Assembly: GCF_007990755.1 (NCBI RefSeq)
Contig: NZ_BJXA01000030.1
Location: 32,410 to 96,409 of the forward strand
DNA length: 64,000 nucleotides
DNA from: Nocardia ninae NBRC 108245
GTDB lineage: Bacteria; Actinomycetota; Actinomycetes; Mycobacteriales; Mycobacteriaceae
Direction of reading: 5' to 3'
Both the position numbers and the translations under genes were made by a program. A model generated the notes under the pieces. It ran no database searches, was not told the origin of the DNA, and was given only the letters and a program-made list of their open reading frames with translations. Each line of letters starts with the position of its first letter. Position 1 is the first letter of the stretch. This document shows positions 1-64,000 of this stretch, piece by piece.

Positions 1-152
1 CAGCTCAGCTGCCGAGCCCACCGCGCCATCGGCGCGTCACTGTCCAGATGCCCCTGAATCGCGCACAACAGCACCTCCGGCGAGAGGAACGGTCCCCGCC
101 CGTCGGAAATCCCGACCACTACCGTCGCACCGTATGGGCCCATCGCAATCAC
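1..152 (-). CDS. Partial unidentified protein, N-terminus only
   Basis: Only the first 50 or so codons are in the window; the gene runs off the left edge. The proposed start is a GTG at 152 whose bases overlap the stop of the upstream gene (GTGA); an in-frame ATG lies at 143. The visible peptide begins VIAMGPYGATVVVG and is free of stops. It does not show a family I can name. The coupling suggests it is the third gene of a minus-strand operon with the two genes to its right. Confidence 0.55.
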   Translation of the reverse strand, partial: MIAMGPYGATVVVGISDGRGPFLSPEVLLCAIQGHLDSDAPMARWARQLS

Positions 153-1135
153 CGCCCACCCGGCAGCGACGGCGCCCAGCCAGGCGGCAGCCAGTGCCCT
201 TGGTCGTCGAAAGGCCGGCGCCGGGGGCATGTCAACTCTGCCGTGTTCGTCTCGGGCATCGGCGGATGCGCCCGTCGGTTCCGCCGATCTAACCCCGGTA
301 GCGGAATCTCACATCGCGTTACCGTGCCACCCGTGTCGGACCGGGCACGCCGTGCGCTACCTCCATGGTCGGTGCCGCAGATCTGTTGCACTGCTTCGCT
401 GACCGGCTCGTCGGCATGATCTCGTGTCTCATAGAGCTCCACCATTACAGTGGCGGACTCCGGCGGGCACCAAACCTCGACGCGCATCCTGCCCGGCTCC
501 GACCCGAGGTTGGTGACGCTCGCCCGCACCGCATCACCAACCAGCTCATGCATAAGGTCATCGACCGCCTCGACCAGGTCACCGAGTCCCGAGCGTGTCA
601 ACTGCTTACGCAGGTTCAATTCCACGATCTCTTCGGCCAGCGAGAAGGCAGGAACTTCGAACTCCGCTATCCGCCCGGGCCGCTCGCCACAACCGAGACT
701 GGAATCGACGTAGAGCACCTTCGCTTGCGGCGCGACCTGCGAAATGCGGTGTAGCAGAACGTGACGCGGAACACCCAGGTTGTCGAAGTGCTCCGGGGAC
801 GGAACCAGCAGATGCCCGGCATCGGCGTTATCCAGCGCATCCAGCAGCGACCACAGTGCTGAGGTCGGTGGCGCGCTCCTCAACAGCTTCTCCAGGTCCA
901 CTCTCTCGCGCTCGGCGAACTGCCACAGACGGGCTACCACTTGCGCGCCGGACTCGCGATCGAACGCATGCAACAGCGCCCACAGATCGCGCACAGGTGA
1001 CCGTGCCTCACAGAAGATCCGCCCCCACACGGAACCCCCGTAGCTGCGAGCGGACTCCTCCAGCTGCTCCGCCATTCTGTTCGGCGAGGTCTGAGCCGCC
1101 GCCAGCTGCACATAACCGAACATCTGAGCTGTCAC
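149..1135 (-). CDS. Degenerate resolvase-like / HATPase-like two-domain protein
   Basis: Hypothetical protein of 328 residues with a GTG start overlapping the stop of the gene before it. Residues 1-125 read like a serine-recombinase catalytic fold (GYVQLAAAQ, then FCEARSP, then HLLVPSPEHFDNLGV), but the usual catalytic serine context is absent, so recombinase activity is unlikely. Residues about 160-275 resemble a histidine-kinase-type ATPase fold as in anti-sigma factors: a helix with DDLMHELVGDAVRASV, a strand RVEVWCPP, and a terminal GGTVTRCEIPL. The glycine-rich ATP lid is not clear. The tail after residue 280 is Pro/Arg-rich. A regulatory role is possible; function is unknown. Confidence 0.65.
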   Translation of the reverse strand: MTAQMFGYVQLAAAQTSPNRMAEQLEESARSYGGSVWGRIFCEARSPVRDLWALLHAFDRESGAQVVARLWQFAERERVDLEKLLRSAPPTSALWSLLDALDNADAGHLLVPSPEHFDNLGVPRHVLLHRISQVAPQAKVLYVDSSLGCGERPGRIAEFEVPAFSLAEEIVELNLRKQLTRSGLGDLVEAVDDLMHELVGDAVRASVTNLGSEPGRMRVEVWCPPESATVMVELYETRDHADEPVSEAVQQICGTDHGGSARRARSDTGGTVTRCEIPLPGLDRRNRRAHPPMPETNTAELTCPRRRPFDDQGHWLPPGWAPSLPGGR

Positions 1136-1317
1136 TGCGGCACCCCCAAAACCGCATCAACGACGTCGCTGATCGACGGAAGCACGTCACTGTCTGGCAA
1201 CTCGACCCCCTCGCGATATCCATCTCCAGTCGAAAAGGGGATGAAATCCGTGTCGGTGCCGCCATTCTCATCGCCAACCCACTCGCGATTCGCTAGGTGC
1301 TGTTGACCTATAATCAT
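1132..1317 (-). CDS. Small acidic hypothetical protein
   Basis: A 61-residue acidic protein beginning MIIGQQHLANREW, read from the ATG at 1317; a TTG four codons upstream is an alternative start. Its stop overlaps the GTG start of the resolvase/HATPase-like gene (GTGA), which supports it being real and translated with that gene. No domain is recognised. It would be the first gene of a three-gene minus-strand operon. Confidence 0.5.
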   Translation of the reverse strand: MIIGQQHLANREWVGDENGGTDTDFIPFSTGDGYREGVELPDSDVLPSISDVVDAVLGVPQ

Positions 1318-1450
1318 GTACCGAGTCAAGCCCCGATACCCCTGCTAGTTCAACGGCACGAAATTACGGCAGATACGGCACGTTTACACACCATGAATAC
1401 AGCACGGAATTGATGCGGATATACATCACGAACGGGAAACCTTCGGTGGT

Positions 1451-2344
1451 CTATTGGTAGCGGTGCCATATGGCGGCGGTACACCCTGATCGCAGGGTCG
1501 ACAGGCGATGTGCGTGTTCAGCGGCTACATCAGGGCGATGCCCGAGATCAGGCAAGACACTCGTGACCATGATCAGCTCACGGATGCGGGCCAGGACAGG
1601 CCAGTACGGCTCCTCCCGGACGTCCGAGCCGTAGGCGTCGACGAACTGCGCGTAGAAGCCTGCGCGGTCGAACCGCGCAGCCCCCACAGCCTGGGGAACG
1701 AGATCCCATGCCAGCGGCCCGATTCCGGTCTCGTCGAGGTCGCACAGCACGATCCGACCTGATTCCTCCAGAAGAAGATTGCCAGTGTGTGGATCGCCGT
1801 GAATGATTCCCATAGGCATGAACGTTTGCAAGGCGAGGTAGTCCTGCTCGATGGCAAGCCACTGGTCGCGTAGCCAGTCGACGTCCCCTGACGGCAGACC
1901 GGGATCGGCGTCGGCGAGTCGGCGGCGCGCATTGTCGAACGGGTTCCACTTCTGCAGCGAGTCATCGATGGCCAGACTGTGAAGGGCATGCAGTGGGTTA
2001 GCCAACTGCGCTGCTGTCCAATTCTCCCTGGTTGTCAGCTCGTGCCACAGCGTCACGGTGAATTGATCGCCCACATGAATTGGCTGTTCGCCCGCTAGTA
2101 GCTGGACGATCGGCGCGCCTTGGTCCTGTAGCCAACGCGCCATCTCGACAAGCCGGCGCCCGCGGTGGTGTCCTATATCGCCGCTTCCGACGCGAACAAT
2201 GATTGGGGTGCGCAGTCGATAAACTGCGTTCACGGTGTACTTGATCAGCTCTGCGCCGGCCGCATCGAGGTCCATCCGAGCACAGGCCTCCGCCACCGCG
2301 TCGTGCAGCTCTGCGGCACGACGCGGCGAGATTTTGGTCGCCAC
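1451..2344 (-). CDS. Aminoglycoside phosphotransferase (APH) family kinase
   Basis: A 297-residue APH-fold small-molecule kinase. The catalytic loop is IIHGDPHTGNLL (about residues 179-190) and the metal-binding motif is CDLDETGIGPLAWDL (about 199-213), both characteristic of the family. The N-lobe is short, as in many actinobacterial APH-like proteins whose substrate is not an antibiotic. The start is a GTG with only a weak upstream GGA. It lies 40 bp downstream of an XRE-TPR regulator on the same strand, a pairing common in actinomycetes. The substrate cannot be inferred, and resistance should not be assumed. Confidence 0.85.
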   Translation of the reverse strand: MATKISPRRAAELHDAVAEACARMDLDAAGAELIKYTVNAVYRLRTPIIVRVGSGDIGHHRGRRLVEMARWLQDQGAPIVQLLAGEQPIHVGDQFTVTLWHELTTRENWTAAQLANPLHALHSLAIDDSLQKWNPFDNARRRLADADPGLPSGDVDWLRDQWLAIEQDYLALQTFMPMGIIHGDPHTGNLLLEESGRIVLCDLDETGIGPLAWDLVPQAVGAARFDRAGFYAQFVDAYGSDVREEPYWPVLARIRELIMVTSVLPDLGHRPDVAAEHAHRLSTLRSGCTAAIWHRYQ

Positions 2345-2384
2345 TCCATCATCCTAGATTGCGTGCCAGCGAGTGCCAGGCCCC

Positions 2385-3776
2385 TCAACTCGTCAACGCC
2401 TTCGGCTCAGGCAGCGCCAATTGCTCGACCCGGTGACAGATGTCCTGCACTTCTGAGGTCTGCGGAAAGGTTGGCGCCTCCTCACTCATGGAGCGCAGTC
2501 GGCCGACTACGCGTGCGCTGACGACTTCTCGTGTCATGGACAGAGCGGTGTGCGCTGACCGTACCGCTGAATCTATGTCGCCCAGTCGGAACTGGGAGGT
2601 GGCTGCGGTCGTGTGATCGAACAGCAGGCTGCGTTTCGGGCGGTTAGCGCCCGACGCTTCGAGCGAATCCAACGCCTGGCCCAGAGCGTCGATCGTGTAG
2701 CGCTCCGCTGCGCGCGGATCGTCGGTCGCACGGGCAAACTCGTTGAAAATCACCGACCTGAGACCAGCATGCTCGCCGGAGGTGAAGAAGACCTCGGTCC
2801 AGGGATCGGCGGCCGATGCTTCGACGCCACTCAGCTCGTGCTCGGCTCGCCCCAGCGCATCGTGCATCCGCCGCCGGTTGCCCATCATTGCGTGAGCCCA
2901 CGCCTCGTTTGTGTACAGCCGGGCGCTCTCGCCGGAATTCGAGGCGTCCTGAGCACTCAGCTGTCCCAGCTGAAACACGCGTAACGCCTCACGCGGTCGG
3001 TTCTCTACCAGGCTGACTCGCCCCAGAACATAGTAGATCGAGGCCGAGAGGCTGTCAGCACCCGCAAGGCACGCGTAGGACAGTGCCCATGCGAGAAAGG
3101 CCCGCGCGCTATCTTGCGCGCCGATGTCGTGATAAGCCCAGCCGGTCAGCCGTGCGAGGTCTGCCAACGCGACCGCCATCGAGTTCTCAGTTGCTGTGTC
3201 CTCGCACATGTGAAGCATGCAGCTGCTCGAGGTCAGCAGCGCCGAGGCCGCGTCCACTATGGCGAAGCCACCGTGCCGCTGATCGAGCCCGCGCAATCCT
3301 GCCGTGACACCTCGGACGTACTCGACATCAGCCATCCCGACGTTGCCGAGGGCCGGCCCAGCATGCTTGGGAAACCAGGACTTCAACTCCGATGTCGACC
3401 CGACGGTCGCCGCTGCGGCAATCGCGGCAAGAAACTCTCGGCGATCTTCGCCGTCCGCGTATTCCAGGGTAATGACGGCGGATCGCGAGGGGTACGGCAT
3501 GTCTCTGGAATTGGATACAGCATCCGGGACCACGAGTACGGCATCCGGGACCGGAGCACCGAGTTCGCGTAGTGCAATCGTGTATTCGGGTCCGGGCTGC
3601 TTGACCGCTCCGCATTCCCAGCGTGAAACATGCTGCTGCTCACAGGAAAGTCTGAGCCCGAGTTCGGCCCCCTTGTCGTTCAATGCCTGGGCGAATTCGT
3701 GCTGATTGAGTCCCAGCGTGAGCCTGCGGTACATGCGCAGGCGGCCACCCCAAGCGGCTGCTCTGGATCCTGCCAT
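2385..3776 (-). CDS. XRE-family HTH regulator with TPR-like C-terminal region
   Basis: A 463-residue regulator. Residues 10-70 form a Cro/C1-type HTH (LGLNQHEFAQALNDKG, then CEQQHVSRWECG). Residues about 110-460 are alpha-helical repeats rich in Ala, Leu and Arg of the TPR-like type (for example SARAFLAWALSYACLAGAD and YYVLGRVSLVENRPREALR). This is the layout of actinobacterial XRE-TPR proteins thought to respond to a small ligand or peptide. It precedes the APH-like kinase on the same strand and is divergent from the WhiJ-type gene at 4028, so the 250 bp between them probably holds both promoters. Confidence 0.8.
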   Translation of the reverse strand: MAGSRAAAWGGRLRMYRRLTLGLNQHEFAQALNDKGAELGLRLSCEQQHVSRWECGAVKQPGPEYTIALRELGAPVPDAVLVVPDAVSNSRDMPYPSRSAVITLEYADGEDRREFLAAIAAAATVGSTSELKSWFPKHAGPALGNVGMADVEYVRGVTAGLRGLDQRHGGFAIVDAASALLTSSSCMLHMCEDTATENSMAVALADLARLTGWAYHDIGAQDSARAFLAWALSYACLAGADSLSASIYYVLGRVSLVENRPREALRVFQLGQLSAQDASNSGESARLYTNEAWAHAMMGNRRRMHDALGRAEHELSGVEASAADPWTEVFFTSGEHAGLRSVIFNEFARATDDPRAAERYTIDALGQALDSLEASGANRPKRSLLFDHTTAATSQFRLGDIDSAVRSAHTALSMTREVVSARVVGRLRSMSEEAPTFPQTSEVQDICHRVEQLALPEPKALTS

Positions 3777-4027
3777 GGTTTGCCTCCGGCCCCAGCTTGT
3801 GACTGCCGACTCTGCGAAGGTCAGCCCGGCTCCGTGGTGAGCCGAGGGTGACCGCCGTCATAGCAGTGTCCTCCGAGGTACCATCAGATCACAAGCTTGC
3901 ATTTGAGTGTCGTTCAAATATCGTGCAGTCATACGGAAGATCTGGTGGCGTGGCCTTGTTTGCAATCAATAGGCGATGTTCAATTGAGTGACACATGGTC
4001 GACGCATGTTGAGCAGACGGGAGGCTC

Positions 4028-4921
4028 GTGTCCATCAACGTGGGCGAGGCGATCCTTCGTCGTCACATCGGACGTCGCCTGGCAGAGCTGCGCGAAGGCC
4101 GTGGGTTAACCCAGCGGCAAGCAGCTGAAGCTATCCAAAGGGGGATCTCAACTATCTCGCGGATGGAGGACGGTAACCTCGGCGTCCGGTATCGGGATGT
4201 AGACGTCCAGCTGATCCTCGACGTGTACAACGTCAGCGGTGAAGAGAGGGAGCGACTGCTCGCCTACACCGCGGCAACCCGAAACGGCCGTACCACCCAG
4301 TGGTGGGAGGGCTACTCCCAGGACATGCCCGAATGGTTCAGCATGTATGTGATCCTGGAGGATTCGGCCAGCTCGATCCGCGAGTATGAGTCCGAGCTCA
4401 TCCCGGGGCTGTTACAGACCCGCGACTACATCGAACAACTCGCTCGCACTCCGGCTGGGCTTCTGGATGACGCCGCCGTGGAGCGAGCGGTCCAGATCCG
4501 TCTCGAACGGCAGAGTCTCCTAGCGCGTCCACATGCACCACACCTCGATGCGATCCTCAACGAATCCGTCATTCGACGTCCGGTCGGCACCCCGGAGGTG
4601 ATGGCCGGTCAGCTCGAGCATCTGCTGGAAGCGTCGAACCAGGGCAACATCACAGTTCGTCTTCTCCCTTACTCTGCTGGCGTTCACGGCGGCATGGGAG
4701 CGAGCGCATTTATCCTGCTTGACTTCCCGACCGGTTCCAACGGCGAGCGCCTGGAGCCGCCGATCGCCTACGTCGATACCCTGACGGGCTCCATGTATTT
4801 GAACAAGGTTGACGAGTTCCGCAGCTACGAACTTGCTTGGGCAGACCTCGAATCGAAGGCGCTCAGCGAGGAAGAGTCGCGGCGACTCATTGTCTCGGCA
4901 ATGGAAGGACTTCATCAATGA
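4028..4921 (+). CDS. WhiJ-type XRE regulator with DUF5753 domain
   Basis: A 297-residue regulator. Residues 10-70 are an XRE HTH (RLAELREGRGLTQRQAAEA, then GISTISRMEDG). The rest is the DUF5753 sensor domain, with WWEGYSQDMPEWFSMYV..LE, IREYESELIPGLLQT and the C-terminal YLNKVDEFRSYELAWADL. The GTG start at 4028 sits only 3 bases after GGGAGG; the GTG at 4040 is a possible alternative. Its stop overlaps the start of a DUF397 gene (ATGA). Such pairs are abundant in sporulating actinomycetes and are linked to developmental control (WhiJ family). Confidence 0.85.
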   Translation: MSINVGEAILRRHIGRRLAELREGRGLTQRQAAEAIQRGISTISRMEDGNLGVRYRDVDVQLILDVYNVSGEERERLLAYTAATRNGRTTQWWEGYSQDMPEWFSMYVILEDSASSIREYESELIPGLLQTRDYIEQLARTPAGLLDDAAVERAVQIRLERQSLLARPHAPHLDAILNESVIRRPVGTPEVMAGQLEHLLEASNQGNITVRLLPYSAGVHGGMGASAFILLDFPTGSNGERLEPPIAYVDTLTGSMYLNKVDEFRSYELAWADLESKALSEEESRRLIVSAMEGLHQ

Positions 4922-5286
4922 TCACCGGTGTCTGGCGCAAGGCGACCTACAGCAACAACCAGGGCGCCTGCGTCGAGGTCCGCGTCGACACCGGCACGGT
5001 GTCGATTCGCGACAGCAAATACCTACAGGACCCAAACAACGATCCTCACGTGCAGCCGGTCATCAGCATCACCACTACGCAGTGGACCAGCATTCTCGAT
5101 TGGGTCGCCGGGCGGACCTCAATGAAGCCCCAAGCCACGCGGGTAGAGATAGCAACCAACGGCTCGGTTCTGATGAGCACCTCGGACGGTACTGTGACCT
5201 TGGCCTACACGGTCGCGGAATGGGAAGCATTCACCGCTGGTGTGCGCGACGGTGAGTTTGATCCGGCAGTCACCCATGCCGCTTGA
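4918..5286 (+). CDS. DUF397 family partner protein
   Basis: A 122-residue protein with the DUF397 signature at its N-terminus: WRKATYSNNQGACVEVRVD, followed by VSIRDSKY. The ATG at 4918 overlaps the stop of the WhiJ-type gene, giving translational coupling. Typical DUF397 proteins are about 60-70 residues; this one has roughly 55 extra residues (ITTTQWTSILDWVAG onward, ending with a strand-rich segment and VAEWEAFTAGVRDGEFD), resembling a second DUF397-like unit. It is expected to act with its upstream partner as a small regulatory or antitoxin-like protein. Confidence 0.85.
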   Translation: MITGVWRKATYSNNQGACVEVRVDTGTVSIRDSKYLQDPNNDPHVQPVISITTTQWTSILDWVAGRTSMKPQATRVEIATNGSVLMSTSDGTVTLAYTVAEWEAFTAGVRDGEFDPAVTHAA

Positions 5287-5459
5287 CCGGGCGTGCCGGG
5301 TCCTGCGGCGCGCTTCGTAATCTCATCGCTGACATCGTCTCAACCGCACATCCGGGTGACGAAGTTGAGACACAGCAGGTCAAAGTATCTGCCCGGGCCT
5401 GGTTCAATTGAGTCCCGGCATAGCAACCCAGGGGCCGCTTTCGATGGTGAGAGAACGCA

Positions 5460-6131
5460 ATGGGTAAAGACGATGATGACGCGGCTCGTGCTGTCGCGCC
5501 GTATACGCGCCCGTTCCTGGGCATTTATGACCTGTGGGTTATCCAGTTGTCCAACCGGTTTGCGTGGAGGTGTCCCGCGAAGACGATGCTCGAGCTGTAC
5601 AACCAGCATCTCGGTGAACGGCATCTTGAGGTTGGCCCGGGGTCAGGCTGGTATTTGGCCAAGGCGACGATGCCTGCGGCCGGAGAGGTCACTCTGGTTG
5701 ACTTGAACCCGACTCCACTGGCATACACCCGCCGACGGCTGGAATCGCTAGGCCACCGTGTTCATACGGTGTCACACAATGTTCTCGAACCCGTTCCCGC
5801 GAGCGTCGGTACCGGGTTCACCTCGGTCGGCATCAACTTCGTCATGCATTGTGTGCCGGGCAGTTTCGCGCAGAAGGGGGTTGCCTTCGCGCATTTGGCC
5901 AGAGTACTGGCCGACGAGGGAACGCTGTTCGGGTCGACCATCCTGAATCGGCGGCCGGGCACGTTGTTCGGCCGCACACTGACCTTCGCCTACGGGCGGC
6001 TGGGTGCGTTCAACAACACCCGCGACGACCAGGCCGGACTGGAGACCGCACTGCAGGCGGCGTTCAAGCAGGTCACTATCACCGAAGTCGGCGACGTGAC
6101 GCTATTCACCGCCCGGCGGCCGCGACGCTGA
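5460..6131 (+). CDS. Class I SAM-dependent methyltransferase
   Basis: A 223-residue Rossmann-fold methyltransferase. The SAM-binding motif I is LEVGPGSGWYL (about residues 56-66), followed by the acidic loop VTLVDLNPTPL and the motif IV region INFVMHCVPG. The N-terminus (YDLWVIQLSNRFAW) resembles small-molecule methyltransferases annotated near ubiquinone or menaquinone types. The ATG is preceded by a GGTGAGAG-type ribosome site. It ends 17 bp from the convergent P450 gene. The substrate is not predictable. Confidence 0.85.
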   Translation: MGKDDDDAARAVAPYTRPFLGIYDLWVIQLSNRFAWRCPAKTMLELYNQHLGERHLEVGPGSGWYLAKATMPAAGEVTLVDLNPTPLAYTRRRLESLGHRVHTVSHNVLEPVPASVGTGFTSVGINFVMHCVPGSFAQKGVAFAHLARVLADEGTLFGSTILNRRPGTLFGRTLTFAYGRLGAFNNTRDDQAGLETALQAAFKQVTITEVGDVTLFTARRPRR

Positions 6132-6148
6132 ACCCTCCCGCCCGCATC

Positions 6149-7573
6149 TCATTGTCGGCGCGTGAGGCGGAGCCGAAAACCGCGCGGCTTGAGCGTGATC
6201 TGTTCGGCGATATCGAGTGTGTAGGCGGGATCGTGCTCGAAGTCGAAGGCTCTCAGGACATGAGCAAGCGCCAGCGTCACTTCGGCCTGCGCAAATTGCC
6301 TGCCAATGCAGGCTCGAGGTCCAGTGCCGAACGGCTTGTAGATGTGGTCGCCGAGCTGGCTTCGGCGCTCGGGTAGCCAGCGATCGGGATCCCATTCCTC
6401 GGCATCGTGCCCCCACGCTGACTGGTCGCGGTGGGCCTGGAGTGTCAGCACGAGCACCCAATCCCCGGCTTCGAACCGATAGCGGCCATCACCGATGGTC
6501 ACCGTGTGCCGGGCTTCGCGGAAATAGCCGGGTGCGACGGGCCATAACCGCAGTGTTTCGTCGATGATGCGGCGAACGGTACGCAGCGCGGCTACGTCGT
6601 CGAATCCGATCGCCGGACGGCCGGGGCCTGGGAACCGGCCGTTGAGTTCGGCGCGGGCCTGGGCGGCGACCTCAGGGTGCCGGGCGAGTTCGTACAGAGC
6701 GAAAGCGAGTGTGCCAGCGGATGTTTCGTGTCCTGCGACGAGGAAGGTGAGCAGGTTGTTACGGATACTGAGGGGCTCCAGCTGCTCACCACTCTGTGGG
6801 TCGAGTACGGTGAGCATCCGGTCGAGCAGGTCACCATGCTTACCGACAGTGCCGCTGGCCTGCCGCGCGGTGATCACCTCGTCAACGACCCGATGGACGT
6901 ACACGATGTCGCGACGATGCTGCGCGGCTGCTCGCCGACCCAATGTCCGCTGGAGTAGCGGCGGCAAATTCGCGTTCCGGTTGATATAGGTAAGTCCGCG
7001 CAACATCGCTGCGACGAACGGGTGCACATCGGTGCGGGCGAACGAATCGAAGGTGTACCCGAATCCAGCCCGACTGATGATTTCGAGGGTTGCCTTGTTC
7101 ATGTCCTCGGCCACATCGACCCAATCGCCGGACTCTGCGTAGCCGTCCCAGTAGTCGAGCAGCTCGCCGACCACCTGGTTCATGGTGTCGTGGTAACCGC
7201 GCATCGCGGAGCGTGTGAACGCGGGGGCGAGAATGTTATGGGCCTTGGCCCAGTTCGGTTCGTGGTTGTATGCGGTGAACAAGCCGTCCCGCGCAACGGG
7301 GCGGATTTTCTTGAATAGGACTCCGACATGTTTGCACCAGTCGCGCTCATCGTTGATTTCGGCGATAAGGTCGGTCCCTGAGACTATGATCATTGGCCAG
7401 TTGACGATCTTGCGCTGAAAGATTGGTCCCAGCTTCTGCGCGTCGCGCATCGAGGTCTGCGTTGGTTTCACGGGGTTGATCGTCAGCAGGTCACCCAGCA
7501 GCGGTAAACGCCAACGCGGGTGTGGCAGAGCAGGATTCGGGTTCTGAGTACCGGGTCTCGCGCTCAATGCCAT
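6149..7573 (-). CDS. Cytochrome P450, CYP102-like heme domain
   Basis: A 474-residue stand-alone P450. It has the I-helix oxygen-activation motif VAGHETSAGTL (about residues 280-290), the K-helix ExxR (IDETLRLWP) and the heme-binding loop FGTGPRACIGRQFA with its cysteine ligand near residue 420. The overall sequence and loop style resemble the P450 half of CYP102 fatty-acid hydroxylases, but no reductase domain is fused. It therefore needs separate redox partners, and none is encoded nearby. It lies 27 bp downstream of the DUF6545 gene on the same strand and is probably co-transcribed with that gene set. Likely lipid or fatty-acyl hydroxylation, by inference. Confidence 0.9.
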   Translation of the reverse strand: MALSARPGTQNPNPALPHPRWRLPLLGDLLTINPVKPTQTSMRDAQKLGPIFQRKIVNWPMIIVSGTDLIAEINDERDWCKHVGVLFKKIRPVARDGLFTAYNHEPNWAKAHNILAPAFTRSAMRGYHDTMNQVVGELLDYWDGYAESGDWVDVAEDMNKATLEIISRAGFGYTFDSFARTDVHPFVAAMLRGLTYINRNANLPPLLQRTLGRRAAAQHRRDIVYVHRVVDEVITARQASGTVGKHGDLLDRMLTVLDPQSGEQLEPLSIRNNLLTFLVAGHETSAGTLAFALYELARHPEVAAQARAELNGRFPGPGRPAIGFDDVAALRTVRRIIDETLRLWPVAPGYFREARHTVTIGDGRYRFEAGDWVLVLTLQAHRDQSAWGHDAEEWDPDRWLPERRSQLGDHIYKPFGTGPRACIGRQFAQAEVTLALAHVLRAFDFEHDPAYTLDIAEQITLKPRGFRLRLTRRQ

Positions 7574-7600
7574 GGGGGACTCCTATCTAGTCAGGCCGTG

Positions 7601-8776
7601 CTATCGGTGGGCGACCGTGGTGGTGATTCGACGCGCGTGCGGCCATGCCTCGGCAAGGGCAAGTAGCTGCTGCAGTTCCGCGGTCAGATTCCGGACGCCT
7701 AGCTGAGCGGGCGGCCGAGGATCGCCGACTTTAGTAACGGGTGCGTGACCGGCCGTTTTGGCGTCGATCGCCGCGGCAACGTGCCGTGCGTAGCCGTCTG
7801 GATCCTGTGCGAACGAATCGAATTCGACATCGGCGTCGGTGTAGCGGCGCAAGTGCTGCAGGCTGTCGCGGATCTCGACTGTCATCCGGTGCAACCGGGT
7901 CGCCGGTTCGACCCGGCCGTGCCGATCGCGAGGCAGCTCCAGCACGATCTCGGGCACAGCGGCGGTCAGATCGCGCCACACCGGACGCAGGCGGCGGCAG
8001 TAGCGCCCGGTGCGGTCCCAGCCGGTGATAGTCAGCACGGTGCTGATCAGAGGCACCGCGACGACACAGCCCGCCCCCGCAGCCGCCCCGAAAAAGGTCC
8101 AGGCTTTCATGCGCATCTCCGGATCTCGTGACGGCTCGTCGTTGAGCACCTCGATAGCGGTGATCAACGGAGAGGCCATGGCATCCAGCCCGATAGCCGC
8201 CGCAATGCCGAAAACCCCCAGATATAGGGTGCGCTCGCGCCACGTCGTGGTTGCGTCTGCGGTCCGGATCTCATGGATGCTGATGCGGCCCACCAGCATG
8301 GCGGTGGCGCCGATCGGCCCATAGAAGGCAACCCATGCGACCACTGCGGGCCAACCCATCGCCTGGTCGATCAGTTGATTCGATCGCCGCGCCGGCGTTC
8401 CCGCGATCAACACCACAACACTTGCCGCTACCGTGATCGCGTCGTACACCCTCTGCCGACGACCGGTCTGATCGGGATCCGCCCCGCCCCACAGCCGGGC
8501 GATTCCGTAGATCGGCCCGACCGTTAGCAAGATGCAACCGAAAGACAGCTGCCGGGCGATGTTCACCACGTCGGCATCGTCGAATGGCAGCAATTGCGTG
8601 AGCAACCGCTCCATCGAGCTCTCCCGCAGGAGCAGACCTAAGAGCGCCGCAGCGAGTGCGCGGTTGATGAGCCGATCGACGTGGTCGTCGTTGAGCAGCC
8701 ACCAGCGGCCCACGGTGATCAGGGAAAGGAGCCCCAGCACCGGCCAGGCGATAACGCCCGGGATCGGCGAAGTCAT
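7601..8776 (-). CDS. MAB_1171c-type (DUF6545) membrane protein
   Basis: A 391-residue protein with about seven N-terminal membrane segments (for example VIAWPVLGLLSLITVGRWW, ALAAALLGLLL, PAVVAWVAFYGPIGATAMLVG, AGCVVAVPLISTVLTI) and a cytosolic C-terminal region from about residue 265. That region has the family signature WRDLTAAVPEIVLELP and the conserved LHRMTVEIRDSLQHLRRY. This layout matches the MAB_1171c/DUF6545 family of actinobacteria. Its start overlaps the stop of the metalloprotease gene (ATGA). Family members are regularly encoded beside an IrrE-like protease and an HTH protein, as here; the function of the set is unknown. Confidence 0.8.
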   Translation of the reverse strand: MTSPIPGVIAWPVLGLLSLITVGRWWLLNDDHVDRLINRALAAALLGLLLRESSMERLLTQLLPFDDADVVNIARQLSFGCILLTVGPIYGIARLWGGADPDQTGRRQRVYDAITVAASVVVLIAGTPARRSNQLIDQAMGWPAVVAWVAFYGPIGATAMLVGRISIHEIRTADATTTWRERTLYLGVFGIAAAIGLDAMASPLITAIEVLNDEPSRDPEMRMKAWTFFGAAAGAGCVVAVPLISTVLTITGWDRTGRYCRRLRPVWRDLTAAVPEIVLELPRDRHGRVEPATRLHRMTVEIRDSLQHLRRYTDADVEFDSFAQDPDGYARHVAAAIDAKTAGHAPVTKVGDPRPPAQLGVRNLTAELQQLLALAEAWPHARRITTTVAHR

Positions 8777-9294
8777 TGTCGCCGAGCCCGGCCGCGGAAG
8801 AAGGTCGACCGGAAGCGAGACGGAGTGCGCCGGGGAAGAGTGGCCTCAACCATCACCATGTCGGCCCATGTTTCGGCGTCGCGTTCGCGATCGCTACCGT
8901 AGTCCTGTCTGCGCAAGACGCTGCGGATCGTTTCAAGCGACAATGACGGCATCAGCATGTGCAACGGCAGGTCCGTTGCACCGGTGGGGGCTTCGCTGGC
9001 TCCGGATCCGTGCCCGAGCAGCATGTGCCCGATCTCGTGCGCGATGATGTGATCGGCATGCCACTGGGTGGCGGCACCGTACAGGATCACGTCGTCCTCG
9101 TCGCGAGCGATCCACAGGCCGCTACCTGTTCCGCAGCCGGTGCCCGACAGAGCGCTGGCATCGATCGGATACACCGCGATTGGACGCCTGCGGTACTCGG
9201 CAACCCGACGGATGTATTCGGCGGTGTCCCACGGATACGGGATCGGGATCGCACGAGCCAGTTCCTCGAATCGCGCGCTCAGATCAATGCCCAT
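8773..9294 (-). CDS. ImmA/IrrE-like zinc metalloprotease
   Basis: A 173-residue protein with the zinc-protease motif AHEIGHMLLGHGSG (about residues 88-101); a downstream ERDAETWADMVM supplies the likely third acidic ligand. I chose the ATG at 9294 because GGGGAGGG precedes it at good spacing; a start 42 bp upstream is possible. Proteins of this size with HExxH beside HTH genes typically cleave or sense a repressor or act as the toxin half of a pair. Its stop overlaps the start of the DUF6545 membrane protein, so the two are translationally coupled. Confidence 0.8.
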   Translation of the reverse strand: MGIDLSARFEELARAIPIPYPWDTAEYIRRVAEYRRRPIAVYPIDASALSGTGCGTGSGLWIARDEDDVILYGAATQWHADHIIAHEIGHMLLGHGSGASEAPTGATDLPLHMLMPSLSLETIRSVLRRQDYGSDRERDAETWADMVMVEATLPRRTPSRFRSTFFRGRARRQ

Positions 9295-9373
9295 ATCGCC
9301 CTCCCCTACCGGGTCACGTGGCGGCTGCGGATGCACTCTCCGCGTTGTTGATCATGCTCCCTACCTGCACATT

Positions 9374-9802
9374 CTAGGTCGCCCTGCCTGTTTCACCCGA
9401 TCTATCGTCCGCTAACCGTGAGAACTGACCGGCGAGTTCATCAATGTCGATCTCCTCGCCACGCAGCGCCAGGTGACGGACACCGGCGTCCCGCGCGGCC
9501 GCCAGCAGCCGCAGCTCCCGATCGATGCCCGCCGCGACGGCGTTGTCGCCGCCCAGGTACGCCGCGGGCACCTGAAAATGCTGGGCAAGAGCGGCAAGCA
9601 GAGCTGGATCCACCGGGCTGCCGTCGCGCTCACCCGCGCGCAGGGCGGTGATCTGACCGCCCGATACCTCCCGGCCCAACTTTTTGCTGATCGAGAGCGC
9701 CACGGCGTCCACCGATTGCTCGGGATCGGTGCGGGTGTGGAATGTGGCGAACAGCTGGTTCACACGGGCGCTGAGAGGCTGGGAGCCGACGTCACTAGTC
9801 AT
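9374..9802 (-). CDS. EspR-like XRE regulator
   Basis: A 142-residue HTH protein whose layout matches mycobacterial EspR: an N-terminal LSARVNQLFATFH, then a helix-turn-helix (SGGQITALRAGERDGSPVDPALLAALAQHFQVPAAYL), then a helical C-terminal dimerisation part (IDRELRLLAAARDAGVRHLALR). EspR is a nucleoid-associated regulator of ESX-1 genes. The resemblance is of family, not proven function. It overlaps the stop of the next HTH gene by 8 bases and precedes the ImmA-like protease. Confidence 0.8.
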   Translation of the reverse strand: MTSDVGSQPLSARVNQLFATFHTRTDPEQSVDAVALSISKKLGREVSGGQITALRAGERDGSPVDPALLAALAQHFQVPAAYLGGDNAVAAGIDRELRLLAAARDAGVRHLALRGEEIDIDELAGQFSRLADDRSGETGRAT

Positions 9803-10478
9803 TTTCGCCTCCTCGCTGTCGTGACTGCTGGTACCTCAGTTCGAACTTTTCGCGAAGCTCCTTACCCACACCGGCGGCTTCTCGCCCACCCAGCAACCAC
9901 CGGCGGTACCAGCGCTCCTCGGCGTCTGGGTCGTCGCGGTCAACCGGTGCGGCCAGCGCCTCGGCTAGTGCGATCTCCAGGCCGGCGTGCGTGGTTCCCC
10001 GACTGCGATTGATCTCCAGCATATCGGTGGCCCATGCGCCGATGATGGAGCTGATCTCGCGGTCGAGTCGGCGAGCAAACTGTTGGATATCGGCGGCGGA
10101 TAGGGATTCCCCACTGTCGGCCGCTGCATTGAGTTCGCGCTGTAGGCCCGTCAGAGCCAAGACGCGATCCAGAGGAACCCCCACCACCTCGTGCCCCGCG
10201 CGCAACGGGGCGGGTGCCAACCGTGGTGTGTCGGTTGAAGCCGGTTGCTCGGCGCTCCAGTACGCGCGCGCTGCCGACCCCGGCTCCCAGCGCAACGCGG
10301 TGTCGAACTTGGCGAATGTCTTCGGCTGCGGGGATCGCAGTCCACGAGCCTCGGCCTTGACGATGGTCGGAACGGCTGGCCCGTCTGCAGCGCTGACCGC
10401 CTGAATGGTCATGCCCAACTGATTGCGGCGGGCTTTGATAACCGTCGCAAAGAACTCGGGATGCCCGGAGCTCACCAT
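9795..10478 (-). CDS. HTH-type protein of the DUF6545/ImmA set
   Basis: A 227-residue protein. Residues 5-70 look like an XRE-type HTH (FFATVIKARRNQLGMTIQAV, then VPTIVKAEARG and FAKFDTALRWEPGSAARAYW). The rest is Ala/Arg-rich and helical without a named domain. I chose the ATG at 10478 because the conserved part begins there; the reading frame is open 39 bp further upstream. No Shine-Dalgarno sequence is visible, which would fit a leaderless transcript. It is probably the first gene of the minus-strand set reaching to 6149. Confidence 0.7.
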   Translation of the reverse strand: MVSSGHPEFFATVIKARRNQLGMTIQAVSAADGPAVPTIVKAEARGLRSPQPKTFAKFDTALRWEPGSAARAYWSAEQPASTDTPRLAPAPLRAGHEVVGVPLDRVLALTGLQRELNAAADSGESLSAADIQQFARRLDREISSIIGAWATDMLEINRSRGTTHAGLEIALAEALAAPVDRDDPDAEERWYRRWLLGGREAAGVGKELREKFELRYQQSRQRGGEND

Positions 10479-10670
10479 AGACCATAGCGTAACTACAATT
10501 GAGGACAAATGCAGCACTAGGGGCCGCTAACACTGCAAATCGGTCCACAATGAAGCAATATATTAGTAAGAACGATTGCCAGCGGAGTGTGGAGTGACTA
10601 CCCTTCGGAGTGATACACCTCACAATCCAGCGACCCCGATACAAGCTCGACGGAGACGAGAGGCACGACG

Positions 10671-11744
10671 ATGTCAGGAGACCGAGCGGCCGGGAGCAAC
10701 GAGGATCCGGACCTCGTCCCGACGGGCGGCGCCCGGGGCGCGGTTCGCCATCCTGGTGGTCACCGCGTCCGGTCGAAAGAGGGCTGGGTTCTCATCGAGA
10801 CGATGACCGGCGAGCCGTCGGTGATTCTCGAGGATGGCCGGGTGCGGAAATTCGGTCACACCAACAGGACTCGCATCGCGGGCAGCGCCAACGTCGCTGC
10901 CCAGCTCGATGAGGTCCTGCGTCAGGTGCGCGGGGCGGCGCACCCCGTTCGGAGACAGATCCGGCTCGCATCCAGTCTGCCACTGCAAATCGTCGGGGTT
11001 CCCGTCGTCGGACCCTACGATCAGGTGTACGCCATTCAGCTCTGGGTTGGCCGCGCCGATGCTGCGATGCCGCCCAGGCTACCGATCGGCACATTGTCGC
11101 TCAATCCACGCACCGGCATCGCGCACGGCTGTGAAATCAGTCGAAAGACCGAAAATCCCGAAATCACCGGCACGAGCGTTCTGCCGCGCCTGTTGACGCA
11201 ACTGGACGGCTGCGACGATCGCGCCGGGCTGCTGGGGTTGATGTCCGCACCGGTCGGTCGGCGGTGGATCGGCACCGCGACAAGCGTCGGTCCGATACGT
11301 CGCCATCTGTGCATCGCGGCACGATGCTGTGCCTCAGCCGCCGGCCCGATCGTGCGAATCATCGTGTGTGACATCACCGAAGTGCAACCCCCGGCGCCGA
11401 TGTCACTCGACATCGGAGTTCTGCGCAAGATGCCGGTCCCTGCTGGCCACGCTGCGGGCCTGGTAGACCTGCGATCTGGCCTCGTGCACGAGTGGATCGC
11501 GCTGGGACCGCCGCCGCTGGATCGCTGGCTAACCGAGATCCCGCAGATTTACCCCGACGACGCCGCCGAGCTACAACGTTGCCGCAACGCCCTGATCGGC
11601 GGAGCAACCTCCGAAATGTGTTTGTTCCGAGTCCGATTCGGTGACGACAAGCCGTGGAGTCGTGTTGAGGCCCATTGGGTCGCTGTTCCATGCGACGACG
11701 CGCCCCAAGCATTGCTCGACGTGACCCTGCATGAGCCCGGGTAA
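10671..11744 (+). CDS. Rv3651-like (DUF5593) family protein, copy 1
   Basis: A 357-residue protein. Its N-terminal half has GWVLIETMTGEPSVILEDG, then a basic RVRKFGHTNRTRI, and later VVGPYDQVYAIQLWVG. Its C-terminal half has RRWIGTATSVGPIRRHLCI and VRIIVCDITEVQPP. This matches my memory of the Rv3651-like PAS-type sensor family of mycolate actinobacteria. GAGAGG precedes the ATG. It is about one third identical by eye to the gene at 12007, so the two are a tandem paralogous pair. No enzymatic motif is seen; a sensory or signalling role is inference. Confidence 0.7.
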   Translation: MSGDRAAGSNEDPDLVPTGGARGAVRHPGGHRVRSKEGWVLIETMTGEPSVILEDGRVRKFGHTNRTRIAGSANVAAQLDEVLRQVRGAAHPVRRQIRLASSLPLQIVGVPVVGPYDQVYAIQLWVGRADAAMPPRLPIGTLSLNPRTGIAHGCEISRKTENPEITGTSVLPRLLTQLDGCDDRAGLLGLMSAPVGRRWIGTATSVGPIRRHLCIAARCCASAAGPIVRIIVCDITEVQPPAPMSLDIGVLRKMPVPAGHAAGLVDLRSGLVHEWIALGPPPLDRWLTEIPQIYPDDAAELQRCRNALIGGATSEMCLFRVRFGDDKPWSRVEAHWVAVPCDDAPQALLDVTLHEPG

Positions 11745-11781
11745 CGGCTGGACCCACTAGGCCAGCCACCTGACAAGTGAA

Positions 11782-11842
11782 TTGCGCCCTCTTCGTAGGG
11801 TTTCCCGGCGTCAGCTGGAGGCGACGCCGGATGTAGCCGCCG
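11782..11842 (+). repeat. Conserved leader element, copy A
   Basis: About 60 bases shared with 13342-13405: TTGCGCCC, then AGGGTTTCCCGG, GCTGG, a GCGA core and CCGGATGTAGC, all in the same order and spacing. It lies about 165 bp upstream of the start at 12007. Copy B lies about 150 bp upstream of 13554. Repeated position ahead of genes suggests a shared promoter, operator or 5' leader. Confidence 0.6.
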
Positions 11843-12006
11843 AATGATCGATGCCTGGTTCAGCCAGCAACGGTCCGGCCGACCGATCTGTTCGACGACA
11901 CGAGTGCGATTCGCGGTCGTCGTCTACGCCGGTCGCATCCGACGGAGTCGCTGCAGCGTCCGCTCACCAGCGGCTCCGACAAGCCAATCGGACAGAGGAG
12001 CCCGCG

Positions 12007-13215
12007 ATGACCATCGACCCGCGCCCCGACATCAATCCCAAACCCACCAAGCATCTTCCGAGTCGAGTGGTCCACAACACGCCGTCGCAGAGCACCCACG
12101 AAGACCAACCTGCCACGACCGCCGAGCGCTGCCCATCACCGGCGCGATTGCCACGTCGACGTCCGGCAACCCCGAATCAGGACACCGCGGTACCTGCGCT
12201 TGCGCCCAAGCGCCAACCTGAGCTGCTGGGTTGGGTTCTCGCCGAAACATTGGCCGACAATGCCGAGGCAGTCGTGGTCGCTGAAGGTGAAAAGCTCAAA
12301 TCCCTTGGGATGCTTCACCGCACACGGATCGCGCAGAGCAGGCGGGCATCGACGGCGATGCCGCCACTCGTGCATCAATGCCTCATCACAAAGAAACGTC
12401 AGTATCGCGAGATCCCAGGCACCCACCCGTTGACCGTCCACGTCGTTCCCGCTGTTGGCCCATCAGGCACGGTTCATGCCGTCCAACTCTGGACCGGCAC
12501 GCCGGTCCAGAACCCGCCCCTGCGGGCACCCGTCGGCACAGTCGAGTGGGACGCCGCAACCGGTGTTGCTGAACTCAACACGGCGCTGGAACGACAGTTG
12601 GGGATCCCCACGCAGTTGTCCCGACCTCAGTACACATTGCCGGATCTTCTGAGTCACATCGACGGGTTCGACGACTTTCTCGGCTTCCTCGATCTGTTCG
12701 ATCGGGTATCAACAGTCGATCGATGGGTTGGGACAGTGACGACTCGGGGCCGATTCAGCATGATCCGCCGCCATCTGCGCATCGTGGCCCGAGTCCGTGT
12801 CGAGTCCGGTAAGCGTCGCGTGCGCGCCATCGTCCACGACATCACGACCCTGCAGCCACCGCCGCCGCCGCACGTCGACTCGGTCACGCTCGCGGGCTAC
12901 CCGGGATTGTCGACCCACGCAATCGCCCGCATCGATCTCGGCACCTGCCTGATCAATCGATGGCTCTGCCTCGGTCCCGGAACCCTTGAGCCATGGGCAC
13001 ACCAGAATCCGGAGATCGATGACTACAGCACAGCCGACATCGCACGATGCTGCGCCGAGTTGCACCGTGGCGCGACCACCGCCGCAGCGGATCTTCGAAT
13101 CCGCTTCGCGGAGTCGAACATTTGGATACCTATTCACGCCGAATGGACCGCACTTCCCGGAGCCCACCGACCGCAGGCCGTCGTCATCCTCGTGCCAGGT
13201 GAGCCGCGACCATGA
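12007..13215 (+). CDS. Rv3651-like (DUF5593) family protein, copy 2
   Basis: A 402-residue paralogue of the upstream gene. Matching blocks are GWVLAETLADNAEAVVVAEG, LHRTRIAQSRRAS, VGPSGTVHAVQLWTG, RWVGTVTTRGRFSMIRRHLRI and VRAIVHDITTLQPP, in the same order. It has an extra Pro/Arg-rich N-terminal extension of about 70 residues. I chose the ATG at 12007 because GAGGAG lies just upstream; the open frame extends 156 bp further. It is preceded by leader element A. Function unknown; a PAS-like sensory fold is inferred from the family. Confidence 0.7.
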   Translation: MTIDPRPDINPKPTKHLPSRVVHNTPSQSTHEDQPATTAERCPSPARLPRRRPATPNQDTAVPALAPKRQPELLGWVLAETLADNAEAVVVAEGEKLKSLGMLHRTRIAQSRRASTAMPPLVHQCLITKKRQYREIPGTHPLTVHVVPAVGPSGTVHAVQLWTGTPVQNPPLRAPVGTVEWDAATGVAELNTALERQLGIPTQLSRPQYTLPDLLSHIDGFDDFLGFLDLFDRVSTVDRWVGTVTTRGRFSMIRRHLRIVARVRVESGKRRVRAIVHDITTLQPPPPPHVDSVTLAGYPGLSTHAIARIDLGTCLINRWLCLGPGTLEPWAHQNPEIDDYSTADIARCCAELHRGATTAAADLRIRFAESNIWIPIHAEWTALPGAHRPQAVVILVPGEPRP

Positions 13216-13553
13216 TCGCCCTACGGCCTCACCTGTCAATTGAACACGTCCATCGGATGCGGCCAATCGCGCCACTCCTCGCGCCCGAAATTGTAGCCAG
13301 ATGGTGCGTTGCAGTTGCAATACCGCCTGGTCTACAATTGCGTTGCGCCCCTGTTCAGAGGGTTTCCCGGTGATCGCTGGCAGCGAATCCGGATGTAGCG
13401 CCGTCGATCAGCGGTTTTCTTCCCGACGGTTCCCGATCTTGATGACTACGGCACGTTCGCCGTCTCGGATCGAGTCTACCCGCTACCTCCGGCGGCCCAC
13501 CGGCTGATGGTCAGCCTTACTACGCCCGTCGGATGCCCCTGTGAGGTGTTCCC
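13216..13553. promoter_or_regulatory. Intergenic region with putative promoter and leader element B
   Basis: A 338-bp gap without a convincing gene. It holds a possible sigma-70-like promoter, TTGCAG at 13309-13314 and TACAAT at 13333-13338 with 18 bases between. Leader element B (13342-13405), the repeat of 11782-11842, follows immediately, so the element would lie at the very start of the transcript of the mobile module. Confidence 0.4.
13342..13405 (+). repeat. Conserved leader element, copy B
   Basis: Second copy of the element at 11782-11842, with the same conserved blocks (AGGGTTTCCCGG and CCGGATGTAGC). It begins 4 bases after a possible TACAAT -10 box, so it may be transcribed as a 5' leader of the genes from 13554. 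Confidence 0.6.
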
Positions 13554-13823
13554 ATGGCGCAAGTCCAGCAAGACCCGGCTTCGATCCGCGAACAGCAGAT
13601 TGCTATGTCCGCGCTCGCTCACACGGTCCGCGGAGATTTCAAAGCCGTGACCGCTCTCGTAGACATGATCCAGGACCCCGACGAAGGGGTACGCCCCGCC
13701 TTCGTCATCGTCACCTTGCTGGCCGAGTTCAAGAAGGGCATAGACCAGCACGACGCGGAGGAGCTGGCACTCTGGTTTTCCCACGAGGCCCAAGCCCTCG
13801 CCGCGCAGGCCGATCTCACCTGA
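13554..13823 (+). CDS. Small hypothetical protein of the integrase module
   Basis: An 89-residue helical protein (MAQVQQDPASIREQQI...; ALVDMIQDPDEGVRPAFVIVTLLAEFKKG) with no recognised domain. The composition (mixed charge, no signal or membrane segment) is that of a soluble cytosolic protein. It is the first of four closely packed plus-strand genes ending in a tyrosine recombinase. By position it could be a regulatory or antitoxin-like protein. Confidence 0.6.
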   Translation: MAQVQQDPASIREQQIAMSALAHTVRGDFKAVTALVDMIQDPDEGVRPAFVIVTLLAEFKKGIDQHDAEELALWFSHEAQALAAQADLT

Positions 13824-13835
13824 CCTGGCCGCGAT

Positions 13836-14075
13836 ATGGAATCCACCCAAGGCCGCCACGGTGGTCGCGGACGAATTCTGCGAATCCACCAGGTCTCGGC
13901 CCGAACCGGACACAGCCCCGACCGCATTCGCCATCTTCGCGTCAAAGGCCACGAACTCTACGACCGGGCCTGGAAAGCGGGCGGTGCCCGAAATTCTCCT
14001 CTGCTCTTTGACGAAGCCGACGTCGACGAGTGGGTGGCGTGCAAGAAGACGCCACTCGAACAGGACAGCCAATGA
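13836..14075 (+). CDS. Excisionase-like small DNA-binding protein
   Basis: A 79-residue protein with a MerR/excisionase-like helix-turn-helix: RIHQVSARTGHSPDRIRHLRVKG is a recognition unit, followed by LLFDEADVDEWVACK, the strand and helix typical of AlpA/Xis-type proteins. Its stop overlaps the ATG of the next gene. Its place two genes before the integrase fits a role in directing recombination or controlling the module. Confidence 0.65.
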   Translation: MESTQGRHGGRGRILRIHQVSARTGHSPDRIRHLRVKGHELYDRAWKAGGARNSPLLFDEADVDEWVACKKTPLEQDSQ

Positions 14076-14545
14076 GTAGCGACGCGAAAGGCATCGCCTT
14101 ACCACTGACCTGGTCCGCCAACCAATCCGCGACTCCGGCGGATACCGATCTACCGATACGACTTCCGATGCCGGAACTAATTGGCGACATCGACGCCCAG
14201 ACTGATCAATTCCACTACAGCGTCGCGTCGGTCGGCGTCAACGGCCGCCTCAGTGACCGCAGGCCAGTCGGAGTCTTGAACTGGGGACCGGAGTCGAGGT
14301 TGGCAATCGAGGTCGTCGGACGAACCATTGTCATCAGAGAGCACCAGCGCGGCGACCGCCGCCTAACAGGTCGAGGACATCTACTTCTACCGGCAGGTTG
14401 CCGCCATCGCTGCCAGATCGAACCGGGCGAGCAAGTTCTTGTCGCAACGTCAGTGCAACGCACACTTCTTCTTGTTTATCCGATACGGCTTATCGAGCAG
14501 GCGTTATCACCGTTGCATGAGCAAGCGACAGGTGGTGCCCGATGA
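14072..14545 (+). CDS. AbrB/SpoVT-like protein
   Basis: A 157-residue protein. Residues about 100-140 (GRGHLLLPAGCRHRCQIEPGEQVLVATS) fit the AbrB/SpoVT swapped-hairpin pattern of a strand, LPA.xR, PGE.v and a strand. The preceding ~30 residues (GVLNWGPESRLAIEVVGRTIVIRE) look like a second, weaker copy. Such proteins bind DNA as dimers. It overlaps both neighbours by 4 bases, so it is translated with the excisionase-like gene and the integrase. Confidence 0.6.
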   Translation: MSSDAKGIALPLTWSANQSATPADTDLPIRLPMPELIGDIDAQTDQFHYSVASVGVNGRLSDRRPVGVLNWGPESRLAIEVVGRTIVIREHQRGDRRLTGRGHLLLPAGCRHRCQIEPGEQVLVATSVQRTLLLVYPIRLIEQALSPLHEQATGGAR

Positions 14546-15558
14546 CAACCGCCACCGAGATCGAGGCCGCCAGGCTGTTGCTTGCGAAACTCGGACTCAC
14601 GCCGCAGCAACTCGTCGAAGCCACCCCGCCGGTCCACGTCCCGACCTTCAACACCTATATACAGGCGATCATCGCCACGATGCCGCCGACCACGCTCCGC
14701 GTCTACGGCCCCTACCTGCGACGCATCGAGGAGGCATGGAGTGCGCGTCTCATCACCGAGCCAACCCCTACCGAGCTGCGACAACTCGCCGAACAGACCA
14801 AACAGCAGGCTATCGTTCGTCGCAACTCGCGCGGTGGGCGTAGCGCAGTCGAGAGTCTCATCGCCGCCGCCCGGTATCTCTACCGGCACGCTGAAGAAGA
14901 CGGTTACATCCGCCCCGCTGACAACCCGGCGCGAAAGGTACCCAAACCCCGGAGGCTGGCCAGCACCAGGCGGGCGATACCCCACCAGCAACTCGCCGAA
15001 ATCGTGCACGTCGCGGCGACCACCGGAAACGACCCGTACCTGGATGCCATGCTGCTTCGCCTTCATATCGAAACCGCCTGTCGGCGAGCTGGCGCTCTTG
15101 CCTTAAGGCCGATGGACCTCGATCCACAACAATGCCTCGTTTTTCTACGCGAGAAGGGCGAAACAGTCCGTTGGCAACCAGTGTCGTACCCGCTCATGCA
15201 TGCCATGCTCAACCACATTGCGGAACGACACGGTGACAACCCCGTCGAATCCGAACCGTTGTTCCGTCAACGCGACGGCCGAGTGGTCACGCGGCGACGC
15301 TACGACTCCCTATGGAATCGGATCGGTGCTCGCCTCGAATGGGTCCGGCGCCAGCAGATCAGCACCCACTGGCTCCGCCACACGACCCTGACCTGGGTCG
15401 AGCGCAACTTCGGCTACGCCGTCGCCCGTGCCTACGCCGGACACACCGAACCAGACAGCCGTACCGGACAAACAGCCACCTACATCCGCGCCAGCGTCCA
15501 AGAGGTCGCCGAAGCGCTGTCCGCTATGACCGGAATCCCACATCCGCTCACCGGCTGA
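14542..15558 (+). CDS. Tyrosine recombinase / integrase
   Basis: A 338-residue phage-type integrase. The N-terminal SAM-like core-binding region includes PTFNTYIQAIIATMPPTTLRVY. The catalytic part shows the Arg of box I (LHIETACRRAGALAL), HWLRHTTLTW for box II, AGHTEPD for the third His, and the nucleophile in QTATYIRASV (Tyr about residue 314). All catalytic residues are present, so it could be active. ATGA overlap with the AbrB-like gene. A decayed copy of its first ~50 codons lies at 32516-32665. No tRNA or att site is visible beside it. Confidence 0.92.
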   Translation: MTTATEIEAARLLLAKLGLTPQQLVEATPPVHVPTFNTYIQAIIATMPPTTLRVYGPYLRRIEEAWSARLITEPTPTELRQLAEQTKQQAIVRRNSRGGRSAVESLIAAARYLYRHAEEDGYIRPADNPARKVPKPRRLASTRRAIPHQQLAEIVHVAATTGNDPYLDAMLLRLHIETACRRAGALALRPMDLDPQQCLVFLREKGETVRWQPVSYPLMHAMLNHIAERHGDNPVESEPLFRQRDGRVVTRRRYDSLWNRIGARLEWVRRQQISTHWLRHTTLTWVERNFGYAVARAYAGHTEPDSRTGQTATYIRASVQEVAEALSAMTGIPHPLTG

Positions 15559-15731
15559 TCAGTCGGAGGCAATCACGTCCCCAGGGAGACCCGTTCGAAG
15601 CCAACCGATAAATCGCCACCGGGGCAGGTTAAACCGAACCGGCTAGCTGTACGAGTTTCCCCCCAGTCCGACAACTCAAGCGCGCCTGGCAAATCGCTCA
15701 TCGCAGAGATTGGTCAGAGGAGGGTTGCGGG

Positions 15732-16269
15732 CTATCTGAAGTCCGGGAAACGGGTCAAGATCATGGCCGCGGCCATGGCCGACTCGGCGACCGTATGGAA
15801 GTCGTCGCAGATGTCCGTGCTGGCGTGCTCGTCCAACCAGGGCTCCGACATTTGGACGATCGCGTTCCGCAGCGCTGCGGCCTCGGTCGGGTGGCCGTTG
15901 GCGAGCACCACGGCTGCGGTGGCGACGCGGATATCGAGCGAGTGTTTGAACTGCGGGTCGACGGCAAGGACCGCGCGGACAGCAACTGCGGATCGACCCA
16001 CCGCTGCTCCAGCGCGGCCACCGAGAACGCCCCCGGATCCCACGCCCAGATATCACCATCGAGAAAGCAGCCGTATCCCGCACGCTCGGCAAGCTCTGGA
16101 TCGTGCTGGCGCGCCAGCTCTCCGGCATCCCACCGGCGAGCGGGACCGGGCCCGAGGTCGTGCGCTCGGCCGCCGCCAAATCCCACAGCCCGGCCGAGGA
16201 CTCCACACCACCGGGAAAACGACAACCCACACCAACAATCGCAATAGGATCACTATTCGAAGCAGACAC
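15732..16269 (-). pseudogene. Truncated PKS 5' end fused to an unrelated gene tail
   Basis: From the GTG at 16269 the first ~38 codons match the start of the PKS at 46965 almost exactly (SDPIAIVGVGCRFPGGVES). A frameshift near 16150 follows, but homology resumes in another frame (RWDAGELARQHDPELAERAG, then GDIWAWDPGAFSVAALEQ) and stops at WVDPQ near 15980. The remainder (15732-15985) is a different reading frame ending AAAMILTRFPDFR, the C-terminal end of an unidentified protein. The ketosynthase active site is missing, so this is a dead remnant created by deletion. Confidence 0.85.
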
Positions 16270-17465
16270 AACAACTCCTCGGATACGCAGGGCTCGGTGA
16301 TATGAGGATTGCAAAAGGGATCGAAGGAAATTCGAGGCCGCTACTCGGCGATACTCGTCACGTAGGACAAGCGATAAACCGGTGCCATGGTGACCGCAGG
16401 GGGCTGCCCCACCATCTCGAGCCCGTCCGTGGCAATGAAATGCAGATGTCTACCCCGGTAATCGACGGTGATACGCCCGTCTGATATGTCGTCTGGCTCG
16501 ACCAGCATGGTTTGGCGCACTCCTGCCGGCGCGTCGGTCAAAACGATCAGTATCCGATCGGGCATATGATCAATTTTTGGCAATAGGGGATCGTCGACAG
16601 CTTCCATCACTACCTCCGTAGAATGTAACACCTATCGAGCGCGTATCGCAGACTCGACTGAGGCGTAGAGCGTATTACCGCGACCATGGAATGGCCCGCG
16701 AAATGGTTTTCCAGCGGGACAGGCGCGGGATCCGAGAGCAAATGCTCTGCTCTAATACTCGGGTAAATAGCTTCCCGTGTCGAGCGGTCAATTCGGGCGG
16801 TACCGTACCGGTCACCCGGACGTCGCAGACAGGTCACGGACCGCGAAGTCCCGGCAATCCGGCTGCTGGGCGGTCTCTATCACCGTAAATGCCGAACGTC
16901 GACAGACCAGCGCGAGCTCAGCTACACCGTGCTCGCCGAAAGGTAACGAATCGGCTACATCGGCGAGCCCGCAATCTGGGCGTGTTGCTCACCTCGTCGA
17001 CGTGCGTCTCGCGGCGTGGCGGTGGACGCGTGGCCGATAGGGTTGCGGTGTATGGATGAGCGATCAGCCCTGATGATGTAGCGATATCCACGTTGTGGAT
17101 GGCGAAATGCCAGCTGCCGGTTGGCCACTCGGCCTCTGCGTGAGGTTCTGTCGACTTGTGCGATCGGGTGCGTTCACGCGGACACGCTCGGATGTGCCGG
17201 CATGACACGCCCGGAGTGGTCGGCCTGTAGCGACTTGTCGGCACATGACATCAGCAAAGGTGCTCGCCGCCCAATCCGTCGTTCGAATGCGCCGCTTCGC
17301 GCAGCCCACCGGATTTCAGCGAACATTTCGCAATCAAGCTTGTTGTGAATGCGGTTGCACTATGGCCGGTAAGCACGCATTATGAGTTTATGAGTGCTGA
17401 GCTGGCATTTCTGCTCCGCAGCGGGGCACTGCAGATTGTCGGGTCGTTCGAGACTATTTGAATCT
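15980..17465 (-). repeat. Left arm of large inverted duplication
   Basis: Homologous in inverted orientation to about 45930-47245. The arm contains a divergent promoter region, an 88-codon small gene and the 5' end of a PKS. Near the outer end, both copies share CGCATTATGAGTTT and an ACTATTTGAA run. The left arm is somewhat longer because of an insertion near 17040-17160. Confidence 0.85.
16341..16607 (-). CDS. DUF5988-like small protein, left copy
   Basis: An 88-residue protein beginning MEAVDDPLLPKIDHMPDRI, about 85 percent identical to the copy at 46619. The differences are mostly conservative, so both copies seem to have been kept functional. The layout (a TDAPAG loop, a GRITVDYRGRHLHF strand pair and a C-terminal PVYRLSYVTSIAE) resembles DUF5988 proteins often found in actinobacterial biosynthetic clusters; that assignment is tentative. 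It is preceded by ACGGAGG-like sequence and followed by the truncated PKS. Confidence 0.7.
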   Translation of the reverse strand: MEAVDDPLLPKIDHMPDRILIVLTDAPAGVRQTMLVEPDDISDGRITVDYRGRHLHFIATDGLEMVGQPPAVTMAPVYRLSYVTSIAE

Positions 17466-17721
17466 TTCGGCGCGCTGTGCCTAAGTTTTCAGGCTTATGT
17501 GGTGGCGCGTGCCCAATGTCTTCGCCGTGGTTTGGATTATGACTATCGACCGAAGTTCTGTCCGAAATATCCATTCCGGTGAGCCGGATTCTGTTACGGC
17601 GGTGTTGTCGGGCGGCCCGCCGGGGCTTGCCCGGATTGTGCCGATTTCGGACGAGGCGGCCGTGTCCGGCCGTCTCATGGCGAGGCTGCCGATAATTGTT
17701 CGCTGTTTCTAGGAGGATGTT
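16608..17721. promoter_or_regulatory. Divergent intergenic region upstream of the AT-ACP operon
   Basis: About 1.1 kb with no convincing gene. Most of it (to 17465) is the left arm of the inverted duplication. A stretch at 17064-17310 on the minus strand shares an in-frame peptide (RRIRTTDWAAS.FADVM) with 46075-46200, so it may be the relic of a short gene. The end holds AGGAGG at 17711-17716, five bases before the GTG of the AT-ACP gene. The region should hold the promoters for both the small gene and the operon. Confidence 0.6.
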
Positions 17722-19047
17722 GTGAGAAGTTCTGTCCTTATCCAGTTCCCGGGGCTGGGTGGTTACGCTCCGGGGATCCTCGCTCGGCTGGTCGCGGACT
17801 CACCGCGCCTGGGCGCGGTCTTGTCCGAGGTCGACGCTGTCGCCGCCGGATATGGGTTCGGTCCGGTATCGGGGCCGTTGACCGATCCCGATGGTCCGCC
17901 GATCGAGGACCTCGCCCAGACGCCGACACTGTTGCACTTGGCGTCGTTCGCCTCGTCCTATCTGCTCTACCAGGCGTTGCATGACAAAGGGATCGACGGT
18001 GACGTGCTGTTGGGGCACAGCACCGGTGAGCTCACCGCTCTGGCTGCCGCAGGGGCGCTATCGGTGCCGGACACGGCGCGGGTGTTGTGCGAGCGGGAGG
18101 TTGCCCTCGCCGAGGCCGGCATCGGCGGTGGCCTGGTCGCGGTGCGCGTCGGCGCACGGCATGCGGAGTATCTGTGCGGCGCGGCCGGTGGCTGGTCGCT
18201 GCTGGTATCGCTGTCGAACTCGCCCGAACAGACGGTGGTTTCGGGCTGCGCCCAGGATCTCCCGCGCTTCGAGGCGGTAGCTCAGGCTGCGGGGGTGCAG
18301 GCGACTCGGTTGCTTGTGCGCTATCCGCATCACAATCCGGTGTTGCAGACGGCTGCGCGGCGGGTGACCGCGGCGGTGGCGGCATATCAGATGCACGATC
18401 CCGCGGCGCGGGTGTATTCACCGATCCTGGGGCGCTGGGTAACGGGCGCCGCGGACGTGCGTCGTATTGTCGAACGGCATCTGATCGATCCGGTGGACTA
18501 TCTGCGGGCCCTGCGCACCCTCTACGACGGTTTCGCTGTGCGGGAGTTCATCGAGGTCGGCGTCCGTCCGGTGCTGACCGAGTCGGCCCGCGAGAGCCTG
18601 CCCACCGGCGCCACATTCGTGGGCCCACCGCCGAACGCGTGTGACGCGCAAGAGATCCTGAACGTTCTGGCAAGTACCGGCGAGCCAGAGGTTGCGGCAC
18701 GGGTCGCGTCGGCGTCGGCGTCTGCGGTCGCCGAGACCAGCGGCGAGCCGGGACCGGGGGCCACGACGGACGCGCGGTCACTACCCGACCGCGACACGCT
18801 GCTGGCCCGGCTGCGGACGATGTTCGCCGAAACACTGGGCTATCCCGAAGATGTATTCACCGATGACGCCCATCTGGAAGCGGATCTCGGGATCGCATCG
18901 GTGAAGAAGACCGAGCTGCTGGTGCGACTGCTCGACGAGTACCAGTTGCCGACACCGCCGGCCCGGCTGCGCATGCGCGACTACACCACCCTGCCGAAAC
19001 TGGCCGCACTCATGGAGACACTCGCAGTGGACGGGGCGAAGCCGTGA
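17722..19047 (+). CDS. Acyltransferase-acyl carrier protein (AT-ACP), PUFA/enediyne type
   Basis: A 441-residue two-domain protein. Residues 1-310 are an acyltransferase with the nucleophile elbow GHSTGE (Ser100) and the distal histidine in RYPHHNP (His203 or His204); the loading substrate is presumably malonyl-CoA. Residues 350-435 are an ACP with the phosphopantetheine serine in DLGIASVKK (Ser393). The LGIxSVK signature is that of PUFA-synthase and enediyne-type PKS carrier domains, not of modular PKSs. The linker is Ala/Ser/Gly-rich. An AGGAGG site lies 5 bases upstream of the GTG start. It overlaps the KS gene by 4 bases (GTGA). It supplies the AT and ACP missing from the next protein. 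Confidence 0.9.
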   Translation: MRSSVLIQFPGLGGYAPGILARLVADSPRLGAVLSEVDAVAAGYGFGPVSGPLTDPDGPPIEDLAQTPTLLHLASFASSYLLYQALHDKGIDGDVLLGHSTGELTALAAAGALSVPDTARVLCEREVALAEAGIGGGLVAVRVGARHAEYLCGAAGGWSLLVSLSNSPEQTVVSGCAQDLPRFEAVAQAAGVQATRLLVRYPHHNPVLQTAARRVTAAVAAYQMHDPAARVYSPILGRWVTGAADVRRIVERHLIDPVDYLRALRTLYDGFAVREFIEVGVRPVLTESARESLPTGATFVGPPPNACDAQEILNVLASTGEPEVAARVASASASAVAETSGEPGPGATTDARSLPDRDTLLARLRTMFAETLGYPEDVFTDDAHLEADLGIASVKKTELLVRLLDEYQLPTPPARLRMRDYTTLPKLAALMETLAVDGAKP

Positions 19048-22000
19048 ACACCACTTCGACACCGGCGCGGGGCACGGTGGCGATCGTCGGCATCGGCCTG
19101 GTCGCCCCGGGCGTCAATGATCCACCACAATTGTGGCAGGTGCTGCACGGTCAGACGAGCACGCTGTGCCAACCCGAACACTTCGATGTGAGCCGATGGT
19201 TCGACCCCGACCGGTCGGCACCGGACAAGACCTACGTGCGCACCGCGGGATTCCTGCACTCGTTCACCCCACATCCGCGGCTGGCACGCGAGCAAAGCCT
19301 CGGCTACTGGGAGGGAGCCGACCGCACGACGCTGCTGCTGCGCCACAGCCTGCTGCAGGCCATGGACGGTGTCATCGTCGGCCCGGATGACCGCCTCGGC
19401 GCGTATGTCGGTGCACAGCCGGGCGGACTAGGGCTCGAAGACGCGATCCTGCTCGCCACCGCGGCCCACCCTCGCCTATCGCCGACCCTCGAGCAGTTAC
19501 GCGCCCGGTACCCGCACGCACCCGCCCGCCCGTCCGACGCCTTCCCGGACCGGCTGCTGCGGGCAGCGTGCCGGGATCTGCTGCCCGAGGGCAGCGACCT
19601 GCTCGTGGTCGACACCGCCTGCTCCTCGTCGTTGTATGCCGTCGATCTCGGCGTCAAGAGCCTATTGGCCGGTGAACGCGATGTCGTGTTCTGCGGCGGC
19701 GCCAACACCGGGTCACGGCGCGACCTGGTGCTGTTCGCGAAGCTGCAGGGCCTCTCGGCCACCGGTGAGATCCGCGCGTTCGACCGCGACGCGACCGGGG
19801 TGCTGTTCTCCGACGCGGCCGCGGTCCTCGCGCTGAAGATGCTCGACCGCGCACTCGCCGACGGCGACGAAATCCACGGCCTGGTGGGCGGATTCGGCGG
19901 ATCAAGCGACGGTGAGGGCAGCGTGATGGCCTCCTCGCCGCGGGGACAGCGTCTGGCGATCGACCGCGCCCGCGCCGTCTGCGCTGTCGAGGCCGGCGCG
20001 GTCGATTGGATCGTCGCGCACGGTACCGGCACCCCGGTCGGTGACGACGTGGAACTCGAAACACTCACCGGTGCAGCAGGACCCGGCGGTGTGTGGTGCA
20101 CGTCGAACAAGCCGCTGATCGGGCACGGCGCGTGGGCGGCCGGGGCGATCAATGTGGTACATGCGGTACTGGCGATGCGGCACGGCGAAATCCCTGCCCA
20201 ACGCTACTTCACCGTGCTGCCCGACAGTGTGCATGCGGACCGGATCAGGATTCCGCTGGAACCGGTGCCGTGGCCGGTGAGTGCGGGCCGCCGCCGGGTT
20301 GCCGGGGTCTGCGCGTACGGTTTCGGGGGAACCAACGCACATCTGCTGGTGCAGGCCGCGGACCCGGGAGTCGATGCGCCGCGCATGGCAGCACCGACCC
20401 ACAGTGCGCACCAGGATGATCCGATGGTGCTGGTCGGCCACGCGGTGCACGTCCCCGGCGGCATGACGCACGACGCGATCGCCGGGTGGCTGGGTGGTGA
20501 ACTGCCCGCGCCGCCACGGTCGTTCGGCGAGCAGTACCCGCTGCCGCCGTTGCGCGAGTTGCGGATGCCGCCGGTCAGCGCGCGCAGCGTCGACCGGACC
20601 CATCTGATGGCGCTCGCCGCCGTGGCGAACCTCGTGACCGAATACGGCTCGATGTGGGAGCACCTGCGCGAACGCAGCGGGGTGTTCACCGCGCACACCG
20701 GCCCGACCCGCTGCATGACCGACTACACCATTCGGGTCGGCGCGGACGATCTGCACGCGGCCGTCGCGACACCGCCCTCCGGGGATGTCGCGTGGCTCGA
20801 CGAGGGTCTCGCCGCGCTGCGGCAGCGGCTGCCCGAAGCCAACGACCGGAGCATGACCGGGCAGCTCACCAACATCATCTCCGCGATGGTGGTGAACCGG
20901 TACCGGCTCAACGGGTCGGCGATGAACATCGACTGCGGCCGATCCTCGACGCAGGGTGCGTTGCATGCCGCCGAGCGATACCTGCGCTCCCAGGAATTGG
21001 ACTTCGCGCTGGTGATCGGCCTGCACGGCAACAGCACCCCGCTGCTGGCCGAACTCAGCGGGACCCCGGTAGACCAGATCGCCGAGGCCGCCGTGGTGCT
21101 GGCGCTGACCCGACGCTCGGTCGCCGAGCGGCACGGCTGGTCCTTCGACGCCGTCATCCGCAGCGACGCCGCCCGCACCGGACGGCACGCGGGTATTCCC
21201 GGTGTCGTCGGCCGATGCTACTTCGGCGCCGACGGGGCCCTCGGCGTGCTGCGAGCCCTGCACCGCGCAGGCACCGGCCCGATCGTGCTGCAGAACCTGG
21301 ATCCCGCACCGCGGGTAGAGATCCAGCCGACGCACCCGCCCGCGGAGCCACTCGCACCGGCACCCGGTCGCCGCCACGGAGTGCGCCGCGCGGCGCCGCC
21401 CAGCGGCACCGATACCCCGCCGCAAGCGAATCATCCTGTCCCCGTGACGGATTCGACCATCAATAGCGAGACAATGTCACCACGCATCGGGTCGCCCTCG
21501 CCGGTACGGGACCGCTCGGTGGTCGTGCTTCGCCGCGTGGACGTGGAGCGCGGCACGGAGCCGAGGGCGGCAATCACATCCGGGACGCTCGTCCTGACCC
21601 ACAGCGCCGACCTCGCATACCAGCTCGATGCCCTTGCCGTAGAGACCGATTCGCGAGTCGTGTGCACCGACCCGGAAACCGCCGGAAACGACCGGATCAT
21701 CGTGGTCGGTGGCGCCGGGACACGGGCGGCGGTCGACGCCGTGCGAGCAGCGATACCCGGCGGAGTCGAGCATGTGCTGATCGTGGCCTCGGCCCGCGTC
21801 CCGCAGGCCGACTGGCCCGCCCCACCGTCACCCGAGCTGCTCGCCATGCAGGAATACGCGCTCGCAGCGGCCGCGGCCTTCGGCGACCGACCCGGCCCTG
21901 CCGCCTCGGTCACCGCGCTGCTACTGGATCCATTGCGACTCAGTGTTGTTCACCCACATCTGACGATGATCACCGGATTCCTGCGCGGCCTCGCGCACGA

Positions 22001-23918
22001 ACTGCCCTGCCCCGTCTACGGGGTGGTCACCGATGCCGCACTCACCGCCGGGATCGAGCAGCTGAGCCGCGAATCCGCCGCTGTGCGCGACGCCACGATC
22101 GTGTACTACCGGCAGGGGCTGCGGTATCTCGAACAACTCTGTAGCGCACCACTTCCCGACACACGCCGGGCGGGCCCGTTGCCGTGGACGGATCGGCCGG
22201 TGATCGTCGCCACCGGCGGGGCAAGGGGTGCCACTGCGGTGGTGGTGACCGCCCTGGCACGACGTGTGCACCCAGTGCTGTGGCTGCTGGGTACCACACC
22301 ACCCGACGCGGCGCCTGCCGATCTGCTCGCCGCTGCCGACGGCGAACTCAGGGCCAAGCGCACGGAGTACCTGTCGCGGGAGCGCACCCGCGATCCCGCT
22401 GTCAGTGTCGCCATCCTGAACCAGCGATTCGACGCGATGGTTCGTGCCCGCGAGATCCATCACACCCTGCGCCGACTGGAGCAACTGTGCGGCACCGACA
22501 ACGTCCACTACCTTGTCTGCGACCTGCGCGAGCGGGAACAGGTGACGCGGGCGGCGAAGTCCGTGCACGCCAAGCACGGTCGCGTCGATCTGCTCATCCA
22601 CGGCGCGGGGCGGATCCGATCCGCCGCGGTCGCCGACAAATCCCTCGCCCATTTCCGGGAGGTCCGCGACATCAAGGTGGCGGGCTACCATCATCTGAAA
22701 GAAGCGTTCGCCGACCCCGCTCCGGCGCTGTGGTGCAATTTCGGTTCCGGCAACGCCATGCGCGGCTGCGCCGGTGATACCGACTACGTTGCCGCCAACG
22801 AATACCTGTGCGCGGCAGCGCGATACGGTGACGGCACCGAATTCACCCCGGCATGGGGATTGTGGACCGAGACCGGAATGGTCTGCGGCATCGCCGACGA
22901 GCTGAGCCGCGAACACGGATTCACCGGCATCAGCAACACCGACGGCGCGGATCTGCTGCTGGCCGAACTCGCCCTACCGCGACCACTGGACGTGGTCCCG
23001 TTCTACGGGGTCACCGACTCCTGGACCCGGCCACCGGGTCCAGTCGGCCCGCTGCTCGGCGACCCGGACACCGTGGATCATGTCGCGGGAACGTGGACGT
23101 GGCGGCCCGACCCGGTGCGCGACAGCTACCTGACCGAACATCTCATCGACCGGCGACCGGTGTTGCCTGCGGCGATGATGCTGGCGATGGCCGCCGACGC
23201 GGCCCTGCGGCTCCATCCTGGAACGCAGGTCACCGCGTTGACCGGTACACGGATCGAGGCCCCGCTCTACACCGACGTTCGGGCGGCAGGGTGCCGGATC
23301 ACCGCCGAAACCAGCGCAGGCGGCGAGGTCCGCGTCGAGCTGCGTTCGGACGTACTCGCCTCGGATGGTCGGATTCTGGCCTGCGACCGGCTGCACTGCC
23401 GGGTCGATGTCCATGTCGGAAACCAGGCACCGTCACCACCGGCTCCACCCGCGCGGGAGATGACCGCGCTCGCCGGCGATCCGGCGGTGCGGCCGGATAC
23501 CTGCGCCCAGCTGTCCGGGGTCTGGCGGACCATCCACCACCCCGCCGCCGACGCGGCGGGCGCGGCGGCGCTCTGCCTGCCGCAACCGCAACCGCATACC
23601 GTTTTCGCGCGACTGCCGATCCCGGCACTGCTGCTGGACTCCGCCTTCCGGCTCTTCGGGTACCCACCGCAACCTGATGGCACCCACATCATGGCGGTCC
23701 CCAGCGCCTGCGACCGAATCGACCTCTACACCGCCGACACCGATGTCGTGTTGGCCCAACGATATCCAGCCGGCATCCCCCTGTCCTACGACAGCGCACA
23801 ACAGCGGGCCGTCGCCGCGACCGACGACGGTGCGACCCTGCTCACCGTCACCGGCCTGACGATCCACACCGTGGACTCCCTCCCCGCGCACATCCCCTAC
23901 CAGGAATGGCAACCATGA
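19044..23918 (+). CDS. Iterative PKS: KS-CLF-KR-DH, PUFA/enediyne-like
   Basis: A 1624-residue synthase. KS (1-440) is intact: VDTACSSSLY (Cys193), AHGTGT (His326), KPLIGHG (His361). A second ketosynthase-like domain (about 455-770) has MNIDCGRSSTQG, with Arg633 where the cysteine should be, so it is a chain-length-factor-like partner. KR (about 800-1330) has a TGGARG cofactor loop (degenerate), LIHGAGRIRS and the tail GDTDYVAANEYL with the catalytic Tyr. DH (about 1345-1620) is a double hotdog with EHLIDRRPVLPAAM (His) and LLLDSAFRLF (Asp). There is no AT, ACP or ER; AT and ACP come from the previous gene. With a hotdog thioesterase next, a polyene-type chain is expected from iterative KS/KR/DH cycles. 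Confidence 0.88.
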   Translation: MNTTSTPARGTVAIVGIGLVAPGVNDPPQLWQVLHGQTSTLCQPEHFDVSRWFDPDRSAPDKTYVRTAGFLHSFTPHPRLAREQSLGYWEGADRTTLLLRHSLLQAMDGVIVGPDDRLGAYVGAQPGGLGLEDAILLATAAHPRLSPTLEQLRARYPHAPARPSDAFPDRLLRAACRDLLPEGSDLLVVDTACSSSLYAVDLGVKSLLAGERDVVFCGGANTGSRRDLVLFAKLQGLSATGEIRAFDRDATGVLFSDAAAVLALKMLDRALADGDEIHGLVGGFGGSSDGEGSVMASSPRGQRLAIDRARAVCAVEAGAVDWIVAHGTGTPVGDDVELETLTGAAGPGGVWCTSNKPLIGHGAWAAGAINVVHAVLAMRHGEIPAQRYFTVLPDSVHADRIRIPLEPVPWPVSAGRRRVAGVCAYGFGGTNAHLLVQAADPGVDAPRMAAPTHSAHQDDPMVLVGHAVHVPGGMTHDAIAGWLGGELPAPPRSFGEQYPLPPLRELRMPPVSARSVDRTHLMALAAVANLVTEYGSMWEHLRERSGVFTAHTGPTRCMTDYTIRVGADDLHAAVATPPSGDVAWLDEGLAALRQRLPEANDRSMTGQLTNIISAMVVNRYRLNGSAMNIDCGRSSTQGALHAAERYLRSQELDFALVIGLHGNSTPLLAELSGTPVDQIAEAAVVLALTRRSVAERHGWSFDAVIRSDAARTGRHAGIPGVVGRCYFGADGALGVLRALHRAGTGPIVLQNLDPAPRVEIQPTHPPAEPLAPAPGRRHGVRRAAPPSGTDTPPQANHPVPVTDSTINSETMSPRIGSPSPVRDRSVVVLRRVDVERGTEPRAAITSGTLVLTHSADLAYQLDALAVETDSRVVCTDPETAGNDRIIVVGGAGTRAAVDAVRAAIPGGVEHVLIVASARVPQADWPAPPSPELLAMQEYALAAAAAFGDRPGPAASVTALLLDPLRLSVVHPHLTMITGFLRGLAHELPCPVYGVVTDAALTAGIEQLSRESAAVRDATIVYYRQGLRYLEQLCSAPLPDTRRAGPLPWTDRPVIVATGGARGATAVVVTALARRVHPVLWLLGTTPPDAAPADLLAAADGELRAKRTEYLSRERTRDPAVSVAILNQRFDAMVRAREIHHTLRRLEQLCGTDNVHYLVCDLREREQVTRAAKSVHAKHGRVDLLIHGAGRIRSAAVADKSLAHFREVRDIKVAGYHHLKEAFADPAPALWCNFGSGNAMRGCAGDTDYVAANEYLCAAARYGDGTEFTPAWGLWTETGMVCGIADELSREHGFTGISNTDGADLLLAELALPRPLDVVPFYGVTDSWTRPPGPVGPLLGDPDTVDHVAGTWTWRPDPVRDSYLTEHLIDRRPVLPAAMMLAMAADAALRLHPGTQVTALTGTRIEAPLYTDVRAAGCRITAETSAGGEVRVELRSDVLASDGRILACDRLHCRVDVHVGNQAPSPPAPPAREMTALAGDPAVRPDTCAQLSGVWRTIHHPAADAAGAAALCLPQPQPHTVFARLPIPALLLDSAFRLFGYPPQPDGTHIMAVPSACDRIDLYTADTDVVLAQRYPAGIPLSYDSAQQRAVAATDDGATLLTVTGLTIHTVDSLPAHIPYQEWQP

Positions 23919-24463
23919 CACTGACAGCCGACCTCGACGCCACGACCGCAACCGGCCGAGAACCGACGCGGCCGTGGTTCACCATCGAGCACCGTGTCAC
24001 CGCCGGCGACACCAGTGCCGTTGGCCCCGTCTACTACGCCCGCCTGATCGACTGGCAGGGCCAATGCCGAGAACGCTGCGGACAATTCGGCGCCCCAATC
24101 TTCAGCAGCGACATCTCCGGCGACTACATCATGCTCACCCAATCCTGCTCCTGTGAGTACCTCGCCGAACTCTGGTTCGGCGACCTCGTCGCCATCCGGC
24201 TCACCGTTCTGTGGGTCCGAATGACCCTGATGAAAGCTGAATTCCGCTACCACCGCATCACCGCCCCCGGTGCACCCGACGGCGACCTCGTCGCCCGAGG
24301 CGAACAGATGTGGGCCAGCGCCCGCCTGGCCGGCGACCACTACGAACCCTGCCCATGGCCCCGCGAACTCGCCGACTGCGCAGCCGCGTTCGGCGCCGAC
24401 CTCAGCCGAGCCCAGATCGACGATTCATCGAATCAACCCGCACCGGAAAGGATTCCCCGATGA
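23915..24463 (+). CDS. Hotdog acyl-ACP thioesterase, enediyne type
   Basis: A 182-residue hotdog protein resembling the CalE7/SgcE10/DynE7 family that releases polyenes from enediyne PKSs. Signature parts: SAVGPVYYARLIDWQGQCRE (the conserved YY...WQG.CRE helix), then CSCEYLAELWFGDLVAIR and AEFRYHRI. Arg in the QGQCRER segment corresponds to a residue important in that family. I chose the ATG at 23915 (ATGA overlap with the PKS stop); an ATG at 23906 is in frame. It overlaps the P450 start by 4 bases. It presumably hydrolyses the PKS product from the ACP. Confidence 0.85.
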   Translation: MTLTADLDATTATGREPTRPWFTIEHRVTAGDTSAVGPVYYARLIDWQGQCRERCGQFGAPIFSSDISGDYIMLTQSCSCEYLAELWFGDLVAIRLTVLWVRMTLMKAEFRYHRITAPGAPDGDLVARGEQMWASARLAGDHYEPCPWPRELADCAAAFGADLSRAQIDDSSNQPAPERIPR

Positions 24464-26067
24464 CCACCATCAATCATGGCACCGATTTACCAGGGCACCC
24501 GGGCACTGACACACCGCCTCCTTCATTACCCCTCGTCCCGATCACCGCGCGGTCCGCCTGGGCCGCACAACTGATGACCATCGCCCTCAGCGGTTGGATC
24601 GATGATCCCGGCAAGAAATCCCGAGACGCCGGTGAAATCACCCGCGCCGCCTACCCGGTGCTGCCCAAACCACTACGCCTGCTGTTTCCCGACCCCTATG
24701 CCGACGGCTGGACCGGCGAAACCGTATTCGTGAACTCACCGCGGATCGCCCACGAGATGTACAACCTGCCGCCCGGTCACCTCGACCACGAGGCATGGAA
24801 GAAGGCCCATACCCTGCTGCTGGGCTCGCAGAGCCCCTTCGTCCTGCGTGAACCCGACCACACCAGAGTGCGCCGGGCACTCGCCACCGAACTCACACCG
24901 CCCCGCATCGAAACCTATCGCCAGCGCAGCGTCGAACGACTCGACGCCATGATCGACCAACTGCCCCTGGACACGCCCGTCTCGCTGCACGACTTCTACA
25001 CCCGCTTCACCCAGGACGTGATCCTGCGCGTCGTATTCGGCTGGGACGACTGCCGCGACCTCGACGAACTGGCCGAGTTTCTTTACCGCGCGAGCCGCCA
25101 TTACGCCACCCGCAAGATCGGCGGCCTGCTCGCGTACCAGCTCAACGCCCGGATCAAAATGCGCCCACGCGCCAACCGGGACGTGGCCGACCGTGACGAC
25201 GTGCCCCTGCGGATCCTGTACAAGGCCTACCGGCTACGCAAACACGCCGACGAGCTCCTCTACCGCAAGATCGCCGAACTGCGCGCCCGCCCCAACGACA
25301 GCATCGCGACCCGGCTCATCGAACGCGGCGCACGGGAGGACCCACCCTGGACCGACAAGCGTCTGCGCGACATCATCGCCACCCTCACCGTCGCCGGGCA
25401 CGACACCTCGGTCCTCGGCTACGCCTGGGCTACCCAGTACCTGCTGCACAACCCCGAACCACGCGCCACAGTCACCGCCGAGGCCCGCGCAGCCATCACC
25501 GACCGCTACGCCCAAGCGTGCAACACCGAGGCATTGCGCATGCAGGCCCCGGTCCTCGCGGCCTTGCCCTCCCCGTTGCGACAAGACATCGTCCTGGGCG
25601 GCTACCGAATTCGCAAAGGAACCCTGCTCTTCCTGCCGGCAACCGCACTGCACTACAACACGGACCTCTACCCCGAACCCGAGACATACCGCCCCGAACG
25701 GTGGTTCGAAACCAAACCCGAACGCTACGGATTCATCCCATTCGGAGCCGGACCACACCGCTGCCCGGGCAGCACCTTCTACCTCACCGAAGCAGCCATC
25801 GTCACCCACCGCGTCTTCGGCCGCCTCGACCTGGAACCCCGCCGACGCCGCGTCGACCCGGCACGCTTCATCTTCGCCACGGTCAGCCGCCCGAAAAGCG
25901 GGACCGACGTCATCATCCGGCACCGCCGACCCGCCGCGGAAGTGCCCTGGTACCGACCAGGGCACGCCGAAGGGCTCACACCCCTCAAACAAGCACTACT
26001 CCCTCCCGACCCCGGCGCCGACGAACCAGCCCGCTGCCCCTATCCCACCCCGGCACCAACCGCCTGA
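24460..26067 (+). CDS. Cytochrome P450
   Basis: A 535-residue P450, long for a bacterial one. It has the I-helix TVAGHDTSVLGY (about residue 311-322), the K-helix NTEALRMQ (ExxR) and the heme loop FGAGPHRCPG with the cysteine ligand near residue 435. After the heme loop it carries a Pro/Arg-rich tail. The fold style recalls the plant/eukaryote-like P450s seen in bacterial clusters rather than CYP107-type enzymes. GGAAAGGA precedes the ATG; the open frame extends upstream but inside the thioesterase gene. Coupled to the thioesterase by ATGA. Likely oxidises the PKS chain. Confidence 0.9.
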   Translation: MTTINHGTDLPGHPGTDTPPPSLPLVPITARSAWAAQLMTIALSGWIDDPGKKSRDAGEITRAAYPVLPKPLRLLFPDPYADGWTGETVFVNSPRIAHEMYNLPPGHLDHEAWKKAHTLLLGSQSPFVLREPDHTRVRRALATELTPPRIETYRQRSVERLDAMIDQLPLDTPVSLHDFYTRFTQDVILRVVFGWDDCRDLDELAEFLYRASRHYATRKIGGLLAYQLNARIKMRPRANRDVADRDDVPLRILYKAYRLRKHADELLYRKIAELRARPNDSIATRLIERGAREDPPWTDKRLRDIIATLTVAGHDTSVLGYAWATQYLLHNPEPRATVTAEARAAITDRYAQACNTEALRMQAPVLAALPSPLRQDIVLGGYRIRKGTLLFLPATALHYNTDLYPEPETYRPERWFETKPERYGFIPFGAGPHRCPGSTFYLTEAAIVTHRVFGRLDLEPRRRRVDPARFIFATVSRPKSGTDVIIRHRRPAAEVPWYRPGHAEGLTPLKQALLPPDPGADEPARCPYPTPAPTA

Positions 26068-26097
26068 GCCACCCCCGGCCTCGAACAGGAAACCAGA

Positions 26098-26835
26098 ATG
26101 GAAGCCACACACAACTACCGCCGTTGGGCGGGATACCTGTGCTTCGTCCCACTGCCCGGCCTGATTGTCAGCCTCGCGGTCGCGCGATTCCCCTATCCCG
26201 ACGACAACCTCGACGGGCGGCACTACCTCGACTACGGTCTCCCGCACCGCACAATCGAAATCCAAATCCTGACCTGGATCGTGACGACCCTCGCGACCTG
26301 CGGATTCATCCTGCTACTCGCCACCATATTATGGCGCACGGCCCGACATGTCACGATCACAGCACTCATCATGGTCTGCTCCGCCACCGCATGCGTCACC
26401 ACCACTCTGGTCTGCATGGGCATGTACCTCACGCTATCCATGACCGCGCGAGGCCCGAACTTCCAAGCCGATCGCGTCGACCTCGAATTTTCGACCTATT
26501 CCTGGAATGCGACCCAAATCCTCGCTTGCTTCGCAGCGGTATTCCTCGGCCTCGCATGGGCGATGATCGCCGCCGCCAACCACAGACATCCAGTGCTCCC
26601 GCGCGCGCTCGCCAACACCGCCATCGCGGTCGCGGCCCTCGACATCCTGCCCATCCTGTCCATATTTGTCGACTCCGGACCCTGGTCGCCCGGATCCGTC
26701 GGCAGCTACATACCAGGCGCTGTCGCCACCTACGGATGGATGATCGTCACCGGTTCAGTGCTGCTGCGATCCCAGCCGAAGCACCCCACCACCCCGATCA
26801 AGCTGCAATTTTCTTCGACGGAAAGGATTCAATGA
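26098..26835 (+). CDS. Polytopic membrane protein of unknown function
   Basis: A 245-residue protein with about six membrane spans: an N-terminal one (YLCFVPLPGLIVSLAVA), then TWIVTTLATCGFILLLATIL, ITALIMVCSATACVTTTLVC, ILACFAAVFLGLAWAMIAAA, ALANTAIAVAALDILPIL and YGWMIVTGSVLL. An extracytoplasmic-looking loop near residue 40 has PYPDDNLDGRHYLDY. No transporter signature is seen. Its stop overlaps the Rieske gene start (ATGA), so it is co-translated with it. It could be a membrane oxidase partner, cyclase or export factor; unresolved. Confidence 0.75.
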   Translation: MEATHNYRRWAGYLCFVPLPGLIVSLAVARFPYPDDNLDGRHYLDYGLPHRTIEIQILTWIVTTLATCGFILLLATILWRTARHVTITALIMVCSATACVTTTLVCMGMYLTLSMTARGPNFQADRVDLEFSTYSWNATQILACFAAVFLGLAWAMIAAANHRHPVLPRALANTAIAVAALDILPILSIFVDSGPWSPGSVGSYIPGAVATYGWMIVTGSVLLRSQPKHPTTPIKLQFSSTERIQ

Positions 26836-27902
26836 TGACAATCGTCGAGCGATCAGTGAAAGACGAGGCCGAAGACATACAGCCGACGCACCTCTTTGCC
26901 AGCGCGGCCGACCAGTTGCCTCTCCCGAACGGGTGGTTCCCGGTCGGATTCACGAACGAGTTTCCGATGCGGAAGGTGGTCCGTCGAAAGCTGTGCGGCG
27001 AGGAGATCATTCTTTGGCGCACCAAGAAAGCAGGGCTGATGGCGAGCCGCGCGTATTGCCCGCACCTGGGCGGGCACATCGGATACGGCGGGCGGGTCCG
27101 TGATGATCTGCTGGTGTGCCCGTACCACGAGTTCACCTACGATCAAACGGGCAAGTGCACCGGCTCGGGTTACGGCACGCCTGCCCCACACCGAACGACC
27201 CTATCGATGATGGAAGTTCATGAGGTCAATCATATGGTGTTCGTGTGGCATCACGACCAGAGTATCGGTCCGACCTGGGATATTCCACAAGTCGGGGAGG
27301 ACGTTTTCACATTCCCCGTGCAAGGCGGCGACACATCTTTTCCTGTCCATATCCGCGAACTCATTGAAAATGCGTTCGACATCGGGCACCTTCTGCCGAT
27401 CCACAACATCAAGCCGATCCAGATGGGGCGCCTCGATCAGGACGGGGCGATTGCCAGATTGAACACCTACACGTCCATGCCATTCCTCGGGTTCGATGTA
27501 AAATTCCACAGCGCGTATACCGCAGTCGGGCTCGGTGCCACATTCATAGACTCATACATTCCCATTGCTCGCATCCGGGTTTTGACATCCATTTCGATGA
27601 CTCCCATTGATCGCAATCTAACTCAGGTAAAAATCGGCTTCAGCGCGCGGTTCACCGCCGTGAAGTCAAAAGCACTTCCGCCTCCCGCGAAATTGGTGGA
27701 CGCACTCACAAAACCACTCGGACTAGCATTTCTCGGATACATCAATCGGCAAGCAGAATTAGACCGCGCATACTTTGCCAACAAGTGCTACACGAACCGC
27801 CCCGCCCTCGCAAAGGGAGACGATTTGATCGGCCCATACCGCCGTTGGGAGAAACAATTCTACACCCGAGTCGTCAGCGATCCGAACGGACACAGAGTAT
27901 GA
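26832..27902 (+). CDS. Rieske [2Fe-2S] non-heme iron oxygenase
   Basis: A 356-residue oxygenase. The Rieske cluster ligands are in YCPHLGGHIGYG and VCPYHEF (CxH ... CxxH, residues about 76-98). The mononuclear iron site is in ENAFDIGHLLPIHN (about 178-191), close in style to the KshA/terminal-oxygenase pattern. No reductase or ferredoxin gene is nearby. The ATG at 26832 has GAAAGGA at good spacing and overlaps the stop of the membrane protein gene; a second ATG follows directly. As the last gene of the PKS operon it likely tailors the polyketide by hydroxylation, desaturation or cyclisation. Confidence 0.92.
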   Translation: MMTIVERSVKDEAEDIQPTHLFASAADQLPLPNGWFPVGFTNEFPMRKVVRRKLCGEEIILWRTKKAGLMASRAYCPHLGGHIGYGGRVRDDLLVCPYHEFTYDQTGKCTGSGYGTPAPHRTTLSMMEVHEVNHMVFVWHHDQSIGPTWDIPQVGEDVFTFPVQGGDTSFPVHIRELIENAFDIGHLLPIHNIKPIQMGRLDQDGAIARLNTYTSMPFLGFDVKFHSAYTAVGLGATFIDSYIPIARIRVLTSISMTPIDRNLTQVKIGFSARFTAVKSKALPPPAKLVDALTKPLGLAFLGYINRQAELDRAYFANKCYTNRPALAKGDDLIGPYRRWEKQFYTRVVSDPNGHRV

Positions 27903-28349
27903 CCACCGCCGCATCCTCGCGGTTCCGAATCAGACATATGCCGATATTGACCAAAGTCGAATCCATAAGACAAGCGAACATTCGGTGAACTCGCACACTC
28001 CGGGTCCTCAGCCGCAGCAGCTCGCCCCGGAGGCGAACTGATGCTTGATGATTCATATGTCGCGGGTGTTCTGAACCTGGTCCGGTGCGGGTGTTGTTCC
28101 CGCATCTGAATGGACTACGGATCGACGGGATGGATTCGACAGGGCTAACCGCAATGCCGCGCAGCTTGGGTGTTGGGCCAGTCGTCAAGTCGGCGGCCTC
28201 GGTGTTGAAGCCGACCGGCTGGTGTTCGATGTAGTGATATCGAATTCTATTGGCCGCCAAGGCGTGTCGGTGGCGCAAAGACAGCGGAACTCCGAGTAAA
28301 CGATGAGTTTGTCCTACCAAGACAACTTGTCGCCACCATTGGAGTTCCG
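27903..28349. other. Gap with short inverted repeat and no intact gene
   Basis: No supported gene. The stretch 28040-28270 has fragmentary open frames on both strands but nothing I can assign. A 14-bp imperfect inverted repeat (GACAGCGGAACTCC at 28281-28294 and its complement at 28341-28354) lies just before the IS4-like transposase start and may be the left end of that element. Confidence 0.4.
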
Positions 28350-28650
28350 ATGTCTGCTCAGTCTGTCATCCCTCGCGTTGTCACGGTAGCCACGGGCCGG
28401 TTCGCGCCGGGCCACCTCGGTGAGCTGACCCGGATCGTGCCGTTCGAGATGCTCGACGCGGCACTGGAATCGACGCGGGCGACACAGGTGCGGGGAGTTG
28501 CCGTCGCGGGTGGTGGTGTATCTGCTGCTGGCGGGTTGTTTGTTCCCTGATATCGGCTATGGCGGGTGTGGGCGAAACTGTGTTCGGACACTGCGCCGGT
28601 GAGGTGTACGCGCAGCTCGATTCATTGAAGTTCGAGCTGGCCAGCGCTGG
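28350..28650 (+). pseudogene. IS4-family transposase remnant (N-terminal part)
   Basis: The first ~48 codons are intact (MSAQSVIPRVVTVATGRFAP, then LTRIVPFEMLDAALESTRAT), matching the N-terminal domain of actinobacterial IS4 transposases. A frameshift near 28495 follows, after which LPSRVVVYLLLAGCLFPDIGY continues the family sequence in another frame. The rest degenerates after about 28580, and the DDE domain is absent. Not functional. Confidence 0.8.
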
Positions 28651-28740
28651 ATGACCCACTGTCCGACGGCGTGTCGCCGCGCGGGGGTCCGGGCTCGCGG
28701 GAACGCTTTCCCAGGTGACATGCTGTCGGGCGGCCTCGTG

Positions 28741-28920
28741 TTACGACGGCCGCACAGAGTAACCGGGATGATCCGGCGGCACCTCCCCCGGGTGCACGCA
28801 CGCCTGCAACTCTGGGTGATAGACGGTGCCGGGGCTGCATTGATAATCGGGCCGGACCAGCTCGCCGTCGATGTTGCTACAGCGATGGAACCGAGTCGGG
28901 TCGGCCCCCACGTCGCGATC
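28741..28920 (-). CDS. Small cysteine-containing hypothetical, possibly broken
   Basis: The minus-strand frame ends with FHRCSNIDGELVRPDYQCSP, then GTVYHPELQACVHPGEVPPD. Three spaced cysteines and the GTVYHPELQAC pattern look like a small secreted domain. No signal peptide is present in the same frame: the upstream codons are Arg-rich and probably frameshifted. The region lies among transposase remnants, so it may be a gene fragment. I cannot name a family. Confidence 0.35.
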   Translation of the reverse strand, partial: DRDVGADPTRFHRCSNIDGELVRPDYQCSPGTVYHPELQACVHPGEVPPDHPGYSVRPS

Positions 28921-29256
28921 GACATGTCGTGGACGCCGGCCAGAACGCACGGCTGTCAGCGACCTGAGCTGGCCGACAAACACATTGAGGCTGATCGGAG
29001 GTCCTTGCTGTCCAAGTCGGTGCCCTGTCCGAACAGCGACTGGCGATATGGCGCGAAAACGGGTGCGGAGAATTCAAGACCCACCGCCGAGATCGCCGCC
29101 ACCCTGAGAGTCCTGGGCGTAGCCTCTCCGATCGTCGGCGTATCCAGTCACACACATCACCAGGCACGTCACCACCTCCGAACCACCCGGACCGGAGGCG
29201 ATGCTGCAGACCTGAATCCAGTCCACCACCGACTTGACTTCGCTCTCATGGGCTGT

Positions 29257-29676
29257 TCAGAAGTCGAATACCGACACCGTCGTAGCGCGCAATACGCAGG
29301 CATTGGAGAAGAAGCCGTGATCGGAGATCGGCTGCCCACGCCAGACTCCATCGATGGTGGCGACGATGGGATCGAAATCCTGTGAACACAGCGGCGGCAC
29401 GGTGAAATCCGCGAGCTCGCGGATGTTCCCGTTGGCCGCTTCCAAATTCTTACAGGCCTCCTTGGCTTTCGGATGGGTCCCGCCGATCGTTGGCGCACAA
29501 ATCAAGCTGACCACGCGCTTGTAGATAACCTCGACCGAAACCCCAGGCGCCACTGAGAGCGACACCACCGATTGCGTGATCTGGTCGGTCGCGGCGCCGA
29601 CCGGCGCGGCCATCGACACCCCGAACACCACCGCCGCACCGATCGAAACACCGACAACCCGACCGGTGCGCGCCAT
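29257..29676 (-). CDS. Subtilisin-inhibitor-like (SSI) secreted protease inhibitor
   Basis: A 139-residue protein with a signal peptide (MARTGRVVGVSIGAAVVFG, cleavage likely after PVGA) and the SSI-family pattern: VVSLSVAPG strand, CAPTIGGTHPKAKEACKNL, ANGNIRELAD, then CSQDFDPIVATIDGVWRGQP, FFSNACVL and a C-terminal VSVFDF. The four cysteines can form the two SSI disulfides. The ATG at 29676 has AAGGG eight bases upstream; starts 6 and 9 bp earlier are possible. SSI proteins inhibit extracellular serine proteases. The gene is isolated between transposase remnants. Confidence 0.88.
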   Translation of the reverse strand: MARTGRVVGVSIGAAVVFGVSMAAPVGAATDQITQSVVSLSVAPGVSVEVIYKRVVSLICAPTIGGTHPKAKEACKNLEAANGNIRELADFTVPPLCSQDFDPIVATIDGVWRGQPISDHGFFSNACVLRATTVSVFDF

Positions 29677-29806
29677 GGCCATCACCCTTCGTAGACGGAG
29701 CCGATCCGACCTGCTGCGAGGTTAATCCACCAATCACCCCGCTCGCCGCAATTGACGTCGCCCGGCTGGGTCACGCCGACCCGCGGAGCGTGCGCCTACG
29801 ACAGGC

Positions 29807-30028
29807 TCAGCTGACGGTGCGCTCCTCGCGGAAATCGGGCATCCAGGTGCATCCAGTTCCAGGAAGGGTGTCGGATTCGCGGATAAGGCTAACTCCGCGA
29901 GCGTGGTCCAGCAGCGGCTTCCAGCGATGCTCGGTCGGTTCGCAGCCCAAAACCACACCCCCGTAGCCGGCTTTAACGCGATCGGCGAGCCACCGCACCG
30001 GGCGGCTTGCGTCATCGTCCACGCTCAC
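29807..30028 (-). pseudogene. IS110-like transposase fragment
   Basis: A 73-codon frame contains RPVRWLADRVKAGYGGVVLG, then CEPTEHRWKPLLDHARGVSL. The VxxGCEPTxHRW block is typical of IS110-family DEDD transposases. Both ends of the gene are missing and the frame diverges after RESDTL. Fragment only; the family call is by motif memory. Confidence 0.5.
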
Positions 30029-30896
30029 TGAACCTACTCAGTCCCACACTGTCTCGCAGAGGATCTGGGAGGCTTGCTGTGTCAGCCCTCGAGGGGTGGT
30101 TCCGGGATATCGGTGCCGGTATCCCGCCTCAGCGGTTCAGGAGCGCCCGGGGAGACCCCGCGGGCGAGGACGGCCCTGCGGCGGTGCAGTCGAATATTCT
30201 AAGGCGGCTTCGTCCGGACGCGTGTCGATTCGAGCCAGGCGCCAGCACTTGCCGTTTGAAGCCCTTTCCGATCGTCACCGTCGAATAACGATTGGTCCGC
30301 GAATCGGCACGCCGCACACCCATCCATGAAGGCCGCGAGTACGAACCAATATGGCGACACTCGACGTATCCCTGTCGGTCTCGCTGCCCTGATAATCTGC
30401 TTCGATGGGAGCGACCCGATGTGGATCCGCTCTAGCTGGTGGTCAATTGTGGTCCTGGTGGCGGCAGTAGTTGTACGTTCGGCGGCCATCACGGCACCAG
30501 CCCATGCCGGAGAAGGCTTTACGTTGTCGGTGAATCACGCCGCATATCTGGTCCACTTACAGCCGACGACAATGGGCCAGCCGCCGAAAGCTTAGGACCG
30601 CTCGGATCGGGGAAGAAAGCACGCATGAACGGATATCACCAAGAAGGCCTGGTATCCGATATTGTATAGCGAGCCGAGCAGGAGGTGCTCCGGACCGCGA
30701 CAGAGTTGCGCAAGAACCGCATCAGCAATAGAAAGTGAGCCTTCCAACGTGCCCTCGACAACCGTCAGTGGTCAACAACTCCTCGCCTGACCACCGCACG
30801 AACCTGCGGCTGCCATGGGCGCTGATCGCGGTGCCTCGACAACAAGCGGTGGCCACCGTCTTGTCGTAGTGGAACCGCCACCAAGGAGGTAAACCC
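30029..30896. other. Gene-poor gap with a possible secreted-peptide remnant
   Basis: About 870 bp with no convincing intact gene. A short plus-strand frame at 30419-30595 starts MWIRSSWWSIVVLVAAVVV and reads like a signal peptide (cleavage near PAHAGEG) but ends after 58 codons, so it may be a broken exported protein. Nothing else is recognised. A strong AAGGAGGT site lies at the right end, serving the CoA-transferase. Confidence 0.4.
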
Positions 30897-32333
30897 GTGA
30901 GCAGCACCGAGATTCTGGACAGCCTGTACGAGCTACTGGGCATCAGGGCCGAGGAGACCGGCGGCAAGGTCACCATCACCGGTGCCGACCCGGTGACACC
31001 GTCGGTCCATCGAATCGGCGACGCCGCCGCGGCCGCGTATGCCGCCATGGGTACCGAGGTGGCCGCGCTGTGGCGGCAACGCTCTGGACAGGGGCAGGAC
31101 GTGACCGTGGATACCGCCGCGGCCGCGCACTCGCTGATCGAGCCCGGCTTCATCCGGCAAGCAGACCGGCCGGTGATCGAGTTGCTGGAAGACCCACGCA
31201 TGCTCAACACCTGCACCTTCTACAAAGCCAGGGACGGCCGCTACATCTACCTGATGCAGGAGATGCCGCACCTGCGCGATATCACCCTCGAAGTGCTGAA
31301 CTGCCCCGTCGACCGCAGAGCCATCGCCGACTCCGTGGCAAGTTGGGACGCCTTCGCCTTGGAGGAAGCCATTCAGGTGCGAGGTGGCACCGCCGCCGCC
31401 GCGCGAACCCAGCAGGAGTGGCGCGCGCACCCACAGGGACGGTTGCTCGCCGAGCAGCCCGTCGTCCGGCTGCAAAGAATCGGTGACGCGGACCCCGAAC
31501 CGTTTCCTGAACTCCCCTGCGAGGATCCACTTCCCATGAGTGGACTGAAAGTGCTCGACAACACCCATATCATGGCCGGTCCGATCTCGGCCCGCAGCTG
31601 CGCCGCCCTGGGTGCCGACGTACTGCATATCGTTCCACCACGCGGGCTGGATCCGGTGCCGATGCTGATACAGACCGGTGTCGGCAAACGCAGCGCCTTC
31701 TGCGATCTCACCGCCCCGGCTGATGTCAAAACATTCTGGAACCTCCTGCGCGACACCGACATCTTCGTCAACAGCTACCAAGGGCTCGATCGGCGAGGCT
31801 TCGGACCACAAGCGCTGATCGAACGACGCCCGGGTCTCATCTACGCCGACGTCCGCTGCTGGGGCACGACCGGCCCCTGGGGCCCACGCGGCGGATTCGA
31901 CCAGAACGCCTGCGCCGCGACAGGATTCGCTGTCGAACAAGGCAGCTTCGACGGGCCGGCACTGCCTCCGACGGTCCTGCTGGCAGACTTTCTCGCGCCC
32001 GCGCTGGCCACGCCCGCGATCATCGAAGCGCTGCGCCGCCGAGCCGAGCACGGCGGCAGCTATTACGTACAGGTCAACCTGGCCCGCGTGTACATGTGGA
32101 TCCAGGACATGGGACTGCTCGGCCGCGAACAGATCGCCGGGCTGGACCCGGTCACCACCGATCCCGATCTCCCCATACCCACCCCCGAGGTCGTATCGCT
32201 GGCGCGTCTGGTCACCCACCACGGGTCGTTCGGCGAAACCCACCACCTCCCGACCCCGATCACCTACTCCGCGATCACCCCCCACTGGGCCCGCGGTCCC
32301 GAACCTCTCGGTGCCTCACCACTGGCCTGGTAA
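30897..32333 (+). CDS. CaiB/BaiF family (class III) CoA-transferase
   Basis: A 478-residue class III CoA-transferase. The family's N-terminal-type segment appears at residues about 210-260 (GLKVLDNTHIMAGPISARSC, then LGADVLHI.PP). The region with the expected catalytic aspartate is LLADFLAPALATPAIIEALR. The first ~200 residues (AAYAAMGTEVAALWRQRSG, then QGQDVTVD) form another family-like segment, giving the two-half layout of some long members. The GTG start follows AAGGAGGT at ideal spacing. Class III enzymes move CoA between carboxylic acids. In this context it may convert a released polyketide acid to its CoA ester for the NRPS; that role is inference. Confidence 0.85.
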   Translation: MSSTEILDSLYELLGIRAEETGGKVTITGADPVTPSVHRIGDAAAAAYAAMGTEVAALWRQRSGQGQDVTVDTAAAAHSLIEPGFIRQADRPVIELLEDPRMLNTCTFYKARDGRYIYLMQEMPHLRDITLEVLNCPVDRRAIADSVASWDAFALEEAIQVRGGTAAAARTQQEWRAHPQGRLLAEQPVVRLQRIGDADPEPFPELPCEDPLPMSGLKVLDNTHIMAGPISARSCAALGADVLHIVPPRGLDPVPMLIQTGVGKRSAFCDLTAPADVKTFWNLLRDTDIFVNSYQGLDRRGFGPQALIERRPGLIYADVRCWGTTGPWGPRGGFDQNACAATGFAVEQGSFDGPALPPTVLLADFLAPALATPAIIEALRRRAEHGGSYYVQVNLARVYMWIQDMGLLGREQIAGLDPVTTDPDLPIPTPEVVSLARLVTHHGSFGETHHLPTPITYSAITPHWARGPEPLGASPLAW

Positions 32334-32411
32334 ACGAGAAACCCTGCCCAGCAATGAGACCCGGGACACCGAAACATTCGAACGCACCGCTGCCCGACTC
32401 CGAACCGGTGA

Positions 32412-32516
32412 CTTTGGGCGGGTAGAGGTCCTCGAACAGCCCGGCCTGGTCGAGCGGTTCACGGCGCGAGATTGATGCCACCGCTCGATCTTGCCGGTCG
32501 TGGTCGGCGGATACGG
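32412..32516 (-). pseudogene. IS481-like transposase fragment
   Basis: Read on the minus strand, PYPPTTTGKIERWH is followed, after a one-base frameshift, by RREPLDQAGLFEDL. This is the end of the DDE catalytic core of IS481-type integrases (H.P.TNGKIERWH...L..F). Only about 35 codons survive. Confidence 0.65.
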
Positions 32517-32665
32517 CTTCGCTGTTTGCTTGCGAGACTCGGACGCACGCCGCAGCAACTCCTCGAAGCCAGCCCGCCTGTCGACGTCCCGACGTTCAGC
32601 GCCTACATACCCGGCGATCATCGCCACGATGCCGCCGACCACGCTCCGCGTCTACGCCCGTACCG
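32516..32665 (+). pseudogene. Fragment of the 14.5-kb tyrosine recombinase gene
   Basis: About 150 bp nearly identical to 14572-14720, the first ~50 codons of the integrase: LARLGRTPQQLLEASPPVDV, then PTFSAYI, then after a one-base shift PAIIATMPPTTLRVY. The start codon is lost and the sequence ends abruptly. It directly abuts the IS481 fragment. Confidence 0.85.
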
Positions 32666-33141
32666 GCCCATGATCCAGTGATGAGAAAAGTCACGCTCAG
32701 CCGTCTTGTGCGCGACGCTGTGTGATCGGCGTGGTGATTCGCATGTGTGTGATGTCGCGGTCGGCCGGACCTGCGTCGCGCTGCTGCTACACCGGATCCA
32801 GCGTGATCGGTATCCCGAGCGTGACCAGCCGGGTACGCCGATGTGGGCGTGGTGGTACCCGCGACCGGGACTCCTCAGGACCGTATTGCCCTAGTCACCA
32901 ACGCAAGTGCCGCAGGTTGTTCAACGATGGCGAGCATGACGAACAAGGCTGACCGCGCACCGCGTCGGCGCGATCGCACTGGGTGCAGACATCAGCCCAT
33001 AGCACACCAACAGCCGCAGGTATTGGGAGTGCGCACGCGGTTGGCGATTCAGGACATCGCGGATAGCTGGCGATCGAAGGTCAACTCCCGCTGGGATCAT
33101 TCAGCGCGGGTTGCGCGGCGTCTGGATCATTTCCGAACCGT
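32666..33141. other. Gap without recognised genes
   Basis: About 480 bp between the integrase fragment and the convergent alpha/beta hydrolase. Short frames occur, but none has a ribosome site, a recognisable family or codon use like the neighbours. I see nothing that can be annotated. Confidence 0.4.
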
Positions 33142-34131
33142 TCAGGCGGTGGCCCCGGGGGCGCTGAATGACGCCGTGAGGACCTCGTCGAGTATGTTGT
33201 TGAACTGCTCGTAGGCCTCCACCGTGCCCCAATGCCCGGTTGGGAGGATCGATAGCTTTTGGAAAGATCCTGCTTCTCGGAGCATTTCGGCGATCCGCTG
33301 GGAATGTACCGCAGGAATCATGTGATCGTCGGCTCCGGCCGTCAATGTCGTTGGCATGGTCAGGTCGACCGCGGCGCGGCCCAGGTCGAGGTCGGCGAGT
33401 AGGAGGCCGAACTTCGCCCGCGCTTCGTCCGGACAGCTCTGTGCGATGGACAGTGCGAAGTCGGCGATATCGTTGGTCGCGGCCGGGCTCAGGATCCGGT
33501 GACGTAGTAGCCATTTCGTTCGAGCGTTCGGCCGCATCGGGGCCGAGGACCCGAGCAAGGTGCGGCCGATCCAACGGGGAAGTTTCAGCCAACCGCGGTT
33601 GAACAGCGGTATCAGAGTCGTCGCGCCGAGCAGATCGCCGGCGCCGGTGTTGGCCAACAGCACCGCGGCCGCGAACCGGGGGGCCTGTTCCGGATCCCGT
33701 GCTGCCCATGCTTGCACCGCCATCCCGCCCAGGCTGTGCCCGACCAGTACCGCCCGCTGCCCCGGCCGAAGTGTCGCGGCCAGCACCGCGGCCAGATCAT
33801 CGGCCAGCAGTTGGGCGGTCAGTGCGCTGTCGCCGAGCTCGCTCTCACCGTGGCCGCGCAAGTCATAGGCGACGACGCGATAGTCGCCGGCAATGGCGTT
33901 GATCTGCGGATTCCAGTATTCGATACGACACGCCCAACCGTGAATCAGCACGACCGTATCGCCCTCGGCAGGCCCATACGCGTGCACCCGCAGCCGCGCA
34001 CCGTCGGAAGCGGTGACCGGAACGACTTCACACGCAGCGACCGGCGGATTGAGCGCATCGGTCGAGTAGACCCGCGTGTGCAGCAGGGCTGAATCTGGGC
34101 TCGAAACGGTGATCGGGGGCCTGGCTCGCAT
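33142..34131 (-). CDS. Alpha/beta hydrolase
   Basis: A 329-residue alpha/beta-hydrolase. It has the oxyanion HGWA (VVLIHGWACRIEYW), the region YDLRGHGES, the nucleophile GHSLGG (Ser about residue 148), an acid in TAGADDHMIP and a C-terminal histidine in LPTGHWGTVE, so the triad is complete. The ATG at 34131 follows GAGGGGA; a start 48 bp upstream is in frame but lacks a site. It is divergent from the NRPS gene. It could be a tailoring esterase, a proof-reading hydrolase or unrelated to the cluster. Confidence 0.85.
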   Translation of the reverse strand: MRARPPITVSSPDSALLHTRVYSTDALNPPVAACEVVPVTASDGARLRVHAYGPAEGDTVVLIHGWACRIEYWNPQINAIAGDYRVVAYDLRGHGESELGDSALTAQLLADDLAAVLAATLRPGQRAVLVGHSLGGMAVQAWAARDPEQAPRFAAAVLLANTGAGDLLGATTLIPLFNRGWLKLPRWIGRTLLGSSAPMRPNARTKWLLRHRILSPAATNDIADFALSIAQSCPDEARAKFGLLLADLDLGRAAVDLTMPTTLTAGADDHMIPAVHSQRIAEMLREAGSFQKLSILPTGHWGTVEAYEQFNNILDEVLTASFSAPGATA

Positions 34132-34757
34132 AGCAATTCCCCTCACATCGGCAAAGTAGGTAACCACAGAGTAGCTCAAATAGTTCTGACGCAGCGGCAG
34201 TGCAAGTCGAGATTCATCTCGATTCAGCAGTTCGGCGCAATTATTTAGCAGCTACACCGAGAAATGAAGTGTTATCCACTTGCACGACACCGCCGCCTGA
34301 GTGCACGCCTGATCGTCGCCGGACAAGCCATGGACCCGACGGCACCGGCGAGTCGGCCACGATCCTGCTGTGCCCCGGTGACTCCGGCGCGACACCGCCG
34401 CCGATCCCCCGCGCCCCGGCGTATAACTGCGGTTCACCGACCTCGACGGGCTCCAGTTGACCGCGTTCGTCACCAACGCCACCCGCCGGGCTGCCCGGTT
34501 GATGATGCTCGCGTGGGTCACCCCCAGGATGGGATGCATGCCACCCCGAGGCGGCTGGGTGGCCGACCGTTCGATCATATAGATTCCCTAGGTATGGGTC
34601 GTGTCCCATGAGGCCCGCGCGGACTTGTCTCGGTCTGGTCATAATGGCACTGTTGGAGTCGATAATTCTCTTCCTCGTGCCCGTTGACCGGCTTTAGCGG
34701 TTATCACCGAAGCGTTTGCTCTCGGATCACATCGTCGGTTGCCGGAGAGGATTTCGA
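34132..34757. other. Divergent intergenic region before the NRPS
   Basis: About 630 bp that must hold the promoters of the hydrolase and the NRPS. It also contains a transposase-like fragment at 34427-34582 (listed separately). At its right end GGAGAGG (34744-34750) lies seven bases before the NRPS ATG. No operator palindrome stands out. Confidence 0.5.
34427..34582 (+). pseudogene. Possible IS1380-like transposase fragment
   Basis: An open frame of 51 codons reads LRFTDLDGLQLTAFVTNATR, then RAARLMMLAW before a stop. The FTDxDGxxxTAFxTN pattern resembles the C-terminal catalytic part of IS1380-type transposases. The similarity is short and the flanks are not coding, so this is a tentative relic call. 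Confidence 0.4.
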
Positions 34758-37700
34758 ATGAGCGCGTATTCCAGACACCCATTGACCGCCTACCAGCGCG
34801 ACATCTGGGTGGCCGAATCCTACGCGCCCGCCGCAGATCCGCAGTTCAACATCGCTATTTGGCGCCGATTGCAAGGCGATGTCGATACCGAGGTATTGCT
34901 GGCCGCATTTAAACGGACACTATTCCGTAATGACGCCTTCGCGCTTCGTTTCGGTGAGCGCGACGGGCAGCCGTTCCAGTGGGTCGAGGTGGAGCAACCG
35001 CAGGTGGAGATAGTCGATTTCGCCCTGGCGCCGGACCCGGCTGCGGCGTGTGCGGACTGGCGAGACCGCGATTGTCAGGAGGCGTTCTCGCTGCGGCACA
35101 GCCGGATGTATCGGGCCGCCCTGCTGAGGGAGAGCCCGACGGTCGTCTATGTCTATCTGAAGGCACACCATCTCGTCACCGACGGCGCCACACACGAATT
35201 GGTGCTCAGCCAGATCTCGGCCGATTACGAGCAGATAATGCGGAACGGTAAGCCGCTCGATATCACCGTGCCGTCCTATCTTGCCGCCGTCGAGTCCGGC
35301 GCACGCTACCGGGCAAGCGCCGACCACGACGCAGACCTCGAGTTCTTCCGAGCCGCACTGGCCGATGTCTCCCCCGCCTTGTTCACCAGGAAAACCGGCG
35401 CTCGGTCGGTCCGCATGAAGCGCAACGGGCTCTACACCTTCACCGTCGCCCCGGAGTTGGTGGCTGGGATGCGACGGGTCGGCGGCTCGCAGTTCGCGTT
35501 CCTCTCGGCGGCCGTCGCGACGTATCTTGCCCGGGTACACGGCGTCGCCGACATCGTGCTCGGCGTTCCTTTCTTCAATCGGCACACCGAGGACGACTGG
35601 GCCACCGCCGGTTTGTTCGTGAACGACCTGCCGTTCCGACTGGCCGTTCATGATGCGGTGTCGATGCGGGAACTCGCGGTAGCGGCCCGAGCGACTACGC
35701 GCGCCATGCGGGACCACGATCGCCCCGGAATCGGCGACATCGTTCGTGCGCTACGGCGCAGTGGCACTGCAGTGCGGCAGCTGTACGACGTCACGGTCAC
35801 CTATCAGCCCTACCATCATGTCGCTCCGCTTGCGGAGATCAGCATGACGGATTGGGGCGCCGCGCCGTTGCACAATCAGGAGGCGCTGTCGGTGCGGGCC
35901 GTGGCGGTGGACGATTCGGGCGCGCTCACCATCCTGCTGGATTACGCGCTCGATGTGTTCGATGCGGACTTTCCCATCGAGGCCTGCGCGCGGCACCTGC
36001 GGAACCTCATCTGCAATGGCGTCGAGCATCCCGATGAGCCGGTCTCCGGTCTGTCGATGCTCACTGCCGCCGAGCACGCCGATCTGGCGTATGAAAGGCA
36101 AGGGTTTTCCGTCGAGCGGTCCGGCACACCCACACTGTCCGGCTTATTCGAGCGGCAGGCCGCCCGCACGCCGGACCGGGTAGCGATTGTGGGCGGAAAT
36201 ACCGGTGCGCCGGTCACTTTCGGCGAACTCGCGGCCCGTACCGACAAGGTCGCGCGCGCGTTGCGTGCGAGTGGTGTTCTGCCCGACGACCGGGTGGCGG
36301 TACTACTCCGACGAAGCACGGAGATGATCGCGGGCCTGCTCGGCGTCCTGAAATCCGGTGCGGCGTACGTGCCGATCGATCCGGGATACCCGGTCGATCG
36401 AATCCGCTTCCTGCTCGCCGACAGTGGAGCCGCGGTGGCGCTGGTCGATCGCGATTTCCGGATGCCGCAGCTCGATGGCGAGGTGCGGGGAATGTTCATC
36501 GATGAGGTGCTGGCGGGTCCCGCTGGAGAACTGGAATTAGTGGGCACCGACCGTAATCTGGCCTATGTGATCTATACCTCGGGCTCGACCGGCAAACCCA
36601 AGGGAGTGATGGTCGAGCACCGTTCAGTGGTCAACCGGCTCGCCTGGATGCAGCGGCGCTACCCGATCGGCGCCGACGATGTTGTGTTGCAGAAGACTCC
36701 GATCTCGTTCGATGTCTCGGTGTGGGAGTTGTTCTGGTGGGCGATCGAAGGAGCGAGCGTGGCACTGCTACCGCCGGGCGGCGAGAAGGATCCGCTGGTG
36801 CTGCTGCAGGCAATCGCCGAGAATCGGGTCACCGTTCTACATTTCGTGCCGTCGATGTTCGGGCCGTTCCTCGACCTGCTCGAATCCTCGCCGCACCGAA
36901 GGACACAGGCAAGCTCGCTTCGGGGGGTGTTCTGCAGCGGCGAGGCGCTGCCGCCTGCCCGAGTCGCTCAGTTCAACCGAGTCTTCGCTGACCGACGGGA
37001 CGGTGCGCCCAGGTTGGTGAACTTGTACGGACCGACCGAGGCCACTGTCGATGTCTCCTATTACGACTGCCCGGACCACCCGGTCGATCGGGTTCCGATC
37101 GGGCGGCCTATCGACAACATTCGCCTGTACGTGCTCGACCCGCATCGCCAGTTGCAACCGATCGGTGTCCCCGGCGAGCTGTATATCGGTGGGGTCGGTG
37201 TCGCGCGCGGCTATTTGAACCGCCCAGAGCTGACCGAGGAACGGTTCATCGAGGATCCCTTTGTGCAGGGTGCCTCGCTGTTCCGGACCGGGGACGGCGC
37301 GCGGTGGCTGGCCGACGGCAACCTGGAATTCCTCGGACGACTCGACACACAGGTGAAGATCCGAGGCAACCGGGTGGAGCTCGGCGAGGTCGAGAACGCG
37401 CTCACCGACATTCCCGGAGTGCGCGATGCCGTCGTGGTGAGCAACGAATCACCCACTCGTGGCACATATCTCGTCGGCTACTACGTCGCCGAGGCCGGGC
37501 AGACGCCCGAGCAGAGCCGCGAGGCTCTGGCGCAAACCCTGCCGGAGTACATGATCCCCTCACAGCTCATCCGGATCGAGCGGATCCCACTGAGCCCGAA
37601 CGGTAAAGCCGATCGTCGGGCCCTGCCTGCCGTCGAAAGATCCGACGAGGCCGGCGCCGCGCCGCGCAACGCGACGGAGGCGACCTTGGCCGACATTTGG

Positions 37701-40700
37701 GCGGAGGTGCTGGAGAAGGACCGGGTCGGCATCCATGACGACTACTACCTCTCCGGCGGCGATTCCATCCTGATGCTGCGGATTCGTTCGGCGGCAGAGC
37801 AGCAGGGAATTCACTTCTCGCTCAACGATCTCACCCAGCACCCGACCGTCGCAGAGCTCGCGACCCGGGCGACCATCGGTCCTTCGGCGGGCACCGGCTT
37901 GCGGCCGTTCGAGCTGGTGTCCGCGGTGGACCGTGCGGGGCTGGAAGATGCGGTCGACGCCTACCCCGTCAGCCGCATGCAGCTCGGTCTGCTCTACTAC
38001 AGCCGCGTTCAGCAGACCTCGGCGATGTACCACGATGTCTTCCAGTACAGCTTGGTCATGCCATGGGACGACGAGCGATTCCGGCACGCCTTCGACCTGC
38101 TGGTGGCCCGGCATCCGGTGCTGCGCACCAGTTTCGATCTCGGCGGGTTTTCCGAACCGCTGCAAATCGTGCATCGGATGGTACGGGGCGGTCTCGAGAT
38201 CGTCGATCTGCGTTCGCGCGGCGACGAGGATGCCCGGACCGCGATCGATGAGCACATCGAACAGCGGCGCGTGTACCCCTACCGGTTCGACCGGGCGCCG
38301 CTCTACCTGTTCCAGATATTCGTCCGCCGGTCCACCGTGGAGCTCGTGCTCAGTTTCCACCACGCGATCCTCGACGGAGGCAGCGTCGCCAACCTCGTCA
38401 GCGAGTTGTTGCAGGACTATGCGCACGGACTCGGGACAGCTGTCGAGCCCGTCGCCGACCGCGTATTGCCCTCGGCGGCGGAATATGTGCGTGCGGAGCG
38501 ACGCGCCCTGGAAAATGCTGAGACACAAGAGTTCTGGCGCAACCTGCTGGACGGAGCGCGCTTGGTCCAGCCGCCCGCCTTCCGCCCGCATGGCCTCCCC
38601 GGACCGGACGTTGTCATCACCCGTCAGATCGAGCTGGCCGACGAACTGACCGACGCTGTAAGAGCATTCGCGCGGACTGGAAGAACGACTCTGAAATCCT
38701 TACTGTTCGCGGCTCATTGCGCGACCTTGGGCCTGGCTGCGGGGACGACCGACGTCACGACCGGCCTCATCACGCACGGCAGGCCGGAGCTGGCCGAAGC
38801 CGAACGCATTGCCGGACTGTTCCTCAACACCATTCCGCTACGGGTAGACACCGCGGCAACCAGCTGGCTGGAATTGGTACGCGACGCGTTCCGCGCCGAG
38901 CAGCACACCCATCCGCATCAGCGCTATCCACTCAGTGCCATCCAGCAGGATCTCGCGGGCACCGTGCTGGACACGGCATTCAATTACGTCTATTTCCGCC
39001 AGCTGGCCGCGGCTCTCGAACTGCCGGGCATCGACATGATCGATTACCGTACTTGGGAAGAAACCAACCTCACCCTGTTGGTCAACGCTTACGCCGATCC
39101 ACTCGACGGACCGATCCGGCTGCGAATAGATTGCCGGAGCCGCGTTTTCACCCCAGAGCAGGCTGACCTCTACACCCAGCAGTTGCTCGCGGTGCTGCGC
39201 CGCATCGTGACGCACCCCGACGAAGCACCGGATTTCGCCTTCCTCGCCGAGGACCTCCTGGTGCGGTCGGCCACGGTCGACGCGACGGTCGACGTCGCTG
39301 CCGCCATCGACGCCTGGATCGCGGCGGCCCCGCGCGCTCCCGCTATCACCTGCGGTGACCGACAGTGGAACTATCGGGAATTGGGCGATGCCGCAGACCT
39401 GGTGGCACAGCGGCTGTTGGCGGCAGGATCCCAACCCGGCGACCGGATCGGGATCGCGATGGAGCGCACACCCGAAGCTATCGCCGCGATCGTGGGAGTA
39501 CTGAAATCGGGCGGCGCCACGGTTTCCCTCGACACCAGCTATCCACCGCAACGGATCGCGGCCATGGTGGACCGAGCCCGCCCCTTCCTGGTGATCGCCG
39601 ACGCCGCGGCGACGCACCTGCTGCCTGAGCAGACCGTCGTACTCCGCGCCGAGGAAATCTTCACCGGCACAGCCGAATCCGGCGTACGACCGCTGCCCGA
39701 GATCGACCAGGACAGCATCGCCTACGTGCTGTTCACCTCCGGCTCCACCGGCGCGCCCAAGGCAGTCGCGATGCCGCATCGCTCGCTCGCCAACCTGGTG
39801 GCCTGGCAGAACCGCAGGCCCAGCGGTGCCGTCGGCGGCATCACCGCCCAGTACGCACCGCTGAGCTTCGACGTGTCCTTCCAAGAGATCTTCTCGACCC
39901 TGTGCGGCGGCGGCACCCTGTCGTTGATCTCCGACGAAGATCGACGCGATATTCCTGCGCTGCTGCGTGTGTTGGACAGCGAAGGCGTGCAACGGATCTT
40001 CTTGCCCTACGTCGCCCTCCAGCAACTGGCCGAGACGGCGGCCGCGCTCGACAGCTGGCCACGCAGTTTGCGGATTCTGGCCTCATCCGGAGAAAAGCTG
40101 TTGGTAACCGACGCGATTCGGCGACTCTGCGCCCGGTTACCGGGGGTGATCCTGGAAAACCAGTACGGCCCCACCGAAACACACGTTGCCGCAAGCTTTT
40201 CCATGACAGGGGACCCGGCAACGTTCCCGGCGCTGCCGCCGATCGGGACCGCGATCGACAATGCCGCAGTGCATGTTCTCGATGCACGGCTGCGTCCGAT
40301 GCCGCTCGGTGCGCAAGGCGAAATCTATCTCGGCGGTAGCTGCCTGGCCGAGGGATACCTGGATCAGCCCGAACTGACTCGCGAACGATTCGTGCCGCAT
40401 CCGTCCTTGCCCGACGGGGCCCGGCTCTACCGCACCGGCGACCTCGGCTTCGTCTTACCCAGTGGCGACGTGGTGTGCACCGGCCGGGTCGACGCGCAGG
40501 TCAAGGTCCGGGGCTTCCGGGTCGAACCGGCCGAAATCGAGCTGGCCATCACACGTTTCGCCGACGAGGGCCACCCTGGCATCACCGAGGCGGCCGTCAC
40601 CGTGCGCCGCCGCGCGGGAAACGATTCCTTCCTAGTCGCTTTCCTGGTCGGCGAGCCGGACCGCGCGGACATGGATCAGCTCGGCAAGCACCTGCGCGCT

Positions 40701-41927
40701 CTCTTACCTGAGTACATGGTGCCCACGCATTTCGAGTGGCTGCCTGTCCTGCCGTTGACCCCGAGCGGGAAGCGTGATGACGCCGCGCTCGACCGGCTCA
40801 CGCTCACCACGCCTGTCTCGTCGTCCGCTCCGCCGCGGGACGACTACGAACGCGCGCTGGTAGAGATCGCCGCGGACCTGCTGCAGCAACCGGCAATCGG
40901 CCCCCAGGACAACATCTTCGACCTGGGCGCCACCTCGCTGACCGCGATGCGATTCGTCGTTCAGGTCGAGCAGCGCTTCGGGCTCACTATCCCGCTGTCG
41001 GAGTTCTTGGTCGCGCCGACGGTCGCCGCGCTCGCCGAACGGCTGCGTCTGGGCGCGGCGGACGCGGTGTTCGATCCGCTGGTGCCGATCCGTGCCCGCC
41101 GACCGATGTTCTTCGTACATCCGTTGGGCGGCAACGTGTTGTGCTACGTGCCCCTCGCCAAACGACTCGACCGCGACGTTCCGTTCTTCGGTCTGCAAGC
41201 CGCCGGTGCCATCGCGGGCACCGAACCGCTGTCGACCGTTCCCGAACTCGCTGCCTATTACCTCGAATCCGTTCGGCGCGTGCAACCGCACGGCCCCTAC
41301 ACGCTCGGCGGCTGGTCGTTCGGGGGCCTGGTTGCCTTCGAAATGGCCAGGCAACTACGGCAAGCCGGCGAACAGATCGCGGACCTCGTCATCCTTGACA
41401 CCGTCGTGCTCGATCCGGCCCGGCAAGCCGACCTGGACATCGAGGACCCCGACGACACTGCCAAGGACATCCTCGTGCGATATTTCTTCTGGGAACTGCT
41501 GCTGCTGCAACGGGGCAGCGACTCCAAACCGGAGACGCTCGGCGAATTCAGCACCCAGGACGACACATTCGAGTACATGGCCGAACTCGCGGTGCGCGAA
41601 GGGGTGCTCCCCGCGGGCAGCACCAAGGCTGTGATCCGCAGGCTCTTCGGTATCTACGCGGCGAACACGCGCGCCATTCTCACCTACCGGCCCGAGGCCA
41701 TCGACGTGGACGTGACGCTGCTGCGCGCCACCGAACCGCTGCCCGAAGTGCTCGAGTTGTTGCACCGCACCGGGGGCAGCATGAACGACGACCCCGCCAA
41801 CGGCTGGGGAGACCTGACCACCGGACGGCTGACGGTGCTCGCTGTTCCCGGCAACCACCTCTCGATCGTCGAGGAACCGCACGTCGCCCAAGTAGCAACC
41901 CTGATCAACGACCTGATCGGAGGATGA
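34758..41927 (+). CDS. Two-module NRPS C-A(Ser)-T-C-A(Pro-like)-T-TE
   Basis: A 2389-residue synthetase; the ATG at 34758 has GGAGAGG at good spacing. C1 (10-450) has HHLVTDG (His138, Asp142) and, being first, is a starter-type C that would load an acyl chain. A1 (about 460-960) reads, at the ten specificity positions, D-V-W-H-F-S-L-V-D-K, the classic serine code. T1 is GGDS (Ser1003). C2 (about 1070-1500) has HHAILDGG (His1201/1202). A2 (about 1530-2010) reads roughly D-V-Q-F-A-S-Q-V-A-K, nearest to proline codes but not exact. T2 is GATS (Ser2060). TE has GWSFGG (Ser2187). Layout and codes match legonmycin, pyrrolizixenamide and brabantamide synthetases. The product would be an acyl-Ser(dehydro)-Pro-type dipeptide. 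Confidence 0.95.
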   Translation: MSAYSRHPLTAYQRDIWVAESYAPAADPQFNIAIWRRLQGDVDTEVLLAAFKRTLFRNDAFALRFGERDGQPFQWVEVEQPQVEIVDFALAPDPAAACADWRDRDCQEAFSLRHSRMYRAALLRESPTVVYVYLKAHHLVTDGATHELVLSQISADYEQIMRNGKPLDITVPSYLAAVESGARYRASADHDADLEFFRAALADVSPALFTRKTGARSVRMKRNGLYTFTVAPELVAGMRRVGGSQFAFLSAAVATYLARVHGVADIVLGVPFFNRHTEDDWATAGLFVNDLPFRLAVHDAVSMRELAVAARATTRAMRDHDRPGIGDIVRALRRSGTAVRQLYDVTVTYQPYHHVAPLAEISMTDWGAAPLHNQEALSVRAVAVDDSGALTILLDYALDVFDADFPIEACARHLRNLICNGVEHPDEPVSGLSMLTAAEHADLAYERQGFSVERSGTPTLSGLFERQAARTPDRVAIVGGNTGAPVTFGELAARTDKVARALRASGVLPDDRVAVLLRRSTEMIAGLLGVLKSGAAYVPIDPGYPVDRIRFLLADSGAAVALVDRDFRMPQLDGEVRGMFIDEVLAGPAGELELVGTDRNLAYVIYTSGSTGKPKGVMVEHRSVVNRLAWMQRRYPIGADDVVLQKTPISFDVSVWELFWWAIEGASVALLPPGGEKDPLVLLQAIAENRVTVLHFVPSMFGPFLDLLESSPHRRTQASSLRGVFCSGEALPPARVAQFNRVFADRRDGAPRLVNLYGPTEATVDVSYYDCPDHPVDRVPIGRPIDNIRLYVLDPHRQLQPIGVPGELYIGGVGVARGYLNRPELTEERFIEDPFVQGASLFRTGDGARWLADGNLEFLGRLDTQVKIRGNRVELGEVENALTDIPGVRDAVVVSNESPTRGTYLVGYYVAEAGQTPEQSREALAQTLPEYMIPSQLIRIERIPLSPNGKADRRALPAVERSDEAGAAPRNATEATLADIWAEVLEKDRVGIHDDYYLSGGDSILMLRIRSAAEQQGIHFSLNDLTQHPTVAELATRATIGPSAGTGLRPFELVSAVDRAGLEDAVDAYPVSRMQLGLLYYSRVQQTSAMYHDVFQYSLVMPWDDERFRHAFDLLVARHPVLRTSFDLGGFSEPLQIVHRMVRGGLEIVDLRSRGDEDARTAIDEHIEQRRVYPYRFDRAPLYLFQIFVRRSTVELVLSFHHAILDGGSVANLVSELLQDYAHGLGTAVEPVADRVLPSAAEYVRAERRALENAETQEFWRNLLDGARLVQPPAFRPHGLPGPDVVITRQIELADELTDAVRAFARTGRTTLKSLLFAAHCATLGLAAGTTDVTTGLITHGRPELAEAERIAGLFLNTIPLRVDTAATSWLELVRDAFRAEQHTHPHQRYPLSAIQQDLAGTVLDTAFNYVYFRQLAAALELPGIDMIDYRTWEETNLTLLVNAYADPLDGPIRLRIDCRSRVFTPEQADLYTQQLLAVLRRIVTHPDEAPDFAFLAEDLLVRSATVDATVDVAAAIDAWIAAAPRAPAITCGDRQWNYRELGDAADLVAQRLLAAGSQPGDRIGIAMERTPEAIAAIVGVLKSGGATVSLDTSYPPQRIAAMVDRARPFLVIADAAATHLLPEQTVVLRAEEIFTGTAESGVRPLPEIDQDSIAYVLFTSGSTGAPKAVAMPHRSLANLVAWQNRRPSGAVGGITAQYAPLSFDVSFQEIFSTLCGGGTLSLISDEDRRDIPALLRVLDSEGVQRIFLPYVALQQLAETAAALDSWPRSLRILASSGEKLLVTDAIRRLCARLPGVILENQYGPTETHVAASFSMTGDPATFPALPPIGTAIDNAAVHVLDARLRPMPLGAQGEIYLGGSCLAEGYLDQPELTRERFVPHPSLPDGARLYRTGDLGFVLPSGDVVCTGRVDAQVKVRGFRVEPAEIELAITRFADEGHPGITEAAVTVRRRAGNDSFLVAFLVGEPDRADMDQLGKHLRALLPEYMVPTHFEWLPVLPLTPSGKRDDAALDRLTLTTPVSSSAPPRDDYERALVEIAADLLQQPAIGPQDNIFDLGATSLTAMRFVVQVEQRFGLTIPLSEFLVAPTVAALAERLRLGAADAVFDPLVPIRARRPMFFVHPLGGNVLCYVPLAKRLDRDVPFFGLQAAGAIAGTEPLSTVPELAAYYLESVRRVQPHGPYTLGGWSFGGLVAFEMARQLRQAGEQIADLVILDTVVLDPARQADLDIEDPDDTAKDILVRYFFWELLLLQRGSDSKPETLGEFSTQDDTFEYMAELAVREGVLPAGSTKAVIRRLFGIYAANTRAILTYRPEAIDVDVTLLRATEPLPEVLELLHRTGGSMNDDPANGWGDLTTGRLTVLAVPGNHLSIVEEPHVAQVATLINDLIGG

Positions 41928-41928
41928 C

Positions 41929-43107
41929 ATGGTTCGGGACAAGCGCACGAAAGTCATTGTGGTAGGGGCGGGTATCGGTGGACTCACCGCCGCCATCGCG
42001 CTGCACAAGCTCGGCGTCGACGTCGAGGTCTACGATCGGGTTCCCGAGCTGAAGGCCGCCGGGTTCGGGTTGTCCGTCGCGGGCAACGCCAACACCGCGC
42101 TGCACAGCATCGGCCTCGACCTTCGCCTCGAAGAACGCGGCCAGGTCGTCAAGTCCTACCAGATCCGGAGCTCGACCGGCCGCTTGCTGCGGACCCTGCC
42201 CTACCCCGAGGCAATGGCCGGGGTGCCCAAAGCCAGTGTGCTGATCAGTCGCACCGATCTCCAACAGGCGATGTTGGAGCACGCGGGTGACATTCCGATC
42301 CACCTCGGTGCCGCCGCGATCGGGTATCAGACCGACCCGGACTCCGGCCGGGTGCGGGTGGAGTTCGCCGAGCATCAGACCGCTGACGGCGACGCACTGA
42401 TCGGCGCGGACGGCATCCACTCGGCGATCCGCAGGCAGCTGGTCGGGCCGGGCGACGAAGAACGCTATGGCGGGTACATCTCCTGGCTGTCGATTGTTCC
42501 TTTCGAACATTCGAGGTTCGGTACCGGCTCGGTCACGCACTACTGGGCCAAGGGACAACGCTTCGGACTGATCGACATCGGTCACGGAAGCGCCTACTGG
42601 TGGGCCACCAAGGAAATGCCCGAAACCGAGGCCAGGAAATGGAAGGTCGACAAGGATGAGATCGTCCGCGCTTACGCGGCATGGCCCGATGAGGTACGAG
42701 CTGCCATCGAGGTCACACCCGAGGACACGATTCTCGGCGTTCCGGAAAGTGACCGGGCGTTTCTGGAACGGCGCGGCGAGGGCCCGGTCACCTTGCTCGG
42801 CGACGCCGCACACCCGATGCTGGCCAGCCTCGGCCAGGGTGCCGGCATGGCCATCGAAGACGGCGTCGTGCTGGCGCGCCACCTTGCCAGTGCACCCGAC
42901 GCCCCGACCGGGCTGCGCCGATACGAGTACGAACGGCGGGACCGCACCCGCACGATGCTCAACACCGCGCACCGCGTCGCAGCCTTCGAACAAGGCGCGA
43001 GCACACTGCGAAGGATCTTGCGCGACACAGCGATCCGAGTGGCGCCCAAGCGGCAGCTGATCCGCGAACTACAGGAAGCCCTCACCTTCCCCGGCGCGAC
43101 CCTATGA
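41929..43107 (+). CDS. FAD-dependent monooxygenase, candidate Baeyer-Villiger-type partner of the NRPS
   Basis: A 392-residue class A flavoprotein monooxygenase: GxGxxG at VIVVGAGIGGLTAAIALHK, the DG motif in ALIGADGIHSAIR, and the GD motif in VTLLGDAAHPMLASLGQGAG. It starts one base after the NRPS stop, and the GGAGGATGACATG junction supplies the ribosome site, so the two are translated together. In legonmycin (LgnC), pyrrolizixenamide (PxaB) and brabantamide (BraC) systems, a flavoprotein encoded beside the NRPS oxidatively rearranges the released bicyclic dipeptide, giving pyrrolizidines in the first two. That role is proposed here from context. Confidence 0.9.
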   Translation: MVRDKRTKVIVVGAGIGGLTAAIALHKLGVDVEVYDRVPELKAAGFGLSVAGNANTALHSIGLDLRLEERGQVVKSYQIRSSTGRLLRTLPYPEAMAGVPKASVLISRTDLQQAMLEHAGDIPIHLGAAAIGYQTDPDSGRVRVEFAEHQTADGDALIGADGIHSAIRRQLVGPGDEERYGGYISWLSIVPFEHSRFGTGSVTHYWAKGQRFGLIDIGHGSAYWWATKEMPETEARKWKVDKDEIVRAYAAWPDEVRAAIEVTPEDTILGVPESDRAFLERRGEGPVTLLGDAAHPMLASLGQGAGMAIEDGVVLARHLASAPDAPTGLRRYEYERRDRTRTMLNTAHRVAAFEQGASTLRRILRDTAIRVAPKRQLIRELQEALTFPGATL

Positions 43108-43411
43108 GCGAGCACGCGACCAGATAACGCAGTGAACGACCCGTTCACTCCCCAATATTCCCGGCCGGAACTCGCTCACCGGCGCGTAGATTCACACCCG
43201 GAAAAGAACCTCACCGCCCACCGATCACAGCGAGTGTCGGTGCCACCGAGTATTTCGCCCTCGCCCCCAGCGTCGCACCACCCCCTAAGGGTCTCATGGG
43301 TGACCACGCACGGTGTTCGGGATTCGGTTGTCAGAGGCTTGCCAAGGCTCTTGGGGGTAACACTTCCGATACTCACCGCTGAATTTGTGAGATGAGAAAG
43401 CTGTATAGCGG
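43108..43411. other. Convergent intergenic region
   Basis: About 300 bp between the converging monooxygenase and AveC-like genes. I see no gene and no strong hairpin with a U-tract, although a bidirectional terminator would be expected here. Confidence 0.4.
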
Positions 43412-44380
43412 TTATCGTCCCGGCCATATCCAGCCAGGGGTGTCCGCGGGTACCGGACCGGTGCCCAGTAGGGGCACGCAGGCGACTAGGACGACGTAGA
43501 CGAACATGATCACGTTGGCATATCCGATTCCTGCGGCCACGCGCACTGCCGCTTGGGTATGCGAGGTGAGGTGCTCGGTGCCACGAAAGATGTGGGGGAC
43601 GCTGCCTCGCTGCTGCGCGCGGTAGGCCATGAACGTGGTGGGGGTGCAGAGCAGAAGTCCACCGATCAGAACGTTGGGCAGGGGAATCTGGTACCAGTGG
43701 CCGCCGAACAAGGACAGCGAATGGTTCGCGAGGGGATAGGCGTAGGCGCCGCAGACCGAGACGAAGAGTAGTTCGACGACTAGATCGACGAGGAAGCCGC
43801 TGACGACGAGTACGGCCAGAATTCGAGCGCTCCCCCAGTGCGGCCATTGTCGTCGCACCACGCTCAGACACAGCGATTGCAGCCAGACCCAAGAGACGAC
43901 GAGGGGGAACATAAACATCTGCGCCGCGAGCAACGTCTCTATGTGTGATCCGGGCAGGTTCGGATGCCAGCCTGGAATGTGGTGACCCCAGCTGACGACA
44001 TTGAGCGCGTAACGGTTGGAGATCGGGGATGGGTAGTGGTAAGCCATGATCGGGCTGAGCCACCACGTGCAGAAGTTTCCCCAGAAGGCGATGGCATACA
44101 GCGTGACGGTGCGAGTTTGCCGGTACTGCCACCAGAGCACAGCTGCGACTGCTACGAGTCCGATGGCCATCGCCGCCTGCTCAATCCAGACGGGGGCGAT
44201 TCGCGTTGTGGAGATGACGTAGTCGTGGACGGCCGCGTGCATGCCGTCCTCAGCGAGCCAACGGCCCAGCAGCACGCACTGAGCGATGAGGGCGGCGGCG
44301 CCGAGTGCCGCCCACACCGCTGCCGGTGTTGTGCACTGCCGTATGCGGGAGTCGGATGTCAGCCCGATCGTCGTGTTCAC
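43412..44380 (-). CDS. AveC-like (spirocyclase family) membrane protein 1
   Basis: A 322-residue polytopic membrane protein with about seven spans (for example AVWAALGAAALIAQCVLLGRWL, AMAIGLVAVAAVLWWQY, MFMFPLVVSWVWLQSLCLSVV, ARILAVLVVSGFLVDLVVELLF, YANVIMFVYVVLVACV). Between spans it carries AFWGNFCTWWLSPIMAYHYPS, WGHHIPGWHPNLPGS and LFGGHWYQIPLPNV. The same blocks occur in the gene at 53803. This fits my memory of the AveC-like family; AveC shapes the spiroketal in avermectin. The GTG start at 44380 overlaps the stop of the flavoprotein gene (GTGA). The open frame extends 483 bp upstream inside that gene and is not coding. Confidence 0.75.
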   Translation of the reverse strand: MNTTIGLTSDSRIRQCTTPAAVWAALGAAALIAQCVLLGRWLAEDGMHAAVHDYVISTTRIAPVWIEQAAMAIGLVAVAAVLWWQYRQTRTVTLYAIAFWGNFCTWWLSPIMAYHYPSPISNRYALNVVSWGHHIPGWHPNLPGSHIETLLAAQMFMFPLVVSWVWLQSLCLSVVRRQWPHWGSARILAVLVVSGFLVDLVVELLFVSVCGAYAYPLANHSLSLFGGHWYQIPLPNVLIGGLLLCTPTTFMAYRAQQRGSVPHIFRGTEHLTSHTQAAVRVAAGIGYANVIMFVYVVLVACVPLLGTGPVPADTPGWIWPGR

Positions 44381-45798
44381 GGGAGGTCCTCTCGCGGCAG
44401 GGCCGATAGGCCGGCGACGGGCCGCGTGGCCGCGCGTTCGGTTCCTTTCGGCGCGCCGATCGGTTCGGGTGGTTCGGGCGGGACCGGTTCTTGCGGCGGG
44501 CGCTGCCGCGCGGTGCGGGCTACGAGGGCAGGGGTCACGAGAGATGGCGGTGAGCGCAGCATGTTGAACACTTCGATGAAGCGGTGTTGTACGTGCGGAT
44601 CGACGGTGCCGGCCAGCTGAACGCGGTCGATATGCCTGCCGAGTGCCCGCTGCAGGTATAGCGGGATATTGCTGCTGACACCCGGTCGTCGTGCGTCCGC
44701 GGACGTCGCGACCAGCCAGGGCGACAAGGTCAACAACGCGAGTCTGCGCTGGAACGCCAGTGCCATCCGCGCCGGATCGTGGTGGCGCAGTATCTGTTCC
44801 AGTAGTACGGCCGACCGTGCCGCGGCGCTCATGCCTTGTGCGTAGAGAGGGTTGAAGCTGCACGCCGCGTCGCCGAGACGGACGAGATTGCGGGGTTGGT
44901 TATGGCTGAAACGCGCGCGGCGGCTGCTGGTGGATCGACTGGCTGTGATGGGTGTCAGCGGTTCGCTCGCGACGATCGTTTCGGCAACCACAGGGCTGGA
45001 CAGGCTGCGGGCGAATCGCAGGAATTCGTGCTCGGTGCGGGCTGGATGGTCGGATCGCTGACTGAGCAGGGTGATCAGCCACCGGTCGCCTTCCACCGGC
45101 ATCACGGTGGCACCGCGCGCCCGTTCGTCGAGTCCGAGCTGGATGTAGCAGGCCTGCCAGTCCGGGTGATGGCCGGAAGGTTTTCGATAGATCCGACTGG
45201 TGTAACCGACACCGGAGTCGATGATATCGACCGCGGGTTGCGGATACCCGAGCTCGGCGAGCCATCGGTCTGCCCGCGATCCCCGACCGGTGGCGTCGAT
45301 GACCAAATCGGCCGCCAGTTCGGTGCCGGCTCGTACGCCGGCCTCGCTGACTCGCACGGCCGCGATCGAGTCCGCGGCAGCGACCAGCCCGATACAGCTA
45401 TGTCGCTGCAGCACAGTGACATTGGCAAGATCGAGGACATGGCTGCGGATAGCCCATTCCACCAGTGCCCTGCTCGCGCCGAGCGCAGGGATGCCGGAGG
45501 GGAAGCGAACACCCCAGCCGAACGTGTTTCGCAGCACGACGTCGCTAGCGAAGTCGTACATCGTCGCACCGTGGCCGACGAGGGTGGCCAGGAAACCTGG
45601 CACCAGGTAGTCGATGTCGCGCTGACCCGCGGCCAGCAGCGCGTGCACGTGGCCGGCTTGCGGAACCCCGGCCCGGTGCCCCGGCCCGGTCGACAGTTCG
45701 TCACGCTCGACGATGACGACAGAGTCCATGTGATGTGCGGCGGCCGCACCCGCGAGCAAGCCCGCGATACCACCGCCGAGAATGACTGCCGTATTCAT
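44377..45798 (-). CDS. FAD-dependent oxidoreductase paired with AveC-like protein 1
   Basis: A 473-residue flavoprotein. The Rossmann motif is AVILGGGIAGLLAGAAAAH (residues 3-22). A conserved RAGVPQAGHVHALLAAG follows, then VIDATGRGSRADRWL and the GD-type motif VRLGDAACSFNPLYAQGMS. It is a paralogue of the gene at 52322: both share the PQ..H.H.LL..G block, the DATGRGS motif and the GDA.C..NP.Y.QGM motif. The start is the ATG at 45798, after GGAAAG. The substrate is unknown. Pairing with an AveC-like protein at both sites suggests a joint oxidation/cyclisation step. Confidence 0.85.
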   Translation of the reverse strand: MNTAVILGGGIAGLLAGAAAAHHMDSVVIVERDELSTGPGHRAGVPQAGHVHALLAAGQRDIDYLVPGFLATLVGHGATMYDFASDVVLRNTFGWGVRFPSGIPALGASRALVEWAIRSHVLDLANVTVLQRHSCIGLVAAADSIAAVRVSEAGVRAGTELAADLVIDATGRGSRADRWLAELGYPQPAVDIIDSGVGYTSRIYRKPSGHHPDWQACYIQLGLDERARGATVMPVEGDRWLITLLSQRSDHPARTEHEFLRFARSLSSPVVAETIVASEPLTPITASRSTSSRRARFSHNQPRNLVRLGDAACSFNPLYAQGMSAAARSAVLLEQILRHHDPARMALAFQRRLALLTLSPWLVATSADARRPGVSSNIPLYLQRALGRHIDRVQLAGTVDPHVQHRFIEVFNMLRSPPSLVTPALVARTARQRPPQEPVPPEPPEPIGAPKGTERAATRPVAGLSALPREDLP

Positions 45799-46618
45799 CG
45801 GTCTTTCCTTTCCGGCAATCAGCGGCCACATGCCGCCGGATCATGATTGATGCCGATCTCGGCGCTCGGCGCGAGCTGAGCACGCAACACCGCAATCCGC
45901 GCCAAGCAGATCGGCTGCATGAATTGATCTTCAAATAGAGTCGAACCGGTGATTCCCAAGGCCGCACTGCGGACCAGAAACGCCAGCTCATCGCAAACTC
46001 ATAATGCGTGTTCGCCCGGCCGTAGTGCAACAGCATTTAAAACAATCTGGGTTGCGAAATGTTCGCTGAAGTCGATAGATCCTCCGGAGCGGCGCATTCG
46101 GACAACGGCCTGGGCGGCGAGCATCTTTGCGGATGTCATGCGCCGGCAAGTCGCTGCAGGACGATTACGCCGGGCGTGTCATGCGGCCACCCTCGAGCGT
46201 GTCCGCTTCAATGCGGGTGGCCGCGTCGACAAGACCAGCAACACGCCCAGATTACCGGGATCGCCGATGTAGCCGATCCGTTATCTTTCGGCGGGCACGG
46301 TGTAGCTGAGCTGGCGCTGGTCTGTCGACGTTCGGCATTTACCGTGAGAGAGACCGCCCTGCAGCCGGATTGCCGGGACTTCGCGGTCTGTGACCTATCG
46401 GCGATGTCCGGGTGACCGGTACGGTACTGCCCGCATTGCACCGCTGGACATGGGAAGTTATTTACCCGAGCATTGGAGCAGGGCATTTCCTCTCCGATCC
46501 GCCGCCTGTCCCGCTGAAACCTTCCCGGGCCATTCCATGGTCGCGGCCATTCGCTAGACCGTCTCAGTCGAGCCTGCGATACGCGCTCGATAAGTGTCAC
46601 CTTTTTACGGAGGTAGTC
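45799..46618. promoter_or_regulatory. Divergent promoter region, right copy
   Basis: About 820 bp between the flavoprotein gene and the small DUF5988-like gene, without a convincing gene. From 45930 onward it is the right arm of the inverted duplication. Conserved stretches include CGCATTATGAGTTT (inverted, near 45996) and a frame RRIRTTAWAASIFADVMRRQ near 46075-46140 also seen in the left arm. CGGAGG at 46608-46613 serves the small gene. Confidence 0.6.
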
Positions 46619-47245
46619 ATGGAAGCTGTCGAAGATCCCCTATTGTCAAAAATGGATCATGTGCCGGATCGGATACTGATAGTTTTGACGGGCGCGCCTG
46701 CCGGGCTTCGGCAGACGATGATGGTCGAGGCGGATGATATTTCAGACGGGCGTATCACGGTGGATTACCGTGGCCGACACCTGCATTTCATCGCCACGGA
46801 TGGGCTGGAGATGGTGGGACAGCCCCCTGCGATCACCACGGCGCCGGTCTATCGCCTGTCTTATGTGACGAGCATCGCCGAGTAGCGGCATACGTTTCGT
46901 TCGGCTTCCTCCAGCACAATTCTGAATTCGATATCACCGAGCCCTGCGTATCCGAGGAGTTTCTGTGTCTGCTTCGAATAGTGTTCCTATTGCGGTTGTG
47001 GGTGTGGGTTGTCGTTTTCCCGGTGGTGTGGAGTCTTCGGCTGGGTTGTGGGATTTGGCGGCGGCCGAGCGCACGACAGCGGGCCCGGTGCCGCCGGGTC
47101 GGTGGGATGCCGGTGCGCTGGCTCGTGTGCATGATCCTGAGTTGGCTGAGCGTGCGGGATTCGGGTGTTTTCTCGAGGGTGATATCTGGGCGTGGGATCC
47201 GGGGGCGTTCTCGGTGGCTGCGTTGGAGCAGCGGTGGGTGGATCC
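45930..47245 (+). repeat. Right arm of large inverted duplication
   Basis: Inverted homologue of 15980-17465. It covers the divergent promoter region, the 88-codon small gene and the first ~90 codons of the PKS. Identity by eye is highest in the small gene and PKS start and lower in the promoter part. The match ends near 47245, at the codons WVDPQ, where the left copy is broken. Confidence 0.85.
46619..46885 (+). CDS. DUF5988-like small protein, right copy
   Basis: An 88-residue protein (MEAVEDPLLSKMDHVPDRIL...VYRLSYVTSIAE) with the ATG at 46619 after CGGAGG. It is the near-identical partner of 16341-16607. It sits 79 bp upstream of the PKS GTG and is presumably in its operon. No catalytic motif is present. 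The DUF5988 resemblance (small protein with a YRGRHLHF-type strand and a PVYR...AE end) is tentative. An accessory or regulatory role for the PKS is plausible. Confidence 0.75.
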   Translation: MEAVEDPLLSKMDHVPDRILIVLTGAPAGLRQTMMVEADDISDGRITVDYRGRHLHFIATDGLEMVGQPPAITTAPVYRLSYVTSIAE

Positions 47246-50200
47246 GCAGTTCCGGGTGTTGATGGAGGTGGCGTGGGAGGCGGTCGAGGCCTCGGGTATT
47301 CCGTTGCGCCGGATGCGCGGTAGCCGGACCGGGGTGTATGTCGGCACCTACGCACCGGACAATCTGTTTCGGGAGGCCCGCCCGGTGCAGGACTCGCCCC
47401 AAAGCGCTTATCTGTTCGGCAATTTCACCGCCGGCGCGGCGGGGCGGGTGGCGTTCTCGATGGATCTGCGGGGGCCGGTGATGGTCATCAGCACCCATTG
47501 CTCCTCGGGGTTGGTCGCGCTCGACACCGCGTGTGGTGCGCTGACGTTGGGTGAATGCGATACCGCCCTGGCCGGTGCGGTGCTGTTGATGGTGTCGCCG
47601 GAAACCCACTATTACGAGGCACCGCTGCTGCTGTCGCACCACGGCGCGTGTTTCGCCTTCGATGCCCGCGCCGACGGATATGTGCGTGGCGAAGGCGCCG
47701 GTGTGCTGGTGCTCAAACGTCTGGAAGACGCACGCCGCGAGGGCGATTCGATCCTGGCGGTCATCCGCGGGAGCGCGGTCAACAACGACGGCCAAGCCAC
47801 CCGGCTCACCGCACCCTCCACACAGTTGCAGCAGCAGTTGTTCCGGGAGACGGTGGCCAAAGCCCAGATCGACCCCGGTGAAGTGGGATTGGTCGAAGCC
47901 CACGGTCCCGGCACCGCGGTGGGCGACCCCATCGAATACGCCTCCATTGATGCCGTGTACGGGCGTGGTCGCGGGCACTGTGCGTTGGGGTCGGTGAAAA
48001 CCAATATCGGGCATTCGGAACCGGTTTCGGGCATCGCGGGCACTATCAAGGCGATCGAGTCACTGCGCCGTGGGGCGATCCCGCCGAATGCGACGTTCCA
48101 GACCTGGAATCGGGCCATCGTGCGCGAAGAGGCGTCGCGGCTGTTCGTGCCGACCACGCTGACCCGGTGGCCGGTCGAGGGAAAGTCCCGGTTGGCTGCG
48201 GTGTGCTCTTATGGGGTGACCGGCACCAACGCGCACGTGATATTGGAATCGGCGTCGGCCCGGCGCCCGCGCGCGGCCCGCTCGCCCGAGCGCGACACTG
48301 AGACACGACTGTTTTTGTTGTCGGGTTCCTCGGCGCCTTCGCTGAGTCTGGCGGCGCGGCGATTGGCCCGGTGGCTGCGCGGTGACGGCAAGGACATCGC
48401 GTTGGCTGATGTCGCGCACACCTTGGCGGTGCGGCGCTCCCATGCCGAACACCGGGTCGGTATCGTCGCGGCCGAGCACACTGAATTGATCAAGCGGGCA
48501 GTGGAATTCGCTGAGCGTGCCGAAGCCGACGGTGTCGTCTCGGGAACACCGGTGTTGCCACCCCAGCACGCTGGCCCGGTCTTTGTTTTCACCGGGCAGG
48601 GCTCGCAACGTTTCGGGATGTGCGCGGACCTGCTCGCCCACGAGCCCACCTTCGCCGCCGCCGTCGACGAAATAGAACCCTTGGTCAACGCCGAAGCCGG
48701 ATTCTCGGTGCGAGAGATGATCACCTGTCCCGAACGACTGCAGGGGTTGGCGCGGATCCAGCCGACGCTGTTCGCGGTGCAGGTGGCGCTGGCGGCGGTG
48801 TGGCGGTCATGGGGGATCGAACCCGCGGCGGTCATCGGTCAGTCCTTGGGTGAGGTCGCCGCGGTCGTCGTCGCCGGCGGGCTCGAACTGGCCGACGGGG
48901 TGAAGGTGATCTGCCGCCGTTCGGCGTTGCTGGCCGAGATTTCCGGCGGCGCGATGGCCTCGGTACTGGCCGACGCCGATCAGGTGCTTGCCGCGATCGA
49001 GGCGGCCGGCGCGCACGGGGTGTCGCTGGGGGTGCTCACCTCACCGGAGATGACGGTTATCTCCGGTGACGCCACCCAGATCGCGAAGCTAATCTCCAGA
49101 TGGGAGGGCGAAGGGGTGGTCGCGAAACTCATCGATGTCGATGTGGCGTCGCATTCCCCGCAGGTGGATCCGATCCTGGTGGCGCTCGGCGCGGCGCTGG
49201 CCGATATCCCGACAGCCACACCCCGGATACCGTTCTATTCGACAGTCTCCGACGACCCCCGGTGTCCCGGTGCGATCGATGGCGACTACTGGGTCCGCAA
49301 CCAGCGCGACACCGTCCGCTTCCACGCCGCGGTATCGACCGCGCTCGCCGCAGGTCACCGCCTGTTCATCGAAGCCACGCCGCATCCGCTGGCGGTGCGG
49401 CCCATCCTTGACACTGCCGCACACGACGGTGTCGGCGATGTGGTCGCGGTCGGCAGTCTGCGCGAAGGCACCGTCGATCGCACCGCGATGCTCTCCCAGC
49501 TGGCAGCGGTACACGTCGCCGGATACGACGGCGTGGATTTCGCGACCCACTATGGCGAAGGTGTGCTCGCCGATGTCCCCGGCACCGCGTGGCATCGGAC
49601 TCGCCACGGCGGCGACCAACCGTCCTACCAGCTGGTCGACCCGGCACTGCCCGCAGCCGGGCAGCATCCGATGCTCGGCGGGTACGTCCACGATCCGGAC
49701 AACCCGCAACGGCACCTGTGGCAGACGCCGCTGAGCCCGACACGGCTGCCGTGGCTGGGTGAGCATCGCGTCGCCGACGTCCCGGTTCTTCCCGGTACCG
49801 GCGCGGTGGAGATGATGCTGGCCGCGGCAGTACGGATATTCGGCACCGACCGGGTCAGCGTGCGCGAGGTCGTGATCGGCGCACCGGTGATCCTTGACCC
49901 CGAACCGGTGCTGACCACCCGCGCGACCCGCGACGGTGAGCGCGCCTCGGTGGAGATCGTCTCGGTCGCTGACGGCGCCACGATCGTGCATGCCCACGGC
50001 ATCATCACCGCGGCACCCAACCAGGGCGCGACCGCAGCAGCCGACGGCGGTGCGTCGGCGATGTTGAGCCCCGAGGATCGTGGTGGGGAGTGGGTCGATG
50101 CCGAACCGGCGGAGCTGCATCGCATATTCCGCGAGCGCCACAACGTCTTTCACGGCACCGCGTTCACCGCGATCGACCGCATCCAAGTCCACCCGATCCA

Positions 50201-52262
50201 CGATCGCGCACTCGCCACCGTACGTACTCACGAGAGCGCGCGGGTGAGCGCTTCGACGCTGGTGTTGCATCCCGCACTCGCTGATGAGGTCGTGCAATCA
50301 GCCGTCGCGGCCTGGCTCGCCCACTACACCCTGACCCCCGGCCCAGTCGTGGTCACCGGCTTCGACGAAGTCACCGTATACGGCCCGACCGGCCACACCC
50401 GGTTGGTCGCCATCGAATTGCACGACGCCGATGATCTCGGCTGCACCGCCTCAGCGAAGCTGGCCACCGCCGAGGGCACGATCCTCGCCGAGATCCGTGG
50501 CTTGCGGGTCGCCAACATCACTTCTCCAGCGGACCGGTTCGCCGCTCGGCTCAGCCATCTCGAATGGATACCCGAACAGCCCGCCCAACCCCGCACCCGC
50601 GCCACGGATCGACGCTGGGTCGTGCTCACCGGCCCGACCGTGCGCGAGGGCTGGTCCGCCGAGCTGACCGGCCTCCTCGACCAAGAAACGGCAGGCTGCT
50701 TGCGCGCACCCATCGATACCGTCTTCGCTGAACCATCGCTGCTCGCCGGAGCTAGCGGCGTTGTCCTGGCTATCGATACCACCGGCAGCAGCAACATAGA
50801 CGCAGCGGCTACTTATCGCGCAGTCGGGCAAGCGATCTCACTTATTCAGTGTCTGGTCCGGCGCGCCGATCCGACTCGGTTGTGGATCGTATGGCGTTGC
50901 GAACCCTCCTCGCACACCATCGGATCCGCACTGCGCGCCGCAGTCCGATCAGCCAACTATGAGCACCCTGAACACGCTGTCAGCACCATGGATTTCACTG
51001 CCCAGGTCGCACTGACGCAGATCGTCACCGAATTGCTCGACACCGGCCAACCCATCACCGAGATCACACTGACTGCGGCCGAGCGCCGGATCGCACGGAT
51101 CGTCACCGGACCCGACACCGACGAACGTACCGGCCCTGAATTATCAGTTACCAACGCAGAGAACAGGACCGCCGACGCGGACCACACCTCGACAGCGACA
51201 CCCGTCGTCGTACCCGGCGGCTCCTATCTGGTCACCGGTGCTCTGGGCGGTCTGGGCCTGCTCACCGTCGACTGGCTCGCCCGCCGCGGCGCCGGCCGTA
51301 TCGTCGTCAACGGCCGCTCTGCCCCCGGAGCGCACGCCGAACAGATCCTGCGGGCAGCACGCGATAGCGGCGTCGACATCATCGTCATCAACGGCGACAT
51401 CGCCGATCCAGCACTGACCCAACGCGCAATCATGCTGGCCGAACTCGGCGGATCTACCCTGCGCGGGGTGATCCACGCCGCCGGAGTCGTCGAAGACGCC
51501 ACCATCACCACCCTCGAACCCGTTCTGCTGCACCGAGTTTGGCGTGGCAAAGCCCAAGGCGCCGCCACCCTGCACCGCCTCACCGAGAACCGGGTACTGG
51601 ATTTCTTCGTGGTCTTCTCCTCGGTCGCCTCGCTGCTCGGGTCTCCGGGCCAAACCGCCTATAGCGCGGCCAACGGATTCCTCGACGGCCTCGTCACCGC
51701 ACGCCGACACCAGGGCCTGCCCGCCACCGGAATCCACTGGGGTGCCTGGGCCAGGGTCGGTCGCGGCCAACACCTCGGCGAGCGCGGCTTCGCGACCATC
51801 GCCCCGACCGATGGCATCGACGCACTCGAACGGATCATCTGCTCGGGAACGGCACAGGTGGCCTACTCGCCACTCGATATCAACCAGTGGATCGCACCCT
51901 ATCCGGTGCTGCGGACCTCGACCCTGTTCGCTGAACTTCTCCCACCGCTTGCACCCGACGAGGACGGGGAATCATTGCGTGAACGTTTGCACACCGCCGA
52001 CGGACACAGCGTGCGCACACAGATGTTGCAGGACTTCATCATCGAGACCCTGCGCGATCTGCTCGGCGGCACCGACCGCCACATCGGAGCGCACACCAGC
52101 ATCGTCATGCTCGGTGTGGACTCACTCGGCGCCGTACAACTCCAACAGCGCCTGCAGCGCGCACTGGCCACCGAGATGCGCACCGGCGTCATCTGGGTCA
52201 AACTTAGTCCCGCCGCCCTGACCGAGTGGCTGCTCGACCACCTCGGCCTCACAACCAGCTAA
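46965..52262 (+). CDS. Type I PKS KS-AT-DH-KR-ACP, MAS-like
   Basis: A 1765-residue single-module PKS; the GTG start follows GAGGAG. KS (8-430): ISTHCSSGLV (Cys179), EAHGPGTAVGD (His313), KTNIGHSE (His350); TACSSS is replaced by THCSSG and HGTGT by HGPGT. AT (about 530-840): GQSLGEVAA (Ser627) and DVASHSPQVDPI, as in mycobacterial MAS-type ATs, hinting at methylmalonyl-CoA. DH (about 900-1190): WLGEHRVADVPVLPGTGAVE (His934) and HPALADEVVQ. KR (about 1405-1620): VTGALGGLGLL, SSVASLLGSPGQTAYSAANG (Tyr1566). ACP (about 1685-1760): LGVDSLGAVQL (Ser1720). No ER and no thioesterase. It could act once or iteratively on an acyl starter; release must use another enzyme. Confidence 0.92.
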   Translation: MSASNSVPIAVVGVGCRFPGGVESSAGLWDLAAAERTTAGPVPPGRWDAGALARVHDPELAERAGFGCFLEGDIWAWDPGAFSVAALEQRWVDPQFRVLMEVAWEAVEASGIPLRRMRGSRTGVYVGTYAPDNLFREARPVQDSPQSAYLFGNFTAGAAGRVAFSMDLRGPVMVISTHCSSGLVALDTACGALTLGECDTALAGAVLLMVSPETHYYEAPLLLSHHGACFAFDARADGYVRGEGAGVLVLKRLEDARREGDSILAVIRGSAVNNDGQATRLTAPSTQLQQQLFRETVAKAQIDPGEVGLVEAHGPGTAVGDPIEYASIDAVYGRGRGHCALGSVKTNIGHSEPVSGIAGTIKAIESLRRGAIPPNATFQTWNRAIVREEASRLFVPTTLTRWPVEGKSRLAAVCSYGVTGTNAHVILESASARRPRAARSPERDTETRLFLLSGSSAPSLSLAARRLARWLRGDGKDIALADVAHTLAVRRSHAEHRVGIVAAEHTELIKRAVEFAERAEADGVVSGTPVLPPQHAGPVFVFTGQGSQRFGMCADLLAHEPTFAAAVDEIEPLVNAEAGFSVREMITCPERLQGLARIQPTLFAVQVALAAVWRSWGIEPAAVIGQSLGEVAAVVVAGGLELADGVKVICRRSALLAEISGGAMASVLADADQVLAAIEAAGAHGVSLGVLTSPEMTVISGDATQIAKLISRWEGEGVVAKLIDVDVASHSPQVDPILVALGAALADIPTATPRIPFYSTVSDDPRCPGAIDGDYWVRNQRDTVRFHAAVSTALAAGHRLFIEATPHPLAVRPILDTAAHDGVGDVVAVGSLREGTVDRTAMLSQLAAVHVAGYDGVDFATHYGEGVLADVPGTAWHRTRHGGDQPSYQLVDPALPAAGQHPMLGGYVHDPDNPQRHLWQTPLSPTRLPWLGEHRVADVPVLPGTGAVEMMLAAAVRIFGTDRVSVREVVIGAPVILDPEPVLTTRATRDGERASVEIVSVADGATIVHAHGIITAAPNQGATAAADGGASAMLSPEDRGGEWVDAEPAELHRIFRERHNVFHGTAFTAIDRIQVHPIHDRALATVRTHESARVSASTLVLHPALADEVVQSAVAAWLAHYTLTPGPVVVTGFDEVTVYGPTGHTRLVAIELHDADDLGCTASAKLATAEGTILAEIRGLRVANITSPADRFAARLSHLEWIPEQPAQPRTRATDRRWVVLTGPTVREGWSAELTGLLDQETAGCLRAPIDTVFAEPSLLAGASGVVLAIDTTGSSNIDAAATYRAVGQAISLIQCLVRRADPTRLWIVWRCEPSSHTIGSALRAAVRSANYEHPEHAVSTMDFTAQVALTQIVTELLDTGQPITEITLTAAERRIARIVTGPDTDERTGPELSVTNAENRTADADHTSTATPVVVPGGSYLVTGALGGLGLLTVDWLARRGAGRIVVNGRSAPGAHAEQILRAARDSGVDIIVINGDIADPALTQRAIMLAELGGSTLRGVIHAAGVVEDATITTLEPVLLHRVWRGKAQGAATLHRLTENRVLDFFVVFSSVASLLGSPGQTAYSAANGFLDGLVTARRHQGLPATGIHWGAWARVGRGQHLGERGFATIAPTDGIDALERIICSGTAQVAYSPLDINQWIAPYPVLRTSTLFAELLPPLAPDEDGESLRERLHTADGHSVRTQMLQDFIIETLRDLLGGTDRHIGAHTSIVMLGVDSLGAVQLQQRLQRALATEMRTGVIWVKLSPAALTEWLLDHLGLTTS

Positions 52263-52321
52263 CCCGCAACCCCCGAACCCGAAACCCCCGAACCCGATTC
52301 GGTCACGGCAGGCGCGACGCG

Positions 52322-53746
52322 ATGAACATGGCAACCGAACCGAAACAGCTCAGGTCACATACGTCATCGGAAGTCGGTCATTGCCTCGTCCTCGGCAGCG
52401 GATTCGCTGGACTGCTCGCCGCCCACGTGCTGGCCGAGCACGGTATGCGAGTCACGATCATCGAACCCGACCCGTTGCCCGACCACGCTGAATCCCGGCG
52501 CGGCACACCACAGGATCGCCATCCTCATGGCTTGCTCCAGCGCGGCGCCGAGGTACTCGAATCCTTCTTTCCCGGTCTCGATGCTGAGTTGCGCGACTGT
52601 GGCGCACACGTTTTCGACTTCGGCGAACACGCCAGGGTACTGTTCCCCGGCGGCTGGGCCGCCCCGGTGACATCGCAGGTCTATCACCACGCCTCGAGCA
52701 GACCGTTACTGGAATGGGTGATCCGCCGCCGGGTACTACGCGGCTCCACGATCACCGTCGCGGACCGGACCCGGGCACGAAACCTGCTGTGGCGCAACGG
52801 CAAGGTGATCGGGATCGAAGACAACCGGGACGTGTCATGGCACGCCGATCTTGTCGTCGACGCCACCGGCAGGGGCTCTAAACTCGGTGACTGGCTCACC
52901 GGCGCGGGCTTGACGCCGCCACCCGCGAGACACGTTCGCGCCCAACTCTCCTACACCTCACGGCTATACGAATGCCCGCCCGACTACCGGCCCCCATGGC
53001 AGCTGTCGGCCGAACTCACCTACGCGCCCAGCACGCGGCATGGCGCCGTCGCCACCCGAATCGAGAACGACCGCATTCTGCTCACCCTGATCGGCGCCGA
53101 CGGTGCGAAAGCCCCGCGCAACGAGAACGGCTTCCGCGACTACGCACTCAGCCTGCGCAGCCCGGACTTCCACGAAATCCTCAGCCACACAACCCCGCTG
53201 AGCAACATCACCTGCTACAGCGGCCTGCACAACGACTGGCAGCCCTACCATCGCATGCATCGATGGCCCGACGGACTGATCGCCCTGGGCGATGCCGTCT
53301 GCACTCTCAACCCCATCTACGGCCAAGGCATGACCGTCGCCGCAGTCGAGGCCGCGACCCTGCAACGAATACTGACCCGCCGCAGCGCCTGCGAACCCGG
53401 ATTCGCCCGCACCCTGCAGCACGCCATACCGGCCGCGATCCGCCTGCCATGGCGACTGGCCGCCTACAGCGACATCGGCTGGCGAGCAACCAACCAGCGG
53501 AAAACGCTTGACCCCAGACACCGAATCGTGCGCTGGGTGGTGGACCGCATACCGGAAGACCCTGAACTCTACCGACGCTTCATCCCCGTCCAGAACCTCC
53601 TCACACACCCGGTCACCCTGGCCCGGCCGGCGCTGCGTCTCCGCTCGTCGGCCCCGCCCCATCAGACACACCGGCCCCGCCAACCTGACCGCCACGCAGG
53701 TACCGCACAGACATCGCCGGGAAGTTCACACGGTGATTCCGAATAA
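52322..53746 (+). CDS. FAD-dependent oxidoreductase paired with AveC-like protein 2
   Basis: A 474-residue flavoprotein with CLVLGSGFAGLLAAHVLAEHG (residues 20-40), RRGTPQDRHPHGLLQRG, VVDATGRGSKLGDWL and LIALGDAVCTLNPIYGQGMT. Paralogue of the minus-strand gene at 44377. The ATG at 52322 is the best start; the frame is open 96 bp upstream through a repetitive CCCCGAACC tract. It begins 60 bp after the MAS-like PKS on the same strand, so is likely in its operon, and is followed by the second AveC-like gene. A partial second copy of its C-terminal end lies at 54891-55136. Confidence 0.87.
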   Translation: MNMATEPKQLRSHTSSEVGHCLVLGSGFAGLLAAHVLAEHGMRVTIIEPDPLPDHAESRRGTPQDRHPHGLLQRGAEVLESFFPGLDAELRDCGAHVFDFGEHARVLFPGGWAAPVTSQVYHHASSRPLLEWVIRRRVLRGSTITVADRTRARNLLWRNGKVIGIEDNRDVSWHADLVVDATGRGSKLGDWLTGAGLTPPPARHVRAQLSYTSRLYECPPDYRPPWQLSAELTYAPSTRHGAVATRIENDRILLTLIGADGAKAPRNENGFRDYALSLRSPDFHEILSHTTPLSNITCYSGLHNDWQPYHRMHRWPDGLIALGDAVCTLNPIYGQGMTVAAVEAATLQRILTRRSACEPGFARTLQHAIPAAIRLPWRLAAYSDIGWRATNQRKTLDPRHRIVRWVVDRIPEDPELYRRFIPVQNLLTHPVTLARPALRLRSSAPPHQTHRPRQPDRHAGTAQTSPGSSHGDSE

Positions 53747-53802
53747 CGGTCACGACCGGGAGCAGTCATGACTCTCGCCGAATCGCCGACAGGAGCCCTG
53801 AA

Positions 53803-54807
53803 ATGACCCAAACCGTACTCGAGGCAGAGACCGGCAGCCGCCTGGACTGGCGGCTGCTGCGGACTCCGGTCACTTTATTCGCCGCCGCCGGTGTGACCTC
53901 CATCCTGATGGGAATCTGGGTCATCGGCCGCTGGCTCGTGGCAGGCGAATTTCATCTCGGGTTCGCGTCCAGCGAAGAAACCGGAGCCAGTAGTGCCCGG
54001 ATGCTCACGATCTGGCTCTACCAAGGCGTACTGGCAGTGACGGCCGTCGGTTTCGCCGCCTGGGGGATATGGCAATGCATTCGGCAACGCCGCCTGACCT
54101 TCGACGGCTCGCTGTGCCTGGCCTACCTATGGATGTTCTGGATGGCTCCGCTGCTGAATTGCTGGCGACCCATTTTGCTCTACAACGCCAACCTGGTCCA
54201 CATGCCCTCCTGGGGACCATACATCCCAGGATGGCGCAGCGTCGGCGCGCAGCGACAGATCGAGCCGCTGTTCGTCTCGAGCGTCGGCTGGTTGTCGATG
54301 GTGATCTGGCCGATAACGACGGGCCTGGTGATGGGCTGGTTCATCCTGCGTCGGTGGCCGCAGCTCAGCGGAATACGCCTGACCGCGGCGGCATTCGTGT
54401 GCTCCGTCCTCATCGACTGGCCACTGGAAGCGTCCTACATCGCCGCCGGGACGGCTCACTACGTCGGAACCGAGCCGTCAGCATTGACTGTCTTCTCCGG
54501 CCACTGGTACCAGTTCCCGACACTGCAGTTCATCCCGACAACCCTCGTCTTCGCCTGGATCCCCTACCTTGTCCGTCACCACTACAAGACAAACGGACCG
54601 GACTCGACCATTCTGCGCGGCATCAGCCTTTATCCGGCAAGAGCGCGGACCACAGCCCAGACACTCGCGCTCATCGGCCTCATGGCTCTCGGCATTGTGG
54701 GCGTCTCCATCTGCGAATGGCTCGTCGCCTGGTACAACGCCGACGGACCACTACCAAGCGATCTGCCCTCCTATTTCATCACAGTAACCGACACCGCTCA
54801 GCCATAG
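53803..54807 (+). CDS. AveC-like (spirocyclase family) membrane protein 2
   Basis: A 334-residue protein with about seven membrane spans and the same inter-span blocks as the gene at 43412: LAYLWMFWMAPLLNCWRP, SWGPYIPGWRSVGAQ and VFSGHWYQFPTLQFIP. The N-terminal 20 residues are soluble. GGAG lies upstream of the ATG. With the preceding flavoprotein it repeats the flavoprotein + AveC-like pairing seen at 43.4-45.8 kb. AveC-type proteins take part in spiroketal formation; whether this one cyclises anything is untested. Confidence 0.75.
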   Translation: MTQTVLEAETGSRLDWRLLRTPVTLFAAAGVTSILMGIWVIGRWLVAGEFHLGFASSEETGASSARMLTIWLYQGVLAVTAVGFAAWGIWQCIRQRRLTFDGSLCLAYLWMFWMAPLLNCWRPILLYNANLVHMPSWGPYIPGWRSVGAQRQIEPLFVSSVGWLSMVIWPITTGLVMGWFILRRWPQLSGIRLTAAAFVCSVLIDWPLEASYIAAGTAHYVGTEPSALTVFSGHWYQFPTLQFIPTTLVFAWIPYLVRHHYKTNGPDSTILRGISLYPARARTTAQTLALIGLMALGIVGVSICEWLVAWYNADGPLPSDLPSYFITVTDTAQP

Positions 54808-54890
54808 CCTCGAGTGAAAGACCAACCAGGAGTGCCGGGTTCGCACCTTGGTGCTGCCGGCTGATCGCTGCCGGATCGTCCGCTGGGGTC

Positions 54891-55136
54891 GTGAACCGCA
54901 TACCGGACGATCCGGAACTCTACCCACGCTTCCTCCCCGTCCAGAACCTTCTCACCCATCCGATCGCCCCGGCCCGGCCAGCGCTGCGTCTCCGCCCGCC
55001 GGCCCCGCTCCATCAAACACACCAACCCACCCGCCAACCGCACCGCCGGAAAACTGTCGCATCAGGTGCCGTGCCGACACCACCGGCAGTTCACACAGCA
55101 ACCCCGAATACCGGTGACGATCGAAAGCAGCCATGA
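54891..55136 (+). pseudogene. Duplicated C-terminal fragment of the flavoprotein gene
   Basis: About 80 codons (NRIPDDPELYPRFLPVQNLL, then [14 protein letters not shown]) match the last ~70 codons of the gene at 52322 (DRIPEDPELYRRFIPVQNLL), and the similarity runs on past the stop into the following non-coding sequence. There is no start. It is the residue of a tandem duplication, now mostly deleted. Confidence 0.88.
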
Positions 55137-55304
55137 GCTCGGACTTGACGAATGACTGACCCCAGACGCCGACTGAACCGGCGAGAGGCCGAACAATCAT
55201 GCCCATCGAAACCTCGGAACACACTGCTGTAGAAGATGATTCGATCGAAATTGGTGGCAACGATGGAGCATCGTCGCTATCTGGTGGGCCGGGGCAGGTG
55301 TGCT

Positions 55305-55460
55305 GACTATGGGTGGCGATGGCTTTGCCGAGTTCGGAGCCGTCGAACATGGCGAGATTGGCGCCCTCGGCGGCGAATGGTGACGGGAGGTGGGGGGCGT
55401 CGCCCAAGAGGGTGACGCCCCCGACTCGTTCCCACCGGTGGGTATGCGATAGCGGGCAGC
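55305..55460 (-). pseudogene. Fragment of an FAD-dependent monooxygenase
   Basis: On the minus strand, [20 protein letters not shown] is followed by [20 protein letters not shown]. This is the GD-motif region near the C-terminus of TetX-like flavin monooxygenases. Both ends are missing. Apart from this and the fragment before it, the 54.8-55.67 kb interval holds nothing I can annotate. Confidence 0.75.
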
Positions 55461-55668
55461 CGTCGCTGTCCGAGGTCTCGTTCGCGCGCCTCGCGGGGCC
55501 ATGCAACGCCGAAGTGCCGCACTTTTACCTCGACTCGGATAGGTCACTTGCACCACACATTCGGCATAAACCTGCAGTCGAAGAGGCCGAACTCGATCAG
55601 GCATGGAACCCCTCAGTATGTCCGCGCGAGGCAAGGCATGGTTCCTGCTGATTGCTTCGAGAGAGCTA

Positions 55669-56733
55669 TCAGCCCGTGATGAAGACCAATCCCAGGATGC
55701 CGATGCTGTAGATCAGCAGGGCGGCCAGGGAGTCGGGACCCATTCGCAGCCATTGGCGTTTGGGTCGGAAGACCAAGCCGGTCATGTAGATCAGGGTAAG
55801 TACTCCGCCGAGTGCGGTGAGGTAGATGTCGGTGTGCTGGGCCGCGGGTAGCACTGCTGATCCCGACAGCAGGGTGGCGAGCAGGAACAGCACGGGAAGG
55901 AAGGCGTTGCCACCGAAGATGTCGCTGACCGCGAGCTTGTAGTCGCCCATCCGGGTAGAGGTGAGGCCGGTGGATAGCTCGGGCAGGGCGGTAGCGGCGG
56001 CGAGCACGGTGGCGCCGAACAGGACTCCGGACATGCCCCATCGGCTGAACAGTTCCTCTCCGCTGCGCTCGACGAGCACGCCCGCGACCAGCGTCACCAC
56101 CGCCGCGACCGCGAAGACCAGCGTCACTCGGGCGGTGCTGAGTCCGCCGCGGGTGGCGTGGCTTTCCTTGGTGACGGTGGAATGCCCCGAGGGCGCTTGT
56201 TGGCTGTCGGGGGCGTTGCCGTCCTCGTGCCAGGGCAACCCGTGTCCGGCGTGGCGCACCAGTATCAGCCCGATAATCCACAGCACGGCGATGAGGACCG
56301 CACCGGGGGTCATCCGCCAGGCGATCAGGGTGTCGGGCAACTGGGTAGCCATCACCACGACCAGGAGCAGGCCCACGACCAAGGCGCCTTCGAGTAACAG
56401 GGTCAGTGAAGCCGCCAAATAGGTGAGCGGCGCGCGTGGGCGTACTCCGGCGGCGTCGAGCGCGGCGAGCACGACGGTTTGTAAGGCGATGCCGCCGAGG
56501 ATGTTGCCGACGGCGACGTCGAGTTGGTGTGCCAGTGCGGCGCTGGCCGTGATCGCCAGTTCGGGCAGGTTGGTGGCGATTGCCAGCAGAATGGCCCCGC
56601 CCATCGCTTGCCCGAGGTTCAGGCGTTGAGACAACACATCAGTGGTGTCGGAGAGTTTGATGCCCGCGATCCAGATTGTTGCGGCGCAGGCGAGGAAGAT
56701 GACCAGCAGCAAGGGTGACGAGAGCGAAGGCAA
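55669..56733 (-). CDS. Sodium/calcium exchanger family membrane protein
   Basis: A 354-residue cation antiporter with two inverted halves of about five spans. The alpha-repeat motifs are AIATNLPELAITASA with VGNILGGIALQTVVL in the first half and AAATALPELSTGLTSTRMGD with SDIFGGNAFLPVLF in the second: the acidic residues that bind Ca2+/Na+ in this family are present in both. The central loop is hydrophilic and His-containing. The start appears to be a TTG after GGAGAAG. It seems unrelated to the biosynthetic cluster. Confidence 0.88.
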   Translation of the reverse strand: MPSLSSPLLLVIFLACAATIWIAGIKLSDTTDVLSQRLNLGQAMGGAILLAIATNLPELAITASAALAHQLDVAVGNILGGIALQTVVLAALDAAGVRPRAPLTYLAASLTLLLEGALVVGLLLVVVMATQLPDTLIAWRMTPGAVLIAVLWIIGLILVRHAGHGLPWHEDGNAPDSQQAPSGHSTVTKESHATRGGLSTARVTLVFAVAAVVTLVAGVLVERSGEELFSRWGMSGVLFGATVLAAATALPELSTGLTSTRMGDYKLAVSDIFGGNAFLPVLFLLATLLSGSAVLPAAQHTDIYLTALGGVLTLIYMTGLVFRPKRQWLRMGPDSLAALLIYSIGILGLVFITG

Positions 56734-57058
56734 GGGGCGGCTTCTCCTGCTCGGATCGGCGTCGATGAATGTCGGTCACCCTGGAGTGCCCGAAAACGCC
56801 AGCCCCATGCACAGTCCGGCGACACGCTGAGTTCGGTGCCCCGCACGACGGTGTCGCAGCAAACGCGGTCAGCCGACAGTGTCCTTCAACTCCCGCAGTC
56901 GCGGTCGCTCGCCACCTGGTTGTCGTGGTAGTTCAGCTGCGGCTGACTGGCGGCCTGTTGAGCGATTGACGATCCGGCGGCACATCCGCCCATGAGTGGC
57001 AGAACCGCGATTCATTCAAACCTACTGTGCGCCAGCGGGTCTCTGCAATCATTCAGTG
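56734..57058. other. Intergenic region, nothing recognised
   Basis: A 325-bp interval between the exchanger and the small membrane protein remnant. It should hold their divergent promoters. No gene, repeat or terminator stands out. Confidence 0.4.
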
Positions 57059-57609
57059 ATGATCGTCCTGCTCGCGGACGCCGGTCCGGCTCGTGGAACT
57101 GTATTCGCCGACTATCTCGGACTGCTCGTTCCCGTCGGGGTCGTGATCGCAGCGATCATCGCGGCCACGGTGGCAGTGTGGAATGAGCGGGGACACCCCA
57201 TGATCGGCTCGAAACACTGATCAAGATCGACAATGAGTGGCCCGAGCAACTCGGCGGAATCGACACCATCGAACACCAGATCGCTTTGCAGCTGGCCAAG
57301 CTGCGCATCGCCAGCGACCATGTCGGCCGAACCGACGCCACTGCAGACGAACTCGCCGCCGAGATCAGCGTGCTCACCACACGCAAATGGGAGAACCTGC
57401 AGGTAGGAGCGCTTCTCGTGCTGCTGACCCTATTGATCGGGGCGTTTGCTACCGTAGGCGAACTATTCGAACCGGGCCAGACTCCGCTTTGGGTCAACAT
57501 TCTGCCGTGGATATTCGCCGCGTTCACCTTCGCCGCGATATGGGGGATCGGTGTCGTCCTCGAACTGTCACAGCGACGTCTCGGATCGAAGCCGCCCACA
57601 GGCGGTTAA
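57059..57609 (+). pseudogene. Small membrane protein with apparent frameshift
   Basis: The first frame (57059-57222) encodes MIVLLADAG and a membrane span YLGLLVPVGVVIAAIIAATV, then stops after GSKH. A second frame, open from just after 57186, continues HDRLETLIKIDNEWPEQLGG, a helical stretch, then two spans (VGALLVLLTLLIGAFATVG and LPWIFAAFTFAAIWGIGVVL) and ends at 57609. The overlap at 57187-57200 contains short C and G runs. One protein of about 180 residues with a single frameshift (mutation or sequencing error) explains both frames better than two genes. Confidence 0.6.
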
Positions 57610-57758
57610 GACCGCTGCCACATCACTCATCCGCACCGGCCAAGTCGTCAGGTGGTGCAAGACTTCCAGACTGAACGTATTTGGGCTGCCACGCCGAGAA
57701 TCGCGCTGTCCCTAGCCGCACAGTCATCCGGACCAAGGCGCGCGGCGCTGGGCCTCGC

Positions 57759-57998
57759 TCAGCGGGCGAGGCCTCGCCGATACTTGCGCCACGGATCGGA
57801 CTGGGCGTCGCCGGAACACCGTACCGGGACCATACCGACTGCGGGATCCGTGAGCTCGGTATGAAGTCCTGCGCGCCCAGCCCGTTTAGCCCGGGCCGGT
57901 CCCGGCTCCGCGGGGCTGAGTTCGTCGCCGTCGGTGACGACGCTGGTGCTGGCGCTGGCTTCGGCGAGCTGGCCGACCTCGCTGACATATTCAGACAT
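57759..57998 (-). CDS. Small hypothetical protein with strong ribosome site
   Basis: A 79-residue frame beginning MSEYVSEVGQLAEASASTSV and ending RKYRRGLAR. A near-perfect GGAGGT lies 6 bases upstream of the ATG, better than most genes here. The N-terminal half is acidic and the C-terminal half basic. No domain is recognised and no modifying enzymes are adjacent. Confidence 0.45.
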   Translation of the reverse strand: MSEYVSEVGQLAEASASTSVVTDGDELSPAEPGPARAKRAGRAGLHTELTDPAVGMVPVRCSGDAQSDPWRKYRRGLAR

Positions 57999-58251
57999 GA
58001 GCTACCTCCACCACGTGACACGGAGCCGACGGCTACTGACCACCTACCCGGCGCATCGCAAGCCAATCCACGGCCAGACCGAGCACCCTATTCCCTTTCA
58101 AGCCGCCAACGATCCCGCTCGGGACCAATAGGTGTCGGCATCCGCTGGGCGAGGAGCAAACAATGCCCGCCTGCCCGGTGATCGCGGGTGCACCAAGCCA
58201 TCACATAGGACCCAGGACAGCATTCGATCCTATGTGCCGGGCAAGGATCGG

Positions 58252-58593
58252 CTACAGCGCGCCGATTAGGGGGATTTTGGCCTTCATGTTCGGCAGCGCC
58301 ACCCAATCCCAGGCGACCCTGCGGTCGACGTCTACGACCCGGGCGAATATCCGATTGTCACGGTGCACCACCACGGTGACCGATAGGTTCTTGCCATCGG
58401 CGTCCCACGTCGCGCTCAGCGACCCCGCGGCCGGGTCCTCGCGACCGCCGGGCACGCCTCAGTTCACCTCGGGCGCTCCCGAGACCAGGCCCTGGAAACC
58501 ATTTCTGCTGATGAACTGGACGACGGTGTTGTCGGGGGTGATGACGAGCCCGTCGAGACGGTTCTTATCGGTGGGGTGCTGTACGAGTGCCAT
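58252..58593 (-). pseudogene. Small protein gene interrupted by an in-frame TGA
   Basis: An ATG at 58593 follows GGAGAT and opens a frame (MALVQHPTDKNRLDGLVITP...GLVSGAPEVN) that meets TGA at 58459-58461 after 44 codons. The same frame continues without a shift (PGGREDPAAGSLSATWDADG, then NLSVTVVVHRDNRIF) to a stop at 58252, 113 residues in all if read through. A GTG at 58455 could restart translation. It may be a nonsense-mutated gene or two tiny coupled genes. Family not recognised; phage-like flavour. Confidence 0.5.
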
Positions 58594-58729
58594 GTGATTA
58601 TCTCCTGTCGATGCGGGACGAGTGGTCGGGGCCGGTGTGCCGGGATTGGGCCAGTTGTCATCGGTCACCAGCGAGATGTCGTAGTGGCCAGGCGATCCGT
58701 GCTCCCGGCTGGCCCATGCGATGGGGATC

Positions 58730-59000
58730 GTTTTCCCAACGCGATCAAGGTGCGCATCGCCGTAGATCCGCAAACAAACGACGGCGAGGTACTCGACGTC
58801 GAACAGGGCTCCGGCCGTCCAGATCAGGCGCCGGGCTGGATCAGAATGCGCCAAGGCGCCGGGTTGGCACGGCCGACCATCTACTGCAGCAAGTCGAAAT
58901 GGCCGGAGGTGCAGGCCGCTTGCCAGGGGCTGACCTACGCGTCATGGGTTGCGGAGTGGACTGGCCAAGAGCACGGAATCGATGGGGCCGTCGCGTGTCA
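58730..59000 (+). pseudogene. Fragment of a GH25-like (DUF1906) domain
   Basis: A plus-strand frame reads AIKVRIAVDPQTNDGEVLDV, then EQGSGRPDQAPGWIRMRQ, ARPTIYCSKSKWPEVQAACQ and YASWVAEWTGQEHG. This is the C-terminal half of the DUF1906 / glycoside-hydrolase-25-like fold of peptidoglycan-active or phage lysins. The N-terminal half is not present in frame and the last ~30 codons diverge. Probably a gene relic, lying antisense to the upstream part of the neighbouring minus-strand frame. Confidence 0.6.
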
Positions 59001-59212
59001 ACTTTCGGCCACCATCTCGTTGACGCCGTCCCGTGTGGTCGGCACACGAGGTAGTGGTGTCAAGAGTGGCAGACATCGCTTCCTCCTGCCGCCATGAGCC
59101 ATCCCAAGTCGTAGCGTTGAATTCAGTGCGCAATGAATTCCGCACCGCGCGGGGCCGCGCCACGCAAGGCCTAATCCCGCGACACGCCGGATGCCGCCTC
59201 TACTCTCTGCTC

Positions 59213-60355
59213 GTGACCAGGGATATTCCAGACGCCCAGGGCGGGCAGATTCGCGCCTCGACCCTGGAGCTGTTCTTCGATCTCGTGTTCATCTTCACGG
59301 CGACGCAGCTGACGCACGCGTTCACCGAACATCCCGGATGGCCCGCGCTCGGGCGGGTGGTGCTGGTACTCGCCCTCACGTGGTGGATGTACAGCGCCTA
59401 TGTGTGGCTGACCAACGAGGTAGCACCGACCTCGACGGCTCGCCGCACCGGGCTGCTGGTGGCCATGTTCGGGTTCCTCGTGATTGCCATCTCGATCCCG
59501 GGCGCCTTCGACGACTTCGGACTCGCCTTCGCGCTGGGGTACACGGTGGTCAACGTCATGCACTCGGTGCTGTTCTGGGCGAATGCCGGAGCGCAGGTGT
59601 CCGCGGCGGCGTTGCGGCTCGTGCCGCCCAACACCGCCTGCGCCGTGCTCGTGCTGATCGGTGGATGCGTCCATGGCTGGCCGCGTTATCTGCTGTGGGC
59701 CGCGGCCGTGATGGTGCAGATCGTGACGCCCTATGTGTTCGATACGGCCGGATTCGTCATCCGCACAACGCATTTCTGCGAACGGCACGGCCTGGTGCTG
59801 CTCATCGCGATCGGTGAATCGGTGGTGGCCATCGGGGCGGGCCTGGCGGGCGAGAATCTCACGATCGCGCTGCTCGCCATGGTCGCGCTCGCTCTCACCC
59901 TCGCCTCGATGCTGTGGTGGGCGTACTTCGGCATGGACGACGAGCGCGGCGAGCGCGCGCTCGCGGCGGTGCCGGAGCCACGGCGCGCCCGACTCGCCGC
60001 GTTCGCCTACGGATACGCGCTGTACCCCATGCTGGTGGGCGTCATCCTCACCGCGGCAGGCATCAGACCCGTTCTCACCCAAGGGCATCGGCCGGTGCCG
60101 GTATCGGCCGCGCTGGCCTTGTCGGGTGGCGTCGCACTGTTCCTGTTCGGGCAGTATTGTTTCCGGCTCGTCCTGCGCCTGCCGCGGCCCTGGCTGCGGC
60201 TGTTCGGCGCATCGGCCGTGCTGGCGACCGCTCCCGTCGGTGTTGTGTGGGCGGGCTGGGCGCAGCTACTCGTACTGGTGATCGTGGGTTACGTCCCGGT
60301 GCTTGCCGACGACGCGCTGAGCATGCGCGCGGGCGAGCACAACGCTTATCTGTGA
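59213..60355 (+). CDS. Low temperature requirement protein A (LtrA) family
   Basis: A 380-residue polytopic membrane protein of the LtrA family. The N-terminal signature is RASTLELFFDLVFIFTATQLTHAF, followed by about ten spans, including the conserved HGLVLLIAIGESVVAIG and LWWAYFGMDDE blocks. The GTG at 59213 is the best start because the signature begins 14 residues later; the longer open frame upstream lacks a ribosome site and overlaps the DUF1906 relic. LtrA's molecular role is not established; family members are common in actinobacteria. Confidence 0.9.
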   Translation: MTRDIPDAQGGQIRASTLELFFDLVFIFTATQLTHAFTEHPGWPALGRVVLVLALTWWMYSAYVWLTNEVAPTSTARRTGLLVAMFGFLVIAISIPGAFDDFGLAFALGYTVVNVMHSVLFWANAGAQVSAAALRLVPPNTACAVLVLIGGCVHGWPRYLLWAAAVMVQIVTPYVFDTAGFVIRTTHFCERHGLVLLIAIGESVVAIGAGLAGENLTIALLAMVALALTLASMLWWAYFGMDDERGERALAAVPEPRRARLAAFAYGYALYPMLVGVILTAAGIRPVLTQGHRPVPVSAALALSGGVALFLFGQYCFRLVLRLPRPWLRLFGASAVLATAPVGVVWAGWAQLLVLVIVGYVPVLADDALSMRAGEHNAYL

Positions 60356-60566
60356 CGGTGTATGCGGCTCAGCTTCGTTCGGGTAGCGCGCAACCGCTCA
60401 GTCGTTTCAGTTTCGCGGAACCTGACATATTGAGACTCGTCATTTCGATGTCAGCAAATGACCTGTGGGTTCGTCATTCGTGTCAGTACACAACCAAAGG
60501 CATCGGGCTGTAACCAGCTCTCCTATGCGCAATGTTGTATCAGATGCAACACTGCGCCCTGACATC

Positions 60567-60689
60567 TCAACGTGGCCGCTGTTCCAGCGCCGTGCGAATG
60601 AGCGCGCGTGCCTGGTCGCCGTAGATGCTGGCTTCCGATAGTGCGTTGGAGGCGCGCTCGTAGAGGACCAACTGTGCGGTTGGGTGGAC
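60567..60689 (-). pseudogene. C-terminal fragment of a DUF5753 (WhiJ-type) regulator
   Basis: On the minus strand the frame reads QLVLYERASNALSEASIYGD and ends ALIRTALEQRPR before a stop. This is the conserved end of DUF5753 regulators (compare the intact gene at 4028, with FRSYELAWADLESKALSEEE). A stop lies seven codons upstream in the same frame, so only about 40 codons remain. The rest of 60356-61073 shows no other gene. Confidence 0.7.
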
Positions 60690-61073
60690 TCTGGGTCAGC
60701 GAGTGGCCAGGCCGGGAACAGAGCGCTGTCGTCAGTACCGCGCGTCAGCGGACACCCATGCGGTTCGCGTCGCCGTCATTTCTTACCCCACCTTTCGAGA
60801 CCCGCGACGCCGACTGCGGCTGGGCGCGTGTGGAAACGCCGGTTGCCCTGCCGGGCCGCAAGATTCCCGACATGCCTCGGGCTTCCCAGGCTCTGCCAGA
60901 CCCATCTGTGCTGGATCCGGTGTCGAATAACTGGCGGGTGCACTGTGTCGTCGCTTGATGCACCCTGTTCGGATACGGGCGCCGTCGGGTGCCGGGGTAC
61001 AGCCACCCCGCCACTCGACGGCGCCGATCCACGCGGGTGACGCGTTGTTGCCGCAGCGTTCACATCAGATTGG

Positions 61074-61946
61074 TCAGCGTCGGTTCAGGGCGGCAAGGAC
61101 GGCTCTGGTGCGGGTGTCGCGCTTGTCGCGGAGGCGTTGGAAAGCTTCGGTGCCGGTACCGTAGGCCTGTTCGACCTGGATAATCACCTTCTCCATTTGC
61201 TCGGGATCGTTTGAGGGCGTGCCGAGTTCGAGTGTGGAGGTCTGCGCGCCGACCCCGGCGTATAGGTGTCGGATTCCGGCGGGGCCGCCGCCGAGGACGT
61301 TTCCTTCGAAGAGCCCGATCGTGGCCCAGCGCAGTCCTAGCGAGTTTCGCAGGATGACGTCGAGGTCGGCCGGGGTGAGGACGCCTTGCTGAACGAGATA
61401 GAGCGCTTCGCGGAATAGCGCCAGCTGCAGGCGGTTGGCGACGAATCCGGGCATCTCTCGACGGATGACCACTGGCACGCGGTCGAGCCGCTGGTAGAGT
61501 TCGACCGCGCGCTTGGTGATGTCGTCGGCGGTGTCGCTGCCGGGGACAACCTCAACCAGCGGCATCAGGTCCGGTGGGTTGAACGGGTGCCCGACCAGCA
61601 CCTGTGAAGCGTCGGGCAGTCCCTGGGCGATCGCGGTCGCGGTGATCGATGAACTCGATGTCGCGAGAACAGCATCCGGGCGGGCGTGGGTGACGATCTG
61701 GGTGAACAGGTCTTGTTTGATCGGCAGGCGTTCGGGCCCGTTCTCTTGGACCAGGTCGGCGTCGGCTACCGCCGCGGCGATGTCGGCGACTATGCGGATG
61801 CGCGGGTCGTGGCCCAGTTCGGCGGCCACCACGTCGGCGATGTCGTCGCGGGGGTCGTAGATGGTGACGTCCCAGTCGTGTTCGCGAGCGAGGCGGGCCC
61901 AGGACAGGCCGATGACGCCGGCGCCGATGACAGCGAGTGTGGTCAT
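61074..61946 (-). CDS. 3-hydroxyacyl-CoA dehydrogenase family protein
   Basis: A 290-residue NAD-dependent dehydrogenase. The nucleotide-binding loop is LAVIGAGVIGLSWARLA, the acidic residue follows in VTIYDPRDD, and the family motif LVGHPFNPPDLMPLVEVV carries the catalytic histidine (about residue 132). The C-terminal helical domain begins at MPGFVANRLQLALFREAL. It resembles 3-hydroxybutyryl-CoA / L-carnitine / L-gulonate dehydrogenases, so the substrate is a 3-hydroxy acid or its CoA ester. It starts 1 bp after the YWTD gene ends, in a minus-strand operon of three. Confidence 0.9.
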   Translation of the reverse strand: MTTLAVIGAGVIGLSWARLAREHDWDVTIYDPRDDIADVVAAELGHDPRIRIVADIAAAVADADLVQENGPERLPIKQDLFTQIVTHARPDAVLATSSSSITATAIAQGLPDASQVLVGHPFNPPDLMPLVEVVPGSDTADDITKRAVELYQRLDRVPVVIRREMPGFVANRLQLALFREALYLVQQGVLTPADLDVILRNSLGLRWATIGLFEGNVLGGGPAGIRHLYAGVGAQTSTLELGTPSNDPEQMEKVIIQVEQAYGTGTEAFQRLRDKRDTRTRAVLAALNRR

Positions 61947-61947
61947 G

Positions 61948-62862
61948 TCAGATACCTGCGATTCCGGTCAGTGCCCGCCCGGGGATTCGGGCGACGACGA
62001 ATTCCGCTGCGGTGGAGGAGGTGTCCAGCGGTACCGCGCGTACGGTGCCCGCCAGGTCGGTGACGTAGGCAAGGCCAGCCGCTGCGTCCACGACCAGTCC
62101 GATGGCCTCGCCGAAACCGCCCGCCAGGATTTCGGGCCGCACACCGCGCCCACCCTTGCCGGGGATCGGGGCGCGGTTGAGCGTGTTGCCCAGCGGTTCG
62201 GCGCCCCGGTCGGTCCAGTACAGGACACCGGCGCTGTGGTCGAGGATCAGGTCGACCGGCTCGGGCAGCCCGTCCCACAGAGTTTCGATGTCCGTACGGT
62301 TCGTGGCGGTCTCGCCCAACGGGATATCGAGCCCGGCCCGCAGGATTTTGCCGCGCCCATCCTTGGCCGGGCCCTTCTGTGTCCAATACAGATAGCCCTC
62401 GACGGGATCGACGGCGATACCGACGCATTCAGCGGTCCTGTCCGGGGTCGGGGTGTTGACGACGAGGTCGGTCAGTCCGCTGCCGTCGGTGTCGACGCGG
62501 CTGATCTTGCAACCCTCACGGTCTGACCAATACAACCGGTTGGCCGAGAAGTCGGCGGCCAATTGTTTACCCGTGGTGATCAAACCGTCGGGCACTACGC
62601 AGCGCTGGTCGGAGCCATCGGTGCGGGCCGAGCGCAGCGAACCGTTACGGCGCGAGAAGTCCGGTTCCTTGTTCTGCCAATCGCTTCGGCCCTGCGGCAG
62701 TCCCATGGTGGTCCAATAGATTCGGTCGGTGGCCGGATCGAAGACCACCCCGTCCGGGCAGGGACCGGAATCGGTGAGCACGGTGCGAACACTGTGGTCC
62801 GACAACTCGATTCGCTCGATCGTGTCGGACGCGATACCGAGCACCAGCAAAGACTTGAACAT
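61948..62862 (-). CDS. YWTD-repeat six-bladed beta-propeller protein
   Basis: A 304-residue propeller with LDL-receptor class B-like repeats: DPATDRIYWTTMG, SANRLYWSDREGCKISRVDT, DPVEGYLYWTQKG, DHSAGVLYWTDRG and DAAAGLAYVTDLAG, each starting a blade. There is no signal peptide, so it is probably cytosolic. The ATG at 62862 has GGGAG upstream. Bacterial relatives are often annotated as 3-hydroxyacyl-CoA dehydrogenase-associated or SMP-30-like proteins with lactonase or ligand-binding roles. The operon context suggests a small-molecule catabolic function. Confidence 0.85.
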   Translation of the reverse strand: MFKSLLVLGIASDTIERIELSDHSVRTVLTDSGPCPDGVVFDPATDRIYWTTMGLPQGRSDWQNKEPDFSRRNGSLRSARTDGSDQRCVVPDGLITTGKQLAADFSANRLYWSDREGCKISRVDTDGSGLTDLVVNTPTPDRTAECVGIAVDPVEGYLYWTQKGPAKDGRGKILRAGLDIPLGETATNRTDIETLWDGLPEPVDLILDHSAGVLYWTDRGAEPLGNTLNRAPIPGKGGRGVRPEILAGGFGEAIGLVVDAAAGLAYVTDLAGTVRAVPLDTSSTAAEFVVARIPGRALTGIAGI

Positions 62863-62904
62863 CTCGAACTCCCTTCGGTAATCGGTGACACACAGCAAGG
62901 CGGT

Positions 62905-63993
62905 TCAGAGCCCCGAGGTGGGGCGGGCGAACAGCAGGTCGAGGTATGCGTGGACGTCCGCGGCAGAGTCCTGCAGCACGGCAATATGGTCGCTGTCGGG
63001 GTAGATCCGCGTGCTGAACTCCACGCCGTTGGCCTGAAGATCGAGTATCAGTGCGGCGAGGCTGTCCGCAGGGCAGTCCGTGTCGAGCAGGCCCTGGGTG
63101 ATCAAGATCGGCCGGTCGTAACCGGTCAGCGGGATGTCGGAGACCGGGCGGGCGATCGCAGCGAAGTCACCCTCGGCCATCGGCCGAGACAGTATCGAAG
63201 CAATGGAGACGCCCGCCATCCGTTCGGCCATGTTTTCCAGGCACAACCGCTCGGCGTCCGCGATGACCTCCCTGCCCAGCGCAGTGAGGTAGCTGTCCAG
63301 GTCGAACTCGGGACGCGCGGCCTTCACTCCGCACAGCATGTAAACGGCGTAGGCCTTCATTTGGGGCATAAGGATGTCGGGCAGCCCGGGGTGTCCAACG
63401 GCTATGAACGTGTCGACAGCACTGTGGCCAGGCGCCTGGACTACCGCTCCGCGATAGTCCAGCTCCGGGGCGTACCGGTTCGCGATGGCGGCGGTGAACA
63501 GCGCGGCATGCCCACCTTGGGAATGCCCCACCGCGGCCCAGGACGAGGACAGAGAGCCGTTGATCGTGCGGGCGGCGCGTAGCGCATCGATGGCGGCGTG
63601 GGCTTCGGCGTGGCCGTCCAAGTAGGGGTGCACACCAGGACTGCCCAGGCCGATGTAGTCAGTGGCCGCAATCGCGTAGCCCTGCGCCAACAGCCAGATC
63701 AGGTAGTCGCGGTAGCCACCGAGATCCTGGTTGGCTGACGGGGCGCAGGAGTCCGACACCCCGGTGGTGCCGTGCGTCCAGACAATCACCGGCCATCCGC
63801 CGGTAGGCGTAGCGCCGCTCGGAATGAACAGTGCCCCGCTCGACAGCGCGGGCTCATCTCGCGAGGTCTGGGTCCAGTAGGTGAACCCGAGCGCGACAGC
63901 CGCACCCGGTAGGTGCAGGTAAGCGGGCAGGTCGGCGTAACGGGTGACCGTCCCGGGGTCGGTGATGTGCGAGGTTGCCGTAGTGGTAGTCAT
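62905..63993 (-). CDS. Secretory-lipase-family alpha/beta hydrolase
   Basis: A 362-residue alpha/beta hydrolase of the LIP/secretory lipase type. It shows VIVWTHGTTGVSDSCAPS (oxyanion region), YAIAATDYIGLGSPG, the nucleophile GHSQGGHAAL (Ser about residue 168), the acid region TQGLLDTDCPAD and the histidine in YPDSDHIAVL. No signal peptide is visible at the N-terminus (MTTTTATSHITDPG), unlike secreted members. It is the first of three minus-strand genes, so the operon likely hydrolyses an ester or lactone and then oxidises the hydroxy-acyl product. The start is an ATG 7 bases from the window edge region. Confidence 0.85.
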   Translation of the reverse strand: MTTTTATSHITDPGTVTRYADLPAYLHLPGAAVALGFTYWTQTSRDEPALSSGALFIPSGATPTGGWPVIVWTHGTTGVSDSCAPSANQDLGGYRDYLIWLLAQGYAIAATDYIGLGSPGVHPYLDGHAEAHAAIDALRAARTINGSLSSSWAAVGHSQGGHAALFTAAIANRYAPELDYRGAVVQAPGHSAVDTFIAVGHPGLPDILMPQMKAYAVYMLCGVKAARPEFDLDSYLTALGREVIADAERLCLENMAERMAGVSIASILSRPMAEGDFAAIARPVSDIPLTGYDRPILITQGLLDTDCPADSLAALILDLQANGVEFSTRIYPDSDHIAVLQDSAADVHAYLDLLFARPTSGL

Positions 63994-64000
63994 GCGTGCC

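Follow-up and report, generated by a model that had tools for sequence, protein, structure and literature searches.

The window is a 64,000-nucleotide stretch of DNA from Nocardia ninae NBRC 108245. It contains a gene for a bimodular non-ribosomal peptide synthetase (NRPS) of 2389 residues, followed on the same strand by a gene for a flavin-dependent monooxygenase that begins one base past the NRPS stop codon (TGA-C-ATG), a spacing already given in a first-pass annotation of this DNA and confirmed here.

A bimodular NRPS and an adjoining monooxygenase

The NRPS reading frame extends from 34716 to 41927, and the ATG at 34758, preceded by GGAGAGGA, is the likely start. Both frames have coding-type GC3. 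A scan of 34150-43500 for promoters and terminators gave nothing above shuffled sequences (0 against a mean of 1.5; 2 against 4.8). The features are as follows.

34758..41927, plus strand: bimodular NRPS (Pfam; start and stop context; relative in Nocardia genome G021, 63% identical)
34776..36095, plus strand: C1, condensation domain, predicted acyl-CoA acceptor of presumed starter type (motif HHLVTDG; family C1 clade)
36132..37631, plus strand: A1, adenylation domain with serine code DVWHFSLVD(K) (specificity residues)
37671..37865, plus strand: T1, carrier domain (Pfam; GGDS)
37950..39230, plus strand: C2, condensation domain, predicted to convert acyl-serine to acyl-dehydroalanine (motif HHAILDG; family C2 clade; LgnD precedent)
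39291..40799, plus strand: A2, adenylation domain with proline-type code DVQFASQVA(K) (pattern in 24 of 24 NRPSs)
40851..41051, plus strand: T2, carrier domain (Pfam; LGATS)
41100..41924, plus strand: TE, thioesterase, predicted to release by cyclisation (Pfam; GWSFGG)
41929..43107, plus strand: FAD-dependent Baeyer-Villiger-type monooxygenase of the LgnC/PxaB kind, 392 residues (Pfam; triad; trees)
42538..42603, plus strand: active-site set H204/Y223/W225 within H-x18-YWWATK, equivalent to LgnC H200/Y219/W221

The domain order C-A-T-C-A-T-TE claimed in the first-pass annotation was borne out by Pfam (two Condensation, two AMP-binding, two AMP-binding_C, two PP-binding and one Thioesterase match), by motif positions and by domain extraction. 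The tenth code residue, Lys, was assumed rather than read; the motifs NGK and SGK are present in the sequence. As first proposed, module 1 carries a serine code: A1 reads DVWHFSLVD(K), which we take to be the serine code of EntF. The proline-like code proposed for module 2, and with it the predicted capacity to form a bicycle, also stood. The A1 serine pattern together with an A2 pattern DVQ[FY]xSQVx was found in all 24 NRPSs compared, including that of Xenorhabdus hominickii. Proline is thus the predicted A2 substrate by analogy with PxaA, which is reported to load proline (PMC11794875).

Affinities of the monooxygenase and the condensation domains

The monooxygenase matches FAD_binding_3 in Pfam (95 bits). 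Its top NCBIfam match is a urate hydroxylase of the HpxO type, at 227 bits against a cut-off of 500, and its best PDB matches likewise suggested a urate or other aromatic hydroxylase. This assignment was rejected because of the active-site triad, the pairing with the NRPS and the trees.

H204, Y223, W225 and the YWW-x-TK element are spaced as reported for LgnC, where activity is abolished by H200A or W221A and reduced by 95% in Y219F. The last residue of the published motif YWWxTKN is E in the window enzyme. The YWWxTK motif was not taken as sole proof; pairing and tree were checked too. All three residues were present in 65 of 75 family rows and in 0 of 76 other monooxygenases, the latter being L053-L055 and 73 of the 74 non-triad loci in genome_contigs (one match was too short). 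The family is not uniform, since ten of the 75 rows are without one of the three residues; His is replaced in eight rows (seven Gln, one Leu). Within the window's own genome there were 28 monooxygenase matches, eight of which were read for the triad.

Among 80 class A monooxygenase loci listed from genome_contigs, six (L056-L060 and L116) contained the pattern H-x18-[YF]-x-W, and among the matches listed a C-A-T-C-A-T-TE NRPS preceded the monooxygenase in all six. No such NRPS was seen beside the other 74 listed loci, 13 of which are shorter than 15 kb.

In a tree of 48 rows (38 family, 10 other monooxygenases), in which Xenorhabdus relatives took the place of authentic LgnC, PxaB, BraC and AzeC, the family formed a single clade with support of 100/100 that includes 11 Xenorhabdus and six Streptomyces/Marinactinospora enzymes. 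A narrower clade of 23 rows (96/93) joined the window enzyme to all 11 Xenorhabdus rows used. Another tree sampled most fused Nocardia enzymes at one row in four and included 22 of the 76 other monooxygenases. The window enzyme is 44% identical to that of X. hominickii. The kinship with LgnC, PxaB and BraC on which the first-pass annotation depended therefore holds, through relatives from the genus of PxaB and through the LgnC H200/Y219/W221 set.

The condensation domains were placed in a tree of 20 family loci and 26 C domains from ten stretches of the window's own genome, out of 88 matches available. Here, Xenorhabdus relatives stood in for PxaA, BraB and LgnB, and the Xenorhabdus genomes examined for NRPSs were G541 (two pairs) and G543 only. 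C1 sits with three Xenorhabdus C1 domains in a family clade of 19 C1 domains (support 100). C2 sits with three Xenorhabdus C2 domains in a family clade of 22 C2 domains (support 97, in the tree without the LgnD C2 and AlbB C domains). The family C1 clade joins five C domains from the window's own genome, all of them the first to be extracted from their respective frames (support 99), but further first-extracted domains fall elsewhere in the tree. From this placement C1 is probably of the starter type.

Distribution in Nocardia and beyond

The monooxygenase is present in 61 of 148 Nocardia genomes. Of the 60 other than the window's own, 59 also have an NRPS in the same stretch; in the remaining one (G087) none was found in the stretch retrieved around the monooxygenase. 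In 45 of these 60 genomes the monooxygenase is fused to a condensation-like domain, whereas the window enzyme is unfused. Two genomes, G012 and G021, encode assembly lines with extra C-T units. A plasmid from Streptomyces sp. YIM 121038 also carries a homologous pair. Since homologous pairs recur in so many other genomes, the pairing is not a matter of chance.

Wider sampling, with no more than four scored candidates per genome among the rows listed, returned few relatives. Across 396 Actinomycetota genomes (E 1e-60) there were at least seven matches, two in the window's genus and five in family f18; the latter share 37-39% identity and are without the triad. Across 398 Pseudomonadota genomes (E 1e-90), G541 itself was the only one among the matches listed, and the 15 pattern matches in viral_contigs included no relative.

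A proposed two-gene pathway and its alternatives

We consider it very probable that the pair constitutes a two-gene pathway to an N-acylated azabicyclic alkaloid of the PxaAB/BraBC kind. The chemical steps, acyl donor and final ring system proposed here are drawn from the relatives. A1 would load serine on T1, and C1 would join an acyl-CoA to it. C2 would then dehydrate the acyl-serine to acyl-dehydroalanine, a dehydration that has been shown for the C2 domain of LgnD, and condense the product with the proline that A2 has loaded on T2. Attack by the enamine carbon would release the chain from the TE as a bicyclic 5+6 indolizidinone, and the monooxygenase would insert oxygen beside the ketone to give a 5+7 oxazepine-dione. 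The latter could become a pyrrolizidine via hydrolysis, loss of CO2 and recyclisation; alternatively, it could yield a lipocyclocarbamate or be trapped as a 5+7 carbamate.

The window pair is a new member of an already known pathway type, similar pairs being found in many Nocardia genomes. The first-pass annotation held that several known systems have exactly this pair. For PxaA/PxaB (pyrrolizixenamides, Xenorhabdus stockiae) this is correct: there, too, two genes encode an acyl-Ser-Pro C-A-T-C-A-T-TE NRPS and then an FAD monooxygenase, and expression of pxaAB in E. coli is reported to have given the product. The indolizidinone reported for PxaA is C14H20N2O3 (m/z 265.155), which by its carbon count has a six-carbon acyl chain; a different chain length would change the mass by multiples of CH2. 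The likeness extends to the A2 pattern, which recurs in the X. hominickii pair, and to the monooxygenase, which groups with Xenorhabdus enzymes. The host, however, belongs to a different phylum, and the 44% identity refers to X. hominickii rather than to X. stockiae. BraB/BraC (brabantamides) are similar by published description, which is how BraC was compared, in the bimodular NRPS and the first oxidation. For the legonmycins (LgnA-D, Streptomyces sp. MA37) the claim failed. The monooxygenase active-site residues and reaction type agree, but there the NRPS is split between LgnB (A-T) and LgnD (C-T-C-A-T-TE), with a type II thioesterase, LgnA, and threonine as substrate, whereas the window has one bimodular NRPS with a serine code. 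The azetidomonamide/azabicyclene, clipibicyclene and metaze systems are described as related in their NRPS logic and as giving bicyclic or carbamate products, but the azetidine-2-carboxylate that they use comes from an AZE synthase. A Pfam scan of 27 window proteins gave no methyltransferase-type or ClpP-type match.

The first-pass annotation had predicted a pyrrolizidine-type alkaloid. Triad, tree and codes support the bicyclic acyl-Ser-Pro pathway; the choice between pyrrolizidine and cyclic carbamate is not one that can be read from the genes. A product that is mainly a brabantamide-like lipocyclocarbamate or a stable 5+7 carbamate is a real possibility within the same pathway, albeit somewhat short of an even one. 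BraC and PxaB are reported to have substrate and first product in common, with the outcome set by enzyme and side chain (PMC11177316), and some systems of this type are known to make stable 5+7 carbamates. Brabantamide A, however, is described as rhamnosylated, and no glycosyltransferase match occurred among the 27 window proteins scanned.

It is improbable that the pair belongs to a larger hybrid cluster, with C1 receiving its acyl chain from a polyketide synthase at 46965-52262. This synthase begins 3.9 kb past the monooxygenase gene and has Pfam matches to KS, AT, DH, KR and carrier domains but none to a thioesterase, which could leave its chain free to be handed to another enzyme. Opposite-strand genes, however, lie at both sides of the pair (33142-34179 and 43412-44374). 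Furthermore, tblastn (1e-15) found a ketosynthase at 0 of 64 other Nocardia pair loci, in 0 of six additional flanking stretches from the three nearest relatives and at 0 of eight loci of other genera, that is, in 0 of 78 other stretches; the 63 Nocardia loci measured extend a median of 9.4 kb beyond the pair, mostly on one side. The hybrid cluster was accordingly set aside, and because no ketosynthase occurs at the 64 other Nocardia loci, the nearby polyketide synthases look like neighbours. The first-pass annotation knew no comparable case from such an organism in a PKS-rich context: the context does appear peculiar to the window among the loci tested, but the organism is no exception, given 61 of 148 Nocardia genomes.

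That the pair makes an ordinary acyl-dipeptide, with an unrelated hydroxylase happening to follow, is very unlikely: the best named matches of the flavoprotein are indeed hydroxylases and other monooxygenases, but its triad and trees, the pairing in 59 of 60 other Nocardia genomes, and that in six loci of named organisms and on the Streptomyces plasmid all argue against it.

The azabicyclic pathway is a concrete two-gene alkaloid prediction in Nocardia, and the wider count suggests that much of the genus encodes such compounds. The main texts of two surveys of the genus nevertheless contain no word beginning 'pyrroliz'. The chances seem to us evenly balanced that Nocardia holds an extensive family of azabicyclic alkaloid pathways that has so far gone unreported, with the window representing an unfused lineage and with some products of novel scaffold, among them acyl-trapped bicycles and the products of the extra C-T units in G012 and G021. 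The condensation-like domain fused to the monooxygenase would add a step of a kind not described in the literature consulted on these systems. Related compounds are reported to act as inhibitors of the ClpP protease or of the lipoprotein-associated phospholipase Lp-PLA2.

The gene pair, its codes and its predicted chemistry

The NRPS gene extends from an ATG at 34758 to 41927, in a frame open from 34716, and encodes the domain order C-A-T-C-A-T-TE. The flavin monooxygenase gene (41929-43107) begins one base past the NRPS stop (TGA-C-ATG), with GGAGG immediately 5' of that stop. Both the architecture and the one-base spacing claimed in the first-pass annotation were found. The pair is flanked by:

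33142-34179, strand opposite to the pair, alpha/beta hydrolase gene
43412-44374, strand opposite to the pair, AveC-like protein gene

From this layout, the NRPS and monooxygenase genes look like a two-gene operon.

The A1 specificity residues conformed to DVWH[FIV]SL[VI]D in all 24 NRPSs compared (window and 23 relatives). This pattern is a predicted serine code, as previously proposed for module 1, with EntF taken as our reference. The A2 residues were DVQ[FY]xSQVx, again in 24 of 24. The proposed proline-like code for module 2 is supported by analogy, through the presence of this pattern in both the window and the Xenorhabdus hominickii NRPS, together with the reported use of acylated serine and proline by PxaA (PMC11794875). 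Since the A2 domain of PxaA is reported to take azetidine-2-carboxylate when fed (PMC11794875), a cyclic proline analogue is possible for the window A2 also.

In the C-domain tree, 19 family C1 domains formed one clade (support 100) and 22 family C2 domains a separate clade (97). Three Xenorhabdus domains lay inside each, alongside the window C1 and C2 respectively. The C1 clade was joined (99) by five C domains of the N. ninae genome, each the first extracted from its frame; other first-extracted C domains fell elsewhere. This grouping fits a putative starter-type C1. Dehydration by C2 has been reported as demonstrated for LgnD (PMC8748450), and we infer from its position that the window C2 would act likewise. 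A C domain with the same HHAILDG motif as the window C2 (L241 frame at 325, minus strand, contig C13 of N. ninae) was sister to the family C2 clade, and may mark a second dehydrating NRPS in this genome. Extra C-T units were seen in the NRPSs of two Nocardia relatives, G012 (C-A-T-C-T-C-T-C-A-T-TE, L052:4440-15059) and G021 (C-A-T-C-T-C-A-T-TE, L176:10511-19495).

By analogy with relatives of the pair, from which every chemical step is derived, an acyl-CoA and serine would be joined, and the acyl-serine dehydrated to acyl-dehydroalanine and condensed with proline. Cyclising release would yield an indolizidinone, whose Baeyer-Villiger ring expansion would give an oxazepine-dione and, from this, a pyrrolizidine or carbamate. 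The original reading of a pyrrolizidine-type alkaloid pathway is upheld with three corrections. The predicted alkaloid pathway stands, but its final ring system may be either a pyrrolizidine or a carbamate. The asserted exact match to known pairs does not extend to the legonmycin system, whose layout differs from that of the window pair. Rarity and polyketide synthase (PKS) linkage are also corrected below.

Monooxygenase active site and phylogeny

LgnC is reported to require H200, Y219 and W221 (H200A and W221A are inactive and Y219F loses 95% of activity), residues stated to be absent from other BVMOs (PMC11457151). YWWxTKN and GDAAH are given as marks of LgnC-like enzymes (PMC7820566). The window monooxygenase possesses H204, Y223 and W225 with spacing identical to this triad, together with YWWATKE (published YWWxTKN) and GDAAH. 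W225 was kept in 75/75 family rows versus 3/76 rows of other monooxygenases, Y223 in 73/75 versus 34/76, H204 in 67/75 versus 0/76, and the full set in 65/75 versus 0/76. R211, at the LgnC R207 position, was kept in 75/75 family rows and Q355, near LgnC Q350, in 74/75. Among the 8 N. ninae loci read, out of 28 monooxygenase matches, the window enzyme alone carried the triad; the next-best match in this genome was only 34% identical. The key histidine was replaced by Gln (7) or Leu (1) in L043, L176 and L178-L183, with the NRPS still adjacent; the chemistry of these members may differ.

Paired enzymes occupied one side of a branch in a 73-row tree (SH-aLRT 99), and formed a clade with 100/100 support in a 48-row tree built by a careful method. 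Here the window enzyme clustered with those of G021 and G012 (100/100), inside a 23-row clade (96/93) that took in every Xenorhabdus row (11) and every Streptomyces/Marinactinospora row (6) in the tree. The window enzyme thus lies among the paired enzymes, with Xenorhabdus relatives standing in for PxaB. In G021 and G012, a second, divergent family monooxygenase directly adjoins the first (L029:12520-13719 and L052:16543-18813).

Distribution of the pair

A profile search of named organisms' contigs, with a 9-row alignment as query, returned at least 80 loci. Among the 80 listed, H-x18-[YF]-x-W was present in six (four Streptomyces, Marinactinospora and X. hominickii), each with a C-A-T-C-A-T-TE NRPS preceding the monooxygenase. 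Neither the pattern nor such a neighbour was seen in the other 74 listed, 13 of which are shorter than 15 kb and so may not extend to a neighbour. Six of the 74 had some adenylate-forming or C-like ORF within reach, in one case (L121) a different multimodular NRPS.

The monooxygenase was detected in 61 of 148 Nocardia genomes, N. ninae included (E 1e-60), and all other Nocardia sites were fetched (64 loci, 60 genomes). An NRPS frame matching family A domains lay in the same stretch in 59 of these 60; the stretch fetched from G087 (L171) held no NRPS. The pair is therefore common in Nocardia, contrary to the rarity implied earlier. All seven domains were recognised in a single frame in 47/64 loci; the others were truncated at the end of the stretch or contig, divided between two frames, without a recognised T2, TE or C1, expanded by C-T units (L052, L176) or without NRPS (L171). 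In 45 of the 60 genomes (L032, L033, L136-L159 and others), the monooxygenase frame runs on into a C-terminal condensation-like domain, which was fused or within the stretch in 54. This domain carries HHAVGDG in protein P0001, and the fusion recurs in Streptomyces loci L028 and L059; it may acylate or trap the bicycle.

Elsewhere, 396 sampled Actinomycetota genomes gave 7 matches (E 1e-60), 2 in Nocardia and 5 without the triad. No match at 1e-90 was found in 397 sampled Pseudomonadota genomes other than G541, a Xenorhabdus genome with two pairs. Matches occurred in 18 of 30 Xenorhabdus genomes (E 1e-50), the NRPS side being inspected in two; pyrrolizixenamide clusters are reported from X. stockiae and X. 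szentirmaii. The L028 pair resides on the 968 kb linear plasmid pSSP121038 of Streptomyces sp. YIM 121038 amid transposase genes, a sign of mobility.

Judging by its title, a 2022 paper by Culp reportedly concerns a widespread family of ClpP inhibitor gene clusters. Clusters with LgnC-like enzymes are described as widely distributed among bacteria (PMC7820566), and according to a synthesis paper 90 strains or more, from 23 species that include both Gram-positive and Gram-negative bacteria, have relatives of PxaB (PMC7871033). In the texts examined on Nocardia with pyrrolizixenamide or brabantamide, Nocardia appeared only in reference lists. Titles and abstract openings on Nocardia with pyrrolizidine or related product names yielded no recognised report of such a pathway in the genus, and a term search of the main texts of two genus-wide surveys (PMC7413640, PMC12153302) found no word beginning 'pyrroliz'. 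The pair belongs to an already known kind of pathway, of which the window is a further member; the genus-wide spread and the fused monooxygenase of its relatives are of greater interest.

Polyketide synthase surroundings

Two PKS loci lie in the window:

46965-52262, PKS with KS, AT, DH, KR and carrier domains, starting 3.9 kb past the monooxygenase gene
17722-23918, second PKS locus

The PKS-rich context had been stressed; in the loci searched, no linkage of a PKS to the pair was seen. A ketosynthase search (1e-15) that recovers those of the window found none in the 64 pair loci from other Nocardia genomes, in 6 additional flanks taken from the three nearest relatives, or in 8 loci from outside the genus. 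The 63 of the 64 Nocardia loci that contain both genes extend beyond the pair frames by a median of 9.4 kb, for the most part to one side, and the search would not have reached a PKS lying further away. When 36 window ORFs were compared with 57 kb of G021, the nearest relative (1e-10), only the NRPS (63%) and monooxygenase (71%) matched; the NRPS search also gave a weak A-domain match elsewhere. The gene pair is conserved as a unit; unless the opposite is shown, the PKS counts as a neighbour.

Just upstream of the G012 NRPS (L048:9382-12595) lie homologues of two proteins encoded within window 61074-62898, one a 3-hydroxyacyl-CoA dehydrogenase (50%) and the other unnamed (47%), as well as a CoA-transferase with 34% identity to window 30897-32333; acyl supply or coincidence are possible explanations. 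Two flavoprotein and AveC-like (spirocyclase family) gene pairs flank the PKS at 46965-52262 (43412-45831, minus strand; 52226-54807, plus strand). Ketosynthase fragments in two frames at 15983-16269 (minus strand), of which one shares 86% identity with the ketosynthase of the PKS at 46965, lie near a phage-type integrase gene (14542-15558). The region 17722-26067 encodes an unusual split PKS: an AT-ACP protein, then a KS-KR-DH protein somewhat similar to PUFA synthases, then a P450.
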